Assembly (NCBI GenBank): GCA_018883245.1
Contig: VEQL01000019.1
Location: 1 to 51,047, forward strand
Length of the DNA stretch: 51,047 nucleotides
DNA from: Chthoniobacterales bacterium
GTDB lineage: Bacteria; Verrucomicrobiota; Verrucomicrobiia; Chthoniobacterales; JACTMZ01
Direction of reading: 5' to 3'
A program made the translations under genes and the position numbers. This document shows, one piece after another, positions 1 to 51,047 of this stretch. The notes under the pieces are model-generated. The model made no database searches. It was not told where the DNA came from and saw nothing but the letters and a program-made list of their open reading frames with translations. Numbering within the stretch: position 1 is the first letter of the stretch; each line of letters starts with the position of its first letter.

Positions 1-17
1 AGACCGTGCGCAAATAA
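1..17 (+). CDS. atpD: 3' end of upstream gene, probably atpD (ATP synthase beta subunit)
   Basis: Only the last codons are present; the frame reads T-V-R-K and stops with TAA at 15-17, immediately before the GTG of atpC. The assignment to atpD rests on the usual atpD-atpC gene order in F-type ATP synthase operons, not on the sequence, which is too short to identify. Confidence 0.4.
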
Positions 18-437
18 GTGGCGGCCAAAATCCATTTCGAGATTGTTTCGCCCGCGGGGGTCTCCCGTTCGGGCGAGGTGGACATGGTCGTGTTGCCCAC
101 CACGACCGGAGAAATCGGCGTGCTGCCCCACCACGAGCCGGTCATGACAATGCTCGAGCCAGGGGAAATGGCAGTCACTCACGATGGCAAGACGACTTAC
201 GCGGCCCTGGGCGAAGGGTTCGCGCAGATCACGCCGGGACGTATTTCCATTCTCACAGACATGGTTGCCGGCGAAGGCGAGATCGACGAGGATGCCGTGG
301 CCAAAGCCGTCGAGCGCGCCCAGACTGCGTTGGCCAATGCCGCCAATCTGAGCGACGAAGAAGCATCCGCGCTCGAAGCCGGCCTCAAGCGCAACCTCGC
401 CATGCTCGGCGTCAAACGCCGGCGGCGCTCGGCCTGA
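18..437 (+). CDS. atpC: F0F1 ATP synthase epsilon subunit
   Basis: Subunit of the central stalk of F1, coupling rotation to catalysis and able to inhibit ATP hydrolysis. The 139-residue product has the usual epsilon length. Its N-terminal beta-sandwich includes the family-typical stretches TTTGEIGVLPHHEPVMTML (residues 28-46) and AALGEGFAQI (62-71). The last about 50 residues form the charged, alanine-rich helical hairpin (AVAKAVERAQTAL) and end in a basic KRRRRSA tail. The start is a GTG directly abutting the stop of the preceding gene, which implies translational coupling. It is the last gene of its operon here, since the next gene converges on it. Confidence 0.93.
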   Translation: MAAKIHFEIVSPAGVSRSGEVDMVVLPTTTGEIGVLPHHEPVMTMLEPGEMAVTHDGKTTYAALGEGFAQITPGRISILTDMVAGEGEIDEDAVAKAVERAQTALANAANLSDEEASALEAGLKRNLAMLGVKRRRRSA

Positions 438-492
438 GTTCTACTTTTCTCCCGGATCTTTCCCCTCGGCGTCGCGCTGCCGCCCGCCGGGG

Positions 493-3060
493 TCAGTCGT
501 GCGATCGCAAGCGCCAGAATCGTCGTTGCTCGCTCGCAACGGGAACATCCAGTTCCGCCGTCACGCCGTCTCCGCGGATGTTTTCCAGCCCTGCCAAGGT
601 GCTCCAAGCGGCGAGGTCCGTGCTTGATTCGACAGCGTAGCGGCGGCCCGGACGCAGGGTCGCGCGGAGCGACCAAGTTCCGCCCGGTGCCGATGGAAGG
701 ACCGACACTGCGTCGCGTCGCGCGGCCAGATCGAGCGCCCAATCGGAAAGCGCACGCCATTTGGGTGCATCGGCCGCCGGTTGCTGCTGGTGTTCGATAA
801 CGCCCCAACTTCCCCATTGCGACCAGCCGCTGACATGGGAGAAGTTGACGAACAGATCCACTCCCTCGCTTTCAAGCGCGACCAGATATTCGCGGTAGCG
901 CTCCTGCATGCGGGCATCGCGGTTGGCTGCGTGGAGGATGCCCGTCAGCGTGGCATTGTTCTCCGCTCCGGCTATGCCAACGAAGTGCTGACCGCCTTCG
1001 TAGCATACCAGTCGCCAGCCGCGCTCGTCGGCAAGTTGCCGGTGCTCTTTGGTCCATGCTGTCGCCTCGGCGATCGCGGCCTGTGAGAGTGTGGTGACAA
1101 CTTGTGCTGCGGTCGGCACTGCATCCCCCGGTTCGTAATTCACCCCGAAGTAAGGTGCGATGGCCAGCGCGTCAGGTTGCGTGCCCGAGGCGTTGATGGC
1201 CGGATTTGCCATGGCGTCGATGCGTGTCTGCGTGACACCGCCGGCACCCGCAGCCTGGGTGGCGAGCACGTTGACAACGCGGTGGCGGTTGGCGGTGCCG
1301 AACTCCTGCCCGAAAATGGCGAAAATTTCCGCCGAGCGACGGGCGACGAATTTCTGTCCGGCCTGCCAGCGGTCCGGGTCGAGGCCGAGTTCTTTCCCGC
1401 GATCTTGAATATAGGTGGTCTGCATGAAACCGCCGTTCCATGTTTCGTTGGAATACTCGACATAAAGCTCGAGATCGGGATCGAGTGCATCGCGATAGAG
1501 TCTTGCTGTCTCGCGCACGTAATTGTCGTCCGCAGCATGGGGAATGCAGATCCAGGGGTCTTTGTGCGTCTGGTTGGCCAGGGCAATGACGTATTCGTGA
1601 GCTACGCCCTCGCGCCGCGTCTGCGTGCAGGTTGCTGCGGTGGTGCGCTGCGCCCAGTCGCTCAAAGGGGTGACATTCTCCCAAGGCAGAAGATTCGTTT
1701 GCATCCAGTCCATGAAACGGAGGCAACGGTAGGGGGCCAGCGAGGCGATAAAATCGAGGTGGAACGGTTCTGCGGCAAGTTTGGTGTCCTGTCCCGGGGC
1801 GATGATCTCGATATTGCGCACGGGGTTGGATCCCGATGATTCGCGAACCTCGAGGTAGAGCATGTTGTCGGCAAGTGTCGGGCTGAAGGTGAAAGTGCGC
1901 ACGGTCGTGCCGCCTGCTGCCGTGACGGTCTGGCGGGCGCCTCCGTTCGGGGGAATCAGATCGACCCTCCCGACACCTTGCAGGCGCACAGTGTAGATCC
2001 CGGGGCCGTAAAGCGGCAGGAGGGTGTGCAATATCTGAGGACTGCCGCCGGCTGGCGTGAACGGAACTGCCAGGGGCCAACCGTTTGCATCGGTTAGAGG
2101 CGTCTGGTTGCTTTCCCACTCGCTGCCGGATGCACTGCGGGTCATCCACGTGCGGGCCAACTTGAAGCAGTCTTTGAAAACCCACGCCGTGGTCCAGTCG
2201 GTGAGCGCATCGAGGTTGCCGCCCAGATCCATGCGGGGCGCCGGTTTCGGCAGGAAGTTGGCTACGACCGAAAGATCCGAGTTCATCGTCACCGAAAGCG
2301 GATTGGTTTCGCCTGTGGCATCTCCCGTCCAACCGCTGAAAGTGTAACCGGCCGCGGGTGTGGCAGTGACTTGCACGACTTGCCCGGCTTCGAAAGTGCT
2401 CCCGGACGGCGCTGTGGACGCGGATCCGCCCGCGGTGGCCGTGAGGTTCAGTGTGTAAGTCTGGACTGGGGAGCGGATCGAAAATGCCGTGAGAGATGCG
2501 GCATGGCCCGTGTAGCGCGCAGAAAACGGATAAATGCGAAACTCGACGCTGCCCGACAGATTTCCGTATCCCGTGGCGGGAATGAGAAAGGAGAAGTCGT
2601 CGGTTGCCGTGTTGGAATTATCCAGCAAGGGCGTGGCAAAGACCGGTGAAGTGAAGTTGTCCACGCTCGTGAACACCGCGTATTGAAGTGGAGAATGCCA
2701 ATTCTCGCGCCGGATGGTGAAAGCGACACGATTGGAGTTCAGGTTCAGCGTCTGGCTCGATGAAGCAACCCGCACGGAAAGAAACGCGCTGTTGGCGCGC
2801 GCTTGCGCCAGGGTGCTGAGGTTGGCATCGCTCGAAACCGAAAAAGCGAGGCGGTTATCTCCGGTTGCTGGTGTTATGCCGGCACCGGCTGTCCAACCTT
2901 GTGTCGTCAGGCCGGATTCCATGACGGATGTCTTTGTCCAGGGAAGGTTCAGCGCCGGGCTGACTCCGGTGAAATCGAATGCGATACGTTCGCCTTGCGC
3001 GCGCAGCGTGGAGACGGCGGCAAACATCACAAGGAATGTTGTCCGGGCATGTTTGAACAT
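493..3060 (-). CDS. Secreted multidomain protein with InlB-type repeat and glycosidase-like (clan A-like) domain
   Basis: An 855-residue exported protein. The start is set at the ATG giving MFKHARTTFLVMFAAVSTLRAQG, a clear signal peptide with cleavage after Arg-Ala; the frame opens 27 codons further upstream without signal character. Residues about 200-270 form a divergent InlB B-repeat (aromatic GYTFSGWTGDA core), a secreted-protein module. The region about 280-780 resembles a TIM-barrel glycosidase: YVEYSNETWNGGF (Asn-Glu near 537-538) looks like a clan GH-A acid/base site and CYEGGQHF (Glu near 687) like the nucleophile. The C-terminal about 60 residues (RRYAVESSTDLAAW, ending RRFWRLRSHD) match a small beta domain common in verrucomicrobial secreted proteins. 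Substrate is unknown. It converges on atpC. Confidence 0.75.
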   Translation of the reverse strand: MFKHARTTFLVMFAAVSTLRAQGERIAFDFTGVSPALNLPWTKTSVMESGLTTQGWTAGAGITPATGDNRLAFSVSSDANLSTLAQARANSAFLSVRVASSSQTLNLNSNRVAFTIRRENWHSPLQYAVFTSVDNFTSPVFATPLLDNSNTATDDFSFLIPATGYGNLSGSVEFRIYPFSARYTGHAASLTAFSIRSPVQTYTLNLTATAGGSASTAPSGSTFEAGQVVQVTATPAAGYTFSGWTGDATGETNPLSVTMNSDLSVVANFLPKPAPRMDLGGNLDALTDWTTAWVFKDCFKLARTWMTRSASGSEWESNQTPLTDANGWPLAVPFTPAGGSPQILHTLLPLYGPGIYTVRLQGVGRVDLIPPNGGARQTVTAAGGTTVRTFTFSPTLADNMLYLEVRESSGSNPVRNIEIIAPGQDTKLAAEPFHLDFIASLAPYRCLRFMDWMQTNLLPWENVTPLSDWAQRTTAATCTQTRREGVAHEYVIALANQTHKDPWICIPHAADDNYVRETARLYRDALDPDLELYVEYSNETWNGGFMQTTYIQDRGKELGLDPDRWQAGQKFVARRSAEIFAIFGQEFGTANRHRVVNVLATQAAGAGGVTQTRIDAMANPAINASGTQPDALAIAPYFGVNYEPGDAVPTAAQVVTTLSQAAIAEATAWTKEHRQLADERGWRLVCYEGGQHFVGIAGAENNATLTGILHAANRDARMQERYREYLVALESEGVDLFVNFSHVSGWSQWGSWGVIEHQQQPAADAPKWRALSDWALDLAARRDAVSVLPSAPGGTWSLRATLRPGRRYAVESSTDLAAWSTLAGLENIRGDGVTAELDVPVASEQRRFWRLRSHD

Positions 3061-3332
3061 GCGGCAATTCAAACGCTCGTTTGAATTGTGGGCAAGACTT
3101 TTTTGCGGCCTTGGATGCCTTGGGCTCGCCTGGCGGGTCACAAGTGTCCCGGACTCGCTCTCGGTGTGGCTGTGAGCAGCAAGTAGTCAGGATTTTCTTT
3201 GGCTGCTTTTGCGCCGAACGCTAGTGTCCGGTCAACGGGATGCAACACGCGGATCACTCCGGGCTTTTGGTATGCCTCGGGGCTGTTTTTGCGGGCATGT
3301 TTTGCAGACGAGGCGCCGCGCCTGGCATCCGG

Positions 3333-4037
3333 ATGCACAGGCCGTGTTCTTCGCAGTTGGCGACCGGCGCACGTATCAGCGTGATCGCGACTCTCCTTTG
3401 GTTTTCTTCCGTCTTTGCCTCCGAGGTCCAGAAACACGGGCTGAGCTTCGAGCACTGGGTGGCCGACGTTTTCTTCGGCGGATATCGCCCGCAGGGTCCG
3501 ATCGCCAAATGGGACATTCCGGCATCGGCAAACACCGAGCACGGGGGTGTTCCTGTCAATCCCAAGGCCACGAAGTTCGGCCAACCGGTCGGGATGGGCG
3601 ACGCCTTGAGGCAATACGACATCGATGAACCTTTCCTCCTTATCGTGGGGTTTTGGGAGCAATCGGGGGACGAAAAGAAATTCGTGCAATCGCTGGTCGC
3701 GCATGTCACGCCCCAGCAGTGGCGAAATCTGTGGTCGCCGGTGAAGCGCGCCGACCTCGAGACTCTGGATAAGCTGGTAAGGGACACATCCATGCCCATC
3801 GCCGAGGTGCGCAGGGAGGTTCTCCGGCGGAAGAAGGAGCCGCCATTTTCGGAGTCGGTGATCCAGATCAACCCGAAAATCGACAAGTCGCAGCGCCGCC
3901 TGCAATGCAGCATTTCCTATGAGCGGTTGTTCAAAAATCTCGCGCCGGGATCCGACGGGAGTCGGCTGGAGTCCGCGGAAATTTTCGGCCGTGTTATCGC
4001 TGGCATCGCGACTTCACCGCCGCGGGATCTGCCGTGA
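3333..4037 (+). CDS. Conserved hypothetical protein, possible PD-(D/E)XK nuclease-like
   Basis: A product of about 234 residues containing FEHWVADVFFGGYRP, KWDIPAS, GGVPVNPKATKFG and GDALRQYDIDEPF. The order of an acidic helix residue, an Asp strand, a P-x-N-x-K strand and a GDALRQ helix is reminiscent of restriction-endonuclease-like folds, but I see no decisive catalytic proof. The start is uncertain: in-frame options are ATG 3240, ATG 3333 and GTG 3381, none with a good ribosome site. With ATG 3333 the N-terminus (a basic start, then ISVIATLLWFSSVFA followed by SEV) looks like a signal peptide, which would be odd for an intracellular nuclease. No methyltransferase lies nearby. It converges on the amidase gene with a 10-nt gap. 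Confidence 0.6.
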   Translation: MHRPCSSQLATGARISVIATLLWFSSVFASEVQKHGLSFEHWVADVFFGGYRPQGPIAKWDIPASANTEHGGVPVNPKATKFGQPVGMGDALRQYDIDEPFLLIVGFWEQSGDEKKFVQSLVAHVTPQQWRNLWSPVKRADLETLDKLVRDTSMPIAEVRREVLRRKKEPPFSESVIQINPKIDKSQRRLQCSISYERLFKNLAPGSDGSRLESAEIFGRVIAGIATSPPRDLP

Positions 4038-4047
4038 AGATCCGGTT

Positions 4048-4653
4048 TTACCTCGAGGATTTGCTGACGCCCCTGACCACGGCATCGGCAAGACGCTGAC
4101 GGTAGCCCGCGGAGCGGATGCGCCGCGCTTCCGTCGGATTCGAAAGGAAGCCGAGTTCCACCAAAACGGCAGGCCTCGCATTGTTGCGCAGCACATGGAA
4201 GCGCGCAGTTTTCACGCCGCGATTGTAGGAGATGCGGGCCAGTTCGCGCTGGATATGGGCGGCAAGGGGATACGAACGGGAGTTGAAATAGTAAGTCTCC
4301 GTCCCGTTCGGCGCGGAACGCGGGGCGTCATTGTAGTGCACGCTGACGAAGATTGCGCCCCGTTGGCGGTTGGAAATCGCCGCGCGCGTCGGCAGGGGAA
4401 CAAAGTAATCTCCTTTGCGCGTCATGATCACGCGGTATCCCTTCGAGCGGAGCCCGCGCTCGATCCGCTTGGCTGTGTCGAGGGTGTATTTTTTCTCCAG
4501 TGAGCCATCAACGCCCCGCGCACCCTTGTCGATGCCGCCGTGGCCCGCATCAACGACCACAGTGCGGAAGCCTCCGATGTGCCCGCCGCCGGCGCACCCG
4601 GCGAGAACGGACGCCAGCAAAACGGCAACCAGCGGTTTCAGGACTCGGCGCAT
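4048..4653 (-). CDS. N-acetylmuramoyl-L-alanine amidase, lipoprotein (Amidase_3)
   Basis: Zinc amidase that cuts the bond between muramic acid and the stem peptide of peptidoglycan. The 201-residue product starts at MRRVLKPLVAVLLASVLAGC; LAGC is a lipobox, so it is probably anchored to a membrane facing the periplasm. The catalytic domain follows directly: VVVDAGHGGIDKGA (first Zn His), the LEKKYTLDTAKRI helix (Zn Glu), SVHYNDAP (second Zn His) and VLVELGFLSNPTEA (catalytic Glu). All expected active-site residues are present. The frame is open 65 codons further upstream, but that stretch overlaps hisF and has no signal character. It is divergent from hisF, with 85 nt between the starts. Confidence 0.88.
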   Translation of the reverse strand: MRRVLKPLVAVLLASVLAGCAGGGHIGGFRTVVVDAGHGGIDKGARGVDGSLEKKYTLDTAKRIERGLRSKGYRVIMTRKGDYFVPLPTRAAISNRQRGAIFVSVHYNDAPRSAPNGTETYYFNSRSYPLAAHIQRELARISYNRGVKTARFHVLRNNARPAVLVELGFLSNPTEARRIRSAGYRQRLADAVVRGVSKSSR

Positions 4654-4738
4654 CGGCGAACCGTAAAAAACAAGGCCCGCCGTGGCAACGCTATATCTGT
4701 GGATTGCGCCGAATCTCCCGTGAGGGCATCCTCGCCGC

Positions 4739-5515
4739 GTGCTGACAAAAAGAATCATCCCCTGCCTTGACGTGACCGGCGGGAGAGTCGTGAAAGGAAC
4801 GAAATTTCTAGAACTCCGCGATGCGGGCGATCCGGTCGAGTGCGCCAAGGCCTACGATGCGCAGGGCGCGGACGAGTTGGTGTTTCTCGACATCACCGCA
4901 TCGTCGGATGACCGTGCCACAATGGTCGATGTGGTCGAGCGGACCGCGTCCGAGTGCTTCATGCCGCTCACTGTGGGTGGCGGAATCCGCTCGGTCGAGG
5001 ATATGAAAATCATGCTGCTTGCCGGTGCGGACAAAGTCAGCGTGAACACCTCGGCCATCCAGCGTCCTGAGTTGGTGCGGGAAGGCGCGGAACGGTTCGG
5101 ATCGCAATGCATCGTGGTGGCGATCGACGCACGGCGGCGTCCCGGGGGTGGGTGGACTGTTTACACGCACGGTGGCCGGAATCCGACGGATCTCGAGGCC
5201 GTGGCCTGGGCCAAGCGCGTCGCCGACCTCGGCGCGGGCGAAATTCTGCTCACCAGCATGGATGCCGACGGAACCAAGGAGGGTTATGACATGGACTTGG
5301 TGCGGTCCGTGAGCCAAGCGGTGAGCATTCCCGTGATTGCCAGCGGGGGTGCGGGAAAGCTCGAACACATGGCCGACGTTTTGCTCCAAGCGGGAGCGGA
5401 TGCCGTCCTAGCCGCCAGCATTTTCCATTTCGGCGAATACACGGTGGGCGATGTGAAAAAATTTCTCGCGGCGAGAGGGGTTCCGGTCCGTTTGGCCGAG
5501 TCCGCGTCCCGCTGA
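4739..5515 (+). CDS. hisF: Imidazole glycerol phosphate synthase cyclase subunit HisF
   Basis: With HisH it converts PRFAR and ammonia to imidazole glycerol phosphate and AICAR in histidine biosynthesis. The 258 residues span the full (beta/alpha)8 barrel. The catalytic aspartates are recognisable in [15 protein letters not shown] (near residue 11) and [13 protein letters not shown] (near 170, following the usual GHG-type loop). Phosphate-binding loops are seen in GGGIRS and [10 protein letters not shown]. The start is a GTG whose next codons give [11 protein letters not shown], the normal family N-terminus. hisH and other his genes are not in the window, so it stands alone here. It converges on feoB with only 6 nt between the stops. 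Confidence 0.96.
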
Positions 5516-5521
5516 GGGAAT

Positions 5522-6943
5522 TCAGCCTCCCGCCAACATCCGCCACACGAAAGCGACGGAACTGCACGCGACAAAGCCGAGCGCCAGCGGTAGAGCTGCG
5601 GAGAGGAAGGTCCAGCGCCAGCTGCCGGTTTCCTTGTAAATTGTATAAAGCGTGGTGGAGCACGGGTTGTGCAGGAGGCTGAAGAGCATGAGGCAGATGG
5701 CTGTGAGCGTTGTCCATCCCGCCGCGGTCAGAAGTCCGTGCAAAATGTGGTCCTCGGTCTCGAACATGACTCCCGCTCCGGGGGCCCCGGTCACGTCGGA
5801 TCCGGTGAGCAGAACCGTCAGCATCAGTATGGTCGGTATGACAATCTCATTGGCCGGAATCGCGACGATGTAAGCGACGAGAATGACGCCGGTGAGTCCC
5901 ATGATCCACGCCAGCGGATCGAGTCCGGCGACCATCCACCACGCGAGGCTGTGTCCGCCCGCGTTTATATTGGCGATGAGCCAGATGACGGCGCCGGCCG
6001 GGACGGCGAACACGACGGCGCGCCAAAGGACGAAAAGCGTGCGGTCGATGAGCGAGGTGTAGAGGGCCCGCAGGATATTCGGAGGACGGTAGGGCGGGAG
6101 TTCGAGGCTGAACGAGGAGGCTTCGCCCTGGAGCAAGGTGCGGGAGAGCAGCCACGATGCACCGAGCGCGCAAGCGAACCCGAGCACGGCCACGGAGAAG
6201 ACGGCTCCGGCCGCGACAAGACCGGCGACGGCCGGTGGAGCCAGCGCGCCGACGAAGACGGTGGCCATGAGGATTTGCGTGGGCCATCGCCCGTTGCAGA
6301 GCGAGAAGTTGTTGGTGAGAATGGCGATGAGTCGTTCGCGCGGCGAATCGATGATACGCGTGGCCACGACACCCGCCGCGTTGCAACCGAGCCCCATGGT
6401 CATCGTCAGCGCCTGTTTGCCGTGAGCGCCGGCTTTTTGAAATATGCGGTCGAGGTTGAACGCGACGCGCGGGAGGTAGCCGAAGTCTTCAAGCAGAGTG
6501 AAGAGCGGAAAGAAAATCGCCATAGGCGGCAACATGACGCTCACGACCCACGCGCCGGATAGATACATGCCGTCGATGAGGAGTCCGGCGAGCCAAGGCC
6601 AGAAACCAAGCGCGAGCGCCCGGGCTTTGAGCCACGGGTGGAGCGTATCGACGAGCAGGGACGCAAGCGCTCCCGATGGAACGTTTGCGCCTTCGATGGT
6701 GATCCACAGGACGAGTGCGAACAGCAGGGCCATGGCCGGGATGCCGGTCCAGCGCCCGGTGAGAGCACGATCGAGTCTGCGCTGCCACCCGATGCGAGAG
6801 GCATCGCCCGTCGCCCGCACGTGGCGTGAGGCGAGAGCGGACGCCGCGCGACTGACTTCCCCGGCGATCTCGTCCTGGAAATGCGGACTCAGCTGCCAGC
6901 GCAGTTCCTCGGCTTCGCGTAGGATGTCAGCAGGATCGCTCAT
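5522..6943 (-). CDS. feoB: FeoB permease part (separate membrane protein)
   Basis: A 473-residue polytopic protein corresponding to the transmembrane part of ferrous iron transporter FeoB. It holds two gate-like regions: GLGCNAAGVVATRIIDSPRERL with NNFSLCNGRWP around residues 190-230, and a later one including IVAIPANEIVIPTILM. The Cys in the first gate is conserved with FeoB (usual form PFxSCSARLP). The C-terminal LLHNPCSTTLYTIYKETGSWRW is the typical FeoB ending. The start at MSDPADILREAEEL overlaps the stop of the GTPase gene by ATGA. The N-terminal about 70 residues are the helical linker that normally joins G domain and permease, so the single FeoB chain has been split in that linker. 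Confidence 0.88.
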   Translation of the reverse strand: MSDPADILREAEELRWQLSPHFQDEIAGEVSRAASALASRHVRATGDASRIGWQRRLDRALTGRWTGIPAMALLFALVLWITIEGANVPSGALASLLVDTLHPWLKARALALGFWPWLAGLLIDGMYLSGAWVVSVMLPPMAIFFPLFTLLEDFGYLPRVAFNLDRIFQKAGAHGKQALTMTMGLGCNAAGVVATRIIDSPRERLIAILTNNFSLCNGRWPTQILMATVFVGALAPPAVAGLVAAGAVFSVAVLGFACALGASWLLSRTLLQGEASSFSLELPPYRPPNILRALYTSLIDRTLFVLWRAVVFAVPAGAVIWLIANINAGGHSLAWWMVAGLDPLAWIMGLTGVILVAYIVAIPANEIVIPTILMLTVLLTGSDVTGAPGAGVMFETEDHILHGLLTAAGWTTLTAICLMLFSLLHNPCSTTLYTIYKETGSWRWTFLSAALPLALGFVACSSVAFVWRMLAGG

Positions 6944-7719
6944 GCAGCATTGCGGGATTGCTCGAACTCGCCTTTCTGCAGGGCGGTGGCGATGCGCGGG
7001 TCGCCCTCCAGCAGGCGAAGCGCGATCCACTCGGGATTGTCGAGGTGCGGGTAAGCGGCGCGCAGGCGGCCGGAAAGTCTGGCCACCGGTTCGCGCAGCC
7101 CGTCCGGCATGGCCTCAGGCCCGCGTGGACGTGCGGCGAGTGCGCCGGTGGCGACATCACGGATGGCGACGAGAAGATCGTCGAGTCCTTCGCCGATCCG
7201 GGCGGCCGTGGCGGCGACGGGAATGCCCAGTTCGCGGGCGATGCCGCGCGCATCGATCTCGAGTCCGTGCGCGCGGGCCTCGTCGATGAGGTTGAGGCAG
7301 AGCACGACGCGTCCGGTGATTTGCAGGATCTGCAAAAGGAGGGCGAGATTGCGTTCGAGGCAGGTGGCGTCGGCCACGACGAGCGTGACATCGGGGCGGC
7401 CGAAGAGAAGAAATTCGCGCGTCACTTCCTCGTCGGGCGTGGTGCCAAGCAGCGAGTAGGTGCCCGGCAGGTCCACGACTTTGTAACGCTTTCCGTCGAG
7501 GTCGAAGGCACCCTCGGCGCGCGACACGGTTTTGCCCGGCCAATTGCCGGTGTGCTGGCGCAGCCCGGTCAGCAGGTTGAAGACTGTGCTCTTGCCCACG
7601 TTGGGATTGCCGGCCAAGGCAACGACAAAATCCCAGCGTCCGAGCCGGAGTCCGAGTCGCCGTAGTTCCGCTTTGTTGGCGGCGCAGGTCTCGCAGGTCG
7701 ATGGCGGGCAGTTCGACAC
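6940..7719 (-). CDS. feoB: FeoB GTPase part (separate protein)
   Basis: The 259-residue cytoplasmic G-protein half of FeoB. It has G1 GNPNVGKST, G3 DLPGTYSL, G4 NLID and the Feo-typical QHTGNWPGKTV switch I region. The helical S-domain includes EWIALRLLEGDPR, after which the protein ends with EQSRNAA. The start is GTG, 3 nt after the stop of the DtxR-FeoA gene. The N-terminus carries three closely spaced cysteines (CPPSTCETC) that could bind metal. It lies in an operon: regulator, GTPase, permease. Expected role is GTP-dependent control of Fe(II) uptake through the permease encoded next. Confidence 0.9.
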   Translation of the reverse strand: MSNCPPSTCETCAANKAELRRLGLRLGRWDFVVALAGNPNVGKSTVFNLLTGLRQHTGNWPGKTVSRAEGAFDLDGKRYKVVDLPGTYSLLGTTPDEEVTREFLLFGRPDVTLVVADATCLERNLALLLQILQITGRVVLCLNLIDEARAHGLEIDARGIARELGIPVAATAARIGEGLDDLLVAIRDVATGALAARPRGPEAMPDGLREPVARLSGRLRAAYPHLDNPEWIALRLLEGDPRIATALQKGEFEQSRNAA

Positions 7720-7722
7720 CGT

Positions 7723-8637
7723 TCAGGCCTCCACGAAAATGCGGTCCGATTGCTCTTTGCGCAGGGCGATGGTCGCCCCGCGGACGCGGTAAGCCGTGGG
7801 GCTCCCGAGCATGCTGTCGAAGTCGCGCTCCACGAGCGTGCCGGGAACGAGCCCGAGGTCGAGAAGGCGGCGGCGTTCGCCTCCGATGATGGACGGGGAA
7901 AGTCCGACAACCTTGGCCGCTTCGCCGGTGCGCAACGAGGACAGCGCGCGCATGGGTGGCGGAGGCGCGCAAGGCTCGACCTGGATGGCACCCGCCACGT
8001 CGAGCGGCAGATCGCACTCGCGGTCCTCGATGCGCAGCCGAAGCAACCCCGGGGTGCGTGCGATCAAATGCAGGCGTGCTCCGGCCACGATGCCGAGGGC
8101 GGCCGCGCGGCGGTAAAATCCCTCGGGTTCGTCTTCGAGGTGAGTGACGACAACATTGCTTCCTGCGCTTGCGGCGTCCAACGGTTCTCCCCGGCGCGGC
8201 GGCAGCGTGCCTTCGCGCGTGGGGATGGGATCGCCGTGGGGGTCGTAGCGCGGGCGGCCGAGTCGGTCGGCGAGCGCATCGACGTCGCGCGCGGAAAGTC
8301 GATGCTCCGCGTGGTCCGCGTGGCGGTGCCACTTGTCGCTCGTCACCCCCGTTTGGTGGGCGAGGTAGGTTTCGTAGATGCGGTGGGCACGCACGATGCG
8401 CCGCGCCTGTTCGCGTCCGGCTTCGGTGAGTTGCAGGCCCGCGGCCGAGGAAACCGCGAGCCCGGCGCCGGAGAGTTCGCCTGCGAGTTCGGCGGCGCGC
8501 TCGAGGGAAAGTCCGGTTGCGCCGGCGAGGCTTGCGTTGGTGGCGTGTGTGCCACCGTATTCGGACTCGTGCAGATGCTTGAGCGCATGCTGCAGGTGCG
8601 GCGAGTGGGGTTTGGTATCCTCACGTTTGGCGCCCAT
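7723..8637 (-). CDS. DtxR/MntR-family metal regulator fused to FeoA-type SH3 domains
   Basis: A 304-residue fusion. The N-terminal part is a winged-helix DNA-binding domain (residues about 10-70, with LSLERAAELAGELSGAGL) followed by the DtxR dimerisation and metal region (HADHAEHRLSARDVDALADRLGRP). The C-terminal half has two SH3-like segments; the second (about 230-304, with GERRRLLDLGLVPGTLVER and ALRKEQSDRIFV) is a typical FeoA domain. The start is MGAKREDTK; a further-upstream in-frame Met is less plausible. Because it is the first gene before the two feoB pieces and no other feoA is present, it probably both represses the operon in response to Fe(II) or Mn(II) and supplies the FeoA function. 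Confidence 0.87.
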   Translation of the reverse strand: MGAKREDTKPHSPHLQHALKHLHESEYGGTHATNASLAGATGLSLERAAELAGELSGAGLAVSSAAGLQLTEAGREQARRIVRAHRIYETYLAHQTGVTSDKWHRHADHAEHRLSARDVDALADRLGRPRYDPHGDPIPTREGTLPPRRGEPLDAASAGSNVVVTHLEDEPEGFYRRAAALGIVAGARLHLIARTPGLLRLRIEDRECDLPLDVAGAIQVEPCAPPPPMRALSSLRTGEAAKVVGLSPSIIGGERRRLLDLGLVPGTLVERDFDSMLGSPTAYRVRGATIALRKEQSDRIFVEA

Positions 8638-8700
8638 GGCACTCACAATACGGTCGCGGCGCCCGCGAGGCAACGCGATGCACCGCAGCTTCGGCCGGTC

Positions 8701-9909
8701 CTATCTTGTCGCGTCCGGCGATGGCGGGGGTGCGGGCAACGGGAGCGGCGCGGGGGGCAACATCTGCACCTGGCGGTCGCGACGGGGCAGCCTGATGGTC
8801 AGCCGCAGTCCCCTGCCGGGATCGCTCTCCAGCACAACTTCGCCGCCATGTGCGCGGACGATGCGCTGGGTGATCATGAGGCCGAGGCCGCTGCCTGTTT
8901 TTTTTGTCGTGAAGTAGGGCTCGAATACGCGGGCCATGGCCTCCTGCGTCATGCCTCCTCCGGTGTCGGCAAAGGTGACGTTGACCCACTCGCCGTCGGA
9001 GCCGGTGCGGATTTTCAGCAAACCGCCCTGCTTCATCGCTTCGCTGGCGTTTTTGATGATGTTGTAGAACGCCTGCTTGAGTTGGTCCTGGTCAACGTCG
9101 AGAACCGGGAGTCCGGGTGCGAGGTCGAGTTCGAGGAGGACATTGCGCGATTTGAGTTCGGGGGCGAGGAAGGCGGCGGCATCGCGCACGAGCGAGTTGA
9201 GGTCGTTCGGCGCGCGCTGCAAAGGGGCGGGGCGGATGGCGCGGAGGAATTGGGTGACGATGCTGTCGAGGCGTTTGATTTCCTCCTGGGCGACGGACAG
9301 CGGTTGGGTGAACTGTGCTCGTTCTTCTTCGGGTATTTTTCGCAGGCGGCGTTCGAGGAGTTGGAGGTGGATGGTCAGGGAATTGAGCGGGTTGCCGATT
9401 TCATGGGCGACGCCGGCGGCAAGAAGTTGCAAGGCGGCTATGCGCTCGCTCTCGAGGGTTTCCTGCGCCGCGCGGTGGCGCTCGGTGAAATCCCGCATGA
9501 TCAACGCGTAGCCGACGTGCTGGCGGTCTCCTGGTCTGTCGTCGTCCTCGGCCATGAGCGGGACGACGTAAAAATTGAGGATGCGGTGGCCGGGATGAAA
9601 GACCTCGATGTCGCGGGTGACGACTTCGCGGCCCTGTGCGAGTTCTTTCCAGCGCAGACCGCTGATGTTTTCCGCGAGGGGGCGACCGAGTGCCGCGGCA
9701 GGGTCGAGTCCGAAGAGCATGCCCGCCGCATCGTTCATGTAGATGACCGTGCCGGCGGTGTCGGTCACGATGACGCCTTCCCTGATGGCGTTGAAGATGG
9801 TTTCGAGGAAACGCTTGTCGCGGGCGAGTTCGACGAAAAACGCCTCGACTTCCTCCGGCTGGATGCGGCGGAGGCGGGCGAGGATTTTGTCGAGGAAAGC
9901 GCGTTTCAT
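8701..9909 (-). CDS. PAS-domain sensor histidine kinase
   Basis: A 402-residue soluble-looking kinase. Residues about 35-145 form a PAS domain (GVIVTDTAGTVIYMNDAAGMLFG). The H-box AAGVAHEIGNPLNS carries the phospho-acceptor His169. The ATPase domain has N-box NIIKNASEA (287), DTGGGM (315-320) and GSGLGL (339-344). The tail is a proline-rich stretch. The lack of a membrane span suggests a cytoplasmic signal. The architecture resembles NtrB/AtoS-type kinases that pair with NtrC-like regulators, but no response regulator is adjacent, so it is an orphan here. The start codon overlaps the pepF stop by ATGA, implying co-transcription with the peptidase. Confidence 0.9.
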   Translation of the reverse strand: MKRAFLDKILARLRRIQPEEVEAFFVELARDKRFLETIFNAIREGVIVTDTAGTVIYMNDAAGMLFGLDPAAALGRPLAENISGLRWKELAQGREVVTRDIEVFHPGHRILNFYVVPLMAEDDDRPGDRQHVGYALIMRDFTERHRAAQETLESERIAALQLLAAGVAHEIGNPLNSLTIHLQLLERRLRKIPEEERAQFTQPLSVAQEEIKRLDSIVTQFLRAIRPAPLQRAPNDLNSLVRDAAAFLAPELKSRNVLLELDLAPGLPVLDVDQDQLKQAFYNIIKNASEAMKQGGLLKIRTGSDGEWVNVTFADTGGGMTQEAMARVFEPYFTTKKTGSGLGLMITQRIVRAHGGEVVLESDPGRGLRLTIRLPRRDRQVQMLPPAPLPLPAPPPSPDATR

Positions 9910-11753
9910 GCCACGCGGGATTTTTCGTCGAGATCGATGCCGAGCAAACCGGCCAGTTCGTCAACGCGCCGGGCGAACAGAGCGAGGGCCGCTTCGACGG
10001 GGGCGGGGGAGGTCATGTCCACGCCGGCGGCTTGGAGCGTCTCGATCGGGTATTGCTTGCCGCCGGACTGGAGGAAGCCCAGATAGCGTGTCGGATCGCC
10101 GGTTTCGAGGACTTGCCGCGAGAGGGCAATGGCGGCGCTCATCCCGGTGGAATATTGGTAAACGTAGAACGCGCTGTAGAAATGAGGAATGCGCAGGCAC
10201 TCGAGGTCGAGCTGCGGATCGAGGGTGAAGTCCGGGCCGAAATACGCGACGAGAAGTTCGTGATAGATCTTGGTGAGCGTGTCGAGTGTCAGGGCCTCGC
10301 CTGCCTCCTGCCGCTCGTGGATGATCTTCTCGAATTCCGCGAACATGGTTTGCCGGTAAATCGTGCCCCGCAGGTCGTCGATCTGTCGGTTGAGGAGATA
10401 CGCTTTCATTTGCGGATCGTCCGTCTGACCGAGCAGGTGATGGGTCAGCAGTTCCTCGTTGAAGGTCGAGGCGACCTCGGCAAGGAAGATCGGGTAATGG
10501 TGATCCTGGAAAGTCTGGTGCCTCTGGGCATACCACGTGTGCATGGAGTGTCCAGCTTCGTGGGCGAGCGTGAACATGTCGGCGAAGACATCCGGTTTGT
10601 AATTCATAAGGATGTAGGGCGGGGACCCGTAACATCCGCTGGAGAAGGCGCCGCTGCGTTTGCCTTTCGACTCGTAGCGGTCGCACCAGCGGCCGCGCAG
10701 TCCTGCCTCGAGTTCGCGCGCGTATTCCGCGCCGAGCGGTGCAACGGCCGCGATGGTGCGGTCGATGGCTTCATCGAAAGTCAGGTGCGTGGTGATTTTC
10801 GGAACGATCGGAACATAGGTGTCGTAATGATGGATCTCGTCGATGCCGAGAGCGCGGCGGCGGAGTTCGTAGTAGCGGCAGAGCGGGGCGAGATTGGCGC
10901 GGACTGTCGAGATGAGGTTGTCATAGACAGCCGTCGGGATGTTGTTGCGGAAGAGGGCGGCGGCAAGGGCGGACGGATAGTTGCGCGCCTTGGCTTGGAA
11001 GACATCGGTGCGGACGGAGCTGGCAAGCGTGCTGGCGAGCGTGAATTTATGGTCGGAGAACTCCTCGTAAAATTGGTGGAACGCGCGCCGGCGCAGGTCG
11101 CGGTCGGGTCTGACCAGAAACGAGCTGAAACTGCTCTGGCTGAGTTCGACCTGTTGCCCCCGCGCATCGGTGATGAGGCCGAACTTGAGGTCGACATTGG
11201 TGAGCTGGGAAAAGGTTTCTTCGTGTCCGGCCAAGGGTTGCGAACTCATGGCGAGGAGGCGCTCTTCGTTTTCCGCGAGGGTGTGCGGTTTGAAGCGGCG
11301 CAAACGTTCAAGCACCGTGCGCCAAGGGGCGAGTTCGGGCGCGGCCGCGAGCGTGGCGAAGCGCTCGTCGGGAATGGCCATCAACTCGGGGCTGATGAAA
11401 GAGCACTTCTCCACGATGTCGGTATGGAGGTTTTGCAGGCGCGCCTCGCGTTCGAGAAAAACCGGATCCGAGGCGTTTTCGCTGACGCGCAGGCTGGCGT
11501 AGGTGGCGAGGCGCTCGAGGGGCTGGTCGATGCTCTTTTCGAATTCAAGCGCGGCCAGAAGCGAGGCGGGGGACCCGGCCAGATGGCCGCGGAATCGGGC
11601 GATCTGCGGATAGCGCTGCTGCAGATCCGCGAACTCTTTTTCCCACGCGGTGTCGTCGGCGTAGAGATGCGCGAGATCCCAGCGGTCGGTTTCCGGGATT
11701 TCGTCCCGGGTGGGGACGCGTTTGACGGCGGGTTCGGTGGAGCGGGCTGACAT
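9906..11753 (-). CDS. pepF: Oligoendopeptidase F, M3 family
   Basis: A cytoplasmic zinc metallopeptidase that degrades short peptides. The 615-residue product has the zinc motif LAHEAGHSMHTW (His398 and His402), with the third ligand Glu expected in the following helix (FLAEVASTFNEELL). The region GAFSSGCYGSPPYILMNY just before it is typical of the PepF branch of M3. The length (about 600) fits the family. The start is taken at MSARSTEPAVKR; the frame is open upstream into the BioF-like gene, but those residues are not family-like. It follows the BioF-like gene by 20 nt and overlaps the kinase gene. Confidence 0.93.
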   Translation of the reverse strand: MSARSTEPAVKRVPTRDEIPETDRWDLAHLYADDTAWEKEFADLQQRYPQIARFRGHLAGSPASLLAALEFEKSIDQPLERLATYASLRVSENASDPVFLEREARLQNLHTDIVEKCSFISPELMAIPDERFATLAAAPELAPWRTVLERLRRFKPHTLAENEERLLAMSSQPLAGHEETFSQLTNVDLKFGLITDARGQQVELSQSSFSSFLVRPDRDLRRRAFHQFYEEFSDHKFTLASTLASSVRTDVFQAKARNYPSALAAALFRNNIPTAVYDNLISTVRANLAPLCRYYELRRRALGIDEIHHYDTYVPIVPKITTHLTFDEAIDRTIAAVAPLGAEYARELEAGLRGRWCDRYESKGKRSGAFSSGCYGSPPYILMNYKPDVFADMFTLAHEAGHSMHTWYAQRHQTFQDHHYPIFLAEVASTFNEELLTHHLLGQTDDPQMKAYLLNRQIDDLRGTIYRQTMFAEFEKIIHERQEAGEALTLDTLTKIYHELLVAYFGPDFTLDPQLDLECLRIPHFYSAFYVYQYSTGMSAAIALSRQVLETGDPTRYLGFLQSGGKQYPIETLQAAGVDMTSPAPVEAALALFARRVDELAGLLGIDLDEKSRVA

Positions 11754-11773
11754 GGTCGGTGATTTTGGGCGGG

Positions 11774-13114
11774 TCAGAATTCCGAGCAATTGAAAACAAT
11801 TCGGTAGCCGCAGGTTGCGCTGCGGCAGACAACTTTGCATTTTTCCGAGATCAGCGTCGCGCCGCAGACCGGGCACACGGTGTCCGGATTGCCGGCGGCG
11901 GGATTGACCGGGTTTGCGACGGCGCGCAGGGCGGCGGCGAGGGTGCGCACCACCTCCGAATCGTGGGCGGCGGACAGGCTGACGCGCAGGCGCGAGGTTC
12001 CGTTCGGCACGGTGGGCGGCCTGATGGCCGGCACGTGAAACCCCAGCTGTGCCATTTGTTCCGAGGCGCGGAGCGTGTCGTCTTCCGCGCCGATGGTCAA
12101 GGGATGGATGGCCGCGGCCGGTGCGGGGTCAAAGTGCGCGGCCAGTTCGCGCAGTTTGGCGCGGCGTTTGTCGCCTTCGGGTCCGGAGCTGATGTCGAGT
12201 GCGGCGGAAGCTGCGGCGGCGGTCGAGGCCGGGGCTGCGGTGGAGAAGATGAAGCTGCGCGCACGGTTGACGAGGAAATCGACGAGTGCGCGCGAGCCGG
12301 CGATGTAACCGCCGGAACTGCCGAGGGCTTTGCCCAGCGTTCCCATTTGCACTTCGATGCGGTTGGAAAGTCCGAGTTTGTCGGCGAGACCGCGTCCGCC
12401 GCGTCCCAGAACACCGGTGGCGTGGGCTTCGTCGAGAATAAGGGTGGCGCCGTAGCGGTCTTTCAAATCGACGATGTCGCGCAGCGGCGCAAGATCGCCG
12501 TCCATGCTGAAGACAGATTCCGTGACGATGAAAACGCGGGCTTGCGGATGCTTTTCGCGCGCCCACCTGAGATGATGGTCGAGGTGGTCCGCGTCGTTGT
12601 GGTGGAAAGGGCGCAGTGCCGCACCGCTCAGGCGCGCGCCATCGACGAGACAGGCATGGCTCAATTTGTCCAGGAGGACGACATCGTCTTTGCCGGCCAG
12701 CGCCTGCAATGTGCCGATGCTCGCCGCGTAGCCGTTGCTGAAAACGAGTGCCGAGGCGGTGCTTTTGAAGGACGCAATTTTTTCTTCCAGATCGCAGTGG
12801 GGCTTTTGCGTGCCGGTGACAAGACGCGAAGCCCCGGTGCCGGCACCGAATTCGCGCGTGGCTTCGAGGGCGGCGCCGATGACATCGGGATGAGCGGCGA
12901 GGCCGAGGTAGTCGTTGGAGGCGAAATTGTGCAGCGTTTTTCCCCCGAAGCGCACGAGCGGGCCGGCGGGCAGATCGGAAACGCGGAGCCGGCGAAGTCT
13001 ATGCCGCGTCTCGAGATCGGCGAGGGATTGTTGCAGGAATTCTTCGAACATCGCGGATTCGGGATTCTTAACTGCGGCGCGCGCAGAGTCCACCGAGGAG
13101 AATTTTGACGGCAT
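11774..13114 (-). CDS. BioF-like alpha-oxoamine synthase with C-terminal zinc ribbon
   Basis: A PLP enzyme of the 8-amino-7-oxononanoate synthase/KBL family, joining an acyl-CoA to an amino acid. Visible family elements are NDYLGLAAHPDV, GTGASRLVTG, LDEAHATGVLGRGGRG (PLP-ring Asp) and MGTLGKALGSSGGY with PLP Lys262. After the normal end near residue 400 there is an extra tail of about 45 residues with C414-x2-C417, C426-x3-C430, C435 and C443, a likely zinc ribbon. The first in-frame ATG gives 446 residues; an ATG at 13051 (MFEEFLQQ) matches the usual BioF start better and leaves room for a promoter. No other biotin gene is in the window, so the exact substrate is open. Confidence 0.85.
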   Translation of the reverse strand: MPSKFSSVDSARAAVKNPESAMFEEFLQQSLADLETRHRLRRLRVSDLPAGPLVRFGGKTLHNFASNDYLGLAAHPDVIGAALEATREFGAGTGASRLVTGTQKPHCDLEEKIASFKSTASALVFSNGYAASIGTLQALAGKDDVVLLDKLSHACLVDGARLSGAALRPFHHNDADHLDHHLRWAREKHPQARVFIVTESVFSMDGDLAPLRDIVDLKDRYGATLILDEAHATGVLGRGGRGLADKLGLSNRIEVQMGTLGKALGSSGGYIAGSRALVDFLVNRARSFIFSTAAPASTAAAASAALDISSGPEGDKRRAKLRELAAHFDPAPAAAIHPLTIGAEDDTLRASEQMAQLGFHVPAIRPPTVPNGTSRLRVSLSAAHDSEVVRTLAAALRAVANPVNPAAGNPDTVCPVCGATLISEKCKVVCRSATCGYRIVFNCSEF

Positions 13115-13141
13115 GGATCGCTCATGATAGGTGCATGTAGC

Positions 13142-13393
13142 ATGAAGTCGGCGGTCGTGGCTGACCTGCGCAACAATTTCGCGGGCATTTCGCGGTGGAG
13201 CGAGGCGGGCGAGGAGCTGGAGATCACCAAGCGGGGGCGAAAATTCGCGCGACCGGTCCCGGCGTCGCTCCCCGTGGGCGGGTCGATTGCGAAATGGCCA
13301 GATCTCTCGGCCTGGCGGAGGCGTGTTTTTCCGAAGGGTTCGGGGCCGGCCCCGGCCGAGGAAATCGTGAGCTACGAACGCGGCGAGTCATGA
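13142..13393 (+). CDS. Type II antitoxin, Phd/YefM family
   Basis: An 83-residue protein starting MKSAVVADLRNNFAGISRW, then EELEITKRGRKFARPVP, the usual Phd/YefM DNA-binding fold pattern. The acidic, flexible C-terminus should wrap the toxin. An ATG six codons upstream is also possible but lacks family similarity. Its stop overlaps the toxin start (ATGA at 13390-13393), the normal arrangement for such modules. It is divergent from the BioF-like gene with a very short spacer. Expected role: neutralise the PIN protein encoded next and autoregulate the pair. Confidence 0.75.
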   Translation: MKSAVVADLRNNFAGISRWSEAGEELEITKRGRKFARPVPASLPVGGSIAKWPDLSAWRRRVFPKGSGPAPAEEIVSYERGES

Positions 13394-13746
13394 GCCTTGC
13401 CTACGCGGATTCCCCGATCGTCGTCAAAAGATACCTCGATGAGCCCGGTTCGGACGAGGCGGAAGACGTTTTGCGGGGCTTGGGCATCCCGCTGGCTTTT
13501 ACCCCGCTCCACGAGGTCGAGGTTCCCAACGCGTTTTATTTGAAAAGATTCCGGGGCGAAATCACGGCGGTGCAGGAGAGTGCCGTTTTGGCCGAATTGT
13601 GCAGCGACTTGCGCCGGGGTTTGCTCAGGCGGCCGGATTTCCTTGATTTGCAGAAAGTTTTTATTCGCGCCGCGGTGCTGGCGGAAAACAGCGCCAGCGC
13701 AAAGTTGCGGCGTCCGAGGGGTTGCGGGTCATGCCGCGGACTTTGA
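13390..13746 (+). pseudogene. PIN-domain (VapC-like) toxin, apparently C-terminally truncated
   Basis: The 118-residue frame starts MSLAYADSPIVVKRYLDEPG, with the first PIN aspartate (Asp7), and continues with PLHEVEVPNAFYLKRFRGEI (the conserved Glu region). VapC-like proteins normally run about 130-140 residues and have a later Asp-containing segment of the SLDxLHVA kind plus a final Asp. Here the reading ends instead in a basic SAKLRRPRGCGSCRGL. A shift into another frame near 13705 gives GVR and later AADFEEEGL, which might be remnants of the missing end. The RNase is therefore probably inactive, though a sequencing error cannot be excluded. Confidence 0.65.
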
Positions 13747-13792
13747 AGAGGAAGGTTTGATCACCGGGTTTCCGGGCGTCACATTCGCAGCC

Positions 13793-14293
13793 ATGCTTCA
13801 CCTGCCGGATCCGGTCCATCCCTTCGCGGTGCACTTTCCCGTGGCGTTCCTTCTGCTGGGGACGGTCGCGGTTGTGTCGTCGCTGCTCTGGCCGAACCGC
13901 TACATTGTGCGTCTCGCATTGCTTTGCATGTTGCTCGGTGCGCTGGGGGGGACGTGGGCGCACCGCACAGGTGCGGAGGAGGCGGCGGCGATCCGTTATG
14001 TCGGCGAATCGACGGCTCTGGCAGTGCAGGAGCACAAGAACGCCTCCGACCTCATGCTGGCGGCTTCGTGGATCGCGGCAGTCGCGGCTGCGGTGGTGTT
14101 TTTCAGCAATTTGATCCCGGGTGTGTCCTTGCTGGCGCGTTTGGTGGCGGTGGCCGCATGCCTGTTCATGCTTTGGACCTTGCAGGCCGCGCATCACACG
14201 GGGATGGTCCTGACGCACGAGCACTTTTTCGGCCCGAATGCGCCGAAGCCTCTGCCGGGCACCGAACAGGTGATCCGGCTGAAGGTCCAGTGA
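13793..14293 (+). CDS. DUF2231-like membrane protein
   Basis: A 166-residue protein with about four membrane segments. Near the N-terminus, DPVHPFAVHFPVAFLLLG matches the HPxxVHFPIAL signature of DUF2231 proteins, whose histidines have been suggested to bind heme or metal. Further histidines occur in AHRTGAE and AAHHTGMVLTHEHFFG near the C-terminus. The start is ATG 13793; the frame is open upstream into the degraded toxin. Function is unknown. It lies alone between the toxin-antitoxin remnant and the arg genes. Confidence 0.75.
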   Translation: MLHLPDPVHPFAVHFPVAFLLLGTVAVVSSLLWPNRYIVRLALLCMLLGALGGTWAHRTGAEEAAAIRYVGESTALAVQEHKNASDLMLAASWIAAVAAAVVFFSNLIPGVSLLARLVAVAACLFMLWTLQAAHHTGMVLTHEHFFGPNAPKPLPGTEQVIRLKVQ

Positions 14294-14373
14294 TTGCTCG
14301 GTGGCTTCCGAAGCGGCCGGCTCTTTTTTGGGGGGTGCGTCCGGTATTCCCTGCGACCAGCTTTGATTTTTGC

Positions 14374-14399
14374 GCGTTTCCTTGCGGCGCGGGAAACGC
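14374..14399. promoter_or_regulatory. Perfect 8-bp inverted repeat upstream of argC
   Basis: GCGTTTCC at 14374-14381 and GGAAACGC at 14392-14399 are exact reverse complements separated by 10 nt, ending 12 nt before the argC ATG. It could be a hairpin in the leader or an operator. There is no T-run after it, so it is not a classic terminator. Function is inferred only from position. Confidence 0.35.
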
Positions 14400-14411
14400 T
14401 AGAACCGCCGC

Positions 14412-15446
14412 ATGCAAAAAGTGAAGGCAGCCATTGTCGGCGCGAGCGGCTACTCCGGCGAGGAGTTGGTCGCCTTGCTTGCGCGGCATCCGCGGGTCGG
14501 GGTCGTGGCGGTGACGTCACGGCAGTCGGCGGGCCGGACTTTGGCGGAAGTCTTTCCGAGAATGGCCGGTTCGGACATTGCCGCCATGAGATTTGTCGAG
14601 CCTTCGGTCGAGGCGCTGAAAAAATCCGGCGCGACGACGGTATTCCTCGCATTGCCGCACGGACTGGCGGCGGAGTTTGCCGCGCCTTTGCGGTCGGCCG
14701 GAATCCAAGTGGTCGATCTCAGCGCGGACTTCCGGCTCAAGTCGGCCGAGGTCTTTGCGGAGTTTTACGGCGGGAAGCATCCGGCGCCGGAGTTGTTGGC
14801 GGAATCGGTCTATGCGCTGCCGGAGATTTGCGGTGAGAAAGCGCTCAAAGACGCCGGCTTGCTCGCGTGCCCGGGGTGTTATCCGACGAGCATTTTGGTC
14901 CCGCTTGTTCCGCTCTTGCGGCGGAAGCTGCTCGATGCGTCCTCGATCGTGATCAACAGCCTCAGCGGTGTGAGCGGCGCGGGTCGGAAGGCCGAGGTTT
15001 CCTACCTTTTTGCGGAATGCAACGAAAGCCTGCGTGCTTACGGTGTGCCGAAGCACCGGCATCTTTCCGAGATCGAGCAGGAGCTTGCCCTTGCCGCCGG
15101 CTCTGCCGTCACTGTCAGTTTCACACCGCACCTCGTGCCCGTGACACGGGGTATGATCTCGACGATCGTCGTCCCGCCGGACAACGGCGCTGATGCCGGC
15201 GCGGTTGAAAAAGCTTGGGCTGAGGACTACGCCGGGAGGCCTTTCATCCGCATGGTGCCGCATCTGCCGGACTCCAAACACGTCGCGGGAACGAACTTCG
15301 TTGATATCGCGGTGCGTCACGATCCGCGCACCGGCCGGTTGCTGCTCTTCAGCGCGCTGGACAATCTCGGCAAAGGCGCCGCAGGACAGGCCGTGCAGGC
15401 ATTCAACATGTCGCAAGCATGGGACGAAAGGACGGGCTTGCTGTGA
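14412..15446 (+). CDS. argC: N-acetyl-gamma-glutamyl-phosphate reductase
   Basis: NADPH-dependent step three of arginine biosynthesis, reducing N-acetylglutamyl phosphate to the semialdehyde. The 344-residue product has the nucleotide-binding AAIVGASGYSGEELV at the N-terminus, ALPHGLAAEF, DLSADFRLK and the catalytic Cys156 in LACPGCYPTS. The latter half has SGVSGAGRKAE and FTPHLVPVTRGM, both typical. It is the first gene of an argC-argJ-argB operon; its stop overlaps the argJ GTG (GTGA at 15443-15446). Confidence 0.96.
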   Translation: MQKVKAAIVGASGYSGEELVALLARHPRVGVVAVTSRQSAGRTLAEVFPRMAGSDIAAMRFVEPSVEALKKSGATTVFLALPHGLAAEFAAPLRSAGIQVVDLSADFRLKSAEVFAEFYGGKHPAPELLAESVYALPEICGEKALKDAGLLACPGCYPTSILVPLVPLLRRKLLDASSIVINSLSGVSGAGRKAEVSYLFAECNESLRAYGVPKHRHLSEIEQELALAAGSAVTVSFTPHLVPVTRGMISTIVVPPDNGADAGAVEKAWAEDYAGRPFIRMVPHLPDSKHVAGTNFVDIAVRHDPRTGRLLLFSALDNLGKGAAGQAVQAFNMSQAWDERTGLL

Positions 15447-16654
15447 GTTCGATCAAAGCGATCAAAGGCGGTGTGACCGCAGCCAAAGGCTTTCGCGCAT
15501 CCGCGGTTTTTGCCGGCATCAAAGCCACGAACAAGGGGCGCGACGACATGGCGCTCGTCGCATCGGAAGTGCCCTCGGTCGGCGCCGGAGTTTTTACCAC
15601 CAACCGCGTCAAGGCGGCCCCTGTCCGCGTGTCGATGGCGCATCTGCGCTCGCCTTCCACCTGCGCCGTTCTTCTCAACAGCGGCAACGCCAATGCTTGC
15701 ACCGGGCCGTGCGGGATCGCCGCGGCAAAATCTCTCGCCTCCTCGATGGCGGAAGCGCTCGACTGCGGCGTGCGCCGCGTGCTCGTGTGCTCCACCGGGC
15801 GCATCGGTGTGGCGCTTCCGGTCGAAAAAATGTCGGCCAAGCTTCCGGAGTTGGCGGTGCGGCTCTCGGCCAAGGGCGGCCCATCGGCGGCGCGGGCCAT
15901 CATGACCAGCGACAGTTTTCCCAAGGAATACGCGGTCGAGGTGCGCGGGCACGGCGGGACGTTCCGCATCGGCGGCATGGCCAAAGGCGCGGGTATGATC
16001 AATCCCAACATGGCCACCATGCTTTGCGTGATCACGACCGACGCGAAGATTTCCAAAGGCACGCTGCAAAACGCGCTGCACCATGCCGTGGAGCGCACGT
16101 TCAACCGCATCACGGTGGACGGCGACATGAGCACCAACGACACCGTGCTTGCGCTGGCCAACGGCGCATCCGGCGGAAGTTCGATCAAATCCGGCTCGCC
16201 CGAATACATGCTCTTCGTCGAGGCCCTCGGCGAGGTCTGCCTGCGGCTGGCGCACATGATTGTCGAGGACGGTGAAGGCGTGTCGAAGTTTGTCACCGTC
16301 CAGGTGCGCGGGGCCTCCAGCCTGCAGGCCGCTCGCAAAGTCGCCGAGGCGGTCGCCAACTCGGTGCTCGTCAAATGTGCCTGGGCCGGCAACGACCCGA
16401 ACTGGGGCCGCATCCTCGACGCCGCCGGTTACAGCGGCGTGCGCATCCGCGAGGAGCTGGTGGACATTTATTACGACGGCGTGGCCGCGGTCCGCGGAGG
16501 AACGGCGGCGCCGACACCCAAGGAAAAACTCGTCGAGGCGGTTTCGCGCAAAAAATTCACCGTCACCGTCGATCTCCACCAAGGACGCGCCTTCTACACG
16601 GTTTACACCACCGACCTGACGGAGAAATTCGTCGAACTCAATCTCAGCGAGTGA
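15443..16654 (+). CDS. argJ: Bifunctional ornithine acetyltransferase/N-acetylglutamate synthase
   Basis: Recycles the acetyl group from N-acetylornithine to glutamate, making the pathway cyclic. The protein self-cleaves before a Thr; here the site is MINPNMATMLC, with the nucleophile Thr about 192 residues from the chosen start. GSGM of many homologues is AGAGM here. STGRIGVALP and DGDMSTNDTV are also family-typical, and the C-terminus has the usual GNDPNWGRI and VDLHQGRA. GTG 15443 overlapping the argC stop fits the operon spacing; an in-frame ATG at 15419 lies inside argC. About 403 residues, normal length. Confidence 0.95.
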   Translation: MSSIKAIKGGVTAAKGFRASAVFAGIKATNKGRDDMALVASEVPSVGAGVFTTNRVKAAPVRVSMAHLRSPSTCAVLLNSGNANACTGPCGIAAAKSLASSMAEALDCGVRRVLVCSTGRIGVALPVEKMSAKLPELAVRLSAKGGPSAARAIMTSDSFPKEYAVEVRGHGGTFRIGGMAKGAGMINPNMATMLCVITTDAKISKGTLQNALHHAVERTFNRITVDGDMSTNDTVLALANGASGGSSIKSGSPEYMLFVEALGEVCLRLAHMIVEDGEGVSKFVTVQVRGASSLQAARKVAEAVANSVLVKCAWAGNDPNWGRILDAAGYSGVRIREELVDIYYDGVAAVRGGTAAPTPKEKLVEAVSRKKFTVTVDLHQGRAFYTVYTTDLTEKFVELNLSE

Positions 16655-16656
16655 CC

Positions 16657-17535
16657 ATGAGTCTCGCCGACGCCCATCTCCGCGCCGCCACTCTGATCGA
16701 GGCGCTCCCGTTCATGCAGACGTTCCGCGGGCGAACGTTTGTCATAAAATACGGCGGCAGCGCGATGGAAAGCGACGAGGCGGTAGAGCGCCTTTTGCGC
16801 GACGTGGTTTTTCTCGAAGCCGTGGGGGTGAATCCCGTGCTTGTCCACGGCGGCGGCAAAGCAATCAGCGCGCGCATGCGCGAGGCGGGCCTGGCTGCGC
16901 GGTTCGTCAACGGCCTGCGCGTGACCGACGAGGATTCGGTCCGCATCGTCGAGGACGTGCTCGACCGCGAGGTCAACCCGCGTCTTGTCTCTGCGATCGG
17001 CGAGTTCGGGGGGCGGGCGAGGGGATTTTCCGGCCGTGATGTGCTGCGTGCGGAGAAATTGCCGCCGGTCGAAAACGAGAAGGGCGCGGCCGAGGATATC
17101 GGTTTCGTCGGGCGCGTGACCGGGGTCGAGACGGCCGGCTTGGAAAGTGTGCTGCACGAGGAGCGCGTGCCCGTTGTTTCGCCGGTTGCCCGGGGGGCCG
17201 ACGGCCACACGCTCAACGTGAATGCCGACGAGGCCGCCGCCGCCATCGCGGGAGCGCTGCGGGCGGACAAGCTGATTTTTCTCAGCGACGTGCCCGGGAT
17301 CATGCGCGATCGCGATGATCCCTCCTCGCTCATCGCCACCGTGCGGATCGACCAGGTGGATGGTCTCATCCGCCAGAAGGTTCTCGAGGGCGGGATGATT
17401 CCCAAGGTGCAGGGTGCGGTGGCGGCGCTGCGCAAGGGCGTGGGCAAGACGCATATGATTGACGGGCGTCTTCCCCATGCTTTGTTGTTGGAAATTTTCA
17501 CCAATGAGGGCGTCGGCACTGAAATCGTGGCTTAG
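16657..17535 (+). CDS. argB: Acetylglutamate kinase
   Basis: Phosphorylates N-acetylglutamate, step two of arginine biosynthesis and usually the point of feedback control. The 292-residue amino-acid-kinase fold shows KYGGSAM (nucleotide site Lys), NPVLVHGGGKAIS (substrate loop), LNVNADEAAAAIA, FLSDVPGIM and GGMIPKVQGAVAAL. The N-terminal extension before the first strand (SLADAHLRAATLIEALPFMQTF) includes the helix found in arginine-sensitive, hexameric forms, so feedback inhibition is plausible. It starts 2 nt after the argJ stop and overlaps the next gene by 32 nt. Confidence 0.96.
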   Translation: MSLADAHLRAATLIEALPFMQTFRGRTFVIKYGGSAMESDEAVERLLRDVVFLEAVGVNPVLVHGGGKAISARMREAGLAARFVNGLRVTDEDSVRIVEDVLDREVNPRLVSAIGEFGGRARGFSGRDVLRAEKLPPVENEKGAAEDIGFVGRVTGVETAGLESVLHEERVPVVSPVARGADGHTLNVNADEAAAAIAGALRADKLIFLSDVPGIMRDRDDPSSLIATVRIDQVDGLIRQKVLEGGMIPKVQGAVAALRKGVGKTHMIDGRLPHALLLEIFTNEGVGTEIVA

Positions 17536-18649
17536 TTTTGTCTTTGTCCTTCTGCTCGCCTTTGCTGCGCGGGCCGAGTTCCGCGGGGCGTGGATTTCCG
17601 CGGTTCACAATCTCGACTGGCCGTCCGAGCAGGGGTTGCCGCCGGAAGCGCAGAAGGCCGAGTTGGTGCGCTTGCTCGACTCGGCCAAGTCTCTCGGGCT
17701 CACCGACGTGTTTTTCCAGGTGCGCCCCGAGGGCGACGCGCTCTACAAATCCTCGCTCGAGCCTTGGAGCCGCTTTCTCACCGGGACGCAGGGCCGGGAT
17801 CCCGGCTACGACCCCCTGGCTTTTTGCATCAGCGAAGCCTCCCGGCGCGGGATCCGCGTTCATGCATGGATCAATCCTTATCGCGCCTCGGTGAAGGCCG
17901 GCGCGCCTCTCGCTTCGAATCACATGGCTCGCCGTTTCGGTCCCTACGCTCACCGCGTGGGCTCTGTGGTTTGCATGGATCCCGGTTCGCAGGAGGTCCA
18001 GGACCACGTGGTCAAAGTGGTTTCCGACATCGCGAGCCGCTACCCGGTGGCGGGAATCCACTTCGACGATTATTTTTATCCTTATCCGTCGGTCGGAAAA
18101 TTGCCGGACGCCAAAACTTACGAGCGCTACCGGGCCGCGGGGGGCAAACTCGATATCGGCGACTGGCGTCGCGACAACGTCAACAAGCTCATCGAGCGAT
18201 CCTGCCGCGCGGCCAAGCAAGCGCGACCGGGGGTCCTTTTCGGCGTGAGTCCTTTCGGGATTTACACCAAAGGCCAGCCTTCGACGGTGAAAGCCGGCCT
18301 TGACCAACTCAACGAAATCTACGCCGATCCCGTGCTTTGGATGCGCAACGGGTGGGTCGATTACCTCGCGCCGCAGCTTTATTGGAAGGACAAGTCCGAC
18401 CAGAGTTTCGCCGAATTGCTCAAATGGTGGCGCAGTCCCTCCGCCAACCCTCGGGGCATCCCGATTTACCCCGGTATCGCGGCTTACCGCATGAGCGAGC
18501 AAGGCTGGCCCCCGCAAGAAATCGTGCGGCAGGTCGCGCTCTCGCGCACGGTCGGCAGCGGACCCTCCGGGCACGTGTTCTTCCGCCTCGCCACCATGGC
18601 GAACAACGTGAAGGGCGTTTCCTCGCTGTTGAAAAAAGCCGGCTACTGA
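17504..18649 (+). CDS. Secreted glycosyl hydrolase-like protein, GHL10 (DUF187/YngK) family
   Basis: A 381-residue exported protein. The signal peptide is SWLSFVFVLLLAFAARA with cleavage near Ala-Arg-Ala. The mature part begins EFRGAWISAVHNLDWPSEQGL, the signature start of the GHL10 family. It continues through FFQVRPEGDALYKSSLEPWS, RVHAWINPYRAS, GIHFDDYFYPYP (putative acidic catalytic residues) and DYLAPQLYWKD. The family is a TIM barrel thought to act on cell-wall or extracellular glycans, but the substrate is unproven. The start overlaps the end of argB, though function is unrelated. It converges on the squalene synthase gene with a 7-nt overlap of the 3' ends. Confidence 0.87.
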   Translation: MRASALKSWLSFVFVLLLAFAARAEFRGAWISAVHNLDWPSEQGLPPEAQKAELVRLLDSAKSLGLTDVFFQVRPEGDALYKSSLEPWSRFLTGTQGRDPGYDPLAFCISEASRRGIRVHAWINPYRASVKAGAPLASNHMARRFGPYAHRVGSVVCMDPGSQEVQDHVVKVVSDIASRYPVAGIHFDDYFYPYPSVGKLPDAKTYERYRAAGGKLDIGDWRRDNVNKLIERSCRAAKQARPGVLFGVSPFGIYTKGQPSTVKAGLDQLNEIYADPVLWMRNGWVDYLAPQLYWKDKSDQSFAELLKWWRSPSANPRGIPIYPGIAAYRMSEQGWPPQEIVRQVALSRTVGSGPSGHVFFRLATMANNVKGVSSLLKKAGY

Positions 18650-19497
18650 CGGCCGAGCATGACTTCGGCCAGTGCGGTGATTTTTTCCGCGGACGTCAGG
18701 CGGTAGCGCTGTTCGGTCACGCGCAACCCGTCGACCCGCATTTTGCGCAGCAGCTTCGCGTAAACCGCGGCCATCATCCGGGCCGGACGCAAAGCCCTGC
18801 GATCCGCCGCCGGCAACTGGTCCGATGCAATGGTGAAAAGTTCCGCCGCCCCGGCGGCGAAAGTTTCGAGATAGTCGCGTCGCTTTCCATCGTCGCGCAT
18901 GAAACTCCCGTCATCGAGACCCGACGCCGTCAACTCATCCAGCGGATAGTAAATCCGGCCGCGTTTCAGGTCCGACGCCGTGTCGCGCAGGATGTTCGTG
19001 TATTGCAGCGCGCGGCCCAAGGTCTCCGCGTAGTCCCTGCAGCGTGCGCTGTCGGCCCCGAAGATCGGAAGGCAAAGCAGGCCGACGACGCCGGCAACCC
19101 GGTGGCAGTAAAGATCCAAGTCTGCCCGCGCGTTCATGCGAACGGGGGAATGGAGATCCGTTGCGATGCCGTCGAGTAGTTCGACAAACAGGCCAGGCGC
19201 GAGTTTGCGTCGCTGCATCATCGACCGCAAATCCTCCGGCGCTCCATGCAGCCCGGGGTCGAGGAAAGCCGCGCGCCATTCCTCCAGCGCTTCGCGGCGC
19301 GTGTTGAGGTCGTGGTCGCCGTGGTCCGCGATGTCATCCGCCGCCCGGCAGAAAGCGTAAAGCGTCTCCAGATCGCTTCTGCGCTCCGGCGGCAGCAGTC
19401 GGAAAGCCGGGGCGAAACTCGATCCGCTCGCGCGGACGACGCAGCCGCCGTCGAGCCGTGCAGGTGGCGACAGCGGGTTCACGCCGCGACGGCGCAA
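18643..19497 (-). CDS. Squalene/phytoene synthase family protein
   Basis: Head-to-head prenyl transferase family, condensing two C15 or C20 diphosphates to squalene-, hydroxysqualene- or phytoene-type products. The 284-residue protein has both Mg-binding motifs: LYAFCRAADDIAD (Asp54, Asp55, Asp58) and YTNILRDTASDLKRGRIYYP (Asp172, Asp176). The N-terminal SGSSFAPAFRLLPPERR and the YCHRVAGVVG segment are also typical. Which product it makes cannot be told from one gene; HpnC/HpnD-type hopanoid/squalene enzymes are candidates. No other isoprenoid gene is nearby. It overlaps the end of the ABC-type gene by 19 nt and probably shares its transcript. Confidence 0.88.
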   Translation of the reverse strand: MRRRGVNPLSPPARLDGGCVVRASGSSFAPAFRLLPPERRSDLETLYAFCRAADDIADHGDHDLNTRREALEEWRAAFLDPGLHGAPEDLRSMMQRRKLAPGLFVELLDGIATDLHSPVRMNARADLDLYCHRVAGVVGLLCLPIFGADSARCRDYAETLGRALQYTNILRDTASDLKRGRIYYPLDELTASGLDDGSFMRDDGKRRDYLETFAAGAAELFTIASDQLPAADRRALRPARMMAAVYAKLLRKMRVDGLRVTEQRYRLTSAEKITALAEVMLGRQ

Positions 19498-20153
19498 ATG
19501 TGGCCGTCAGCCATCGACAAGACCCGGTCCGCCGCACCCGTGGCCGGACCGTCCCCACGCGAACCCCACACCACGGTCAGCCCGAACTCGTCCACCGCAA
19601 GTCGCGCGAGAGGGACGATCAGTTCCTCCGCCGCCGGCGACTCGGCGATGAGCACGCGCGGACGGTGGGCGATGGCGCGGGCGAAGGCGCCGACCGCCTG
19701 GCGCTCGGGGCTCAATCGCGACACGGGCAAATCAGCCTCGCTCTCCATCCCGCAAAATTGCAGCGCGAGCAATGTCCGCTCGGCCTGCAGCACTTCGTCG
19801 CCGACGCCCGCCTTGATCACCGGGAAAGCGATATTCTCCAGCAGGCTCAGCGAGGGCAACAATGCGCACGCGGGGAAAAGGAACCCGAAATTCCTCAGCC
19901 GCAAGCTGTCGCGCTCTTCCGCGCCGAGGGACGTCGTGTCGATGTTGCCGAGCCATACATTCCCCTCGTCCGGTTGCTCGAGCAATCCGAGCAGATGGAG
20001 CAAAAGATTTTTGCCGCAGCCTTCGTCACCGCGGATGGCATGGAATTTCCCGGCGGCGAATTCCGCCGTGATGCCGCGCACCTGCGAGGCTCCGGCGCGC
20101 CAGAGCGGGCGCCGGCACCGGAGATTTCGGCAGCGGAGCATCGGGGCGTTCAT
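19479..20153 (-). CDS. Degenerate ABC-type ATP-binding protein (LolD/FtsE-like, likely inactive)
   Basis: A 224-residue protein with the overall layout of a short ABC ATPase, but nearly every catalytic motif is altered. Walker A reads GDEGCGKN (42-49), keeping Lys48 but lacking Ser/Thr. The Q-loop Gln is Pro94 (GFLFP). The signature is LSPER instead of LSGGQ. Walker B ends AESP, so Asp and catalytic Glu are Glu171 and Ser172. The switch His is replaced (VVWGSRG). The frame is intact with GC codon use like its neighbours, so it is probably an expressed pseudo-ATPase. The start is MNAPMLRCRN. No ABC permease is in the window. It is divergent from pgsA. Confidence 0.8.
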   Translation of the reverse strand: MNAPMLRCRNLRCRRPLWRAGASQVRGITAEFAAGKFHAIRGDEGCGKNLLLHLLGLLEQPDEGNVWLGNIDTTSLGAEERDSLRLRNFGFLFPACALLPSLSLLENIAFPVIKAGVGDEVLQAERTLLALQFCGMESEADLPVSRLSPERQAVGAFARAIAHRPRVLIAESPAAEELIVPLARLAVDEFGLTVVWGSRGDGPATGAADRVLSMADGHICAVAA

Positions 20154-20241
20154 TGCGCTTGCTGCGATGTTGGACGCACCCGCGTCAAAATGCAGGAAGA
20201 ATCTGTTGCGCCTTGCCGTCGCGATCGGCACGCTCCCGAGT

Positions 20242-20811
20242 GTGACATTGGCCAACCAAATCACGCTGGTGCGCATCCTGCTCATCCCGGTCTTCGTGGT
20301 GTTCGCCGTCTATTATTCGGCGAGCCGCCGCGACGGGGCTCCGGTGGAATGGCTGCACTGGGCTGCCGTCGCTGTGTTCGTCGTTGCGGCCGCGAGCGAC
20401 GGCGTGGACGGCTGGATCGCGCGGCGCTTCAACCAGCGCAGCGCCCTGGGCGTGATTCTCGACCCGATTGCCGACAAGGGCCTGCTCCTCACGGCCATTA
20501 TCACGCTGAGTCTTTACCCGTGGGCGGCCGGACTTCCGATCTGGTTTCCCATCCTCGTCATCGCGCGTGATGCGGTCATTCTTGTTGGCTGCGGTGTCCT
20601 AAAGTTTCTCAATGGCGAGGTCGAGGTGCGCCCCAGCGCCTTGGGGAAAATCGCCACCGCTTTGCAAATGACCGCCGTCGCGTGGGTCCTGCTGCAGATT
20701 CCCCACGAGATGTGGGTCGTCTGGGCCGCGGGTATTTTCACCCTGGCCAGCGGCATCGGTTATGTCTGGCGCGGCTTGGCCTCTCTGGGCGGCGCGGCGC
20801 GCGCGACATGA
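20242..20811 (+). CDS. pgsA: CDP-diacylglycerol--glycerol-3-phosphate 3-phosphatidyltransferase
   Basis: Integral membrane enzyme making phosphatidylglycerol phosphate. It carries the complete CDP-alcohol phosphotransferase motif, from SDGVDGWIARR to LGVILDPIADK (D-x2-DG-x2-AR-x8-G-x3-D-x3-D). From GTG 20242 (VTLANQITLVRILLIPVFV) the protein is 189 residues, the usual length and N-terminus for PgsA. ATG 20167 would add 25 residues that look unrelated. Several hydrophobic segments follow. The stop overlaps the der start by ATGA, so both are translated from one message. Confidence 0.88.
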   Translation: MTLANQITLVRILLIPVFVVFAVYYSASRRDGAPVEWLHWAAVAVFVVAAASDGVDGWIARRFNQRSALGVILDPIADKGLLLTAIITLSLYPWAAGLPIWFPILVIARDAVILVGCGVLKFLNGEVEVRPSALGKIATALQMTAVAWVLLQIPHEMWVVWAAGIFTLASGIGYVWRGLASLGGAARAT

Positions 20812-22205
20812 AAAAGGCTGTCCTCGTCGGCCGTCCGAACGTCGGGAAGTCGGCCCTGTTCAACCGTCTCGCCGGCCGTCGCATCGCCATCGTGCACGAC
20901 CAACCCGGCGTGACCCGCGACCGGATCGAGGCGGTGTGCGGGCTCGGACGCAATCCTTTCGCCATCGTCGATACGGGTGGCATCGGCGCCGCGCCTGATC
21001 CGGATTTCGCCGAAGCCACGCACCGCGCGGCCGACGCCGCCGTCGAGGACGCCGACGTTGTTCTCTTTGTGGTCGATGGCAAGGACGGGCTGCTGCCTTT
21101 GGACGCGGAACTCGCCGCCAAATTGCGCCGTTGGTCCCGGCCCGTGATTCTTGTGGTCAACAAACTCGACGACCCCAAGCACGATGCGCTCGCCGAGGAA
21201 TTCCATCAGCTCGGCTTTTCGCGCATCGCGGGAGTCAGCGCGGTCCACGGCCGCGGGACGGACGATTTGGTCGAGGCGATCGGCGAGGCATTCGGCGACC
21301 GCGGGGAAAACGCGCCCCCCGAGCAGTCGATTCCTCCGCGCATCGTCATCATCGGACGTCCCAATGTCGGCAAGTCCTCGCTGACCAACGCCCTTTTGGG
21401 GCGCGAGCGGGCGATCGTCAGCGACATTGCCGGAACCACGCGCGATGCCCTCGAGGTTCCGTGCGAGTTGGGGGAGCGGCCTTACCTGCTGCTCGACACC
21501 GCGGGCATAAGGCACCGGTCCCGGCACGACACCTCGGTGGAGGTTTTCAGCGTCATGCGCTCCGAGGAAGCGATCCGCATGGCCGACGTGTGCGTGCTCG
21601 TCATCGATGCCTCGGTGGGCGTCACCGAGCAGGACAAGCGCATAGCCGGCCTCGTGCAAAAGTCGCGCAAAGCCGTGGTTGTCGCGGTGAACAAGGCCGA
21701 CCTTCTTCCGGCTGACGATCGCCGTCGTGACGGACTGAAAGAGCGCTTGTCGCTGTGGCGCTCGCAGTTGTTTTTCATCCCCTACGCTCCCTTTGTCATG
21801 CTTTCCGCCAAGACGGGGGCCAACCTCAAGCGTCTCGGGACGACCTTGGAGAAGGTCCGTCAGCACGCCACGCGAAGGATCGGCACCGGCGAGTTGAACC
21901 GCGTGATCCGCGACGCCATGATCTTGCACCCGCCGCCCATGAAAGGCCCGCGACGGCTCAAGGTTTTCTATGCCACGCAGCTGGAGGAGACCAATCCCCG
22001 GCCTTTCGCCCCGGTGCGCTTCCTGCTCTTTGTCAACGCCCCGGGACTGCTCCTGCCGAGCTACGAGACCTATCTCGCCGCGCAGCTCCGCCGTGTGCGC
22101 GAATACCCCGGGCTGCCGCTGCTGCTCGAATTGCGTGCCCGCCCGGAGTCGGAGAAGCGTCAGCGGTCTCGCGGCCGCCGACCCTCCCCGGCCAAGCGGA
22201 AATAA
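20808..22205 (+). CDS. der: Ribosome-associated GTPase Der (EngA)
   Basis: Essential double GTPase for 50S subunit maturation. The 465 residues hold two G domains in tandem: the first with VGRPNVGKSALFN and DTGGIG, plus NKLD; the second with IGRPNVGKSSLTN, DTAGIR and NKAD. The C-terminal KH-like domain includes KVFYATQLEETNPRPF and LFVNAPGLL. A basic tail (KRQRSRGRR) follows. It is translationally coupled to pgsA by a 4-nt overlap. Confidence 0.96.
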   Translation: MKKAVLVGRPNVGKSALFNRLAGRRIAIVHDQPGVTRDRIEAVCGLGRNPFAIVDTGGIGAAPDPDFAEATHRAADAAVEDADVVLFVVDGKDGLLPLDAELAAKLRRWSRPVILVVNKLDDPKHDALAEEFHQLGFSRIAGVSAVHGRGTDDLVEAIGEAFGDRGENAPPEQSIPPRIVIIGRPNVGKSSLTNALLGRERAIVSDIAGTTRDALEVPCELGERPYLLLDTAGIRHRSRHDTSVEVFSVMRSEEAIRMADVCVLVIDASVGVTEQDKRIAGLVQKSRKAVVVAVNKADLLPADDRRRDGLKERLSLWRSQLFFIPYAPFVMLSAKTGANLKRLGTTLEKVRQHATRRIGTGELNRVIRDAMILHPPPMKGPRRLKVFYATQLEETNPRPFAPVRFLLFVNAPGLLLPSYETYLAAQLRRVREYPGLPLLLELRARPESEKRQRSRGRRPSPAKRK

Positions 22206-22222
22206 TTCCGTGTCGGTAAAAT

Positions 22223-22251
22223 TTGGCACGGAGGCTGCTTTTGCGTATATT
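22223..22251 (+). promoter_or_regulatory. Predicted sigma70-type promoter for gltBD
   Basis: TTGGCA (22223-22228) and TATATT (22246-22251) are separated by 17 nt in an AT-rich 132-nt spacer between der and gltB, in otherwise GC-rich DNA. Transcription would start near 22258, leaving a leader of about 80 nt. An imperfect inverted repeat (22218-22229 with 22262-22273, 10 of 12 matching) brackets the promoter and could be an operator. Confidence 0.5.
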
Positions 22252-22337
22252 TTGGTTTTTTGTGGCAAAATTTCTTTGCGCCTCGGGCCTGAAGAATTAG
22301 CTTTTGCCGCCCGCTGGAAAACCCACTGACCGCCACG

Positions 22338-25300
22338 ATGAAAAAGCCCGGAAAACAAGGACTCTACGACCCGCAGTTCGAGCATGAATCCTGCGGCGTC
22401 GGCTTTGTCGCCAACATGAAAGGCGCCAAGTCGCACGAAATTGTCCGGCAGGGTCTGCAAATTCTGGTCAATCTCGAGCATCGCGGCGCTTGCGGGTTCG
22501 AGGAAAACACCGGCGACGGCGCCGGCATCCTGATCCAGATGCCGCACAAGTTCCTCTCGGCCGTGGCCAAGGAGGAGCACATCGACCTTCCCGCGGCCGG
22601 ACAATACGGGGTGGCCATGGTTTTTCTGCCGCAAGAGAAGCAGCAGCGGAAAAAAATCGAGGAGCGTTTCGAGCAGGTCGTGCGTGCCGAGGGGCAAAAG
22701 TTTCTCGGTTGGCGCTCGGTGCCCACGGACAACTCCAGCCTCGGCGAAACGGCCAAGGCGGAAGAACCGGTCGTCCGCATGGCTTTCGTCGGACGCAGTT
22801 CGTCCATCACGGACGACCTCGCTTTCGAGCGCAAGCTTTACGTGATCCGCCACCGGCTTTTCAACGAGATCCGCTACGCCGGATCTCCGGGCGGCAGTTT
22901 CTTTTATGTGCCGAGCTTTTCGGCGCGCACCCTGGTTTACAAGGGCATGCTCACGCCGCCGCAGGTCGCGCTTTATTACCCAGACCTTTCCGATCCGCGC
23001 ATGGAAAGCGCGCTGGCCCTCGTTCACTCGCGCTTCAGCACCAACACATTCCCGAGCTGGGATCGCGCGCACCCCTACCGTTTCGTGGCGCACAATGGCG
23101 AGATCAACACGCTGCGCGGCAACGTCAACTGGATGAATGCCCGCGAGTCGCAGCTGGCTTCGCCGCTCTTCGGCGAGGACATCGAGACGCTCAAACCGAT
23201 CATCCACGCCGACGGCAGCGACTCGGCCATGTTCGACAACTGCTTCGAGTTTCTCGTCCTCTCGGGGCGTCCGCTCGCCCACGCCGCGGTGATGATGATC
23301 CCCGAGCCTTGGGCCAACCACAACTTGATGCCCGCCGACCGCAAGGCCTTCTACGAATACCATTCCTGCCTGATGGAACCGTGGGACGGTCCGGCCGCGG
23401 TGGCATTCACCGATGGCGTGCAGATCGGCGCCGTGCTCGACCGCAATGGCCTGCGTCCATGCCGCTACTACGTGACCAAGGACGACCTCGTCATCATGGC
23501 GTCCGAAGTCGGCGTGCTCGACATCAAGCCCGAGCGCGTGGCGTCGAAAGGACGTCTCCAGCCCGGCCGCATCTTCCTCGTGGATACCAAGGAAGGTCGC
23601 ATCATCGCCGACGAGGAAATCAAATCCTCCTTGGCCAAGCAGCATCCTTACGGTCAGTGGCTCAAAGACAATCTGATCAAGCTCGACGACCTTCCGGAGG
23701 GCAAGGAACCCGCGCATCCCGACCACGGGACGGTGACCACGCGCCAGCTCGCCTTCGGCTACACGCAGGAGGACCTCAATCTCATCATCGCGCCGATGGC
23801 CCGCACGGCTGTCGAGCCGATCGGGTCGATGGGGAACGACACGCCGCTTGCCGCGCTTTCGGACAAGCCGCATCTCCTTTACAACTACTTCAAGCAGCTC
23901 TTTGCGCAGGTGACCAACCCGCCGATCGATTCGATCCGCGAAGAGATCGTCACCTCGGCCATCACCACGCTGGGATCCGAGGGCAACCTGCTCGAGCCCG
24001 GCCCCGGCAGCTGCCGCCAGATCCAGCTCGCCTCGCCGGTCATCACCAACGAGGAGCTGGAAAAGCTGCGCGCGCTCGACCGCCCCGGATTCAAATCCGC
24101 CACGCTGCCCATCCTCTATGACGTCGCCGGCGGCGGCGCCTCCTTGCGGAAAGCGCTGGACGAACTTTTCGCCGAGGCCGACCGCCTTATTGCCGGGGGC
24201 GTGAACATCCTCATTCTTTCCGACCGCGGCTTGAACGAGCAAATGGCCCCCATACCGGCGCTGCTCGCGGTTTCCGGCCTTCATCATCACCTCGTCGCCA
24301 ACGGCACGCGCACACAAGTCGGCCTGGTCCTCGAATCGGGCGAGCCGCGCGAAGTGCATCACTTCGCCCTGCTCACCGGCTACGGGGTGGGTGCGGTCAA
24401 CCCCTATCTCGCCTTCGAATCCATCGAGGATGTCATCAACCGCCGCAGCCTGACCGGTATCGATCCCAAGAAGGCGATGAAGCAATACGTCAAGGCCGCG
24501 GTCAAGGGCATCGTCAAGACGATGTCCAAGATGGGCATCTCGACGATCCAAAGTTATCGCGGTGCGCAGATTTTCGAGGCTGTCGGTCTGAATACCGAAG
24601 TCGTCGACACCTATTTCACAGGAACGGCCTCGCGCATCGAGGGCATCGATCTCGAGGGTATCGCCCGGGAGGCGCACGACCGTCACCGCCGTGCGTGGCC
24701 CGGACGCGATTTCCGCGACGACGTGCTCGACCCGGGCGGCGTTTACAAGTGGCGCAAGGATGGCGAGCACCACAACTTCAACCCCACAACCATCCACCTG
24801 CTGCAGCACGCCTGCCGCACGGCCGACATGGGTGTCTTCCGCAAATATTCGCAGTCGGTCAACGACCAGTCGGCCAAGCTGGCCACCTTGCGCGGTCTCA
24901 TGGATTTCGAATTTCCCCAAGACGGCGGCGTCCCGATCGAGGAAGTCGAATCCGTCGAGTCGATCATGAAGCGTTTCAAGACCGGCGCCATGTCCTACGG
25001 CTCGATCAGCCAGGAAGCGCACGAAACGCTGGCCATCGCCATGAACCGCATCGGCGGCAAGAGCAACACGGGCGAGGGGGGCGAGGACCCGGAGCGCTAC
25101 AAAATCCTGCCCAACGGCGACTCCAAAAACAGCGCGATCAAGCAAGTCGCGTCGGGGCGTTTCGGCGTCACCAGCTACTACCTCTCGCAGGCCAAGGAAC
25201 TGCAGATCAAAATCGTCCAGGGCGCGAAGCCGGGCGAGGGCGGCCAGCTCCCCGGCACCAAAGTCTATCCGTGGATCGCCAAAGTCCGGCATTCCACGCC

Positions 25301-26930
25301 GGGCGTGGGCCTTATCTCCCCGCCGCCGCACCACGACATCTACTCGATCGAAGATCTCGCGGAGTTGATCCACGACCTCAAGAACGCCAATCGCCACGCG
25401 CGCATTTCGGTCAAACTCGTGAGCGAGGTCGGTGTCGGAACGGTCGCCGCGGGCGTGGCCAAGGCACATGCCGACGTTGTGCTTGTCAGCGGCTACGACG
25501 GCGGCACCGGCGCGTCGCCGCTTTCCAGCATCCAGCACGCGGGGATGCCTTGGGAACTCGGACTCGCCGAAACGCATCAGACCCTTCTGCTCAACAACCT
25601 CCGCAGCCGTATCGTCGTCGAAGTGGACGGCCAGCTCAAAACCGGACGCGACGTGGTCATCGGCGCGCTGCTCGGCGCCGAGGAATTCGGTTTCGCCACC
25701 GCGCCCCTCGTCGTCATGGGTTGCATCATGATGCGCGCCTGCCACCTCAACACCTGTCCCGTCGGCGTGGCCACGCAGGATCCGGAGCTGCGCAAAAAAT
25801 TCACCGGCGACGCGGACCATGTGGTCAACTTCATGCGCTTCATCGCCACCGAGGTGCGCGAACTCATGGCCAAGCTGGGCTTCCGCACGATCGATGAAAT
25901 GGTCGGACGCGTGGACCGGTTGGCCATGCGCAAGGCGGTCGATCACTGGAAGGCGCAGGGCCTCGATTACTCGCGCATCCTTTACGCTCCCGACGTGGGC
26001 GAAGATGTGGGCCGCTACTGCACGATGAAGCAGGATCATGGCATCGAGAAATCCCTCGACCTCACGACCCTGCTCAAAATTTGCGAGGCGGCCATCGAGC
26101 GCGGGGAAAAAGTGCACTCGCGCCTGCCGATCAAAAACGTCAACCGCGTGGTCGGCACCATCCTCGGCTACGAAATTTCCAAAGCCCACGGCATGGACGG
26201 CCTGCCGGAGGACACCATCGAACTCGATTTCGTCGGCTCGGCCGGCCAGAGCTTTGGTGCCTTCGCGCCTCGCGGTCTCACCCTGCGGTTGGAAGGCGAT
26301 GCCAACGACTACGTGGGCAAAGGGCTCAGCGGTGGAAAAATCGTCGTGCAGCCGCCCGGCGCGACAACCTTCGACGCCGAGACAAACATCATCATCGGCA
26401 ATGTCGCGTTCTACGGCGCCACGGGCGGCGAAGCCTACATCCGCGGCATGGCCGGGGAGCGCTTCTGCGTCCGCAACAGCGGCGTGAAGGCGGTCGTCGA
26501 GGCCGTCGGGGACCACGGATGCGAATACATGACCGGCGGACGCGTTGTCGTCCTCGGTCCCACCGGCCGCAACTTCGCGGCGGGCATGTCCGGCGGTATC
26601 GCCTACGTTTATGACGAGGCGGGCGACTTCCACACCCGTTGCAACATGGACATGGTCGATCTCGAGCGCCTGGACGACAAGGACGAGGCTGCCGAGGTCC
26701 GGGCCATGGTCGAGCGTCACGCGAAGTTCACGGGAAGCAAGCGCGCGCACCAGATCCTGGCCGGCTGGGAAAACTCGGCGCAGAAATTCGTCAAGGTCCT
26801 GCCGAAGGATTACAAGCGTGTGCTGCAGGCGATGGACCGGGTTCTCGCGGCGGGCCTCAGCGGCGACGAGGCCGTCATGGCCGCTTTCGAGGAAAATGCC
26901 CGCGACCTTGCGCGCGTGGGAGGCAATTGA
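22338..26930 (+). CDS. gltB: Glutamate synthase large (alpha) subunit
   Basis: Transfers the glutamine amide to 2-oxoglutarate, using ammonia channelled between sites. The protein has 1530 residues, full length. The N-terminal glutaminase has the nucleophile Cys19 in HESCGVGF, exposed after propeptide removal. The central and FMN domains include [17 protein letters not shown] and [16 protein letters not shown]. The 3Fe-4S cysteines are C1129, C1135 and C1140 in [13 protein letters not shown]. The C-terminal beta-helix is glycine-rich ([21 protein letters not shown]). It is followed after 3 nt by gltD. Confidence 0.97.
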
Positions 26931-26933
26931 TTT

Positions 26934-28418
<1,485 letters not shown>

Positions 28419-28483
28419 GGCCAGCCGCGCCCGTTGTCCAAATCATGCTTGCCATCGGCCGGATCGCCGCCGAATTTCGCCCC

Positions 28484-28744
28484 ATGAGAAGTTTTCTCCT
28501 CCTCCTGCTCGGCGTCTCCCTCGCCGTGGCCCAGGAAGCGCCGAAGCAACCCGACGCCGCTCCTGCGCCGCAGAAAACCTTGCGGCAAATCTGGGGTATG
28601 ACCGAAGCCCAATACCAGCTCGTCGATCCCTCGCGCCGGCGCAACGGCGATATGTTCAAATACTTCCGCGCCAAGCGCCGCGGTCCCCACGGCAACATGC
28701 TCGAGCACATCCCCGGCGGCCCCCGCCGTCCCGTCTTCCGCTGA
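28484..28744 (+). CDS. Small exported hypothetical protein
   Basis: An 86-residue protein with a clear signal peptide (MRSFLLLLLGVSLAVAQEAP, cleavage near Ala-Gln). The mature part is proline-rich, then has LRQIWGMTEAQYQLVDPSRR, and ends basic and glycine-rich (PGGPRRPVFR). I do not recognise a family. It sits 65 nt after gltD and 7 nt before a tiny lipoprotein, so the two small genes may be co-expressed. Confidence 0.55.
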   Translation: MRSFLLLLLGVSLAVAQEAPKQPDAAPAPQKTLRQIWGMTEAQYQLVDPSRRRNGDMFKYFRAKRRGPHGNMLEHIPGGPRRPVFR

Positions 28745-28751
28745 GCTTTTT

Positions 28752-28826
28752 ATGAAATATCTCGCCGCGCTCTTCCTGCTCGCCCTGACTTTCGCCCTGT
28801 CGGGCTGCGCTTATCTCGAATTCTGA
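28752..28826 (+). CDS. Tiny lipoprotein (24 residues)
   Basis: ATG 28752 encodes MKYLAALFLLALTFALSGC followed by only AYLEF and a stop. The basic start, hydrophobic core and LSGC lipobox make an almost ideal lipoprotein signal. The mature peptide would be just six residues beginning with the lipidated Cys, like small entericidin-type lipoproteins in style. A short A/T-rich spacer precedes it, without a strong ribosome site. Its 3' end overlaps the AraC gene on the other strand by 16 nt. Confidence 0.5.
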   Translation: MKYLAALFLLALTFALSGCAYLEF

Positions 28827-29605
28827 TTTTTCGCCGGCCTGTGCCGGCTGCGGAAGTCCGCCGGATGCGCGGCGGATTCGCGGCGGAACACACGATTGAA
28901 CTGCGATACCGAGCCGAATCCCGACGCATAGGCGATCTCGATCACTTTCATGTCGGTATGGCGCAGGAGTTGCTTCGCCCTTTCGATGCGTGCCGCGGCG
29001 ATGAATCTGGTCAAGGTGAGGCCCAAACGCCGGCGGAACATCTCGCTGAAATAGGCGGCATTCATCTTTGCCGCGTGGGCCAGCGTGCTCAGTCGCCAGC
29101 GTTTTTCGGGATGCCGGCTGATCTCCAGCGCCGCTCGGTCGATCGCGGGGTAGGGGCAACCTTGCGTTTCTGCAGGCAGGCTCTGCGCGAGCTGCTGCGA
29201 AAACAGTTCGAGCAGACGCAGCGCGCCCTCGTATTGCCCTCGCGTTTTGCGCACCGCGCCGATGTGCCGCTGGTCGGCGTCGCCGTTCACCGCTGCGTGG
29301 CCCGTGTGAAGATAAGCCACGGTCTCGTCGCGCACCACGACCGGGACGGCGGATGATGTCAGCCCGGCGAAACAGCGCACCGTGCGCGGCGTTTTGCCCT
29401 GCAGTGCCTTGTGCGTCTGCTCGCAACGCGAACGCGCTTTGCCGTCCGCGAGAAATTGCCGGCAGCATTCCGGCAGGTCGGTGGCTGCGAGATTGGTTTC
29501 GCCCGGAGTCTCGATGCTCACCGGCAGACCCGTCGCGGCGCTGAAAGATTTCGCATGGTCGCGGGCCAGCGGTGTCGAACGCAGGATGTCGGACGCTTTG
29601 CTCAC
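28811..29605 (-). CDS. AraC-family regulator with PocR ligand-binding domain
   Basis: A 264-residue transcription factor. Residues about 10-150 form a PocR domain with its cysteine pattern (PECCRQFLADGKARSRCEQTH and later VRCFAGL), a sensory domain known for small organic ligands. Residues about 165-255 are the AraC DNA-binding domain: helices around LSTLAHAAKMNAAYFSEMFRR and VIEIAYASGFGSVSQFNRVFRRE. The start is ATG 29605. It is divergent from the cbb3 oxidase operon across a 173-nt spacer and so could control it, but nothing in the sequence proves this. Confidence 0.86.
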   Translation of the reverse strand: MSKASDILRSTPLARDHAKSFSAATGLPVSIETPGETNLAATDLPECCRQFLADGKARSRCEQTHKALQGKTPRTVRCFAGLTSSAVPVVVRDETVAYLHTGHAAVNGDADQRHIGAVRKTRGQYEGALRLLELFSQQLAQSLPAETQGCPYPAIDRAALEISRHPEKRWRLSTLAHAAKMNAAYFSEMFRRRLGLTLTRFIAAARIERAKQLLRHTDMKVIEIAYASGFGSVSQFNRVFRRESAAHPADFRSRHRPAKNQNSR

Positions 29606-29778
29606 TATTAGCAGTGTTAATTTTCCGTCATTTTATCCGTCCGACAAGAGGATTTCCAAAAAAACGCGCGGGTTTTCCGAAAAGCTGCGTAGCGCGTCCG
29701 CGGGCCACGTTTAGTTTTGGTGACCATGACGGAAGCCACCGGGCTCAAGGCACACGCACCGCTGAAAGGGCGGGGCCG

Positions 29779-29973
29779 ATGAGTGTCCTCTATCTGACGA
29801 TCTTCGTCAGCTTGATGCTGGCGCTCTTTTTCGCCGCCGGCTTTCTCTACCACCACGATTTCTCCGGCGGGGATCCGCTCCGGGACAGCCTTCTCCCGTT
29901 CAACAAGGAGGAACAAAACAAACAGAAACCCGGCGATGCCGCCGTCCGCGAGGAAAAGAAAAATCTGCCATGA
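29779..29973 (+). CDS. ccoS: CcoS-like cbb3 oxidase assembly protein
   Basis: A 64-residue protein with one N-terminal membrane span: MSVLYLTIFVSLMLALFFAAGFLYHH, then a short polar tail. The MSVLYL start and the DLxS/DPLRDSL spacing after the span match CcoS, a small protein needed to insert metal cofactors into cbb3 oxidase. A G-rich stretch (GGGCGGGG) lies just before the ATG. The stop overlaps the start of ccoNO by ATGA. It is the first gene of the operon, which is unusual since ccoS often comes last. Confidence 0.75.
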   Translation: MSVLYLTIFVSLMLALFFAAGFLYHHDFSGGDPLRDSLLPFNKEEQNKQKPGDAAVREEKKNLP

Positions 29974-32321
29974 ACAACACCACAACCGTTTCCGTGACCT
30001 ACGACGACAAGGTCGTGCGGTATTTCATGATGGCCGCCGTCTTCTGGGGGCTTGTCGCCATGACGGCCGGCGTCTTCATCGCCGCGCAGATGAGCTTCCA
30101 CGTGCTCAACTTCGACACCTCGTGGCTGACCTTCGGCCGCCTGCGTCCGTTGCACACCAATGCCGCGATCTTCGCTTTCGTCGGCAACATGATGTTCGCC
30201 GGGATTTACCACTCCACCCAGCGCTTGGTGCGCACGCGCCTGGCGTCCGGATTCCTCTCCTGGCTGCACTTCTGGGGTTGGCAGGCCATCATCGTCGCCG
30301 CGGCCATCACCCTCCCGCTCGGCTTCACGCGCGGCAAGGAATACGCCGAACTCATCTGGCCGATCAACATTGCCGTCGCCCTCATCTGGGTGGTTTTCGC
30401 GATCAACTTTTTCTGGACGCTGGCCGTGCGCAACGAGAAGTCGCTTTACGTGGCGATCTGGTTCTACATCGCCACCATCATCACGGTGGCGATGCTCTAC
30501 ATCGTCAACCATCTCTCGCTGCCCACGTCGCTGCTGCACTCCTATCCGATCTTCGGCGGCGTGCAGGATGCCCTCGTGCAGTGGTGGTATGGGCACAACG
30601 CCGTCGCGTTCTTCCTCACCACGCCGATCCTCGGCATCATGTATTACTATCTGCCGAAAGCGGCGGAGCGTCCCGTTTACAGTTACCGGCTTTCGGTCGT
30701 GCACTTCTGGTCGCTGGTGTTCATCTACATCTGGGCCGGACCGCACCATTTGCTCAACACCGCGCTGCCCGAGTGGCTGCAGACCCTCGGCATGACGTTC
30801 AGTCTCATGCTCTGGGCGCCCTCGTGGGGAGGCATGCTCAACGGCCTGCTCACCCTCCGCGGCGCCTGGCACAAACTGCGCACCGACCCAGTGCTCAAGT
30901 TCTTCGCCGCCGGCGTGACCTTCTACGGAATGTCCACCTTCGAGGGGCCGCTCCTCGCGATCCGCTCGGTCAACGCCCTTTCGCACTACACCGATTGGAC
31001 CATCGGACACGTGCACAGCGGCACGCTCGGCTGGAACAGCTTCATGGCCGCGGGAATGTTCTACTGGCTCGCGCCGCGCCTGTGGGGAACCAAACTTTTC
31101 TCCACCAAGCTCGCCGACGTCCATTTCTGGCTCGGGATGGTGGGCATCCTTCTCTACATCGCCGCGATGTGGGTGTCCGGCATCACCACCGGCCTCATGC
31201 TCAACTCCGTGACGTCCGAGGGCGTGCTCGCCTATCCGAACTTCCTCGAGGTCGTCAATTCGGTGCGGCCGATGCTGCACATGCGCGTGCTCGGCGGCGG
31301 TCTCTTCCTCCTCGGGTTCATCCTGATGACCTATAACCTCATCCGCACGGTGCGCAGCGGCACGCCGGTGACCACCACGGTCGAGGTCCCGGCGCCTGAA
31401 CGCCGCACGCGCGAGGGAATGACGCTCGCACAGGGCCTCTTCAACGCGCCGACGATGTATTCGGTGCTGATTGTCCTCTTCGCCTGCCTGTGGGGATTCA
31501 CCGGCGGCACCGTCAGCACGGTTTCCTTCGTGCTCCTCGTCGAGACCATGCTGGTTGCCATGATTCACCTCAGCGCATCCGGGGCGAAGTGGGGCGAATG
31601 GTATGAGCGGCTGCTTGAAAGCTGGCTGCCTTTCACGGTCCTTACCCTCCTTGCCGTCGTGCTCGGCGGGATGATCCAGATCCTGCCGCTCGTCTTCTCC
31701 AAACAGGCGGTCGATTACGAAAAGGCGACGCAAATCGTTTACACGCCGCTCGAGCTGTGCGGTCGCGACATCTACATCCGCGAAGGCTGCTACAACTGCC
31801 ACAGCCAGATGATCCGTCCCCTGGTCGGCGAAGTCCTGCGCTACGGCGAAAGCGGACGCCTCGGGCAATCTCTCTACGACCATCCGTTCCAATGGGGATC
31901 GAAACGCACCGGTCCGGATCTTCAGCGCGAAGGCGGGAAATATCCGAACATGTGGCACTTCCAGCACTTCGAGAATCCGCGCACCACGTCGATCGGCAGC
32001 AACATGCCGGCCTATCCGTGGCTTTACCGCCAGAAAGCCGATATCGCGTCCCTTCCGGGCAAAATCAGCGTCCTGCGCAAACTGGGCGTTCCATTCCCCG
32101 AGCGGACTCCCGACGAAATCAGCAGCGAATTCCTCGCCCAGGGACAGAAGATCGTCGATGACCTCGCGCCAAGCGGCGTGAAGATCAGCCCCGACAAGGA
32201 AGTGATCGCCCTCATCGCCTACATCCAGCAGCTCGGACGTTACAAAACCGATGCCCCGGCACCCGGGGGCACGGCGGATGCGCCGCCCGCGCCTTCGATG
32301 CCGCCGCAGGCCTCCCGCTGA
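29970..32321 (+). CDS. ccoNO: cbb3-type cytochrome c oxidase, fused subunits I and II (CcoNO)
   Basis: Core of a high-affinity terminal oxidase. The 783-residue protein fuses CcoN (about 1-475) to CcoO (about 490-770). CcoN elements are LRPLHTNAAIFAF (heme b His), WWYGHNAVAFF, WAGPHHLLNT (CuB histidines) and HVHSGTLGWN (heme ligands). A linker near VEVPAPERRTREG joins to CcoO, which carries one heme c site, CYNCH at 607-611, and METs downstream as possible axial ligands (IGSNMPAYPW). Fused CcoNO is known in Bacteroidetes and some PVC bacteria. It is translationally coupled to the preceding and following genes. Confidence 0.95.
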   Translation: MNNTTTVSVTYDDKVVRYFMMAAVFWGLVAMTAGVFIAAQMSFHVLNFDTSWLTFGRLRPLHTNAAIFAFVGNMMFAGIYHSTQRLVRTRLASGFLSWLHFWGWQAIIVAAAITLPLGFTRGKEYAELIWPINIAVALIWVVFAINFFWTLAVRNEKSLYVAIWFYIATIITVAMLYIVNHLSLPTSLLHSYPIFGGVQDALVQWWYGHNAVAFFLTTPILGIMYYYLPKAAERPVYSYRLSVVHFWSLVFIYIWAGPHHLLNTALPEWLQTLGMTFSLMLWAPSWGGMLNGLLTLRGAWHKLRTDPVLKFFAAGVTFYGMSTFEGPLLAIRSVNALSHYTDWTIGHVHSGTLGWNSFMAAGMFYWLAPRLWGTKLFSTKLADVHFWLGMVGILLYIAAMWVSGITTGLMLNSVTSEGVLAYPNFLEVVNSVRPMLHMRVLGGGLFLLGFILMTYNLIRTVRSGTPVTTTVEVPAPERRTREGMTLAQGLFNAPTMYSVLIVLFACLWGFTGGTVSTVSFVLLVETMLVAMIHLSASGAKWGEWYERLLESWLPFTVLTLLAVVLGGMIQILPLVFSKQAVDYEKATQIVYTPLELCGRDIYIREGCYNCHSQMIRPLVGEVLRYGESGRLGQSLYDHPFQWGSKRTGPDLQREGGKYPNMWHFQHFENPRTTSIGSNMPAYPWLYRQKADIASLPGKISVLRKLGVPFPERTPDEISSEFLAQGQKIVDDLAPSGVKISPDKEVIALIAYIQQLGRYKTDAPAPGGTADAPPAPSMPPQASR

Positions 32322-32323
32322 CC

Positions 32324-32491
32324 ATGTTCCAGCAACTGCAAATCCCGCAACTCAGCACGATCGGCGCGGTGGTCGCGTTGCTCGTCACCTTCGCGGCGTT
32401 TGTCGCGATCGTGGTCGCGACCATCCGTTACCCGAAAAGCAAAATCAAGAAACTGGAGAACCTTCCTTGGGAGGACGACAAAGCACCATGA
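32324..32491 (+). CDS. ccoQ: CcoQ-like small subunit
   Basis: A 55-residue protein with one membrane span (STIGAVVALLVTFAAFVAIVVATIRYPKS) and a polar tail LENLPWEDDKAP, the typical CcoQ layout, including the aromatic-acidic ending. It lies between ccoNO and ccoP, starting 2 nt after the former and overlapping the latter by ATGA. CcoQ stabilises cbb3 oxidase. The sequence is short, so the name rests mainly on position and topology. Confidence 0.78.
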   Translation: MFQQLQIPQLSTIGAVVALLVTFAAFVAIVVATIRYPKSKIKKLENLPWEDDKAP

Positions 32492-33033
32492 ACGACCAAC
32501 GCAAAACCGATGACGACGCGCTGCGTCACCATACCTACGACGGCATCCAGGAATATGACAAGCGCCTGCCGAACTGGTGGCTCTTCACCCTCTACGGCGC
32601 GATTGTTTTCTCCGCCGCTTACTGGGCCTACTACCACTGGTCGGCCCACATGGTGCCCGGCTACGTGCGCGTGGAAAGACAGATCGAGGAAATCCAAAAG
32701 GCCGCGCTTGCCAGCGGCGGAACCCCGACCGACATCCAGCTCTGGAACCTGAGCCGCGATCCCGCGGTGGTCGAGGCCGGCCAGAAGATCTACACCGCCA
32801 ACTGCGTGGCCTGCCATGGCGCGGAGTTGCAGGGCGGCATCGGGCAAAACCTCGTGGATGCCACATGGATCCACGGCGGCAAGCCGACGGACATCTACAA
32901 CACCATCCAAAAAGGCGTCCTCGAAAAAGGGATGCCCGTGTGGGGGCCGGTCCTCGGCGCGGCGCGTATCGCCGACGTTGTAGCGTTCGTCGTCAGCAAA
33001 AACCCGACGATCCAAAAGCCGGCCGAGCAATAG
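32488..33033 (+). CDS. ccoP: cbb3-type cytochrome c oxidase subunit III (CcoP), monoheme
   Basis: A 181-residue subunit that passes electrons to the core. The N-terminal YDGIQEYDKRLPNWWLFTLYGA is the usual CcoP membrane-anchor signature. A single cytochrome c domain follows with C106-V-A-C109-H110 and Met149 (KGMPVWG) as likely axial ligand. Most proteobacterial CcoP proteins carry two such domains and about 300 residues, so this is a shorter monoheme form. It is coupled to ccoQ. Confidence 0.93.
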   Translation: MNDQRKTDDDALRHHTYDGIQEYDKRLPNWWLFTLYGAIVFSAAYWAYYHWSAHMVPGYVRVERQIEEIQKAALASGGTPTDIQLWNLSRDPAVVEAGQKIYTANCVACHGAELQGGIGQNLVDATWIHGGKPTDIYNTIQKGVLEKGMPVWGPVLGAARIADVVAFVVSKNPTIQKPAEQ

Positions 33034-33049
33034 GACCGGCCGCGTCCGT

Positions 33050-34438
33050 ATGAAGCCGAAAGCGCCCAGCATTGATTCGGTCACCACGATCAATGAAGAC
33101 GGGTCGCGCTACTTCGTCCACCCGGCCGATGTCAGCGGACCTTTCACCCTGAGCCGCCGGATTTTCGCCATTTTCCTCATCGCCCTCTACGTCTCGCTTC
33201 CCTTTATCCCGATCAAGGGCGAACCGGCGGTGTTCCTCGATATCTTCCACCGCAAGCTCCACATCTTCGGGCTTACCCTGATGTTCCAGGACTTGTGGCT
33301 GCTGTTTTTCCTCATCACCGGCATGGCCTTCGGGCTGTTCGTGGTCACCTCCGTCGCCGGCCGCCTCTGGTGCGGCTGGGCGTGTCCGCAGACCGTTTTT
33401 CTCGATCACGTGTTCCGCCGCGTCGAGCGCTTCATCGACGGGGACGCGCCCGCCCGGCGCCGGCTCGAGGATGCGCCGTGGACCGGCGGAAAAATATTCA
33501 AACGCGCGCTCAAGCACGGGATTTTCTTCCTTCTCTCCGCGGCCATCGCGCACATGTTCCTCTCGTATTTTGTCTCGTTGCCCTCGCTTTACGCCATGAT
33601 GCGGCATTCGCCGGGCGAGAACTGGGGCTTCTTCCTCTTCGTCTTCGCCCTCACCGGCGTCCTCTACTTCAACTTCGCGTGGTTCCGCGAACAGTTCTGC
33701 ATCATCATGTGCCCCTACGGGCGCCTCGGTTCCGCCCTCATCGACGACAACTCGATCGTCGTCGGCTATGACACCGTTCGCGGCGAGCCGCGGGGCAAGG
33801 CGGGGACAACCACCGGCGACTGCATCGACTGCCGCCGCTGCGTCCAGGTTTGTCCCACCGGCATCGACATCCGCCAGGGGTTGCAGATGGAGTGCATATC
33901 GTGCGAGGCCTGCATCGACGCCTGCGACGAGATCATGGTGAAAATCGGCCGTCCCAAGGGCCTTGTGCGCCACGATTCGCTCAACGCCCTGGCCGGGCGT
34001 CCGTCGAAGTTCTGGCGTCCGCGCCTTTTGATCTACATCGTTCTCGGCATGGTCGGTGCGTCGGCGTTCGCCTACGCCACGCAACAGGTCAAGCCCGTCA
34101 TCCTGTCGGTGCTGCGCATGCAGGGTGCGCCGTATTTCCGCGACCAGGGTTCGATCCGCAACAACTTCATGGTGCGCGTGGCCAACAAGCGCGCGGAGAC
34201 CCACGATTACACCGTCACCCTGGATTCTCCGGCGGCGGGCCTGTCATCGACCGGCGCCTCGGCGCACAAGCTCGCGCTCGGACCCGGGGAGGAAGTCCAG
34301 GAGCCGCTCATTATGACACTTCCCGACGCCGATTTTCACGGAAACTTCGACGTCAAAGTCCAGGTGCGCGGCCAAAGCGGGCAGGTGGAGGGCGAGAAAA
34401 CGGTTCCATTCCTCGGACCGTTCCGCGAAGCGCCATGA
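33050..34438 (+). CDS. ccoG: cbb3 oxidase accessory protein CcoG (FixG-like, ferredoxin-type)
   Basis: A 462-residue membrane protein implicated in Cu(II) reduction for oxidase maturation. It has five to six spans with CGWACPQTVFLD and MCPYGRLGSALID, typical of the family. Two 4Fe-4S motifs follow: CIDCRRCVQVCP and CISCEACIDACDE. The C-terminal about 120 residues form an immunoglobulin-like domain (VRVANKRAETHDYTVTL). Its stop overlaps the next small gene. Confidence 0.94.
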   Translation: MKPKAPSIDSVTTINEDGSRYFVHPADVSGPFTLSRRIFAIFLIALYVSLPFIPIKGEPAVFLDIFHRKLHIFGLTLMFQDLWLLFFLITGMAFGLFVVTSVAGRLWCGWACPQTVFLDHVFRRVERFIDGDAPARRRLEDAPWTGGKIFKRALKHGIFFLLSAAIAHMFLSYFVSLPSLYAMMRHSPGENWGFFLFVFALTGVLYFNFAWFREQFCIIMCPYGRLGSALIDDNSIVVGYDTVRGEPRGKAGTTTGDCIDCRRCVQVCPTGIDIRQGLQMECISCEACIDACDEIMVKIGRPKGLVRHDSLNALAGRPSKFWRPRLLIYIVLGMVGASAFAYATQQVKPVILSVLRMQGAPYFRDQGSIRNNFMVRVANKRAETHDYTVTLDSPAAGLSSTGASAHKLALGPGEEVQEPLIMTLPDADFHGNFDVKVQVRGQSGQVEGEKTVPFLGPFREAP

Positions 34439-34602
34439 CCTCGGGATTTTTCTCCAAACGTCCGTGGCTCCTCGTTTGGGTCGCCTTTATCGTGCTCATT
34501 GCGGCATGGGTCGCCACTTACATGGTGAGCCGCCGCGTTCCTTCGCAGAAACTCACGCCGGCGGAGGAAACTCTGCTGCTGCGAAAAAAGGAGGCGCAAT
34601 GA
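34435..34602 (+). CDS. Small single-span membrane protein in cco operon
   Basis: A 55-residue protein with one hydrophobic span (PWLLVWVAFIVLIAAWVATYMV) and a basic, polar tail ending RKKEAQ. It occupies the place where ccoH/FixH usually lies but is far shorter (FixH is about 150 residues) and has no FixH domain that I can see. A GGAGG box inside its last codons (34590-34594) serves the next gene. Possible role: assembly of the oxidase. Confidence 0.6.
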   Translation: MTSGFFSKRPWLLVWVAFIVLIAAWVATYMVSRRVPSQKLTPAEETLLLRKKEAQ

Positions 34603-35276
34603 TGACATTGCCCGAGATCACCGGACCGTTGGCCGCCCTGCTGGCCGGGCTCATCACCAGCCTGCATTGCGTGGGTATGTGCGGGCCTCTGGCCTGCTCC
34701 GCCTGCGCGCGGGGTGGCGGGCAGGGGAGCATGCAGGCGACGCTGATTTACCACGGGTCGCGCGTGGTGTCCTACGCCATTGTCGGGCTCGCGGCCGGAC
34801 TCGTCGGCCGGCGCCTGTCCGATGCGCTGCTTGGCGGCGGCACCCGATGGATGACATGGCTCTTCGTGCTCTTTTTCCTCGCGGTCGTGGTGGGTCTCGA
34901 CAAGCGCATCCGGCTGCCTGTTCCCAAAGGTTCCCTCGCGTGGATGGGTGCGGCTTCCGCCCGTTGCGGGGTGCGCGGACGCGCGGGCGTGCTCGGATTT
35001 TTCACGCCGCTGTTGCCTTGTGCCCCGCTTTATCTCGTCGTTGCCGCGGCTGCGCTCTCCGGATCCGCCTGGTCCGGCGGCTCGATCATGATCGCATTCG
35101 CCCTCGGCACCGTCCCGTTGCTTCTTGTGCTGCAATCGCAATTTTTCCGCCTCGGTGCGCGTTGGTCGCCGGATGCCATGGACTACGTGCGGCGCGGTCT
35201 CGCCTTCGTGAGTGTGATCCTCCTTGTGGCGAGGGGAACTTATACCGCATCCACCGGATGCCCGATGTGCCATTGA
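34599..35276 (+). CDS. TauE/SafE-type (UreH-like) membrane protein of the cbb3 cluster
   Basis: A 225-residue protein with about six spans. The N-terminal LLAGLITSLHCVGMCGPLACSAC matches the cysteine-containing UreH/SafE-like family often found next to ccoI, and the C-terminus ends STGCPMCH, adding two Cys and a His. These thiols suggest copper handling. GGAGG 4-7 nt before two adjacent ATG codons (34599 and 34602) is the strongest ribosome site in this operon. Its end overlaps the start of ccoI. Confidence 0.78.
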   Translation: MMTLPEITGPLAALLAGLITSLHCVGMCGPLACSACARGGGQGSMQATLIYHGSRVVSYAIVGLAAGLVGRRLSDALLGGGTRWMTWLFVLFFLAVVVGLDKRIRLPVPKGSLAWMGAASARCGVRGRAGVLGFFTPLLPCAPLYLVVAAAALSGSAWSGGSIMIAFALGTVPLLLVLQSQFFRLGARWSPDAMDYVRRGLAFVSVILLVARGTYTASTGCPMCH

Positions 35277-37651
35277 AAACGATCGCCGGAGAACAGCTTT
35301 TGCATTCGTGCAGGCACTGCCGCACGCGGTTCCGTCCGTCCGCCGATGAACAGGAATTTTGCTGCTCGGGCTGCCGCTTCGTGCACCATCTGTTGCACAA
35401 ACGCGGGCTCGGGGACTTTTATTCCTACGGCGAGACCATGTCCCCCGCGGGCAACTTCGTTTTCCACGACCGCGATTACCGGTGGCTGGAGAGCCAGCAG
35501 CGCGCTTCCGAGGCGGGGGCGGGGGACGTCGCCGAGACCATCGTCGATGTGCAGGGAATTTCCTGCGCGGCTTGCTTGTGGTTGATCGAGGCGGTGTTCA
35601 TGGAATGTCCCGGCGCGGTTTCCTGCGTGGTCAATTCATCTTCCGGCACCGCGCGCCTGCGGTGGACGCCCGGTGCGCTCGCGCTCGATGACTACGCGCG
35701 GGATGTGCAGCGATTCGGATATTTGCTCGGTCCGCCGCAGGGCAAAGCGCCCTCCTCCATGGGATCCCTGACCCGCAAGCTCGGTCTCTGCGGTTTTCTG
35801 GCCATGAACGCGATGCTTTTCGCGTCGCCCCGCTATTTCGGCATCGAGCCCGGCGATGCGCTCACCGCGCTCTTCGATGTCGTCTCTTTCGGTCTGGCCA
35901 CGGCCAGTATCGCCATCGGAGGAACGTTTTTCTTCCGGCGTGCGCTCGGCGCGTTGCGCATGGGCGCCCTGCATATCGACCTGCCCATTTCCCTCGGGTT
36001 GCTGATCGCCTACGCCGGTTCCGTAGGCGCGTGGCTCAGGGATCAGCACAGCTTCAACTACTTCGACTTTGTTTCGGTCTTCACTTTCCTGATGTTGCTC
36101 GGGCGCTGGTTGCAGGAGCGCGCGGTCGAGAACAACCGCCGGCGGCTCCTCGGGCTCAAGCTCTCGCCGGGACGCGTGCGTGTCATGGGGGATCCGGCCG
36201 CGGGCGAAAAGGGCGCGGAAGAAATCGTTTCGGGTTTGAAGTTTGCCGTCGCGCGCGGCCAAGTCGTTCCCGTGCGTTCGCGCCTGCTCGAACGCAGTGC
36301 GACGTTTGCGCTCAATTGGATCACCGGCGAGCCGGCCCCGCGCACTTTCCCGGCCGGAAGCATCGTGCCCGCGGGCGCACGCAGCGTGGATGCGGACGAC
36401 ACCGTGTTCGAAGCGCTGGAAGACTGGGCCGACTCGCAGCTTTCCGCGCTCCTGCGCATCGACGCCGAGCGCCAGTGGCGCAATCGCGGACTTGAAAAGT
36501 TGATCAAAGTTTATCTCTCGATCGTCATGGTCGTCGCCGCACTCGGCTTCGTCGCCTGGGGTTGGTCGGGGGGCGACTGGCCGGCCGCGTTCCAGGTGAT
36601 GATCTCGGTCCTTGTCGTCTCGTGTCCGTGTGCGATCGGCGTGGCCTTGCCGCTTTTGGACGACATCGCGGCGGCACGCCTGCAGCAATACGGGGTTTAT
36701 CTGCGCGAGGGTTCCCTCTGGGCGCGGCTCAAGCAGGTGACCACGCTTCTCTTCGACAAGACAGGCACCGTGACGCTGGAGACTTTGCGCCCGGCCGATC
36801 CGGCGGTCTTCGACACCCTGTCCGCCGAAACAAAATCCTACCTCATGCGTCTGGTCGAGCGGAGTCTGCATCCGGTCGCCGCCTGTTTGCGGGAAGTTCT
36901 GCTTTCGTCGGGCGTCGAGCCTGCGACGGGCGGGGGGATGGTCCATGAAATTCCCGGCATGGGTCTCGAGTGGGAATCTCCGGTCGGTCTCTGGCGCCTC
37001 GGCCGTGCCGCGTGGGCATTGCATGGCGGCGAATCCGGCGGGACCATCCTCGCTTTGGACGGCACCGCGTTGGCGCGCTTTGACTTCCGCGAAGAGCTGC
37101 GCCCCGACGCGGCCGACCAGGTTGCGCACTTCGCCTCGCGCGGCATGCCCGTTTACCTGCTCAGCGGAGACGAGCCTGCGCGCGTGAAATCCATGGCACA
37201 TGTCCTCGGGCTCCCCGAATCCCACGCCATGGGCGGCCTCACTCCCGCGGAAAAAGCCGGCCTCGTTCGCGCGCGCTGGAGCGGCAATGCCCTCATGCTC
37301 GGCGACGGAGCCAATGACAGCCTTGCCTTCGATGCGGCGCTCTGCCGTGGCACGCCGGCGGTCGATGCCGGGCTTCTCGAGCACAAGGCGGATTTTTATT
37401 TGCTCGGGCGCGGACTGCACGGGCTGGGCGCGCTGTTCGCGGCGGGCCGCAGTCATCACCGCACTGCGCGCGCGGTTTTCGGCTTCGCCCTTCTTTACAA
37501 CGCCTGCGCGGTTTCGGCCGCGCTTGCCGGCTGGATGAGTCCGCTCGTCGCCGCGGTCATCATGCCGCTCAGTTCGCTCGTCTGCATCGGAATCGTGCTC
37601 ACGGGCTTCCGCATTTCCACTCCGCTCCGAACCAAAACACAAAACTCATGA
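35258..37651 (+). CDS. ccoI: Copper-transporting P-type ATPase CcoI (FixI-like)
   Basis: Exports copper across the membrane for cbb3 oxidase assembly. From ATG 35258 the protein has 797 residues. The N-terminus has the paired-Cys metal-binding CRHCRTRF...CCSGC region of the FixI/CcoI branch and an HMA-type site C106-A-A-C109. The transport motif CPC is at 456-458, the phosphorylated Asp500 in DKTGTVT, and GDGANDS completes the hinge. Phosphatase motif TGE is present (WITGEPAP). GTG 35267 is an alternative start. It is coupled to the next gene by ATGA. Confidence 0.93.
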   Translation: MPDVPLKTIAGEQLLHSCRHCRTRFRPSADEQEFCCSGCRFVHHLLHKRGLGDFYSYGETMSPAGNFVFHDRDYRWLESQQRASEAGAGDVAETIVDVQGISCAACLWLIEAVFMECPGAVSCVVNSSSGTARLRWTPGALALDDYARDVQRFGYLLGPPQGKAPSSMGSLTRKLGLCGFLAMNAMLFASPRYFGIEPGDALTALFDVVSFGLATASIAIGGTFFFRRALGALRMGALHIDLPISLGLLIAYAGSVGAWLRDQHSFNYFDFVSVFTFLMLLGRWLQERAVENNRRRLLGLKLSPGRVRVMGDPAAGEKGAEEIVSGLKFAVARGQVVPVRSRLLERSATFALNWITGEPAPRTFPAGSIVPAGARSVDADDTVFEALEDWADSQLSALLRIDAERQWRNRGLEKLIKVYLSIVMVVAALGFVAWGWSGGDWPAAFQVMISVLVVSCPCAIGVALPLLDDIAAARLQQYGVYLREGSLWARLKQVTTLLFDKTGTVTLETLRPADPAVFDTLSAETKSYLMRLVERSLHPVAACLREVLLSSGVEPATGGGMVHEIPGMGLEWESPVGLWRLGRAAWALHGGESGGTILALDGTALARFDFREELRPDAADQVAHFASRGMPVYLLSGDEPARVKSMAHVLGLPESHAMGGLTPAEKAGLVRARWSGNALMLGDGANDSLAFDAALCRGTPAVDAGLLEHKADFYLLGRGLHGLGALFAAGRSHHRTARAVFGFALLYNACAVSAALAGWMSPLVAAVIMPLSSLVCIGIVLTGFRISTPLRTKTQNS

Positions 37652-38982
37652 ACAACACTGACACACAACCGAACGGCGCTTCCAACGCGGGAGCGATCAC
37701 ATTCGCCGTCACCGCGCTGGTCTTCCTCGCGCTCGGCTGCCTCATGCTCGCCGGACGCCCCGGATTCCTCCTCGGTGAAACGCTCACCGGACACGGCCAG
37801 GCGTGGATCAATCTTCTGATCTTCGGGTTCGGCCTGCCTGCCGCCTTCGGTGCGGTTTACTGGGCGCTGCCGTCCGTCTTCGCTCTGCCGCTTTACAGCA
37901 AGCAGATGGTGTTTCTGCACTACGGCTTCCATCTTGCCGGCCTGGCGATCGTCACCGCCATGCCCTTCGTCACGGATCTCCCGCAGGCCGGCATGGGCGC
38001 AACCTTCATCGCTTGCGGCGCCGTCGTGTTCATTGTGAACATTGCCCTCACGCTCCGCGGAATGGAGCGCCCCGATGCCGCCAGCGCGTTTCTCAGCACT
38101 GTCTGCGTGTGGCTGGCCATCGTTGCGTTCCTCGGCATTCCTTTCGCGGCCAAGCCGCCCCTTCCGTTCCTTGCCACCACCAGCTGGAGCGCGGGCTGGC
38201 TGCTGTTTGTCATAGCCGGCGTCTTTTTCAACACGCAGATCGCGCTGGCTTTGCGCGTCACGCCCGCTGCCGTCGGTGCCGCGTCCGAGCGCACCCCCGC
38301 GGCGTGGTTCGCTCTCGCTGTCATCAACCTCGGTGTGGCCTGGAGCGTCGCGGCTGCCACATTCGGTCTGCTCGGCTTTCTTCTTCTCACTTCGGCCATC
38401 TTTCTTCTGGGGGCGTTGATCTTCCTCGGTGACTTCTGGCTGCTGCTCCAACGCCGCACAGCGCGCGAATTGGGGTGGGATGCGAAAATCCTGCTCGCTT
38501 CCGTGTGGATGATTCCCGCCACCGCCGCGGTGCTCATTTACAATGTGGTCGAACGCCTCGGCATCGAGCCCGTGGCCGCCGTGGATCCGCAGGCAGCCGC
38601 CGGTCTGGCGCCCGTCGTCGAGCCCGCGCCGATCACCGTGATGGCTCTCGATTGGACAGTCGGTCTCGTCGCGCTCATGGCCACTGCCGTTCCCGGGCTC
38701 GTCGCGATCATTTTCCAGCTGCTCAAGCTCCGCTCCGGGGTCCGTGCGGAAACCACAGCCCGCGAAAAAGTGGCCGGCCAAGTGCTGCTCGCTTCGTTCT
38801 TCAACTACGCGGTCGGAGCCGGCTTGGTTGTCGTCGGTGCGTGGGGTGCGGATCAGCAGATGCTCGGCCTCGGGGCCGTGTTCCTCGTGGTCGGCGCGCT
38901 CGGCTTCCTCGGCAATTTTCTCTACGGCCTTGGACAATCCTCCGACGCCGCGGAAGCAGGCACCGAGGCAGTCCGCGCGTAG
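37648..38982 (+). CDS. Polytopic membrane protein, oxidase subunit I-like, few histidines
   Basis: A 444-residue protein with about 12 predicted membrane segments, last gene of the cco operon. The stretch GHGQAWINLLIFGFGLPAAFGAVYW (49-73), then FLHYGFHLAGLAIV, resembles the CcoN region around its first heme His (LHTNAAIFAFVGNMMFAGIY). But the whole protein has only three histidines (49, 91, 95), against six or more needed for hemes and CuB, so it cannot be a normal oxidase. It may be a heme-binding or assembly protein. The family is not recognised with certainty. Confidence 0.7.
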   Translation: MNNTDTQPNGASNAGAITFAVTALVFLALGCLMLAGRPGFLLGETLTGHGQAWINLLIFGFGLPAAFGAVYWALPSVFALPLYSKQMVFLHYGFHLAGLAIVTAMPFVTDLPQAGMGATFIACGAVVFIVNIALTLRGMERPDAASAFLSTVCVWLAIVAFLGIPFAAKPPLPFLATTSWSAGWLLFVIAGVFFNTQIALALRVTPAAVGAASERTPAAWFALAVINLGVAWSVAAATFGLLGFLLLTSAIFLLGALIFLGDFWLLLQRRTARELGWDAKILLASVWMIPATAAVLIYNVVERLGIEPVAAVDPQAAAGLAPVVEPAPITVMALDWTVGLVALMATAVPGLVAIIFQLLKLRSGVRAETTAREKVAGQVLLASFFNYAVGAGLVVVGAWGADQQMLGLGAVFLVVGALGFLGNFLYGLGQSSDAAEAGTEAVRA

Positions 38983-39046
38983 CGGCACCCGGCGGTTTGG
39001 CTTTGCGGTTTTTTGCCGGATGCGGGAAGTTCATCCCGGGTCGCAC

Positions 39047-39131
39047 GCCGGCGTGGCGAAATGGCAGACGCAACGGACTTAAAATCCGTTGGGACGAAAG
39101 TCCCGTGCGGGTTCAAGTCCCGCCGCCGGCA
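39047..39131 (+). tRNA. tRNA-Leu (anticodon UAA)
   Basis: An 85-nt cloverleaf with acceptor arms GCCGGCG and CGCCGGC, anticodon stem ACGGA/TCCGT around the loop CTTAAAA (anticodon TAA), a long variable arm (GGGAC/GTCCC) as in class II tRNAs, and T-arm GCGGG-TTCAAGT-CCCGC. The discriminator base is A and CCA is not encoded. It lies just upstream of the giant repeat gene. Confidence 0.95.
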
Positions 39132-39261
39132 AAAATGAACTTTGCACTTTGCGGTGGCAGTTGAACCCATCCCGAAAATTGGCGCGGGTGCGTTGCGGGC
39201 GCTTTTGTGGCTGTGCTGAGAGGCGAGACGCAAATCATTTTGATAAATCTCTCGCAGCAAA

Positions 39262-39281
39262 AATACCCTTTAGTGGGTATT
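39262..39281. promoter_or_regulatory. 7-bp inverted repeat upstream of the giant gene
   Basis: AATACCC (39262-39268) and GGGTATT (39275-39281) are exact reverse complements with a 6-nt loop, in the 250-nt spacer between tRNA-Leu and the giant gene, about 100 nt before its start. It could be an operator or a leader hairpin. The rest of the spacer shows no convincing promoter pair or gene. Confidence 0.3.
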
Positions 39282-39381
39282 GTGGCATCATAGATTCGCG
39301 TGTAGTTTCTGTGATGATCCTTCTCTGGGGCATTCAACTTCTAGCCCGATTAATGTCCGCTCCTTAGCTCACGCCATCTGC

Positions 39382-42300
39382 ATGGGGAAATCCCACCATA
39401 TCGGCGCAGCCGCGCCTGCATCCGTCTTTTTGCTCTGCCGCTCACGCAGCGCTCTGGTGTTGTCGGTATCTCTGCTGGCCGCGCTTTCGCTTCCGCTCTC
39501 AGTGCATGCGGCGAACCGTGGTTGGACGGGAACCGGGGCAGCGACCAATGCCAACTGGAGTCTTGCGGCCAACTGGGGCGGGACCGTGCCTGTAGCGGGT
39601 GACGATCTTACGTTCAACGTCACCACAGGATTAACGAACACTAACGATCTCACGTCCGGCATCCTCCTGCGCAATATCACCTTCGGCACTGCTGCCGGTA
39701 ATTTCTTCCTGTCTGGCAATGCCATTTCTTCGGAAGGTTCGTTCAACAACAATACCACCAGCGGAACCAACACGCTGGCGTTCAATATTGCTCTCACTCT
39801 TGCCTCCCACGGTTTCAACGTGGCTACGGGCGGCACCATGTTGGTGAGCGGTTCTATTTCTGGCGCGTCCAGTGCTATCAACCTAAACAGCGGCAACACG
39901 GCACTAGGCACTCTCATCCTCTCTGGTTCAAATTCGTTCGGCGGCGGAGTCACCGTGACCGAAGGTGTGCTCGATATACGCAACAACAATGCTTTGGGCG
40001 CGACGGCGGCGGGAACCACCGTCCTGAGCGGCGGCGAGCTGAGGCTGAGTGGCGGCATCACGGTCAATGAAGCGCTCACCAACAGTAGCACGGGTTCCGG
40101 CGCCGGGGCCACGACTGGCGGCCTGCGAAATGTGTCGGGCGATAACACTTGGGGCGGCCTCATCACCTTGGGCGCCGCGGCGCGAATCAATTCGGATTCG
40201 GGCACGCTCTTCATTACCAATACCGGCACTATCACGGGCGCTACCTTTGGCCTCAGCTTGGGCGGCGCCGGCAACATCTCACTTGCCAGTGTCATAGGCA
40301 CGACCAGTGGCACCTTGACCAAAGATGGCTCAGGAACAGCAACTCTCACCGCCGCCAACACCTACACGGGCGGCACCACGTTGAACGGAGGAACTCTTTC
40401 TCTGGGCAACGCGGGTGCGCTGGGCACATCCGGAACGATCAGTTTCGGCGGCGGCACACTGCAGTATAGCGGGTCCAACACGACGGACTACTCCGGCCGT
40501 TTTAGCACAGCTGCCAACCAGGCGATCGGCATCGACACAGCGGGTCAATCGGTGACCTTCGCCACCGCTTTGACCAGCTCAGGAGGTTCCTTGACCAAGC
40601 TTGGCGCGGGAACCCTGACTTTGGCGGCGGCCAACACATTCAGCGGCAGCACCGTGGTTCAAGCAGGTGTCCTAGTCCTCTCGAACAATCTCGGCTTGCA
40701 AAACAGTGCTTACAACACCGATGGAGGGGGAAATCTTGCCATCTCGGGAACAACTCCCACCTTCGGAGGGCTCTCCGGTGCGGTGGATCTCGCCACGGAA
40801 ATAGTGTCCGGTTACTCCGGTGTCACCAGCTTGACTCTCAATCCGGCCTCGGGCGTGAGCCAAACTTATTCGGGCGCCATCACCGACGGGGCGGTTGGCA
40901 TGACGCTGACCAAGACGGGCGCGGGAACGCAAGTTCTCTCCGGCGCGAATACCTACACGGGCGGCACGGCCATTAATGCCGGCACTTTGTCGGTGGCGAA
41001 CGCGAATGCCTTGGGCTCGACGGGAACGATCAGTTTCGGCGGCGGCACACTGCAATACGGTGCGGGCGGCACGACCGACTATTCCAGCCGTTTCAGCACG
41101 GCGGCCAGTCAGGCGATCAATATCGACACAGGCGGTCAGTCCGTGACCTTTGGTAGCGCTTTGACCAGCTCCGGAGGTTCCTTGACCAAACTTGGCTTGG
41201 GAACACTGGCCCTTTCCGGCGCCAATTCCTACACCGGCGGCACCTCGCTCAACGGCGGCACGCTGTCACTGGGCAGCACGGGTGCTTTGGGCACGACGGG
41301 AACGATCAGTTTCGGTGGCGGCACCCTGCAATACAGCGCGGGCAACACGACTGACTACTCCAGCCGTTTCAGCACGGCGGCCAGCCAGGCGATCAGCATC
41401 GACACGGGCGGTCAGTCCATTTCCTTCGGCACAGCTTTGACCAGTTCCGGTGGTTCTTTGACCAAACAAGGTGAAGGAACGCTCACGCTGTCGCTCAACA
41501 ACACCTACAATGGCGCAACGACCCTCATCGGCGGGACGCTGCGAGCGACAACAAGCACGGGCGCGCTGGGGGCCGGGGCCTTGTCCTTGGGGGGCGGTAT
41601 TTTGGAGTTGGCCAACGATTCCGGATTGAATTTCGCACGCAACACCACGGTCACGGGCAATACTCAGATTCTGTCCGAGCGTCTGAATGCAGGCGTAGGC
41701 GTTACTCACACTTTGGGCACGCTCTCCATTGGCGCAAGCACGCTGACCGCCGGGACGGACGCTTCGGTGACATCGGGCTTGGCGGGCCTAACCTTCGGGG
41801 CTGCTACCTTGACCGGTAACGCTACTTTCGCTGTGAATTCTGGAACGTTGCTGACCTTCGGAAGCACGATGGGAGGCGATTTCACCAAGACTTTCGATGG
41901 TGCTGGCAACACGACGGTCAATGGTGTCGTCAGCGGAGCGGGCGGGATGGTGAAAAGCGGCACGGGCACGCTCACGCTCGCCGCGGCCAATACTTTCACG
42001 GGCAATCTGACCATCAGCAATGGCGCGGTGCGCGGCATCTCCAATCTGGCTTCGCTTGGTGGTGTGACTTCGGTCATCCTTGCCGGTGGCAATCTGGAGT
42101 TGGACAACAATACAGGCCTCGCCTACGGCGAGGCTGTCGTGGTCTCGAACAACGCAACCATCACCACGGCCCGTCTCACGGGTGGAGCAGGTGTCACTCA
42201 TACTTTGGGCACCCTTAATATCGGGGCGCAGACCATGACCGTTGCAACTGATGCAACTTTGACTTCCGGCACGGCAGGTTTGACGTTTGGCGCTGTCACG

Positions 42301-45300
42301 TTGCGGGAAAGCGGGGCGACTTTCAGTCCCAACGCCGGGACATTGCTCACGCTTGGGGCGGTTTCCGGAGCCGGGTTCGATCTTTTCGTCGGCGGAGATG
42401 GCAACACTACTTTTAATGGCGCGATTACCAACGGTGCCGGGTCGGTGACCAAAAACGGGGCCGGAACCATGACGATTTCGGTCTCCTCCACTTATACTGG
42501 AGGGACCACCATCAACGCCGGCACGTTAGCAACCGGCGGCAACCAGCGCATGGCCGATGCGGGCGCACTCACACTGAACGGCCCGACGGCTGTATTCAAC
42601 TTGGGCGCCAACAACGAAACCTTGGGCGTGGTGACACTGACCGACGGAACGATCAGCGGCAGCGGCGGCACGCTCACCGCCAGCCGCTACGCTGTGGAGA
42701 ACGGCTTGATCAGCGCCATTCTTGCCGGCGCCGGGGGCATGACAAAAACGGGCCAAGGCACGGTAACGCTGTCCGGTCTGAATACGTTCACGGGCAATCT
42801 GACCAATCTGGGCGGCACTGTGCGGGCCACGACCAGCGCCGGCGCTTTGGGGGGCGGAAGCGTTATGTTGTCGGGCGGCGACCTCGAACTGGCCAATGAC
42901 GCCAACATCAGCTTCTCCGATCCTGTCCTCGTTACCAGCAACACAACCATAACCTCCGACCGTCTCACTTTGGGGGCCGGTATCACTTCAACACTCGGCA
43001 CATTGACCAACGGGGCGCAGACCATCAGCATCCAGCGAGGAGCCAACGTGAACAGCGGCACGGCCGGGGTGACCTTTGGCGCCGTCACGCTCAACGCCAG
43101 CGGCGGAACTTACAACGTTGCCAGCGGCGCACAATTGACGCTCGGTGCCATCAGTGGTGCGGGCAACAGTTTCACCGTTGATGGCGCGGGCAACACGACC
43201 ATCAGCGGCATCATCGGCACGGGTGCCGGTGCGCTTACCAAGGACGGTTCGGGCACCCTAACGCTATCCGCGGTCAACACCTATACCGGTGGGACCACGA
43301 TCAATGCGGGAGCCGTCACCATCACTGCTGCTGACCGTCTGGCGAATGCTGGAGCGCTCATCCTCAACGGCCCGACCGCCGTCTTCAACATCGGAACGTT
43401 CAACGAAGCAGTCGGTGCAGTGACTTTGACCGAGGGAACAATCAGCGGCACGACCGGTGTTCTCACTGGTTCCAGCTACGATTTGCAGAACGGTTCGGTC
43501 ACCGCCAATCTCGGCGGGGCCGGGATCAACTTGGCCAAGACGGGTTCCGGCACTGTTGTCCTTTCCAGCGCGACCAACTCTTACACCGGCACGACAACGG
43601 TCGGCGGCGGCGTGTTGCGCGTGACCAATTTGGTCAATGCTAACACCAATAGTTCCATTGGCGCGGGCACCACGGTGATTTTGACCAACGGTGGCGTCCT
43701 CGACTATGCAGGCACGACCAACTCCTCGATGAACCGCGGCATCAACCTTGCCGCGGGCAATGGCGGCATCGGTGTTTCCAACGGTTCCACCGCGCTCACC
43801 ATTTCGGGCGTGATCAGCAATACGGGCTCGCTCAGCAAATTCGGGGCGGGCACTTTGATCCTCGCCGGTGCGAACACCTACAACGGTGGAACTTTGGTCA
43901 GTGCGGGCGCGCTGCAGGGCGACACAACGGGTTTGCAGGGCAATATCACCAACAACGCCTCGCTTGTCTTTGATCAAGCGGCCAACGGCACCTTCGCCGG
44001 GGATTTGAGCGGCAACGGATCATTGATCAAGACCAACAGCGGAACGCTCATCCTGACCGGTGCCAACAGCTACTCGGGCGCCACGACCATCGGCGGCGGC
44101 ACCTTGTCCGTGAGCACAAGCGCGGCAGTGGCGGGCACTTCGGGCATCAACATGGCGAATGGCACGACTTTCCTTTACACGGGCGCGGCAGGCACAATCG
44201 ACCGCAACTTCACCGTCACCGGGGGAACGGGAACCCTGCGCAACACCGGCGGGGGCACGCTGACGCTGTCGGGCGGACTTTCCAAAAACGGCACAGTCCT
44301 GCAGTTCAACAGCGGCAACTTTAACATCACGGGCGTCATCAGCGGCGCAAATGCCAATTCTGATCTCATCGTCGATAGCGCCACGGTCACGCTTTCCAAC
44401 GCTAATACCTACAACGGCCCGACATATGTCCGCAACGCGGGTGTGCTCAATGCAAACGTGGCCGGCGCGCTGCCGACCAACACCCGCACGGCCATGCACC
44501 TCGATGATACTGGCGGGGGCGGTTCGACCCTCGGTCTTGGTGCGAACCAAGCGGTCGCTTCGCTGACCGGCGCGGACACTTCAGTCGTTGCTCTGGGCGC
44601 GAACACGCTGACCATCGGCACATCGTCCGGCAGCACGACTTTCGCCGGCGTCATCAGCGGGACGGGCGGCCTCGTCAAAGACGGCGGGAGCACGCAAATT
44701 TTGACGGGCAGCAACACCATGAGCGGACCGATCACTATCAGCGCGGGCACGCTGCAAATCGGCAACGGCAGTCTTGGTGCATCCATCGGTTCGGTGAGTG
44801 CCATCACCAACGACGGCTCTCTGGTCTTCAAACTCGGTTCCGCGACACACGCATCCTCGACCGTGATCAACGCGCAGATCAGCGGCACAGGTTCGCTCAC
44901 GCAAGACAGCCCCGGCGGCATTGTTTTCCTCGACAACACGAACAGCTACAGCGGTGGCACCACGATCGTTGCGGGTGAAATCCATGCCTCGACCGCTTCC
45001 AGTCTGGGCACGGGTTCGGTCACACTCACCGGCACCAACGCGACCAGCCTCGCCAAATTGCATTACAGCAATGCGGCGTCACCGCTGAGCATCGGCGCGC
45101 TGACCCTGAACGGAAACGCCGAGATCGCCCTCGAATCGCTCAATTCCATCCAGAGCACCGGGGCCATCACTGTCAACAGCACGAACAACTTCCTTTCACT
45201 CAATACTCCTTGGAATCAAGGCACCAACATCCTGATCTCGGGCACTTCGCTCACGCTGGGTGGCGGTGCTTCGATTTTCATGACCGGACCGCTCATCGAC

Positions 45301-47928
45301 GATGCAACGCTGGCGTTGGGTTCCAGCCTGCAGATCGGGCGTAGCGTGTTCACCTTCGGCTCGAATGCGACCTCGTTCTATCTGGTCAATGCCGGCACCA
45401 ACCTCGATCTGCTGTGGGTCGGCGGGGTCAACAGCACATGGGGCACCAACGCTGCCAATTGGCAGGTGGCGACCAACGGACTCAATCCTTCGGGCACCAA
45501 CCTCGCGTTTCTCGATGGTGACAACGTGTATTTCGGCAACACGGCGGCCAGCAACAGTCCCATCACCGTCGCCGCGGGGGGCGTTGCCGCCGAACAGATC
45601 AACGTGACCAACACGACGGGAACCGTGGTGTTCAACGGCGGAAGCGTCCTCGCGCATAATCTCACCAACTCCGGCTCGCTGGTAGTGAGCAACAACCTCA
45701 CGCTCATCGGTGATAGTCCTTCCCTTACCAACGGCTATTTGGTCAACAACGGCAGCGGCAATGTCACGCTGGCCGGCAATCTCCTGCAGGGCCAGATCCT
45801 GCAAGCCGGCAGCGGCACGGTGACGCTCGCCGCCTCCAACAACTTTGCCGGAGGCACGACGATCAGCAACGGCACGGTCGTGGCCACGGCCAACAATGGG
45901 TTCGGTTCCGGGGCGCTTAGCGTCAATGGCGGAACGGCGGACGTGGGCACGACGTCGCAGTCCCTCGGGCAAGTCACTCTCAACGATGGATCGATCATCG
46001 GCGCCGGTTCGATCACCAGCAGTGAAACCTTCCAGGTGGTCAATGGAAGCATCAGCGCCAACTTGCTTGGCACCGTGGGGCTGACGAAGTCCGGCATCGG
46101 CACCGTGACGCTCAGCGGGAGCAATTCCTACACGGGTGTCACCCACATCAACGGTGGAACGCTGCAGATCAGCTCCGATGCCAATCTCGGCAATGCCGCC
46201 GGCGGACTCCATTTGGAAGGTGGCACTCTCAAGACTGCTGCCGGTCTGACCAACAACCGGGCAGTGACATTGACCGGCGGTGGCACGTTCGATACCGACG
46301 GCAACGCGGTCACCCTTGCGGGCGTCATCTCCGGCGGGGGCGCGCTTACGAAAATTGGTTTGGGCACGCTGACACTTACCGGCACCAACATCTACACGGG
46401 CGGGACGACGGTCACTGCGGGGACATTGGCCGGCAACACAGCCAGCCTGCAAGGGTCGATCACCAACGACGCTGCCGTTGTGTTCAACCAAACAACCGAT
46501 GGCACCTACGCCGGGAACATGACCGGCACCGGCACCTTGGCGAAGACGGGTGCGGGCACGCTGACGCTTTCCGGCGTGAACAGCTACTCCGGAGGCACAA
46601 CGGTCGGTGCAGGCAAATTGTTGGGCGACACGACGAGCCTGCAAGGTGCGATTGCCAACGATGCAGTGGTCGAATTCAACCAAAGCTCCAGCGGCACTTA
46701 CGCCGGTGCTATGAGCGGCACCGGATCTTTGGCGAAGAGCGGCGCAGGGACAGTGACTCTTTCGGGCGCCAACACCTACATAGGAGCGACGACCATTTCC
46801 ATGGGCACGCTGGCCTTGGGGGGCGCGGGTGAGCTTTCCACAAGCACAACTGTAGCCGTGAGCAGTGGTGCGACCTTTGATATCGGGGGACGCAGCCAAG
46901 AGATTGCCGGCCTGACCGGGGCCGGAAGCGTCACCAATTCCAGCGGGACTTTGACGGTCAACAAAGCCAGCGGCGCGGAATCATTCTCCGGTTCGATCAC
47001 GGGTGCGGGTGCTTTGGCCAAGAGCGGCGCTGGCACCTTGACGCTGACCGGAGCCAACAATTACACGGGCGGCACTGCGGTCAACGCCGGCGCTCTGGTG
47101 GGCGACACAACCAGCTTGCAAGGTGCGATCACCAATGACGCGGCGGTCGTGTTCAACCAAACCTCCAATGGAACCTACGCCGGCGCGATGTCCGGGGCGG
47201 GCTCATTGGTGAAGACCGGTGCGGCCTTCTTGCAAGTCACAGGAACGAATTCTTTCTCCGGACAGACGACTGTTTCCTCCGGAGGGCTCGAGGTTGACGG
47301 CTCCCTGGCCAGCAGCGCCGTGGTCGTGCAAAACGGCGCAACGCTGTCCGGAAGCGGAACAGTCGGTGCCACAACCGTCGAGTCCGGCGGCACAGTCAAT
47401 CCGGGTAACTCGCCCGGCACGCTGTCCATCAATGGCGTTGCCACATGGCTGGGAGGCGGCAATTACAACTGGCAGATTTATGACGCCGAGGGCACGGCCG
47501 GAAATGTCAACGGGTGGGACTTGCTCGACATAGACGGGGAACTCGACCTCACGCAGCTTTCGGATACCAACAAGTTCAATATCAACCTCTGGTCGCTCTC
47601 CGGAATCCTGTCCGACACCAACGGCCCGGCGATCAATTTTGACAAAACGCAGGGTTACACATGGACGATCGCCACCGCGACGGGAGGCATCAATGGCTTC
47701 GATGCAAACAAGTTCAACGTCAATCTTGCGTCGATCAACGGGACAGCCGGCTTCGCCAATGTCATCGGCACCGGTTCGATCATAATCAGCACCAACGGCA
47801 GTAATCTGAATCTGGTTTACACGCCGGGTTTGGAGCCTATTCCCGAGCCCGGCACATGGGCCGCGGCTGCGCTGCTTCTCGGGGGTGCGGCGTATGCGCG
47901 CTGGCGGAGGCGGGACAAGGTTTCCTGA
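39382..47928 (+). CDS. Giant exported beta-repeat protein with PEP-CTERM sorting signal
   Basis: A 2848-residue protein. The signal peptide (start MGKSHHIG, core SALVLSVSLLAALSLPLSVHA) is cleaved near Ala-Asn. About 22 copies of the autotransporter-associated beta-strand (PATR-type) repeat follow, of the form GxGTLTLSGANTYTGGTTINAGTL, giving a long Gly/Thr/Ser/Asn-rich beta-helix. The C-terminus is IPEPGTWAAAALLLGGAAYARWRRRDKVS: a PEP motif, one span and a basic tail, so it is an exosortase substrate, not a classic autotransporter with a beta-barrel. Lower GC than its neighbours and near-identical internal repeats suggest repeat expansion. Likely a surface or matrix protein. No exosortase gene is in the window. 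Confidence 0.9.
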   Translation: MGKSHHIGAAAPASVFLLCRSRSALVLSVSLLAALSLPLSVHAANRGWTGTGAATNANWSLAANWGGTVPVAGDDLTFNVTTGLTNTNDLTSGILLRNITFGTAAGNFFLSGNAISSEGSFNNNTTSGTNTLAFNIALTLASHGFNVATGGTMLVSGSISGASSAINLNSGNTALGTLILSGSNSFGGGVTVTEGVLDIRNNNALGATAAGTTVLSGGELRLSGGITVNEALTNSSTGSGAGATTGGLRNVSGDNTWGGLITLGAAARINSDSGTLFITNTGTITGATFGLSLGGAGNISLASVIGTTSGTLTKDGSGTATLTAANTYTGGTTLNGGTLSLGNAGALGTSGTISFGGGTLQYSGSNTTDYSGRFSTAANQAIGIDTAGQSVTFATALTSSGGSLTKLGAGTLTLAAANTFSGSTVVQAGVLVLSNNLGLQNSAYNTDGGGNLAISGTTPTFGGLSGAVDLATEIVSGYSGVTSLTLNPASGVSQTYSGAITDGAVGMTLTKTGAGTQVLSGANTYTGGTAINAGTLSVANANALGSTGTISFGGGTLQYGAGGTTDYSSRFSTAASQAINIDTGGQSVTFGSALTSSGGSLTKLGLGTLALSGANSYTGGTSLNGGTLSLGSTGALGTTGTISFGGGTLQYSAGNTTDYSSRFSTAASQAISIDTGGQSISFGTALTSSGGSLTKQGEGTLTLSLNNTYNGATTLIGGTLRATTSTGALGAGALSLGGGILELANDSGLNFARNTTVTGNTQILSERLNAGVGVTHTLGTLSIGASTLTAGTDASVTSGLAGLTFGAATLTGNATFAVNSGTLLTFGSTMGGDFTKTFDGAGNTTVNGVVSGAGGMVKSGTGTLTLAAANTFTGNLTISNGAVRGISNLASLGGVTSVILAGGNLELDNNTGLAYGEAVVVSNNATITTARLTGGAGVTHTLGTLNIGAQTMTVATDATLTSGTAGLTFGAVTLRESGATFSPNAGTLLTLGAVSGAGFDLFVGGDGNTTFNGAITNGAGSVTKNGAGTMTISVSSTYTGGTTINAGTLATGGNQRMADAGALTLNGPTAVFNLGANNETLGVVTLTDGTISGSGGTLTASRYAVENGLISAILAGAGGMTKTGQGTVTLSGLNTFTGNLTNLGGTVRATTSAGALGGGSVMLSGGDLELANDANISFSDPVLVTSNTTITSDRLTLGAGITSTLGTLTNGAQTISIQRGANVNSGTAGVTFGAVTLNASGGTYNVASGAQLTLGAISGAGNSFTVDGAGNTTISGIIGTGAGALTKDGSGTLTLSAVNTYTGGTTINAGAVTITAADRLANAGALILNGPTAVFNIGTFNEAVGAVTLTEGTISGTTGVLTGSSYDLQNGSVTANLGGAGINLAKTGSGTVVLSSATNSYTGTTTVGGGVLRVTNLVNANTNSSIGAGTTVILTNGGVLDYAGTTNSSMNRGINLAAGNGGIGVSNGSTALTISGVISNTGSLSKFGAGTLILAGANTYNGGTLVSAGALQGDTTGLQGNITNNASLVFDQAANGTFAGDLSGNGSLIKTNSGTLILTGANSYSGATTIGGGTLSVSTSAAVAGTSGINMANGTTFLYTGAAGTIDRNFTVTGGTGTLRNTGGGTLTLSGGLSKNGTVLQFNSGNFNITGVISGANANSDLIVDSATVTLSNANTYNGPTYVRNAGVLNANVAGALPTNTRTAMHLDDTGGGGSTLGLGANQAVASLTGADTSVVALGANTLTIGTSSGSTTFAGVISGTGGLVKDGGSTQILTGSNTMSGPITISAGTLQIGNGSLGASIGSVSAITNDGSLVFKLGSATHASSTVINAQISGTGSLTQDSPGGIVFLDNTNSYSGGTTIVAGEIHASTASSLGTGSVTLTGTNATSLAKLHYSNAASPLSIGALTLNGNAEIALESLNSIQSTGAITVNSTNNFLSLNTPWNQGTNILISGTSLTLGGGASIFMTGPLIDDATLALGSSLQIGRSVFTFGSNATSFYLVNAGTNLDLLWVGGVNSTWGTNAANWQVATNGLNPSGTNLAFLDGDNVYFGNTAASNSPITVAAGGVAAEQINVTNTTGTVVFNGGSVLAHNLTNSGSLVVSNNLTLIGDSPSLTNGYLVNNGSGNVTLAGNLLQGQILQAGSGTVTLAASNNFAGGTTISNGTVVATANNGFGSGALSVNGGTADVGTTSQSLGQVTLNDGSIIGAGSITSSETFQVVNGSISANLLGTVGLTKSGIGTVTLSGSNSYTGVTHINGGTLQISSDANLGNAAGGLHLEGGTLKTAAGLTNNRAVTLTGGGTFDTDGNAVTLAGVISGGGALTKIGLGTLTLTGTNIYTGGTTVTAGTLAGNTASLQGSITNDAAVVFNQTTDGTYAGNMTGTGTLAKTGAGTLTLSGVNSYSGGTTVGAGKLLGDTTSLQGAIANDAVVEFNQSSSGTYAGAMSGTGSLAKSGAGTVTLSGANTYIGATTISMGTLALGGAGELSTSTTVAVSSGATFDIGGRSQEIAGLTGAGSVTNSSGTLTVNKASGAESFSGSITGAGALAKSGAGTLTLTGANNYTGGTAVNAGALVGDTTSLQGAITNDAAVVFNQTSNGTYAGAMSGAGSLVKTGAAFLQVTGTNSFSGQTTVSSGGLEVDGSLASSAVVVQNGATLSGSGTVGATTVESGGTVNPGNSPGTLSINGVATWLGGGNYNWQIYDAEGTAGNVNGWDLLDIDGELDLTQLSDTNKFNINLWSLSGILSDTNGPAINFDKTQGYTWTIATATGGINGFDANKFNVNLASINGTAGFANVIGTGSIIISTNGSNLNLVYTPGLEPIPEPGTWAAAALLLGGAAYARWRRRDKVS
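40411..41470 (+). repeat. Three near-identical direct repeats inside the giant gene
   Basis: Segments starting about 40411, 41010 and 41281 each encode GTISFGGGTLQYS, a variable NTTDYSSRFSTAA core, then IDTxGQSVTF and LTSSGGSLTK. The DNA is largely conserved too, over about 190 nt each, for instance the repeated stretch around ggaacgatcagtttcgg. This points to recent duplication within the gene. Confidence 0.85.
41560..43180 (+). repeat. Second internal repeat family of the giant gene
   Basis: Three copies of about 350 nt (starting near 41560, 42020 and 42830) encode a GALGxGxxxLxGGxLELAND or LELDNN stretch, then a TNTTITSDRL-type stretch, and end with an xTHTLGTLxIGA-like segment and LTSGTAGLTFGAVTL. 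A further pair near 42560 and 43360 repeats LNGPTAVFNxG and DGTISG. They are more diverged than the 40411-41470 set. Confidence 0.75.
43918..47223 (+). repeat. Dispersed GDTTSLQGAITND repeats in the giant gene
   Basis: Copies of about 120 nt begin near 43918, 46435, 46623 and 47100. Each encodes GDTTSLQGxITNDAAVVFNQ and then a GTYAGxMSGxGSLxKTGAGT stretch. The last three are in close tandem with PATR units between them. Confidence 0.8.
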
Positions 47929-47943
47929 ACGGCCTTTTATTCT

Positions 47944-47984
47944 GCGGACAGTTTTTCCGCGCGTCACCAACGGCTGAAACCGTT
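47944..47984. other. Two short hairpins between the giant gene and the next gene
   Basis: GCGGA (47944-47948) pairs with TCCGC (47956-47960), and AACGG (47969-47973) with CCGTT (47980-47984). They fill most of the 76-nt spacer. Neither is followed by a clean T-run, so they are weak terminator candidates, or a processing or attenuation signal. Confidence 0.3.
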
Positions 47985-48004
47985 AGGCTACTCGTCCGAG
48001 CATT

Positions 48005-49801
48005 ATGAGGCGGCGCAGGCGCAGAAAGATCAAAAAGTTTTTCGCCTCGATCATTCCCGGCATACGGCTCTGGTGGAAGGAAGCCACCGGGCGTATCCGC
48101 CGCAGCCGGCATCGCAATTACCGGCAAGCGGTATTTCGGCGTGTTCTTCTCTGGATTCCAGTGCTTGCAGTGGTCGGGCTCATCCTCGCATACCCCGCGG
48201 TGAAGCTTTTCATGCTCTGGCGTGCCTACGATTTGGCGCACAAGTCCGTGGCCAGTTTCGAGCGCAAGGAATACCGACTGGCATTCCTGCAGTCCGAGTC
48301 GGCCGGCGCGCTGAAACCCGATCTTGCGCCGGTCGTGCGGGCGCGTGCGCTTTCGCGCACGGGTTTGGGTGATCGGTCGTCGTTGGCCTACTGGAAGACA
48401 CTGCGGCAAATGGGGGAGATGAACGACGAAGACTTGTCGGCGTGGGCGGAGGCCGCCGCCGTGCTGGGAACCGATGCGGACATGAGCGAGGTCAAGACCG
48501 TCCTCGATAATGCCGGACGCACAGGGGAGGCAAATGCTTGGCGGAGCCGCCGCGCTTTCCGATACGGCAATCTGGTGGATGCGGAGAAATTCATGCGTGC
48601 TGCGATTGCCGAAAACGATTCAATCCCTCTGCAATTGGAGTTGGCCCGCGTCCTTGCAGCCATCGGCACGCCTGATGCAACGGCCGAAGCGGTGCGCATC
48701 GTTTCCTCGGCCGCCGCGGGGCCGGAGGCCAACAAGGCCTTGGCATTCGGGTTGACTTATATTCCGGTCGGTCCTGCCACACGCCGCACATGGGCGGAAC
48801 GCGCGCTTGCCAATCTCTCCTCCGACAACGAGGCGCTGCTTCCCGCGGCGTCAGCGATGGTGAACGATCGTCATTGGACAACCGACGAAGCAGTGGCGCA
48901 GCTGGCCCCGGTGTTCGTCGGAGCCCCGCTCAAACAGCGTGTCAAATACGTCTCATGGCTGGCGGAGAAAAACCGGCCGCGCGAGGAGGTGTTGCGCTCG
49001 GTGACCTCGCGGGAAGCCAAGCACTCGCCGGAGGTATTCCGGTTGCGGGCCGACGAAGCGGTCGAGGCGCGCGACTGGCAGGAGGTGCTCCGGTTGCTCG
49101 ATGCCGGGTCGCCTTTGGACGAGGCTGCCTCACAGCTTTTGCGGGCGAAGGCAGAGGCTGCCCTGGGGCGGACTGCTCTTGCCCAAACGGCGCTGCGCCG
49201 CGCCGTGCGGGCGTCCGTGAATTCGCTCACGCTTCCGGAAACATTGGCCGAGGTCGATGCCCGCAACGAGTCAGGGCTTGCCGACGAGGTTTTGCTCGAA
49301 ATGTGCGGCGAGCCGGCCCTCGCCGAATATGTCCTGCGGGTTGCGCGCTACCGCTTCGGGATGCGCGGCGAACCGAGGTTGATTGACGAGGGAATGAGCC
49401 GCTACCCGGTGTCGGAAAACCCCGTTCCCACAGTCCGTGATTTTCGGTGGCGCAAGAGTTTGCTTGCGGGTGAGCGCGTTGATCCTGCTTTGACCGCACG
49501 CGTGAGCACAGACGAGCCGACAAATGTCGATTTCCGAATCACCCATGCGTTGGCTTTGCTCAATGACGGGCGTCCGGCGGAGGCGCGTCTGGCCTTGGCG
49601 GCCTTGGAGCCGGTAAGCCACCAGCTTTTCGCCGGCCAGCAGGCGGTTCTCGCGGCAGTCCTCGCCGCCAGCGGATCACAAGCCGAGGCAGCCCGACTCG
49701 CGCGCGGCATCAAAGGGGCGCATTTGACCGATCCGGAATACCGTCTTGTGCTTCCCATACTGAAAAGCGAGGGTTCGCAAAAGGTAAAGGCAGCGAACTG
49801 A
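48005..49801 (+). CDS. Membrane-anchored helical-repeat (TPR-like) protein
   Basis: A 598-residue protein. It begins with a strongly basic stretch (MRRRRRRKIKKF), then one span (LLWIPVLAVVGLILAYPAVKLFMLW, about residues 48-72). The rest is alanine- and leucine-rich paired helices with TPR-like spacing (AFLQSESAGALKP, ADEAVEARDWQEVLRLLD, HALALLNDGRPAEARLALAALE). No catalytic motif is seen. The orientation of positive residues puts the long helical part outside the cytoplasm. It follows the PEP-CTERM giant gene by 76 nt and may serve its export or surface assembly. Confidence 0.8.
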   Translation: MRRRRRRKIKKFFASIIPGIRLWWKEATGRIRRSRHRNYRQAVFRRVLLWIPVLAVVGLILAYPAVKLFMLWRAYDLAHKSVASFERKEYRLAFLQSESAGALKPDLAPVVRARALSRTGLGDRSSLAYWKTLRQMGEMNDEDLSAWAEAAAVLGTDADMSEVKTVLDNAGRTGEANAWRSRRAFRYGNLVDAEKFMRAAIAENDSIPLQLELARVLAAIGTPDATAEAVRIVSSAAAGPEANKALAFGLTYIPVGPATRRTWAERALANLSSDNEALLPAASAMVNDRHWTTDEAVAQLAPVFVGAPLKQRVKYVSWLAEKNRPREEVLRSVTSREAKHSPEVFRLRADEAVEARDWQEVLRLLDAGSPLDEAASQLLRAKAEAALGRTALAQTALRRAVRASVNSLTLPETLAEVDARNESGLADEVLLEMCGEPALAEYVLRVARYRFGMRGEPRLIDEGMSRYPVSENPVPTVRDFRWRKSLLAGERVDPALTARVSTDEPTNVDFRITHALALLNDGRPAEARLALAALEPVSHQLFAGQQAVLAAVLAASGSQAEAARLARGIKGAHLTDPEYRLVLPILKSEGSQKVKAAN

Positions 49802-49911
49802 GGGTGATCCGGCCCCTTGGAACTCGGAGCAAGCCCGAGAGTTCCATGGACAGCAAAAGCCCGGGAACTCTACCTTTTGTGAAAAACCAGCGTAAACTGC
49901 TGAGCGTCAAG

Positions 49912-49985
49912 TGGCTGCCTCGCATGGATTTGAACCATGACAAAGTGATCCAGAGTCACTTGTGCTACCGTTACACCACGAGGCA
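49912..49985 (-). tRNA. tRNA-Gln (anticodon CUG)
   Basis: On the minus strand a cloverleaf runs from TGCCTCG to CGAGGCA-G and encoded CCA. The anticodon stem AGTGA/TCACT holds the loop CTCTGGA (anticodon CTG, reading CAG), and the T-arm is CATGG-TTCAAAT-CCATG. The strand and terminal CCA (TGG at 49912-49914 on the plus strand) are unambiguous. Confidence 0.93.
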
Positions 49986-50202
49986 TTTTATCTCCCTTAT
50001 TATTAGGAGTTTACGAAAGTTTTCGTATATATTCCCTAAGGATGGGCGGATACACTGGCGCATTAGCCACGATTGACGGAAGAAGTAGCCCTGAATCTGG
50101 TGCTGCGCAAGTTCATTATGGGAGTTGCGGGCGTCCAGTTTCGCAAAAAGGTATGGAGGTCTTGGTGGCGTTGGCGTTTTGGTTGAAGACGGCGGAGGTG
50201 CT
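49986..50202. other. 217-nt stretch without a recognisable gene
   Basis: Lies between tRNA-Gln and the Nudix gene. It contains a 6-bp palindrome ACGAAA-GT-TTTCGT at 50013-50026 in an AT-rich patch upstream of the tRNA, which may be part of its promoter region. A 54-codon plus-strand frame from 50042 has no family features. I see no further gene. Confidence 0.4.
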
Positions 50203-50826
50203 TTAGCGGGCAGGCGTGACAAGCAACTGTGCCAGTCCGCCCAGGCAAATCTGCGACCAGGTTTCAAGACGGTCGCGGCACTCCTCTAACTCGGCGAGGG
50301 CCAGAAATTCCGGGTCGGCGATGGCGTCCTCGCGTGGGCGCACATCGGGCGAGTCAACTTCGATGAGATGCACCACGCCGAGATGGACACGGCCGACGTC
50401 GTTGCTGTCGTCATTAATGAGGGCCGCGATGCGCTGCGTGTAAGCACCGGGGATTTCGATCTCCTCGTTCAGTTCGCGTTCGACAGCACGCAGGTAGGCG
50501 TTGCGGTCGAAATGCGCGGCGTGCGTGTCGCCGTCGTTCATGTGTCCGCCGATGCCGATCGACATCTTGGCGTGGAGGCGCGATTCGCCGCCGGATTTGC
50601 CGCGCGTGTAACAAAGCACACGATCGCCGTGCCGGATGACCAGATAGGGAATGATCTGCTTGTGACCGGGGTCATTCTCCGCCGCGGAACGGGGCAGGAA
50701 TAAGTTGTTAGCGGGGTCAAGGAGGGCCGACATGTAGCGTTCGGTGTCCAAGCAAAGCCCTTGGAATGCACCGATTCTTTCGAAGACGGCCCTGGGAACA
50801 ACGAGGATATTCTCTTCTTGCGGCAT
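50203..50826 (-). CDS. Nudix-family hydrolase-like protein
   Basis: A 207-residue protein. Its middle has IGIGGHMNDGD and then AVERELNEEIEIPG, matching the Nudix helix core R-E-x2-E-E that binds metal and diphosphate substrates, although the full G-x5-E-x7 spacing is loosened by an insertion. The N-terminal about 85 residues (ILVVPRAVFERIGAFQGL) are outside the standard fold and resemble a conserved extension of a group sometimes named phosphoesterase. The start MPQEENIL is preferred to an upstream ATG overlapping dnaE. Substrate is unknown. It is divergent from dnaE. Confidence 0.75.
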   Translation of the reverse strand: MPQEENILVVPRAVFERIGAFQGLCLDTERYMSALLDPANNLFLPRSAAENDPGHKQIIPYLVIRHGDRVLCYTRGKSGGESRLHAKMSIGIGGHMNDGDTHAAHFDRNAYLRAVERELNEEIEIPGAYTQRIAALINDDSNDVGRVHLGVVHLIEVDSPDVRPREDAIADPEFLALAELEECRDRLETWSQICLGGLAQLLVTPAR

Positions 50827-50888
50827 GGCGTGCGAGGTTACCCGTGCCGCTATTTTTGGCCACCCGGAAAAGTAATTCCCTCTACCGC

Positions 50889-50916
50889 TTGCCAGCCTTG
50901 TGCCGTGCTTTAATCT
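50889..50916 (+). promoter_or_regulatory. Possible dnaE promoter giving a leaderless message
   Basis: TTGCCA (50889-50894) and TAATCT (50911-50916) are 16 nt apart. The -10 box ends 6 nt before the dnaE ATG, so transcription would begin at or next to the start codon, and no ribosome site is visible. Confidence 0.35.
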
Positions 50917-50922
50917 TTGTCC

Positions 50923-51047
50923 ATGGCCGTCCCCGACTTCGCGCACCTGCATGTGCACACCGAGTATTCCATGCTCGACGGGGCGGTGCGCATTGCCGAC
51001 TTGATGCGCAAGGTTTCGGAGTCCGGGATGAAAGCCGTGGGAATGAC
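50923..51047 (+). CDS. dnaE: DNA polymerase III alpha subunit, N-terminal part (truncated by window)
   Basis: The first 41 codons only: [30 protein letters not shown]. The [14 protein letters not shown] stretch is the opening of the PHP domain of replicative polymerase DnaE (metal-binding His-x-His). The rest of the gene, about 1100 more codons in the family, lies beyond the window, so DnaE versus an error-prone paralogue cannot be told apart. Confidence 0.88.

Follow-up and report, generated by a model that had tools for sequence, protein, structure and literature searches.

At the locus considered here, which lies in a 51,047-nucleotide window (the whole stretch of DNA analysed) from a member of the Chthoniobacterales, a gene for a pseudo-ABC ATPase, designated pABC, directly precedes a squalene/phytoene synthase gene on the minus strand. 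The pABC reading frame (19479-20153, minus strand) is open, with a LolD/MacB-type fold and all of its catalytic motifs changed; its 224 amino acids are encoded by 19482-20153, starting from a conserved ATG at 20153, and a longer start at 20285 shows no conservation in relatives. The stop codon of pABC and the start of the synthase share 4 bp (GTGA, 19479-19482). The synthase gene (18643-19482, minus strand; PF00494, HpnD-like) encodes 279 amino acids from the overlapping GTG and retains its active-site Asp residues; with the stop/start overlap found in most of the family, the start in the window is placed at this GTG (19480-19482) rather than at an upstream TTG. Divergent from pABC is a pgsA-like gene for a CDP-alcohol phosphatidyltransferase (20242-20811, plus strand). 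In several relatives a gene for a membrane protein, designated c4, sits between pgsA and pABC; here it is absent from that position.

The catalytic changes that a sequence-only reading of the window had described are all found at the residue level. The degenerate Walker A motif, GDEGCGKN (residues 42-49; 20007-20030, minus strand), keeps its lysine as Lys48 and has Asn49 in place of Ser/Thr. Further along the same strand, the Q-loop glutamine is replaced by Pro94, within a conserved stretch of residues 86-113 (19815-19898); motif scoring places a degenerate signature, LSPERQ instead of the canonical LSGGQ/E, at 19698-19715; Walker B reads LIAESP (19635-19652), with Glu171-Ser172 replacing Asp-Glu; and the switch position (19557-19559) holds Arg199 instead of His. 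Altogether, two of eight scored key residues (Lys48 and Ser148) are retained in the window protein. It passes the PF00005 cut-off (E 8e-13), and its fold is predicted by AF2 to be intact (pLDDT 96.3, pTM 0.92), the model being closest to MacB and LolD-type chains in Foldseek (TM 0.83-0.89) and the best PDB profile matches being to LolD. The match to the NCBIfam LolD model is weak (3e-22) and falls far under the cut-off, at 79.2 against 307.75 bits, a miss that says little by itself because the order's own canonical LolDs also score below 307.75.

Relatives of pABC occur across the order. The gene is present in nine sister genomes, free of internal stops and with 60-71% identity, and in other families of Chthoniobacterales there are more distant relatives with 35-47% identity; the contig of one relative, JACSRU010000113.1, belongs to a Chthoniobacterales MAG. 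A profile search of 156 Chthoniobacterales genomes separated a pABC group scoring at least about 180 bits (55 genomes) from canonical ATPases scoring at most about 158 bits, and this set, once one named MAG and genomes that fell short of the completeness threshold are included, comprises 58 distinct members. Among 387 sampled genomes of the phylum, no clear member was seen outside Chthoniobacterales; two matches from another order of the same class, at 164-169 bits, fall in the score gap. The 58 members form a single clade (support 100/100) apart from canonical LolD-type ATPases, and the clade also holds in a tree of 25 representatives to which the order's own LolDs were added.

Alignment of these homologues shows that the degenerate state is common to all 58. 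The Walker B Asp and the switch His are each found in none of them, the Q-loop Gln in one, and the Walker A Thr in three; the Walker A Lys is present in 42 of 59 scored rows (one row being a duplicate), and no single member exceeds four of the eight key residues. By comparison, all eight are present in every one of 25 canonical rows (24 of them distinct, 13 from the same order and 11 from elsewhere), a contrast that chance does not account for. The losses vary by lineage (G053, for example, has no recognisable Walker A), as would be expected if ATP use had ceased to matter early. The non-enzymatic task suggested in the sequence-only reading is favoured by this family-wide loss of catalytic motifs; the suggestion stays conditional, however, as Walker A is complete in three members, and nucleotide binding may persist in some.

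Simple decay of the gene is ruled out by the absence of frameshifts and by low omega values. Two findings that would refute the sequence-only reading had been named beforehand, namely orthologues with canonical motifs and frequent frameshifts in relatives. The profile search of 156 genomes and motif scoring found no canonical orthologue elsewhere in the order, and the frames of relatives are intact, with omega at 0.04-0.23 across 18 pairs of genomes drawn from several lineages and similar values for the neighbouring synthase. Selection on pABC is purifying, and on these sequence comparisons pABC is an order-wide retained family rather than a decaying gene.

What has been retained can be located within the protein. 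Nucleotide-contact positions carry a mean information of 1.75 bits in the pABC family versus 4.02 in canonical relatives, and residues 86-113 carry 3.03 bits versus 2.66, this block ranking 5th of 221 circular shifts; Phe93, Glu106 and Asn107 within it are invariant. In FtsE, the Q-loop (86-96) and residues 101-115 form a cavity for the coupling helix of FtsX, with F87 at the cavity bottom, and it is this groove to which residues 86-113 of pABC correspond (PMC7468199). When FtsE Q88 is aligned to Pro94, F87 falls at the invariant Phe93. Likewise, LolD binds the coupling helices of LolC/E (PMC8333309). Conservation of the stretch could partly come from folding instead of docking.

The tie to the squalene/phytoene synthase, also raised in the sequence-only reading, is strong at the gene level. 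The synthase is the next gene after pABC in 57 of the 58 members, and 52 of these 57 pairs share a 4-bp stop/start overlap (ATGA or GTGA); the sole member without a following synthase, G071, has a TTGA 4-bp overlap that was left out of the count. Both Asp-rich motifs are conserved in 70 synthase sequences, save for one sequence in which Glu replaces the second Asp of the first motif, and the window synthase scores 232 bits against the NCBIfam HpnD model, below its cut-off of 278.6. On the synthase tree, the presence of pABC needs at least four label changes, a pattern that would most simply reflect one old presence and four losses, and the losses in some families imply that the synthase is able to work without pABC there. 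Tree distances of pABC and synthase correlate no more than the LolD phylogeny would give (partial r 0.11, p 0.22). The pABC-synthase pair is also kept in genomes that have neither c4 nor hopene cyclase, as in the window genus (G000-G010), in which no squalene-hopene cyclase was detected. The synthase of this genus stands on a long branch (1.14), and its product there may differ. The window genome yielded two homologues of squalene/phytoene synthase.

The best explanation, put tentatively, is that pABC has become a catalytically dead adaptor: it would dock on a partner in the membrane and hold or regulate the synthase to which its gene is coupled. From the family-level features we infer co-translation, docking and an effect on the synthase: the overlap would couple translation, giving joint production of the two proteins; pABC would use its coupling-helix groove to attach to a membrane protein, which may be the polytopic c4 where it is present and another partner in the window genus; and it would thereby hold or allosterically tune the synthase at the membrane, where the lipid product would be passed on. 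ATP hydrolysis would not be needed for such a role. The adaptor role is favoured because three features are constant, namely the inactive ATP site, the conserved stretch for docking and the coupling to the synthase, with c4 and hopene cyclase being variable. Since the tree distances lend no support to direct contact, confidence in this mechanism is held slightly short of an even chance.

Other explanations are less well supported than the adaptor role, and the strongest of them involves c4. This gene, which in many relatives is the one just upstream of pABC, encodes a polytopic protein of about 380 amino acids with about 6-9 predicted transmembrane segments (examples from the order are L039:6837-7985, L042:6870-8018 and L050:8599-9801). 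Together with the conserved docking stretch, these features would suit a pABC that is, or formerly was, a non-hydrolysing subunit in a complex with c4, whether as a dead transporter, a static lipid channel or a scaffold, with another membrane partner in the window genus. The distribution of the two genes points the other way. Present in 79 of the 156 Chthoniobacterales genomes and in none outside the order among the genomes sampled, c4 shows no association with pABC (25/55 against 54/101); families f9 and f4 have c4 but not pABC, and the converse is seen in f1 and in part of f7 and f6. In the window genus, c4 is absent from all 10 genomes and has been lost. Nor could c4 be matched to any known family or solved structure, with nothing significant among Pfam, NCBIfam and PDB profiles, and a single-sequence AF2 model reaches a pLDDT of 51, too low to be usable. 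A complex of this sort is considered rather unlikely, and c4 would itself represent a family of membrane proteins, so far undescribed, encoded next to squalene synthase. The raw association between c4 and hopene cyclase is strong (Fisher p 5e-18), but the phylogenetically independent pairs are too few and lend it no support.

Permeases were sought as well. The possibility that pABC is the genome's sole LolD is ruled out by a separate canonical LolD (L222), which is on a different contig from a LolC/E-like permease gene (G000:C9, L214:5749-7032, minus strand). In the window genome and in two sister genomes this permease gene stands apart from any ATPase gene, and the permease could be served by a heterodimer in which pABC is the degenerate half and a canonical ATPase, such as LolD, is the other; degenerate sites are indeed known in heterodimeric ABC exporters. 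A degenerate partner, however, usually leaves one composite site working, and in pABC the losses affect both faces of the nucleotide sandwich, signature included. Furthermore, the separate LolD can serve the permease by itself, and it is the synthase, rather than a permease, that pABC is linked with: no FtsX/MacB-type permease is co-located with pABC, the FtsX matches of the window genome being on other contigs, and no conserved ABC partner gene lies beside it in the loci examined. Such a heterodimer, which could still form between products of unlinked genes, appears improbable. Least probable of all is a weakly constrained relic kept mainly as an overlapping frame that drives synthase translation, which the nearly universal 4-bp overlap and several apparent losses would suit, but against which stand low omega across the protein, the specific conservation of a stretch within it and the long survival of the gene free of frameshifts.

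The pABC protein differs from each of the systems it resembles. It has in common with LolD/MacB/FtsE-type ABC ATPases the fold and the conserved coupling-helix region, whereas its motifs are all changed, it forms its own clade, and it lacks an adjacent FtsX/LolC-type permease. Like the degenerate half of heterodimeric ABC exporters, it is a retained ABC domain with changed catalytic residues; degenerate ABC sites, however, are usually found inside working transporters that have a second active site, whereas pABC is free-standing, has all sites changed, and is coupled at the gene level to a lipid synthase. The neighbouring synthase, in turn, shares PF00494 and intact Asp-rich motifs with HpnD/squalene synthases, and differs in scoring below the HpnD cut-off, in its coupling to a pseudo-ATPase gene, and in the lack of a hopene cyclase in the window genus. 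In the open-access literature searched, no report of a comparable free-standing inactive ABC family was found, nor anything relevant on hopanoids or squalene in Chthoniobacterales or on inactive ABC ATPases.

The broader proposition, that an ABC ATPase without ATP use has been turned into a dedicated adaptor of a squalene-type terpene synthase at the membrane, as a Chthoniobacterales-wide invention accompanied by the new c4 family, is somewhat more speculative than the mechanism itself. If true, it would represent the conversion of an ABC motor into a protein adaptor and offer a way into the question of how bacteria position squalene-type synthases at the membrane. In addition, c4 stands out as a putative, undescribed membrane protein family beside squalene synthesis in Verrucomicrobiota. 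In one relative (G020), two c4 fragments matching profile positions 11-43 and 319-382, with the middle lost, were found at L047:7694-7972, followed downstream by an intact pABC and synthase.

Follow-up and report, generated by a model that had tools for sequence, protein, structure and literature searches.

The catalytic subunits of heme-copper oxidases (HCO) and NOR hold a low-spin heme, heme b3 and CuB by means of six His residues. Beyond these, Pei et al. reportedly described in 2014 (Protein Sci 23:1220) a set of HCO-homology (HCOH) families; their members are said to consist of three four-helix units, to be most similar to HCO helices 9-12 and to have denitrification-linked relatives, and most, not all, of the three-unit proteins are said to keep two His that could bind one heme. 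NnrS is also counted among the HCO homologues. Oxidase-like proteins of HCO homology are already known as a kind, and the gene described here, which we call X, would encode a ligand-less form of them in a cbb3 operon. One account describes the pathways of CuB uptake and delivery as not well understood (PMC5829832). With the shape of CcoN, without its ligands and encoded right after the copper pump CcoI, X would give a handle on CuB insertion.

We analysed a stretch of 51,047 nucleotides, hereafter the window, in which nine tightly spaced genes follow one another in the order ccoS-like, ccoNO fusion, ccoQ-like, ccoP, ccoG, ccoH-like, PF13386/DsbD_2, ccoI and X (Table 1). The X reading frame runs from ATG to TAG without interruption and contains exactly three His (H49, H91 and H95); its start codon overlaps the stop codon of ccoI in the four bases ATGA (37648-37651). 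An earlier sequence-only reading of this DNA had described a frame with only three histidines that closes a coupled nine-gene cbb3 cluster, and both the coordinates and the description were right. An FNR-box pattern scan gave 21 matches against a chance mean of 10.3, none of them less than 1 kb upstream of the ccoS-like frame, and a promoter and terminator scan returned nothing informative.

Table 1. Genes of the cco cluster and codons of interest within X (positions in the window)
Feature	Positions	Strand	Remarks
ccoS-like ORF	29779..29973	+	FixS, E=0.006, below cut-off; name weak
ccoNO fusion	29970..32321	+	true catalytic subunit, canonical His motifs intact; well supported
ccoQ-like small ORF	32324..32491	+	name from position and size only
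ccoP	32488..33033	+	FixP_N plus cytochrome c domains
ccoG	33050..34438	+	well supported
ccoH-like small ORF	34435..34602	+	name from position and size only
PF13386/DsbD_2 membrane protein	34599..35276	+	
ccoI	35273..37651	+	Cu-exporting P1B-type ATPase; well supported; start uncertain, TTG 35273 or ATG 35258
X	37648..38982	+	444 aa; 12 predicted helices in the HCO fold, heme/Cu ligands absent; closes the cluster
H49 codon	37792..37794	+	start of helix 2; does not occupy the ligand position; missing from 2 of 7 relatives
N55 codon	37810..37812	+	helix-2 heme-type His position of family D; second His of CcoN HVH
H91 codon	37918..37920	+	helix 3; equivalent to the xHFW-motif His of all three CcoN units
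H95 codon	37930..37932	+	helix 3; kept in every X and D protein (20 of 20)
C123 codon	38014..38016	+	helix 4; present in all 8 X proteins and in none of the 12 D proteins
W184-L185-L186 codons	38197..38205	+	helix 6; His-x-His in D proteins

Family models did not recognize X. It has no Pfam match, and so none to COX1 (PF00115), and no TIGR00780 match above cut-off; the only such match was to NF011053, with 17.1 bits where the cut-off is 1080. Among the sequences of solved structures it returned one unrelated match (E=2.9) and, in a further search, none, and the best E value against PHROGs was only 0.03. The AlphaFold2 model (pLDDT 82, pTM 0.86) has 12 helices in the fold of HCO and NOR catalytic subunits and matches CcoN from end to end (Z 35.6, 390 residues, 3.2 A), while the best 22 Foldseek matches, which are all those with E under 0.03, were HCO or NOR chains. 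X is an HCO-fold protein in its predicted structure, and the structure prediction that the sequence-only reading had proposed as a check gave a very strong match.

Full-length sequence relatives of X form a Verrucomicrobiota family, here termed D, of which 12 proteins were found (profile match 99.8%); it reached the cut-off of no Pfam or NCBIfam family among the models scanned. In the joint X and D profile the four-helix units resemble one another (units 1 and 2, 96.6%; 1 and 3, 92.1%; 2 and 3, 86.0%), and X is a three-unit (4+4+4 helix) protein, as the HCOH proteins are said to be. Its first unit matched CcoN unit 3 at 95.6% and CcoN units 1 and 2 at under 2%, a similarity that is again strongest to HCO helices 9-12; the scores between CcoN units 1 and 2 and between 2 and 3 were disregarded as artefacts of overlapping cuts. 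Units 2 and 3 of X showed no sequence match to CcoN in the profile comparison, and global hhalign of X gave nothing reliable beyond the first unit. A chance resemblance among helical proteins can be dismissed on the Foldseek result and on these matches, set against 0.1% (X) and 0.3% (X with D) for a Nuo-type control of 12-14 helices; D alone reached 8.5% against Nuo, and D scores below about 25% were therefore not used. We likewise rejected membership of NnrS (PF05940), a kinship that had been put forward for profile comparison, as X has no Pfam match and a profile match of 0.1%; the 28% obtained only with X and D pooled came with a shifted register. X and NnrS are both polytopic membrane proteins, and an NnrS is encoded elsewhere in the same genome. 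Nor is X simply a degenerate paralogue of CcoN, since its full-length relatives are the D proteins and sequence similarity to CcoN is confined to the first four-helix unit. CcoN, the cbb3 catalytic subunit (TIGR00780; PDB 8smr_E, 3mk7), shares with X the order of the 12 helices and the xHFW-type His of helix 3, whereas X is devoid of the canonical ligand His.

In place of the six His of a catalytic subunit, X has three in total, none at an alignable ligand position. The helix-2 His and helix-6 HxH are kept in 9 of the 12 D proteins, partly in L108, and are absent from L107 and L111; neither heme-type position holds a His in any of the eight X proteins (that of the window and seven relatives), with N, N, T, S, K, I, Y and Y at the position of N55. 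The two conserved His for one heme are thus found in 0 of 8 X proteins, and X differs from most three-unit HCOH proteins, as these are described, both in retaining neither and in sitting in a cbb3 operon. The sequence-only reading, which held that X cannot accommodate the full heme/CuB set, understated the case, as both heme-type positions of the nearest relatives are lost too. It had also attached importance to H49 and asked whether this residue is invariant. H49 precedes the CcoN/D ligand position by six residues, and L020 and L021 do without it, which gives no support to a special role. Its loss in homologues was one of two refuting conditions that the reading had set, the other being the want of a fold match to oxidases, and the two outcomes thus point in opposite directions. 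The CcoN-like stretch reported at this first His does exist, but at residues 66-140 it starts only after H49, and its counterpart in CcoN is the third made up of helices X-XII. Sequence and model together support the view that X is an oxidase-fold protein that would be unable to act as an oxidase.

The conserved residues of X lie elsewhere: H91 is kept in 19 of 20 X and D proteins, including every D protein, H95 in all of them, and C123 throughout X. Together with the neighbouring copper pump gene, they could be read as a site, H91/H95 with or without C123, that binds one heme or Cu, so that X would carry or transport that cofactor. We think this very unlikely, as H91, replaced by Gln in L018, matches a His that is present in all three CcoN units but not among the known CcoN ligands, and D proteins with separate heme-type His conserve H95 just as strictly. 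The role of H91, and possibly that of H95, may be structural only. The distribution of residues suggests that heme-type ligands disappeared from the HCO fold on at least two occasions in the phylum (in X, and in L107 and L111) with the helix-3 His pair kept, and that the fold would therefore have heme-free uses.

Judged by full-length homology, the H95 common to all and the three internal units, X is a sister to family D or derived from it. The two differ in their surroundings: D genes adjoin DUF2249 genes in 7 of the 12 stretches fetched, with NirK-, NosZ-, NnrS- or NrfA-like genes near several, while X stands behind ccoI. X might have kept an NO-related role (sensing, scavenging or tolerance) and be co-expressed with cbb3 as a protection, given that NO inhibits oxidases; even L107 and L111, without the heme-type His, still adjoin DUF2249 genes. 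This appears unlikely, because X lacks a heme-type His for NO binding, DUF2249 is absent from its own genome and from four of the six X genomes, and X is located in the cco operon instead.

The cco gene order of the window was also found in L016, L019, L020 and L021. X lies immediately 3' of ccoI in the window and in six of seven relatives, the two genes overlapping by 4-20 bases or lying 4-17 bases apart; in all of these X is encoded within the cco operon, the location expected of a biogenesis factor. All six X genomes in the sample encode CcoNO, and their CcoNO proteins together with that of L020 make up one side of a branch (100/98). These observations support a tie between X and the cbb3 operon. 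The tie is not absolute, and the question raised earlier, whether X always follows ccoI, is answered in the negative: MAG VE1 has a second X copy (L018/L098) whose examined flanks contain no cco genes, and a different gene stands after ccoI in G015 and G020. The wider group can do without X, as 4 of the 10 CcoNO genomes gave no match to it. The genome search covered the phylum Verrucomicrobiota, and the pattern search used two peptide patterns, by which distant X proteins outside that phylum may have been missed. Viral contigs gave three pattern stretches, none of them a relative, and the plasmids searched gave nothing informative. The gene is unnamed in the titles and abstract openings of the literature searched.

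Operon position, spacing and confinement to one CcoNO branch would also be expected if X stayed in the mature cbb3 oxidase of this lineage as a permanent subunit without a catalytic role, packed against CcoNO. We regard this as quite improbable in view of the four CcoNO genomes without X, of a divergence faster than that of CcoNO and CcoP, and of a place after the biogenesis genes ccoG and ccoI, not with the structural genes. There is similarly little chance that the membrane function of X is unrelated to cbb3 and that co-transcription is their only link, as the VE1 copy and the absence of X from other cco genomes might imply, when X adjoins ccoI so closely in six of seven relatives and is restricted to a single CcoNO branch.

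X is under purifying selection. The reading frame is intact in all eight X proteins and the dN/dS value against VE1 is 0.096 (CcoNO 0.097, CcoI 0.155), which rules out a pseudogene; values are higher against L020 (0.45) and L021 (0.30). At longer distance X diverges faster, with 46.6% identity to the L019 protein against 67.8% for CcoI.

The identity of X is strongly supported by these results. Since it lacks the heme and copper His, X probably helps to build or tune the real oxidase and does not itself reduce oxygen. As to function, we tentatively favour, at somewhat less than even confidence, a cofactor-less pseudo-oxidase that is an accessory of cbb3 maturation. X would have come from, or arisen as a sister to, a family found near denitrification genes, and in one lineage of cbb3 operons its place after ccoI would have become fixed. 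Made right after CcoI, which one source calls the central hub in the biogenesis of cbb3 (PMC8475189), it would be seated in the membrane beside CcoI or CcoNO, where its CcoN-like shape could hold a maturing intermediate as a scaffold or placeholder. The helix-3 HxxxH and the X-specific Cys123 might offer a transient Cu(I) or partner site, which is the least certain step. Of the roles proposed earlier (assembly, heme loading and regulation), heme loading seems the least probable, as X retains neither heme-type His. More specifically, X could be an HCO-fold assembly factor: an oxidase-fold protein free of cofactor, drawn from a denitrification-linked family, that works solely for cbb3 as its chaperone or placeholder; we consider this possible, if doubtful.

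Counting against an accessory of maturation are the VE1 copy apart from cco genes, the CcoNO genomes without X, the divergence of X, faster than that of CcoI, with its higher dN/dS against L020 and L021, and the chance that H91 and perhaps H95 serve structure alone. The same is true of SCO1, as two matches in its own genome mean that the classical Cu chaperone is not missing. SCO1 was found in 8 of 10 CcoNO genomes; X as a stand-in for it was rejected, since its own genome has SCO1 and the two genomes lacking SCO1 include one with X (G022) and one without (G021). The sample also contains genes for oxidases of other types, such as the open frames of about 695 amino acids in G001, G002, G005 and G010.

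Protein X is encoded by the last gene of the window's cbb3 (cco) cluster, an intact ORF whose start ATG overlaps the stop codon of ccoI. Family matches and gene order agree with the sequence-only reading that this gene closes a nine-gene cluster; the matches back ccoNO, ccoP, ccoG and ccoI, the name ccoS comes from a match below the cut-off, and those of ccoQ and ccoH come from position and size. Since the CcoN of this operon has its canonical His motifs intact, X is not a replacement oxidase.

Coordinates of protein X, features flanking its cluster and related loci
Feature	Location	Strand	Remarks
Glutamate synthase-like ORFs	window 22338-28418		two long ORFs resembling large and small subunits (by eye), upstream of cco cluster
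AraC-type regulator-like ORF	window 28811-29605	-	divergent, adjoins cco cluster start (by eye)
X	window 37648-38982	+	444 aa
tRNA-Leu gene	window 39047-39131		downstream of X
Very long repetitive ORF	window 39280-47928		2882 aa, adjoins tRNA-Leu gene; end resembles PEP-CTERM sorting signal (by eye)
Second X copy in MAG VE1	L018 3113-4405 (also L098)		divergent; Gln replaces H91
D protein	L107 1462-2835	+	no helix-2 or helix-6 heme-type His; beside DUF2249 gene
D protein	L111 1456-2829	+	no helix-2 or helix-6 heme-type His; beside DUF2249 gene
CcoNO of G237	L110 586-2745		genome from another part of the phylum
Protein near a D gene	L040 3515-5056		no Pfam match

X itself has no Pfam match, and its sole NCBIfam match is to the CcoNO model NF011053 (17.1 bits, residues 66-127); a CcoN-like stretch is thus present as previously proposed, but lies after the first His (H49) rather than at it. 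The structure prediction suggested by the sequence-only reading (AlphaFold2 on an alignment of eight X proteins, no templates) gave 12 long helices with a pLDDT of 82.4 and a pTM of 0.86, and a heme-copper oxidase (HCO) fold. The top 22 PDB chains found by Foldseek were all HCO or NOR, the best being a CcoN (E=1.9e-6, TM 0.70 on query). With VIA-align 2, the model matched CcoN 8smr_E with a Z of 35.6 over 390 residues at 3.2 Å (model 7-438 to chain 8-470) and NorB 4xyd_A with a Z of 35.3. The predicted helix order is that of HCO subunit I; function does not follow from this shared fold.

Profile comparisons connected X over its full length with D, a Verrucomicrobiota family of 12 proteins (99.8% with seven D rows). 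X scored 88% with CcoN (X 68-141 to CcoN 362-466), 16% with CtaD and 0.1% with both NnrS and a Nuo-type control, CcoN and NnrS being the comparisons proposed in the sequence-only reading. D alone scored 49% with CcoN, 25% with CtaD and 8.5% with the Nuo control, and because of this last value we place little weight on its weak scores. Adding five D members left X-D at 99.8% and brought X plus D versus CtaD up to 78%. By four-helix unit, X unit 1 matched CcoN unit 3 (95.6%) and not CcoN units 1 and 2 (<2%), and X units 2 and 3 matched no CcoN unit (all <2%); within the X plus D profile, units 1-2, 1-3 and 2-3 scored 96.6%, 92.1% and 86.0%. The D profile matched 12 of 387 genomes in the phylum, yielding X itself, D proteins in ten genomes (two in G413) and the CcoNO of G237, which was found by both the D (E=1.1e-8) and X (E=5.2e-9) profiles and is direct support, at the sequence level, for CcoN kinship.

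D proteins carry a His in helix 2 and a His-x-His pair in helix 6. The helix-2 His and the latter His of the pair each lie five residues before a conserved Gly, a spacing shared by the second His of the CcoN HVH. All three heme-type His are present in nine of the 12 D proteins, two in L108 and none in L107 and L111. The corresponding residues of X are N55 (N, N, T, S, K, I, Y and Y across eight X proteins), W184 and L186, and none of the eight has His at any of these positions. X has only three His, at 49, 91 and 95, and, as anticipated, cannot hold the full heme/CuB set. Very probably X is a homologue with the HCO fold that lacks the known ligands; with none for heme or CuB, it should not reduce O2 or NO; a role as cofactor carrier is improbable. 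H49, whose invariance the sequence-only reading proposed to check, is found in six of the eight X proteins and lost in L020 and L021, while H95 is kept in all eight and H91 in seven (Gln in L018). Of the 20 X and D proteins taken together, all have H95 and 19 have H91; C123 separates X (8/8) from D (0/12). H91 is probably structural, because it is the counterpart of the His in a motif ending HFW that recurs in each of the three units of all 12 CcoN proteins.

In the tree, L107 and L111 cluster with L008, which keeps all three His, and X forms one side of a branch (100/100); the heme-type ligands were thus probably lost at least twice, apparently independently in X and in L107 and L111, although with a midpoint root we infer the direction of change. 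In L114, the D gene without these His also adjoins a NirK-like gene.

A pattern scan of genome contigs gave 74 stretches, seven of them confirmed as close relatives of X (L016-L022), all from Verrucomicrobiota MAGs and five named Chthoniobacterales. A one-protein search with X matched six of 57 related genomes, its own included; one, G026, also yielded the distant D protein L008. On the proposed check of whether X always follows ccoI, it does so directly in the window and six of the seven relatives, with overlaps of 4-20 or gaps of 4-17 bases, and does not in L018, whose examined flanks contain no cco genes; an altogether unrelated role is nonetheless very unlikely. A COX1 search followed by sequence checks found the CcoNO fusion in ten of 54 related genomes. 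X is present in six of these (G000, G007, G008, G009, G022 and G026), and no match at E up to 1e-3 was found in G015, G020, G021 and G025: another gene follows ccoI in G015 and G020, the cco locus of G025 reaches a contig end, and no ccoI was seen nearby in G021. The CcoNO proteins of seven X-bearing operons (including L020) form one side of a branch (100/98, 11-row tree).

The X gene is maintained: against the VE1 orthologue, dN/dS was 0.096 for X, 0.155 for CcoI, 0.115 for CcoG and 0.097 for CcoNO. We rely only on this pair because dS was near or past saturation in several others (X dN/dS 0.106 against L019, 0.451 against L020 and 0.304 against L021). At longer distances X diverges faster than CcoI (46.6% versus 67.8% identity to L019). 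PMC8475189 describes CcoI as a central hub of cbb3 biogenesis, and as X sits directly after it, our best, if tentative, guess is an accessory role in cbb3 maturation; that X is a structural subunit is considerably less likely.

For the setting of D, 19 proteins near D genes in 12 stretches (L039 left out) were compared with Pfam. A DUF2249 protein adjoins D in seven stretches (L035, L036, L037, L112, L113, L114 and L116). Nearby are also multicopper-oxidase (NirK-like) proteins (L034, L040, L114), nitrous oxide reductase propeller proteins (L038, L115), NnrS (L112, L114), SCO1 (L038), a cytochrome c552 nitrite reductase type protein (L112) and Crp-type regulators (L034, L036). That X kept an NO-related role is unlikely. 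The window's genome lacks DUF2249, and two of the six X genomes have it; X thus appears to have moved out of the D neighbourhood and into the cco operon.

HCO-homology families, reportedly described by Pei et al. in 2014, are said to have one or three four-helix units and often to occur in denitrification contexts. X and D resemble these families in architecture. Among the titles and opening lines of abstracts searched, from literature that covers few subscription journals, none concerned a member that lacks the ligands and has become fixed in a cbb3 operon. PMC11218638 cites Pei et al. 2014 as connecting DUF2249 with the HCO superfamily. NnrS (PF05940) was found in eight of ten CcoNO-bearing genomes (one a fragment) versus three of 28 others, among the window's own genome and 37 related ones; NnrS and cbb3 seem to co-occur in this order.
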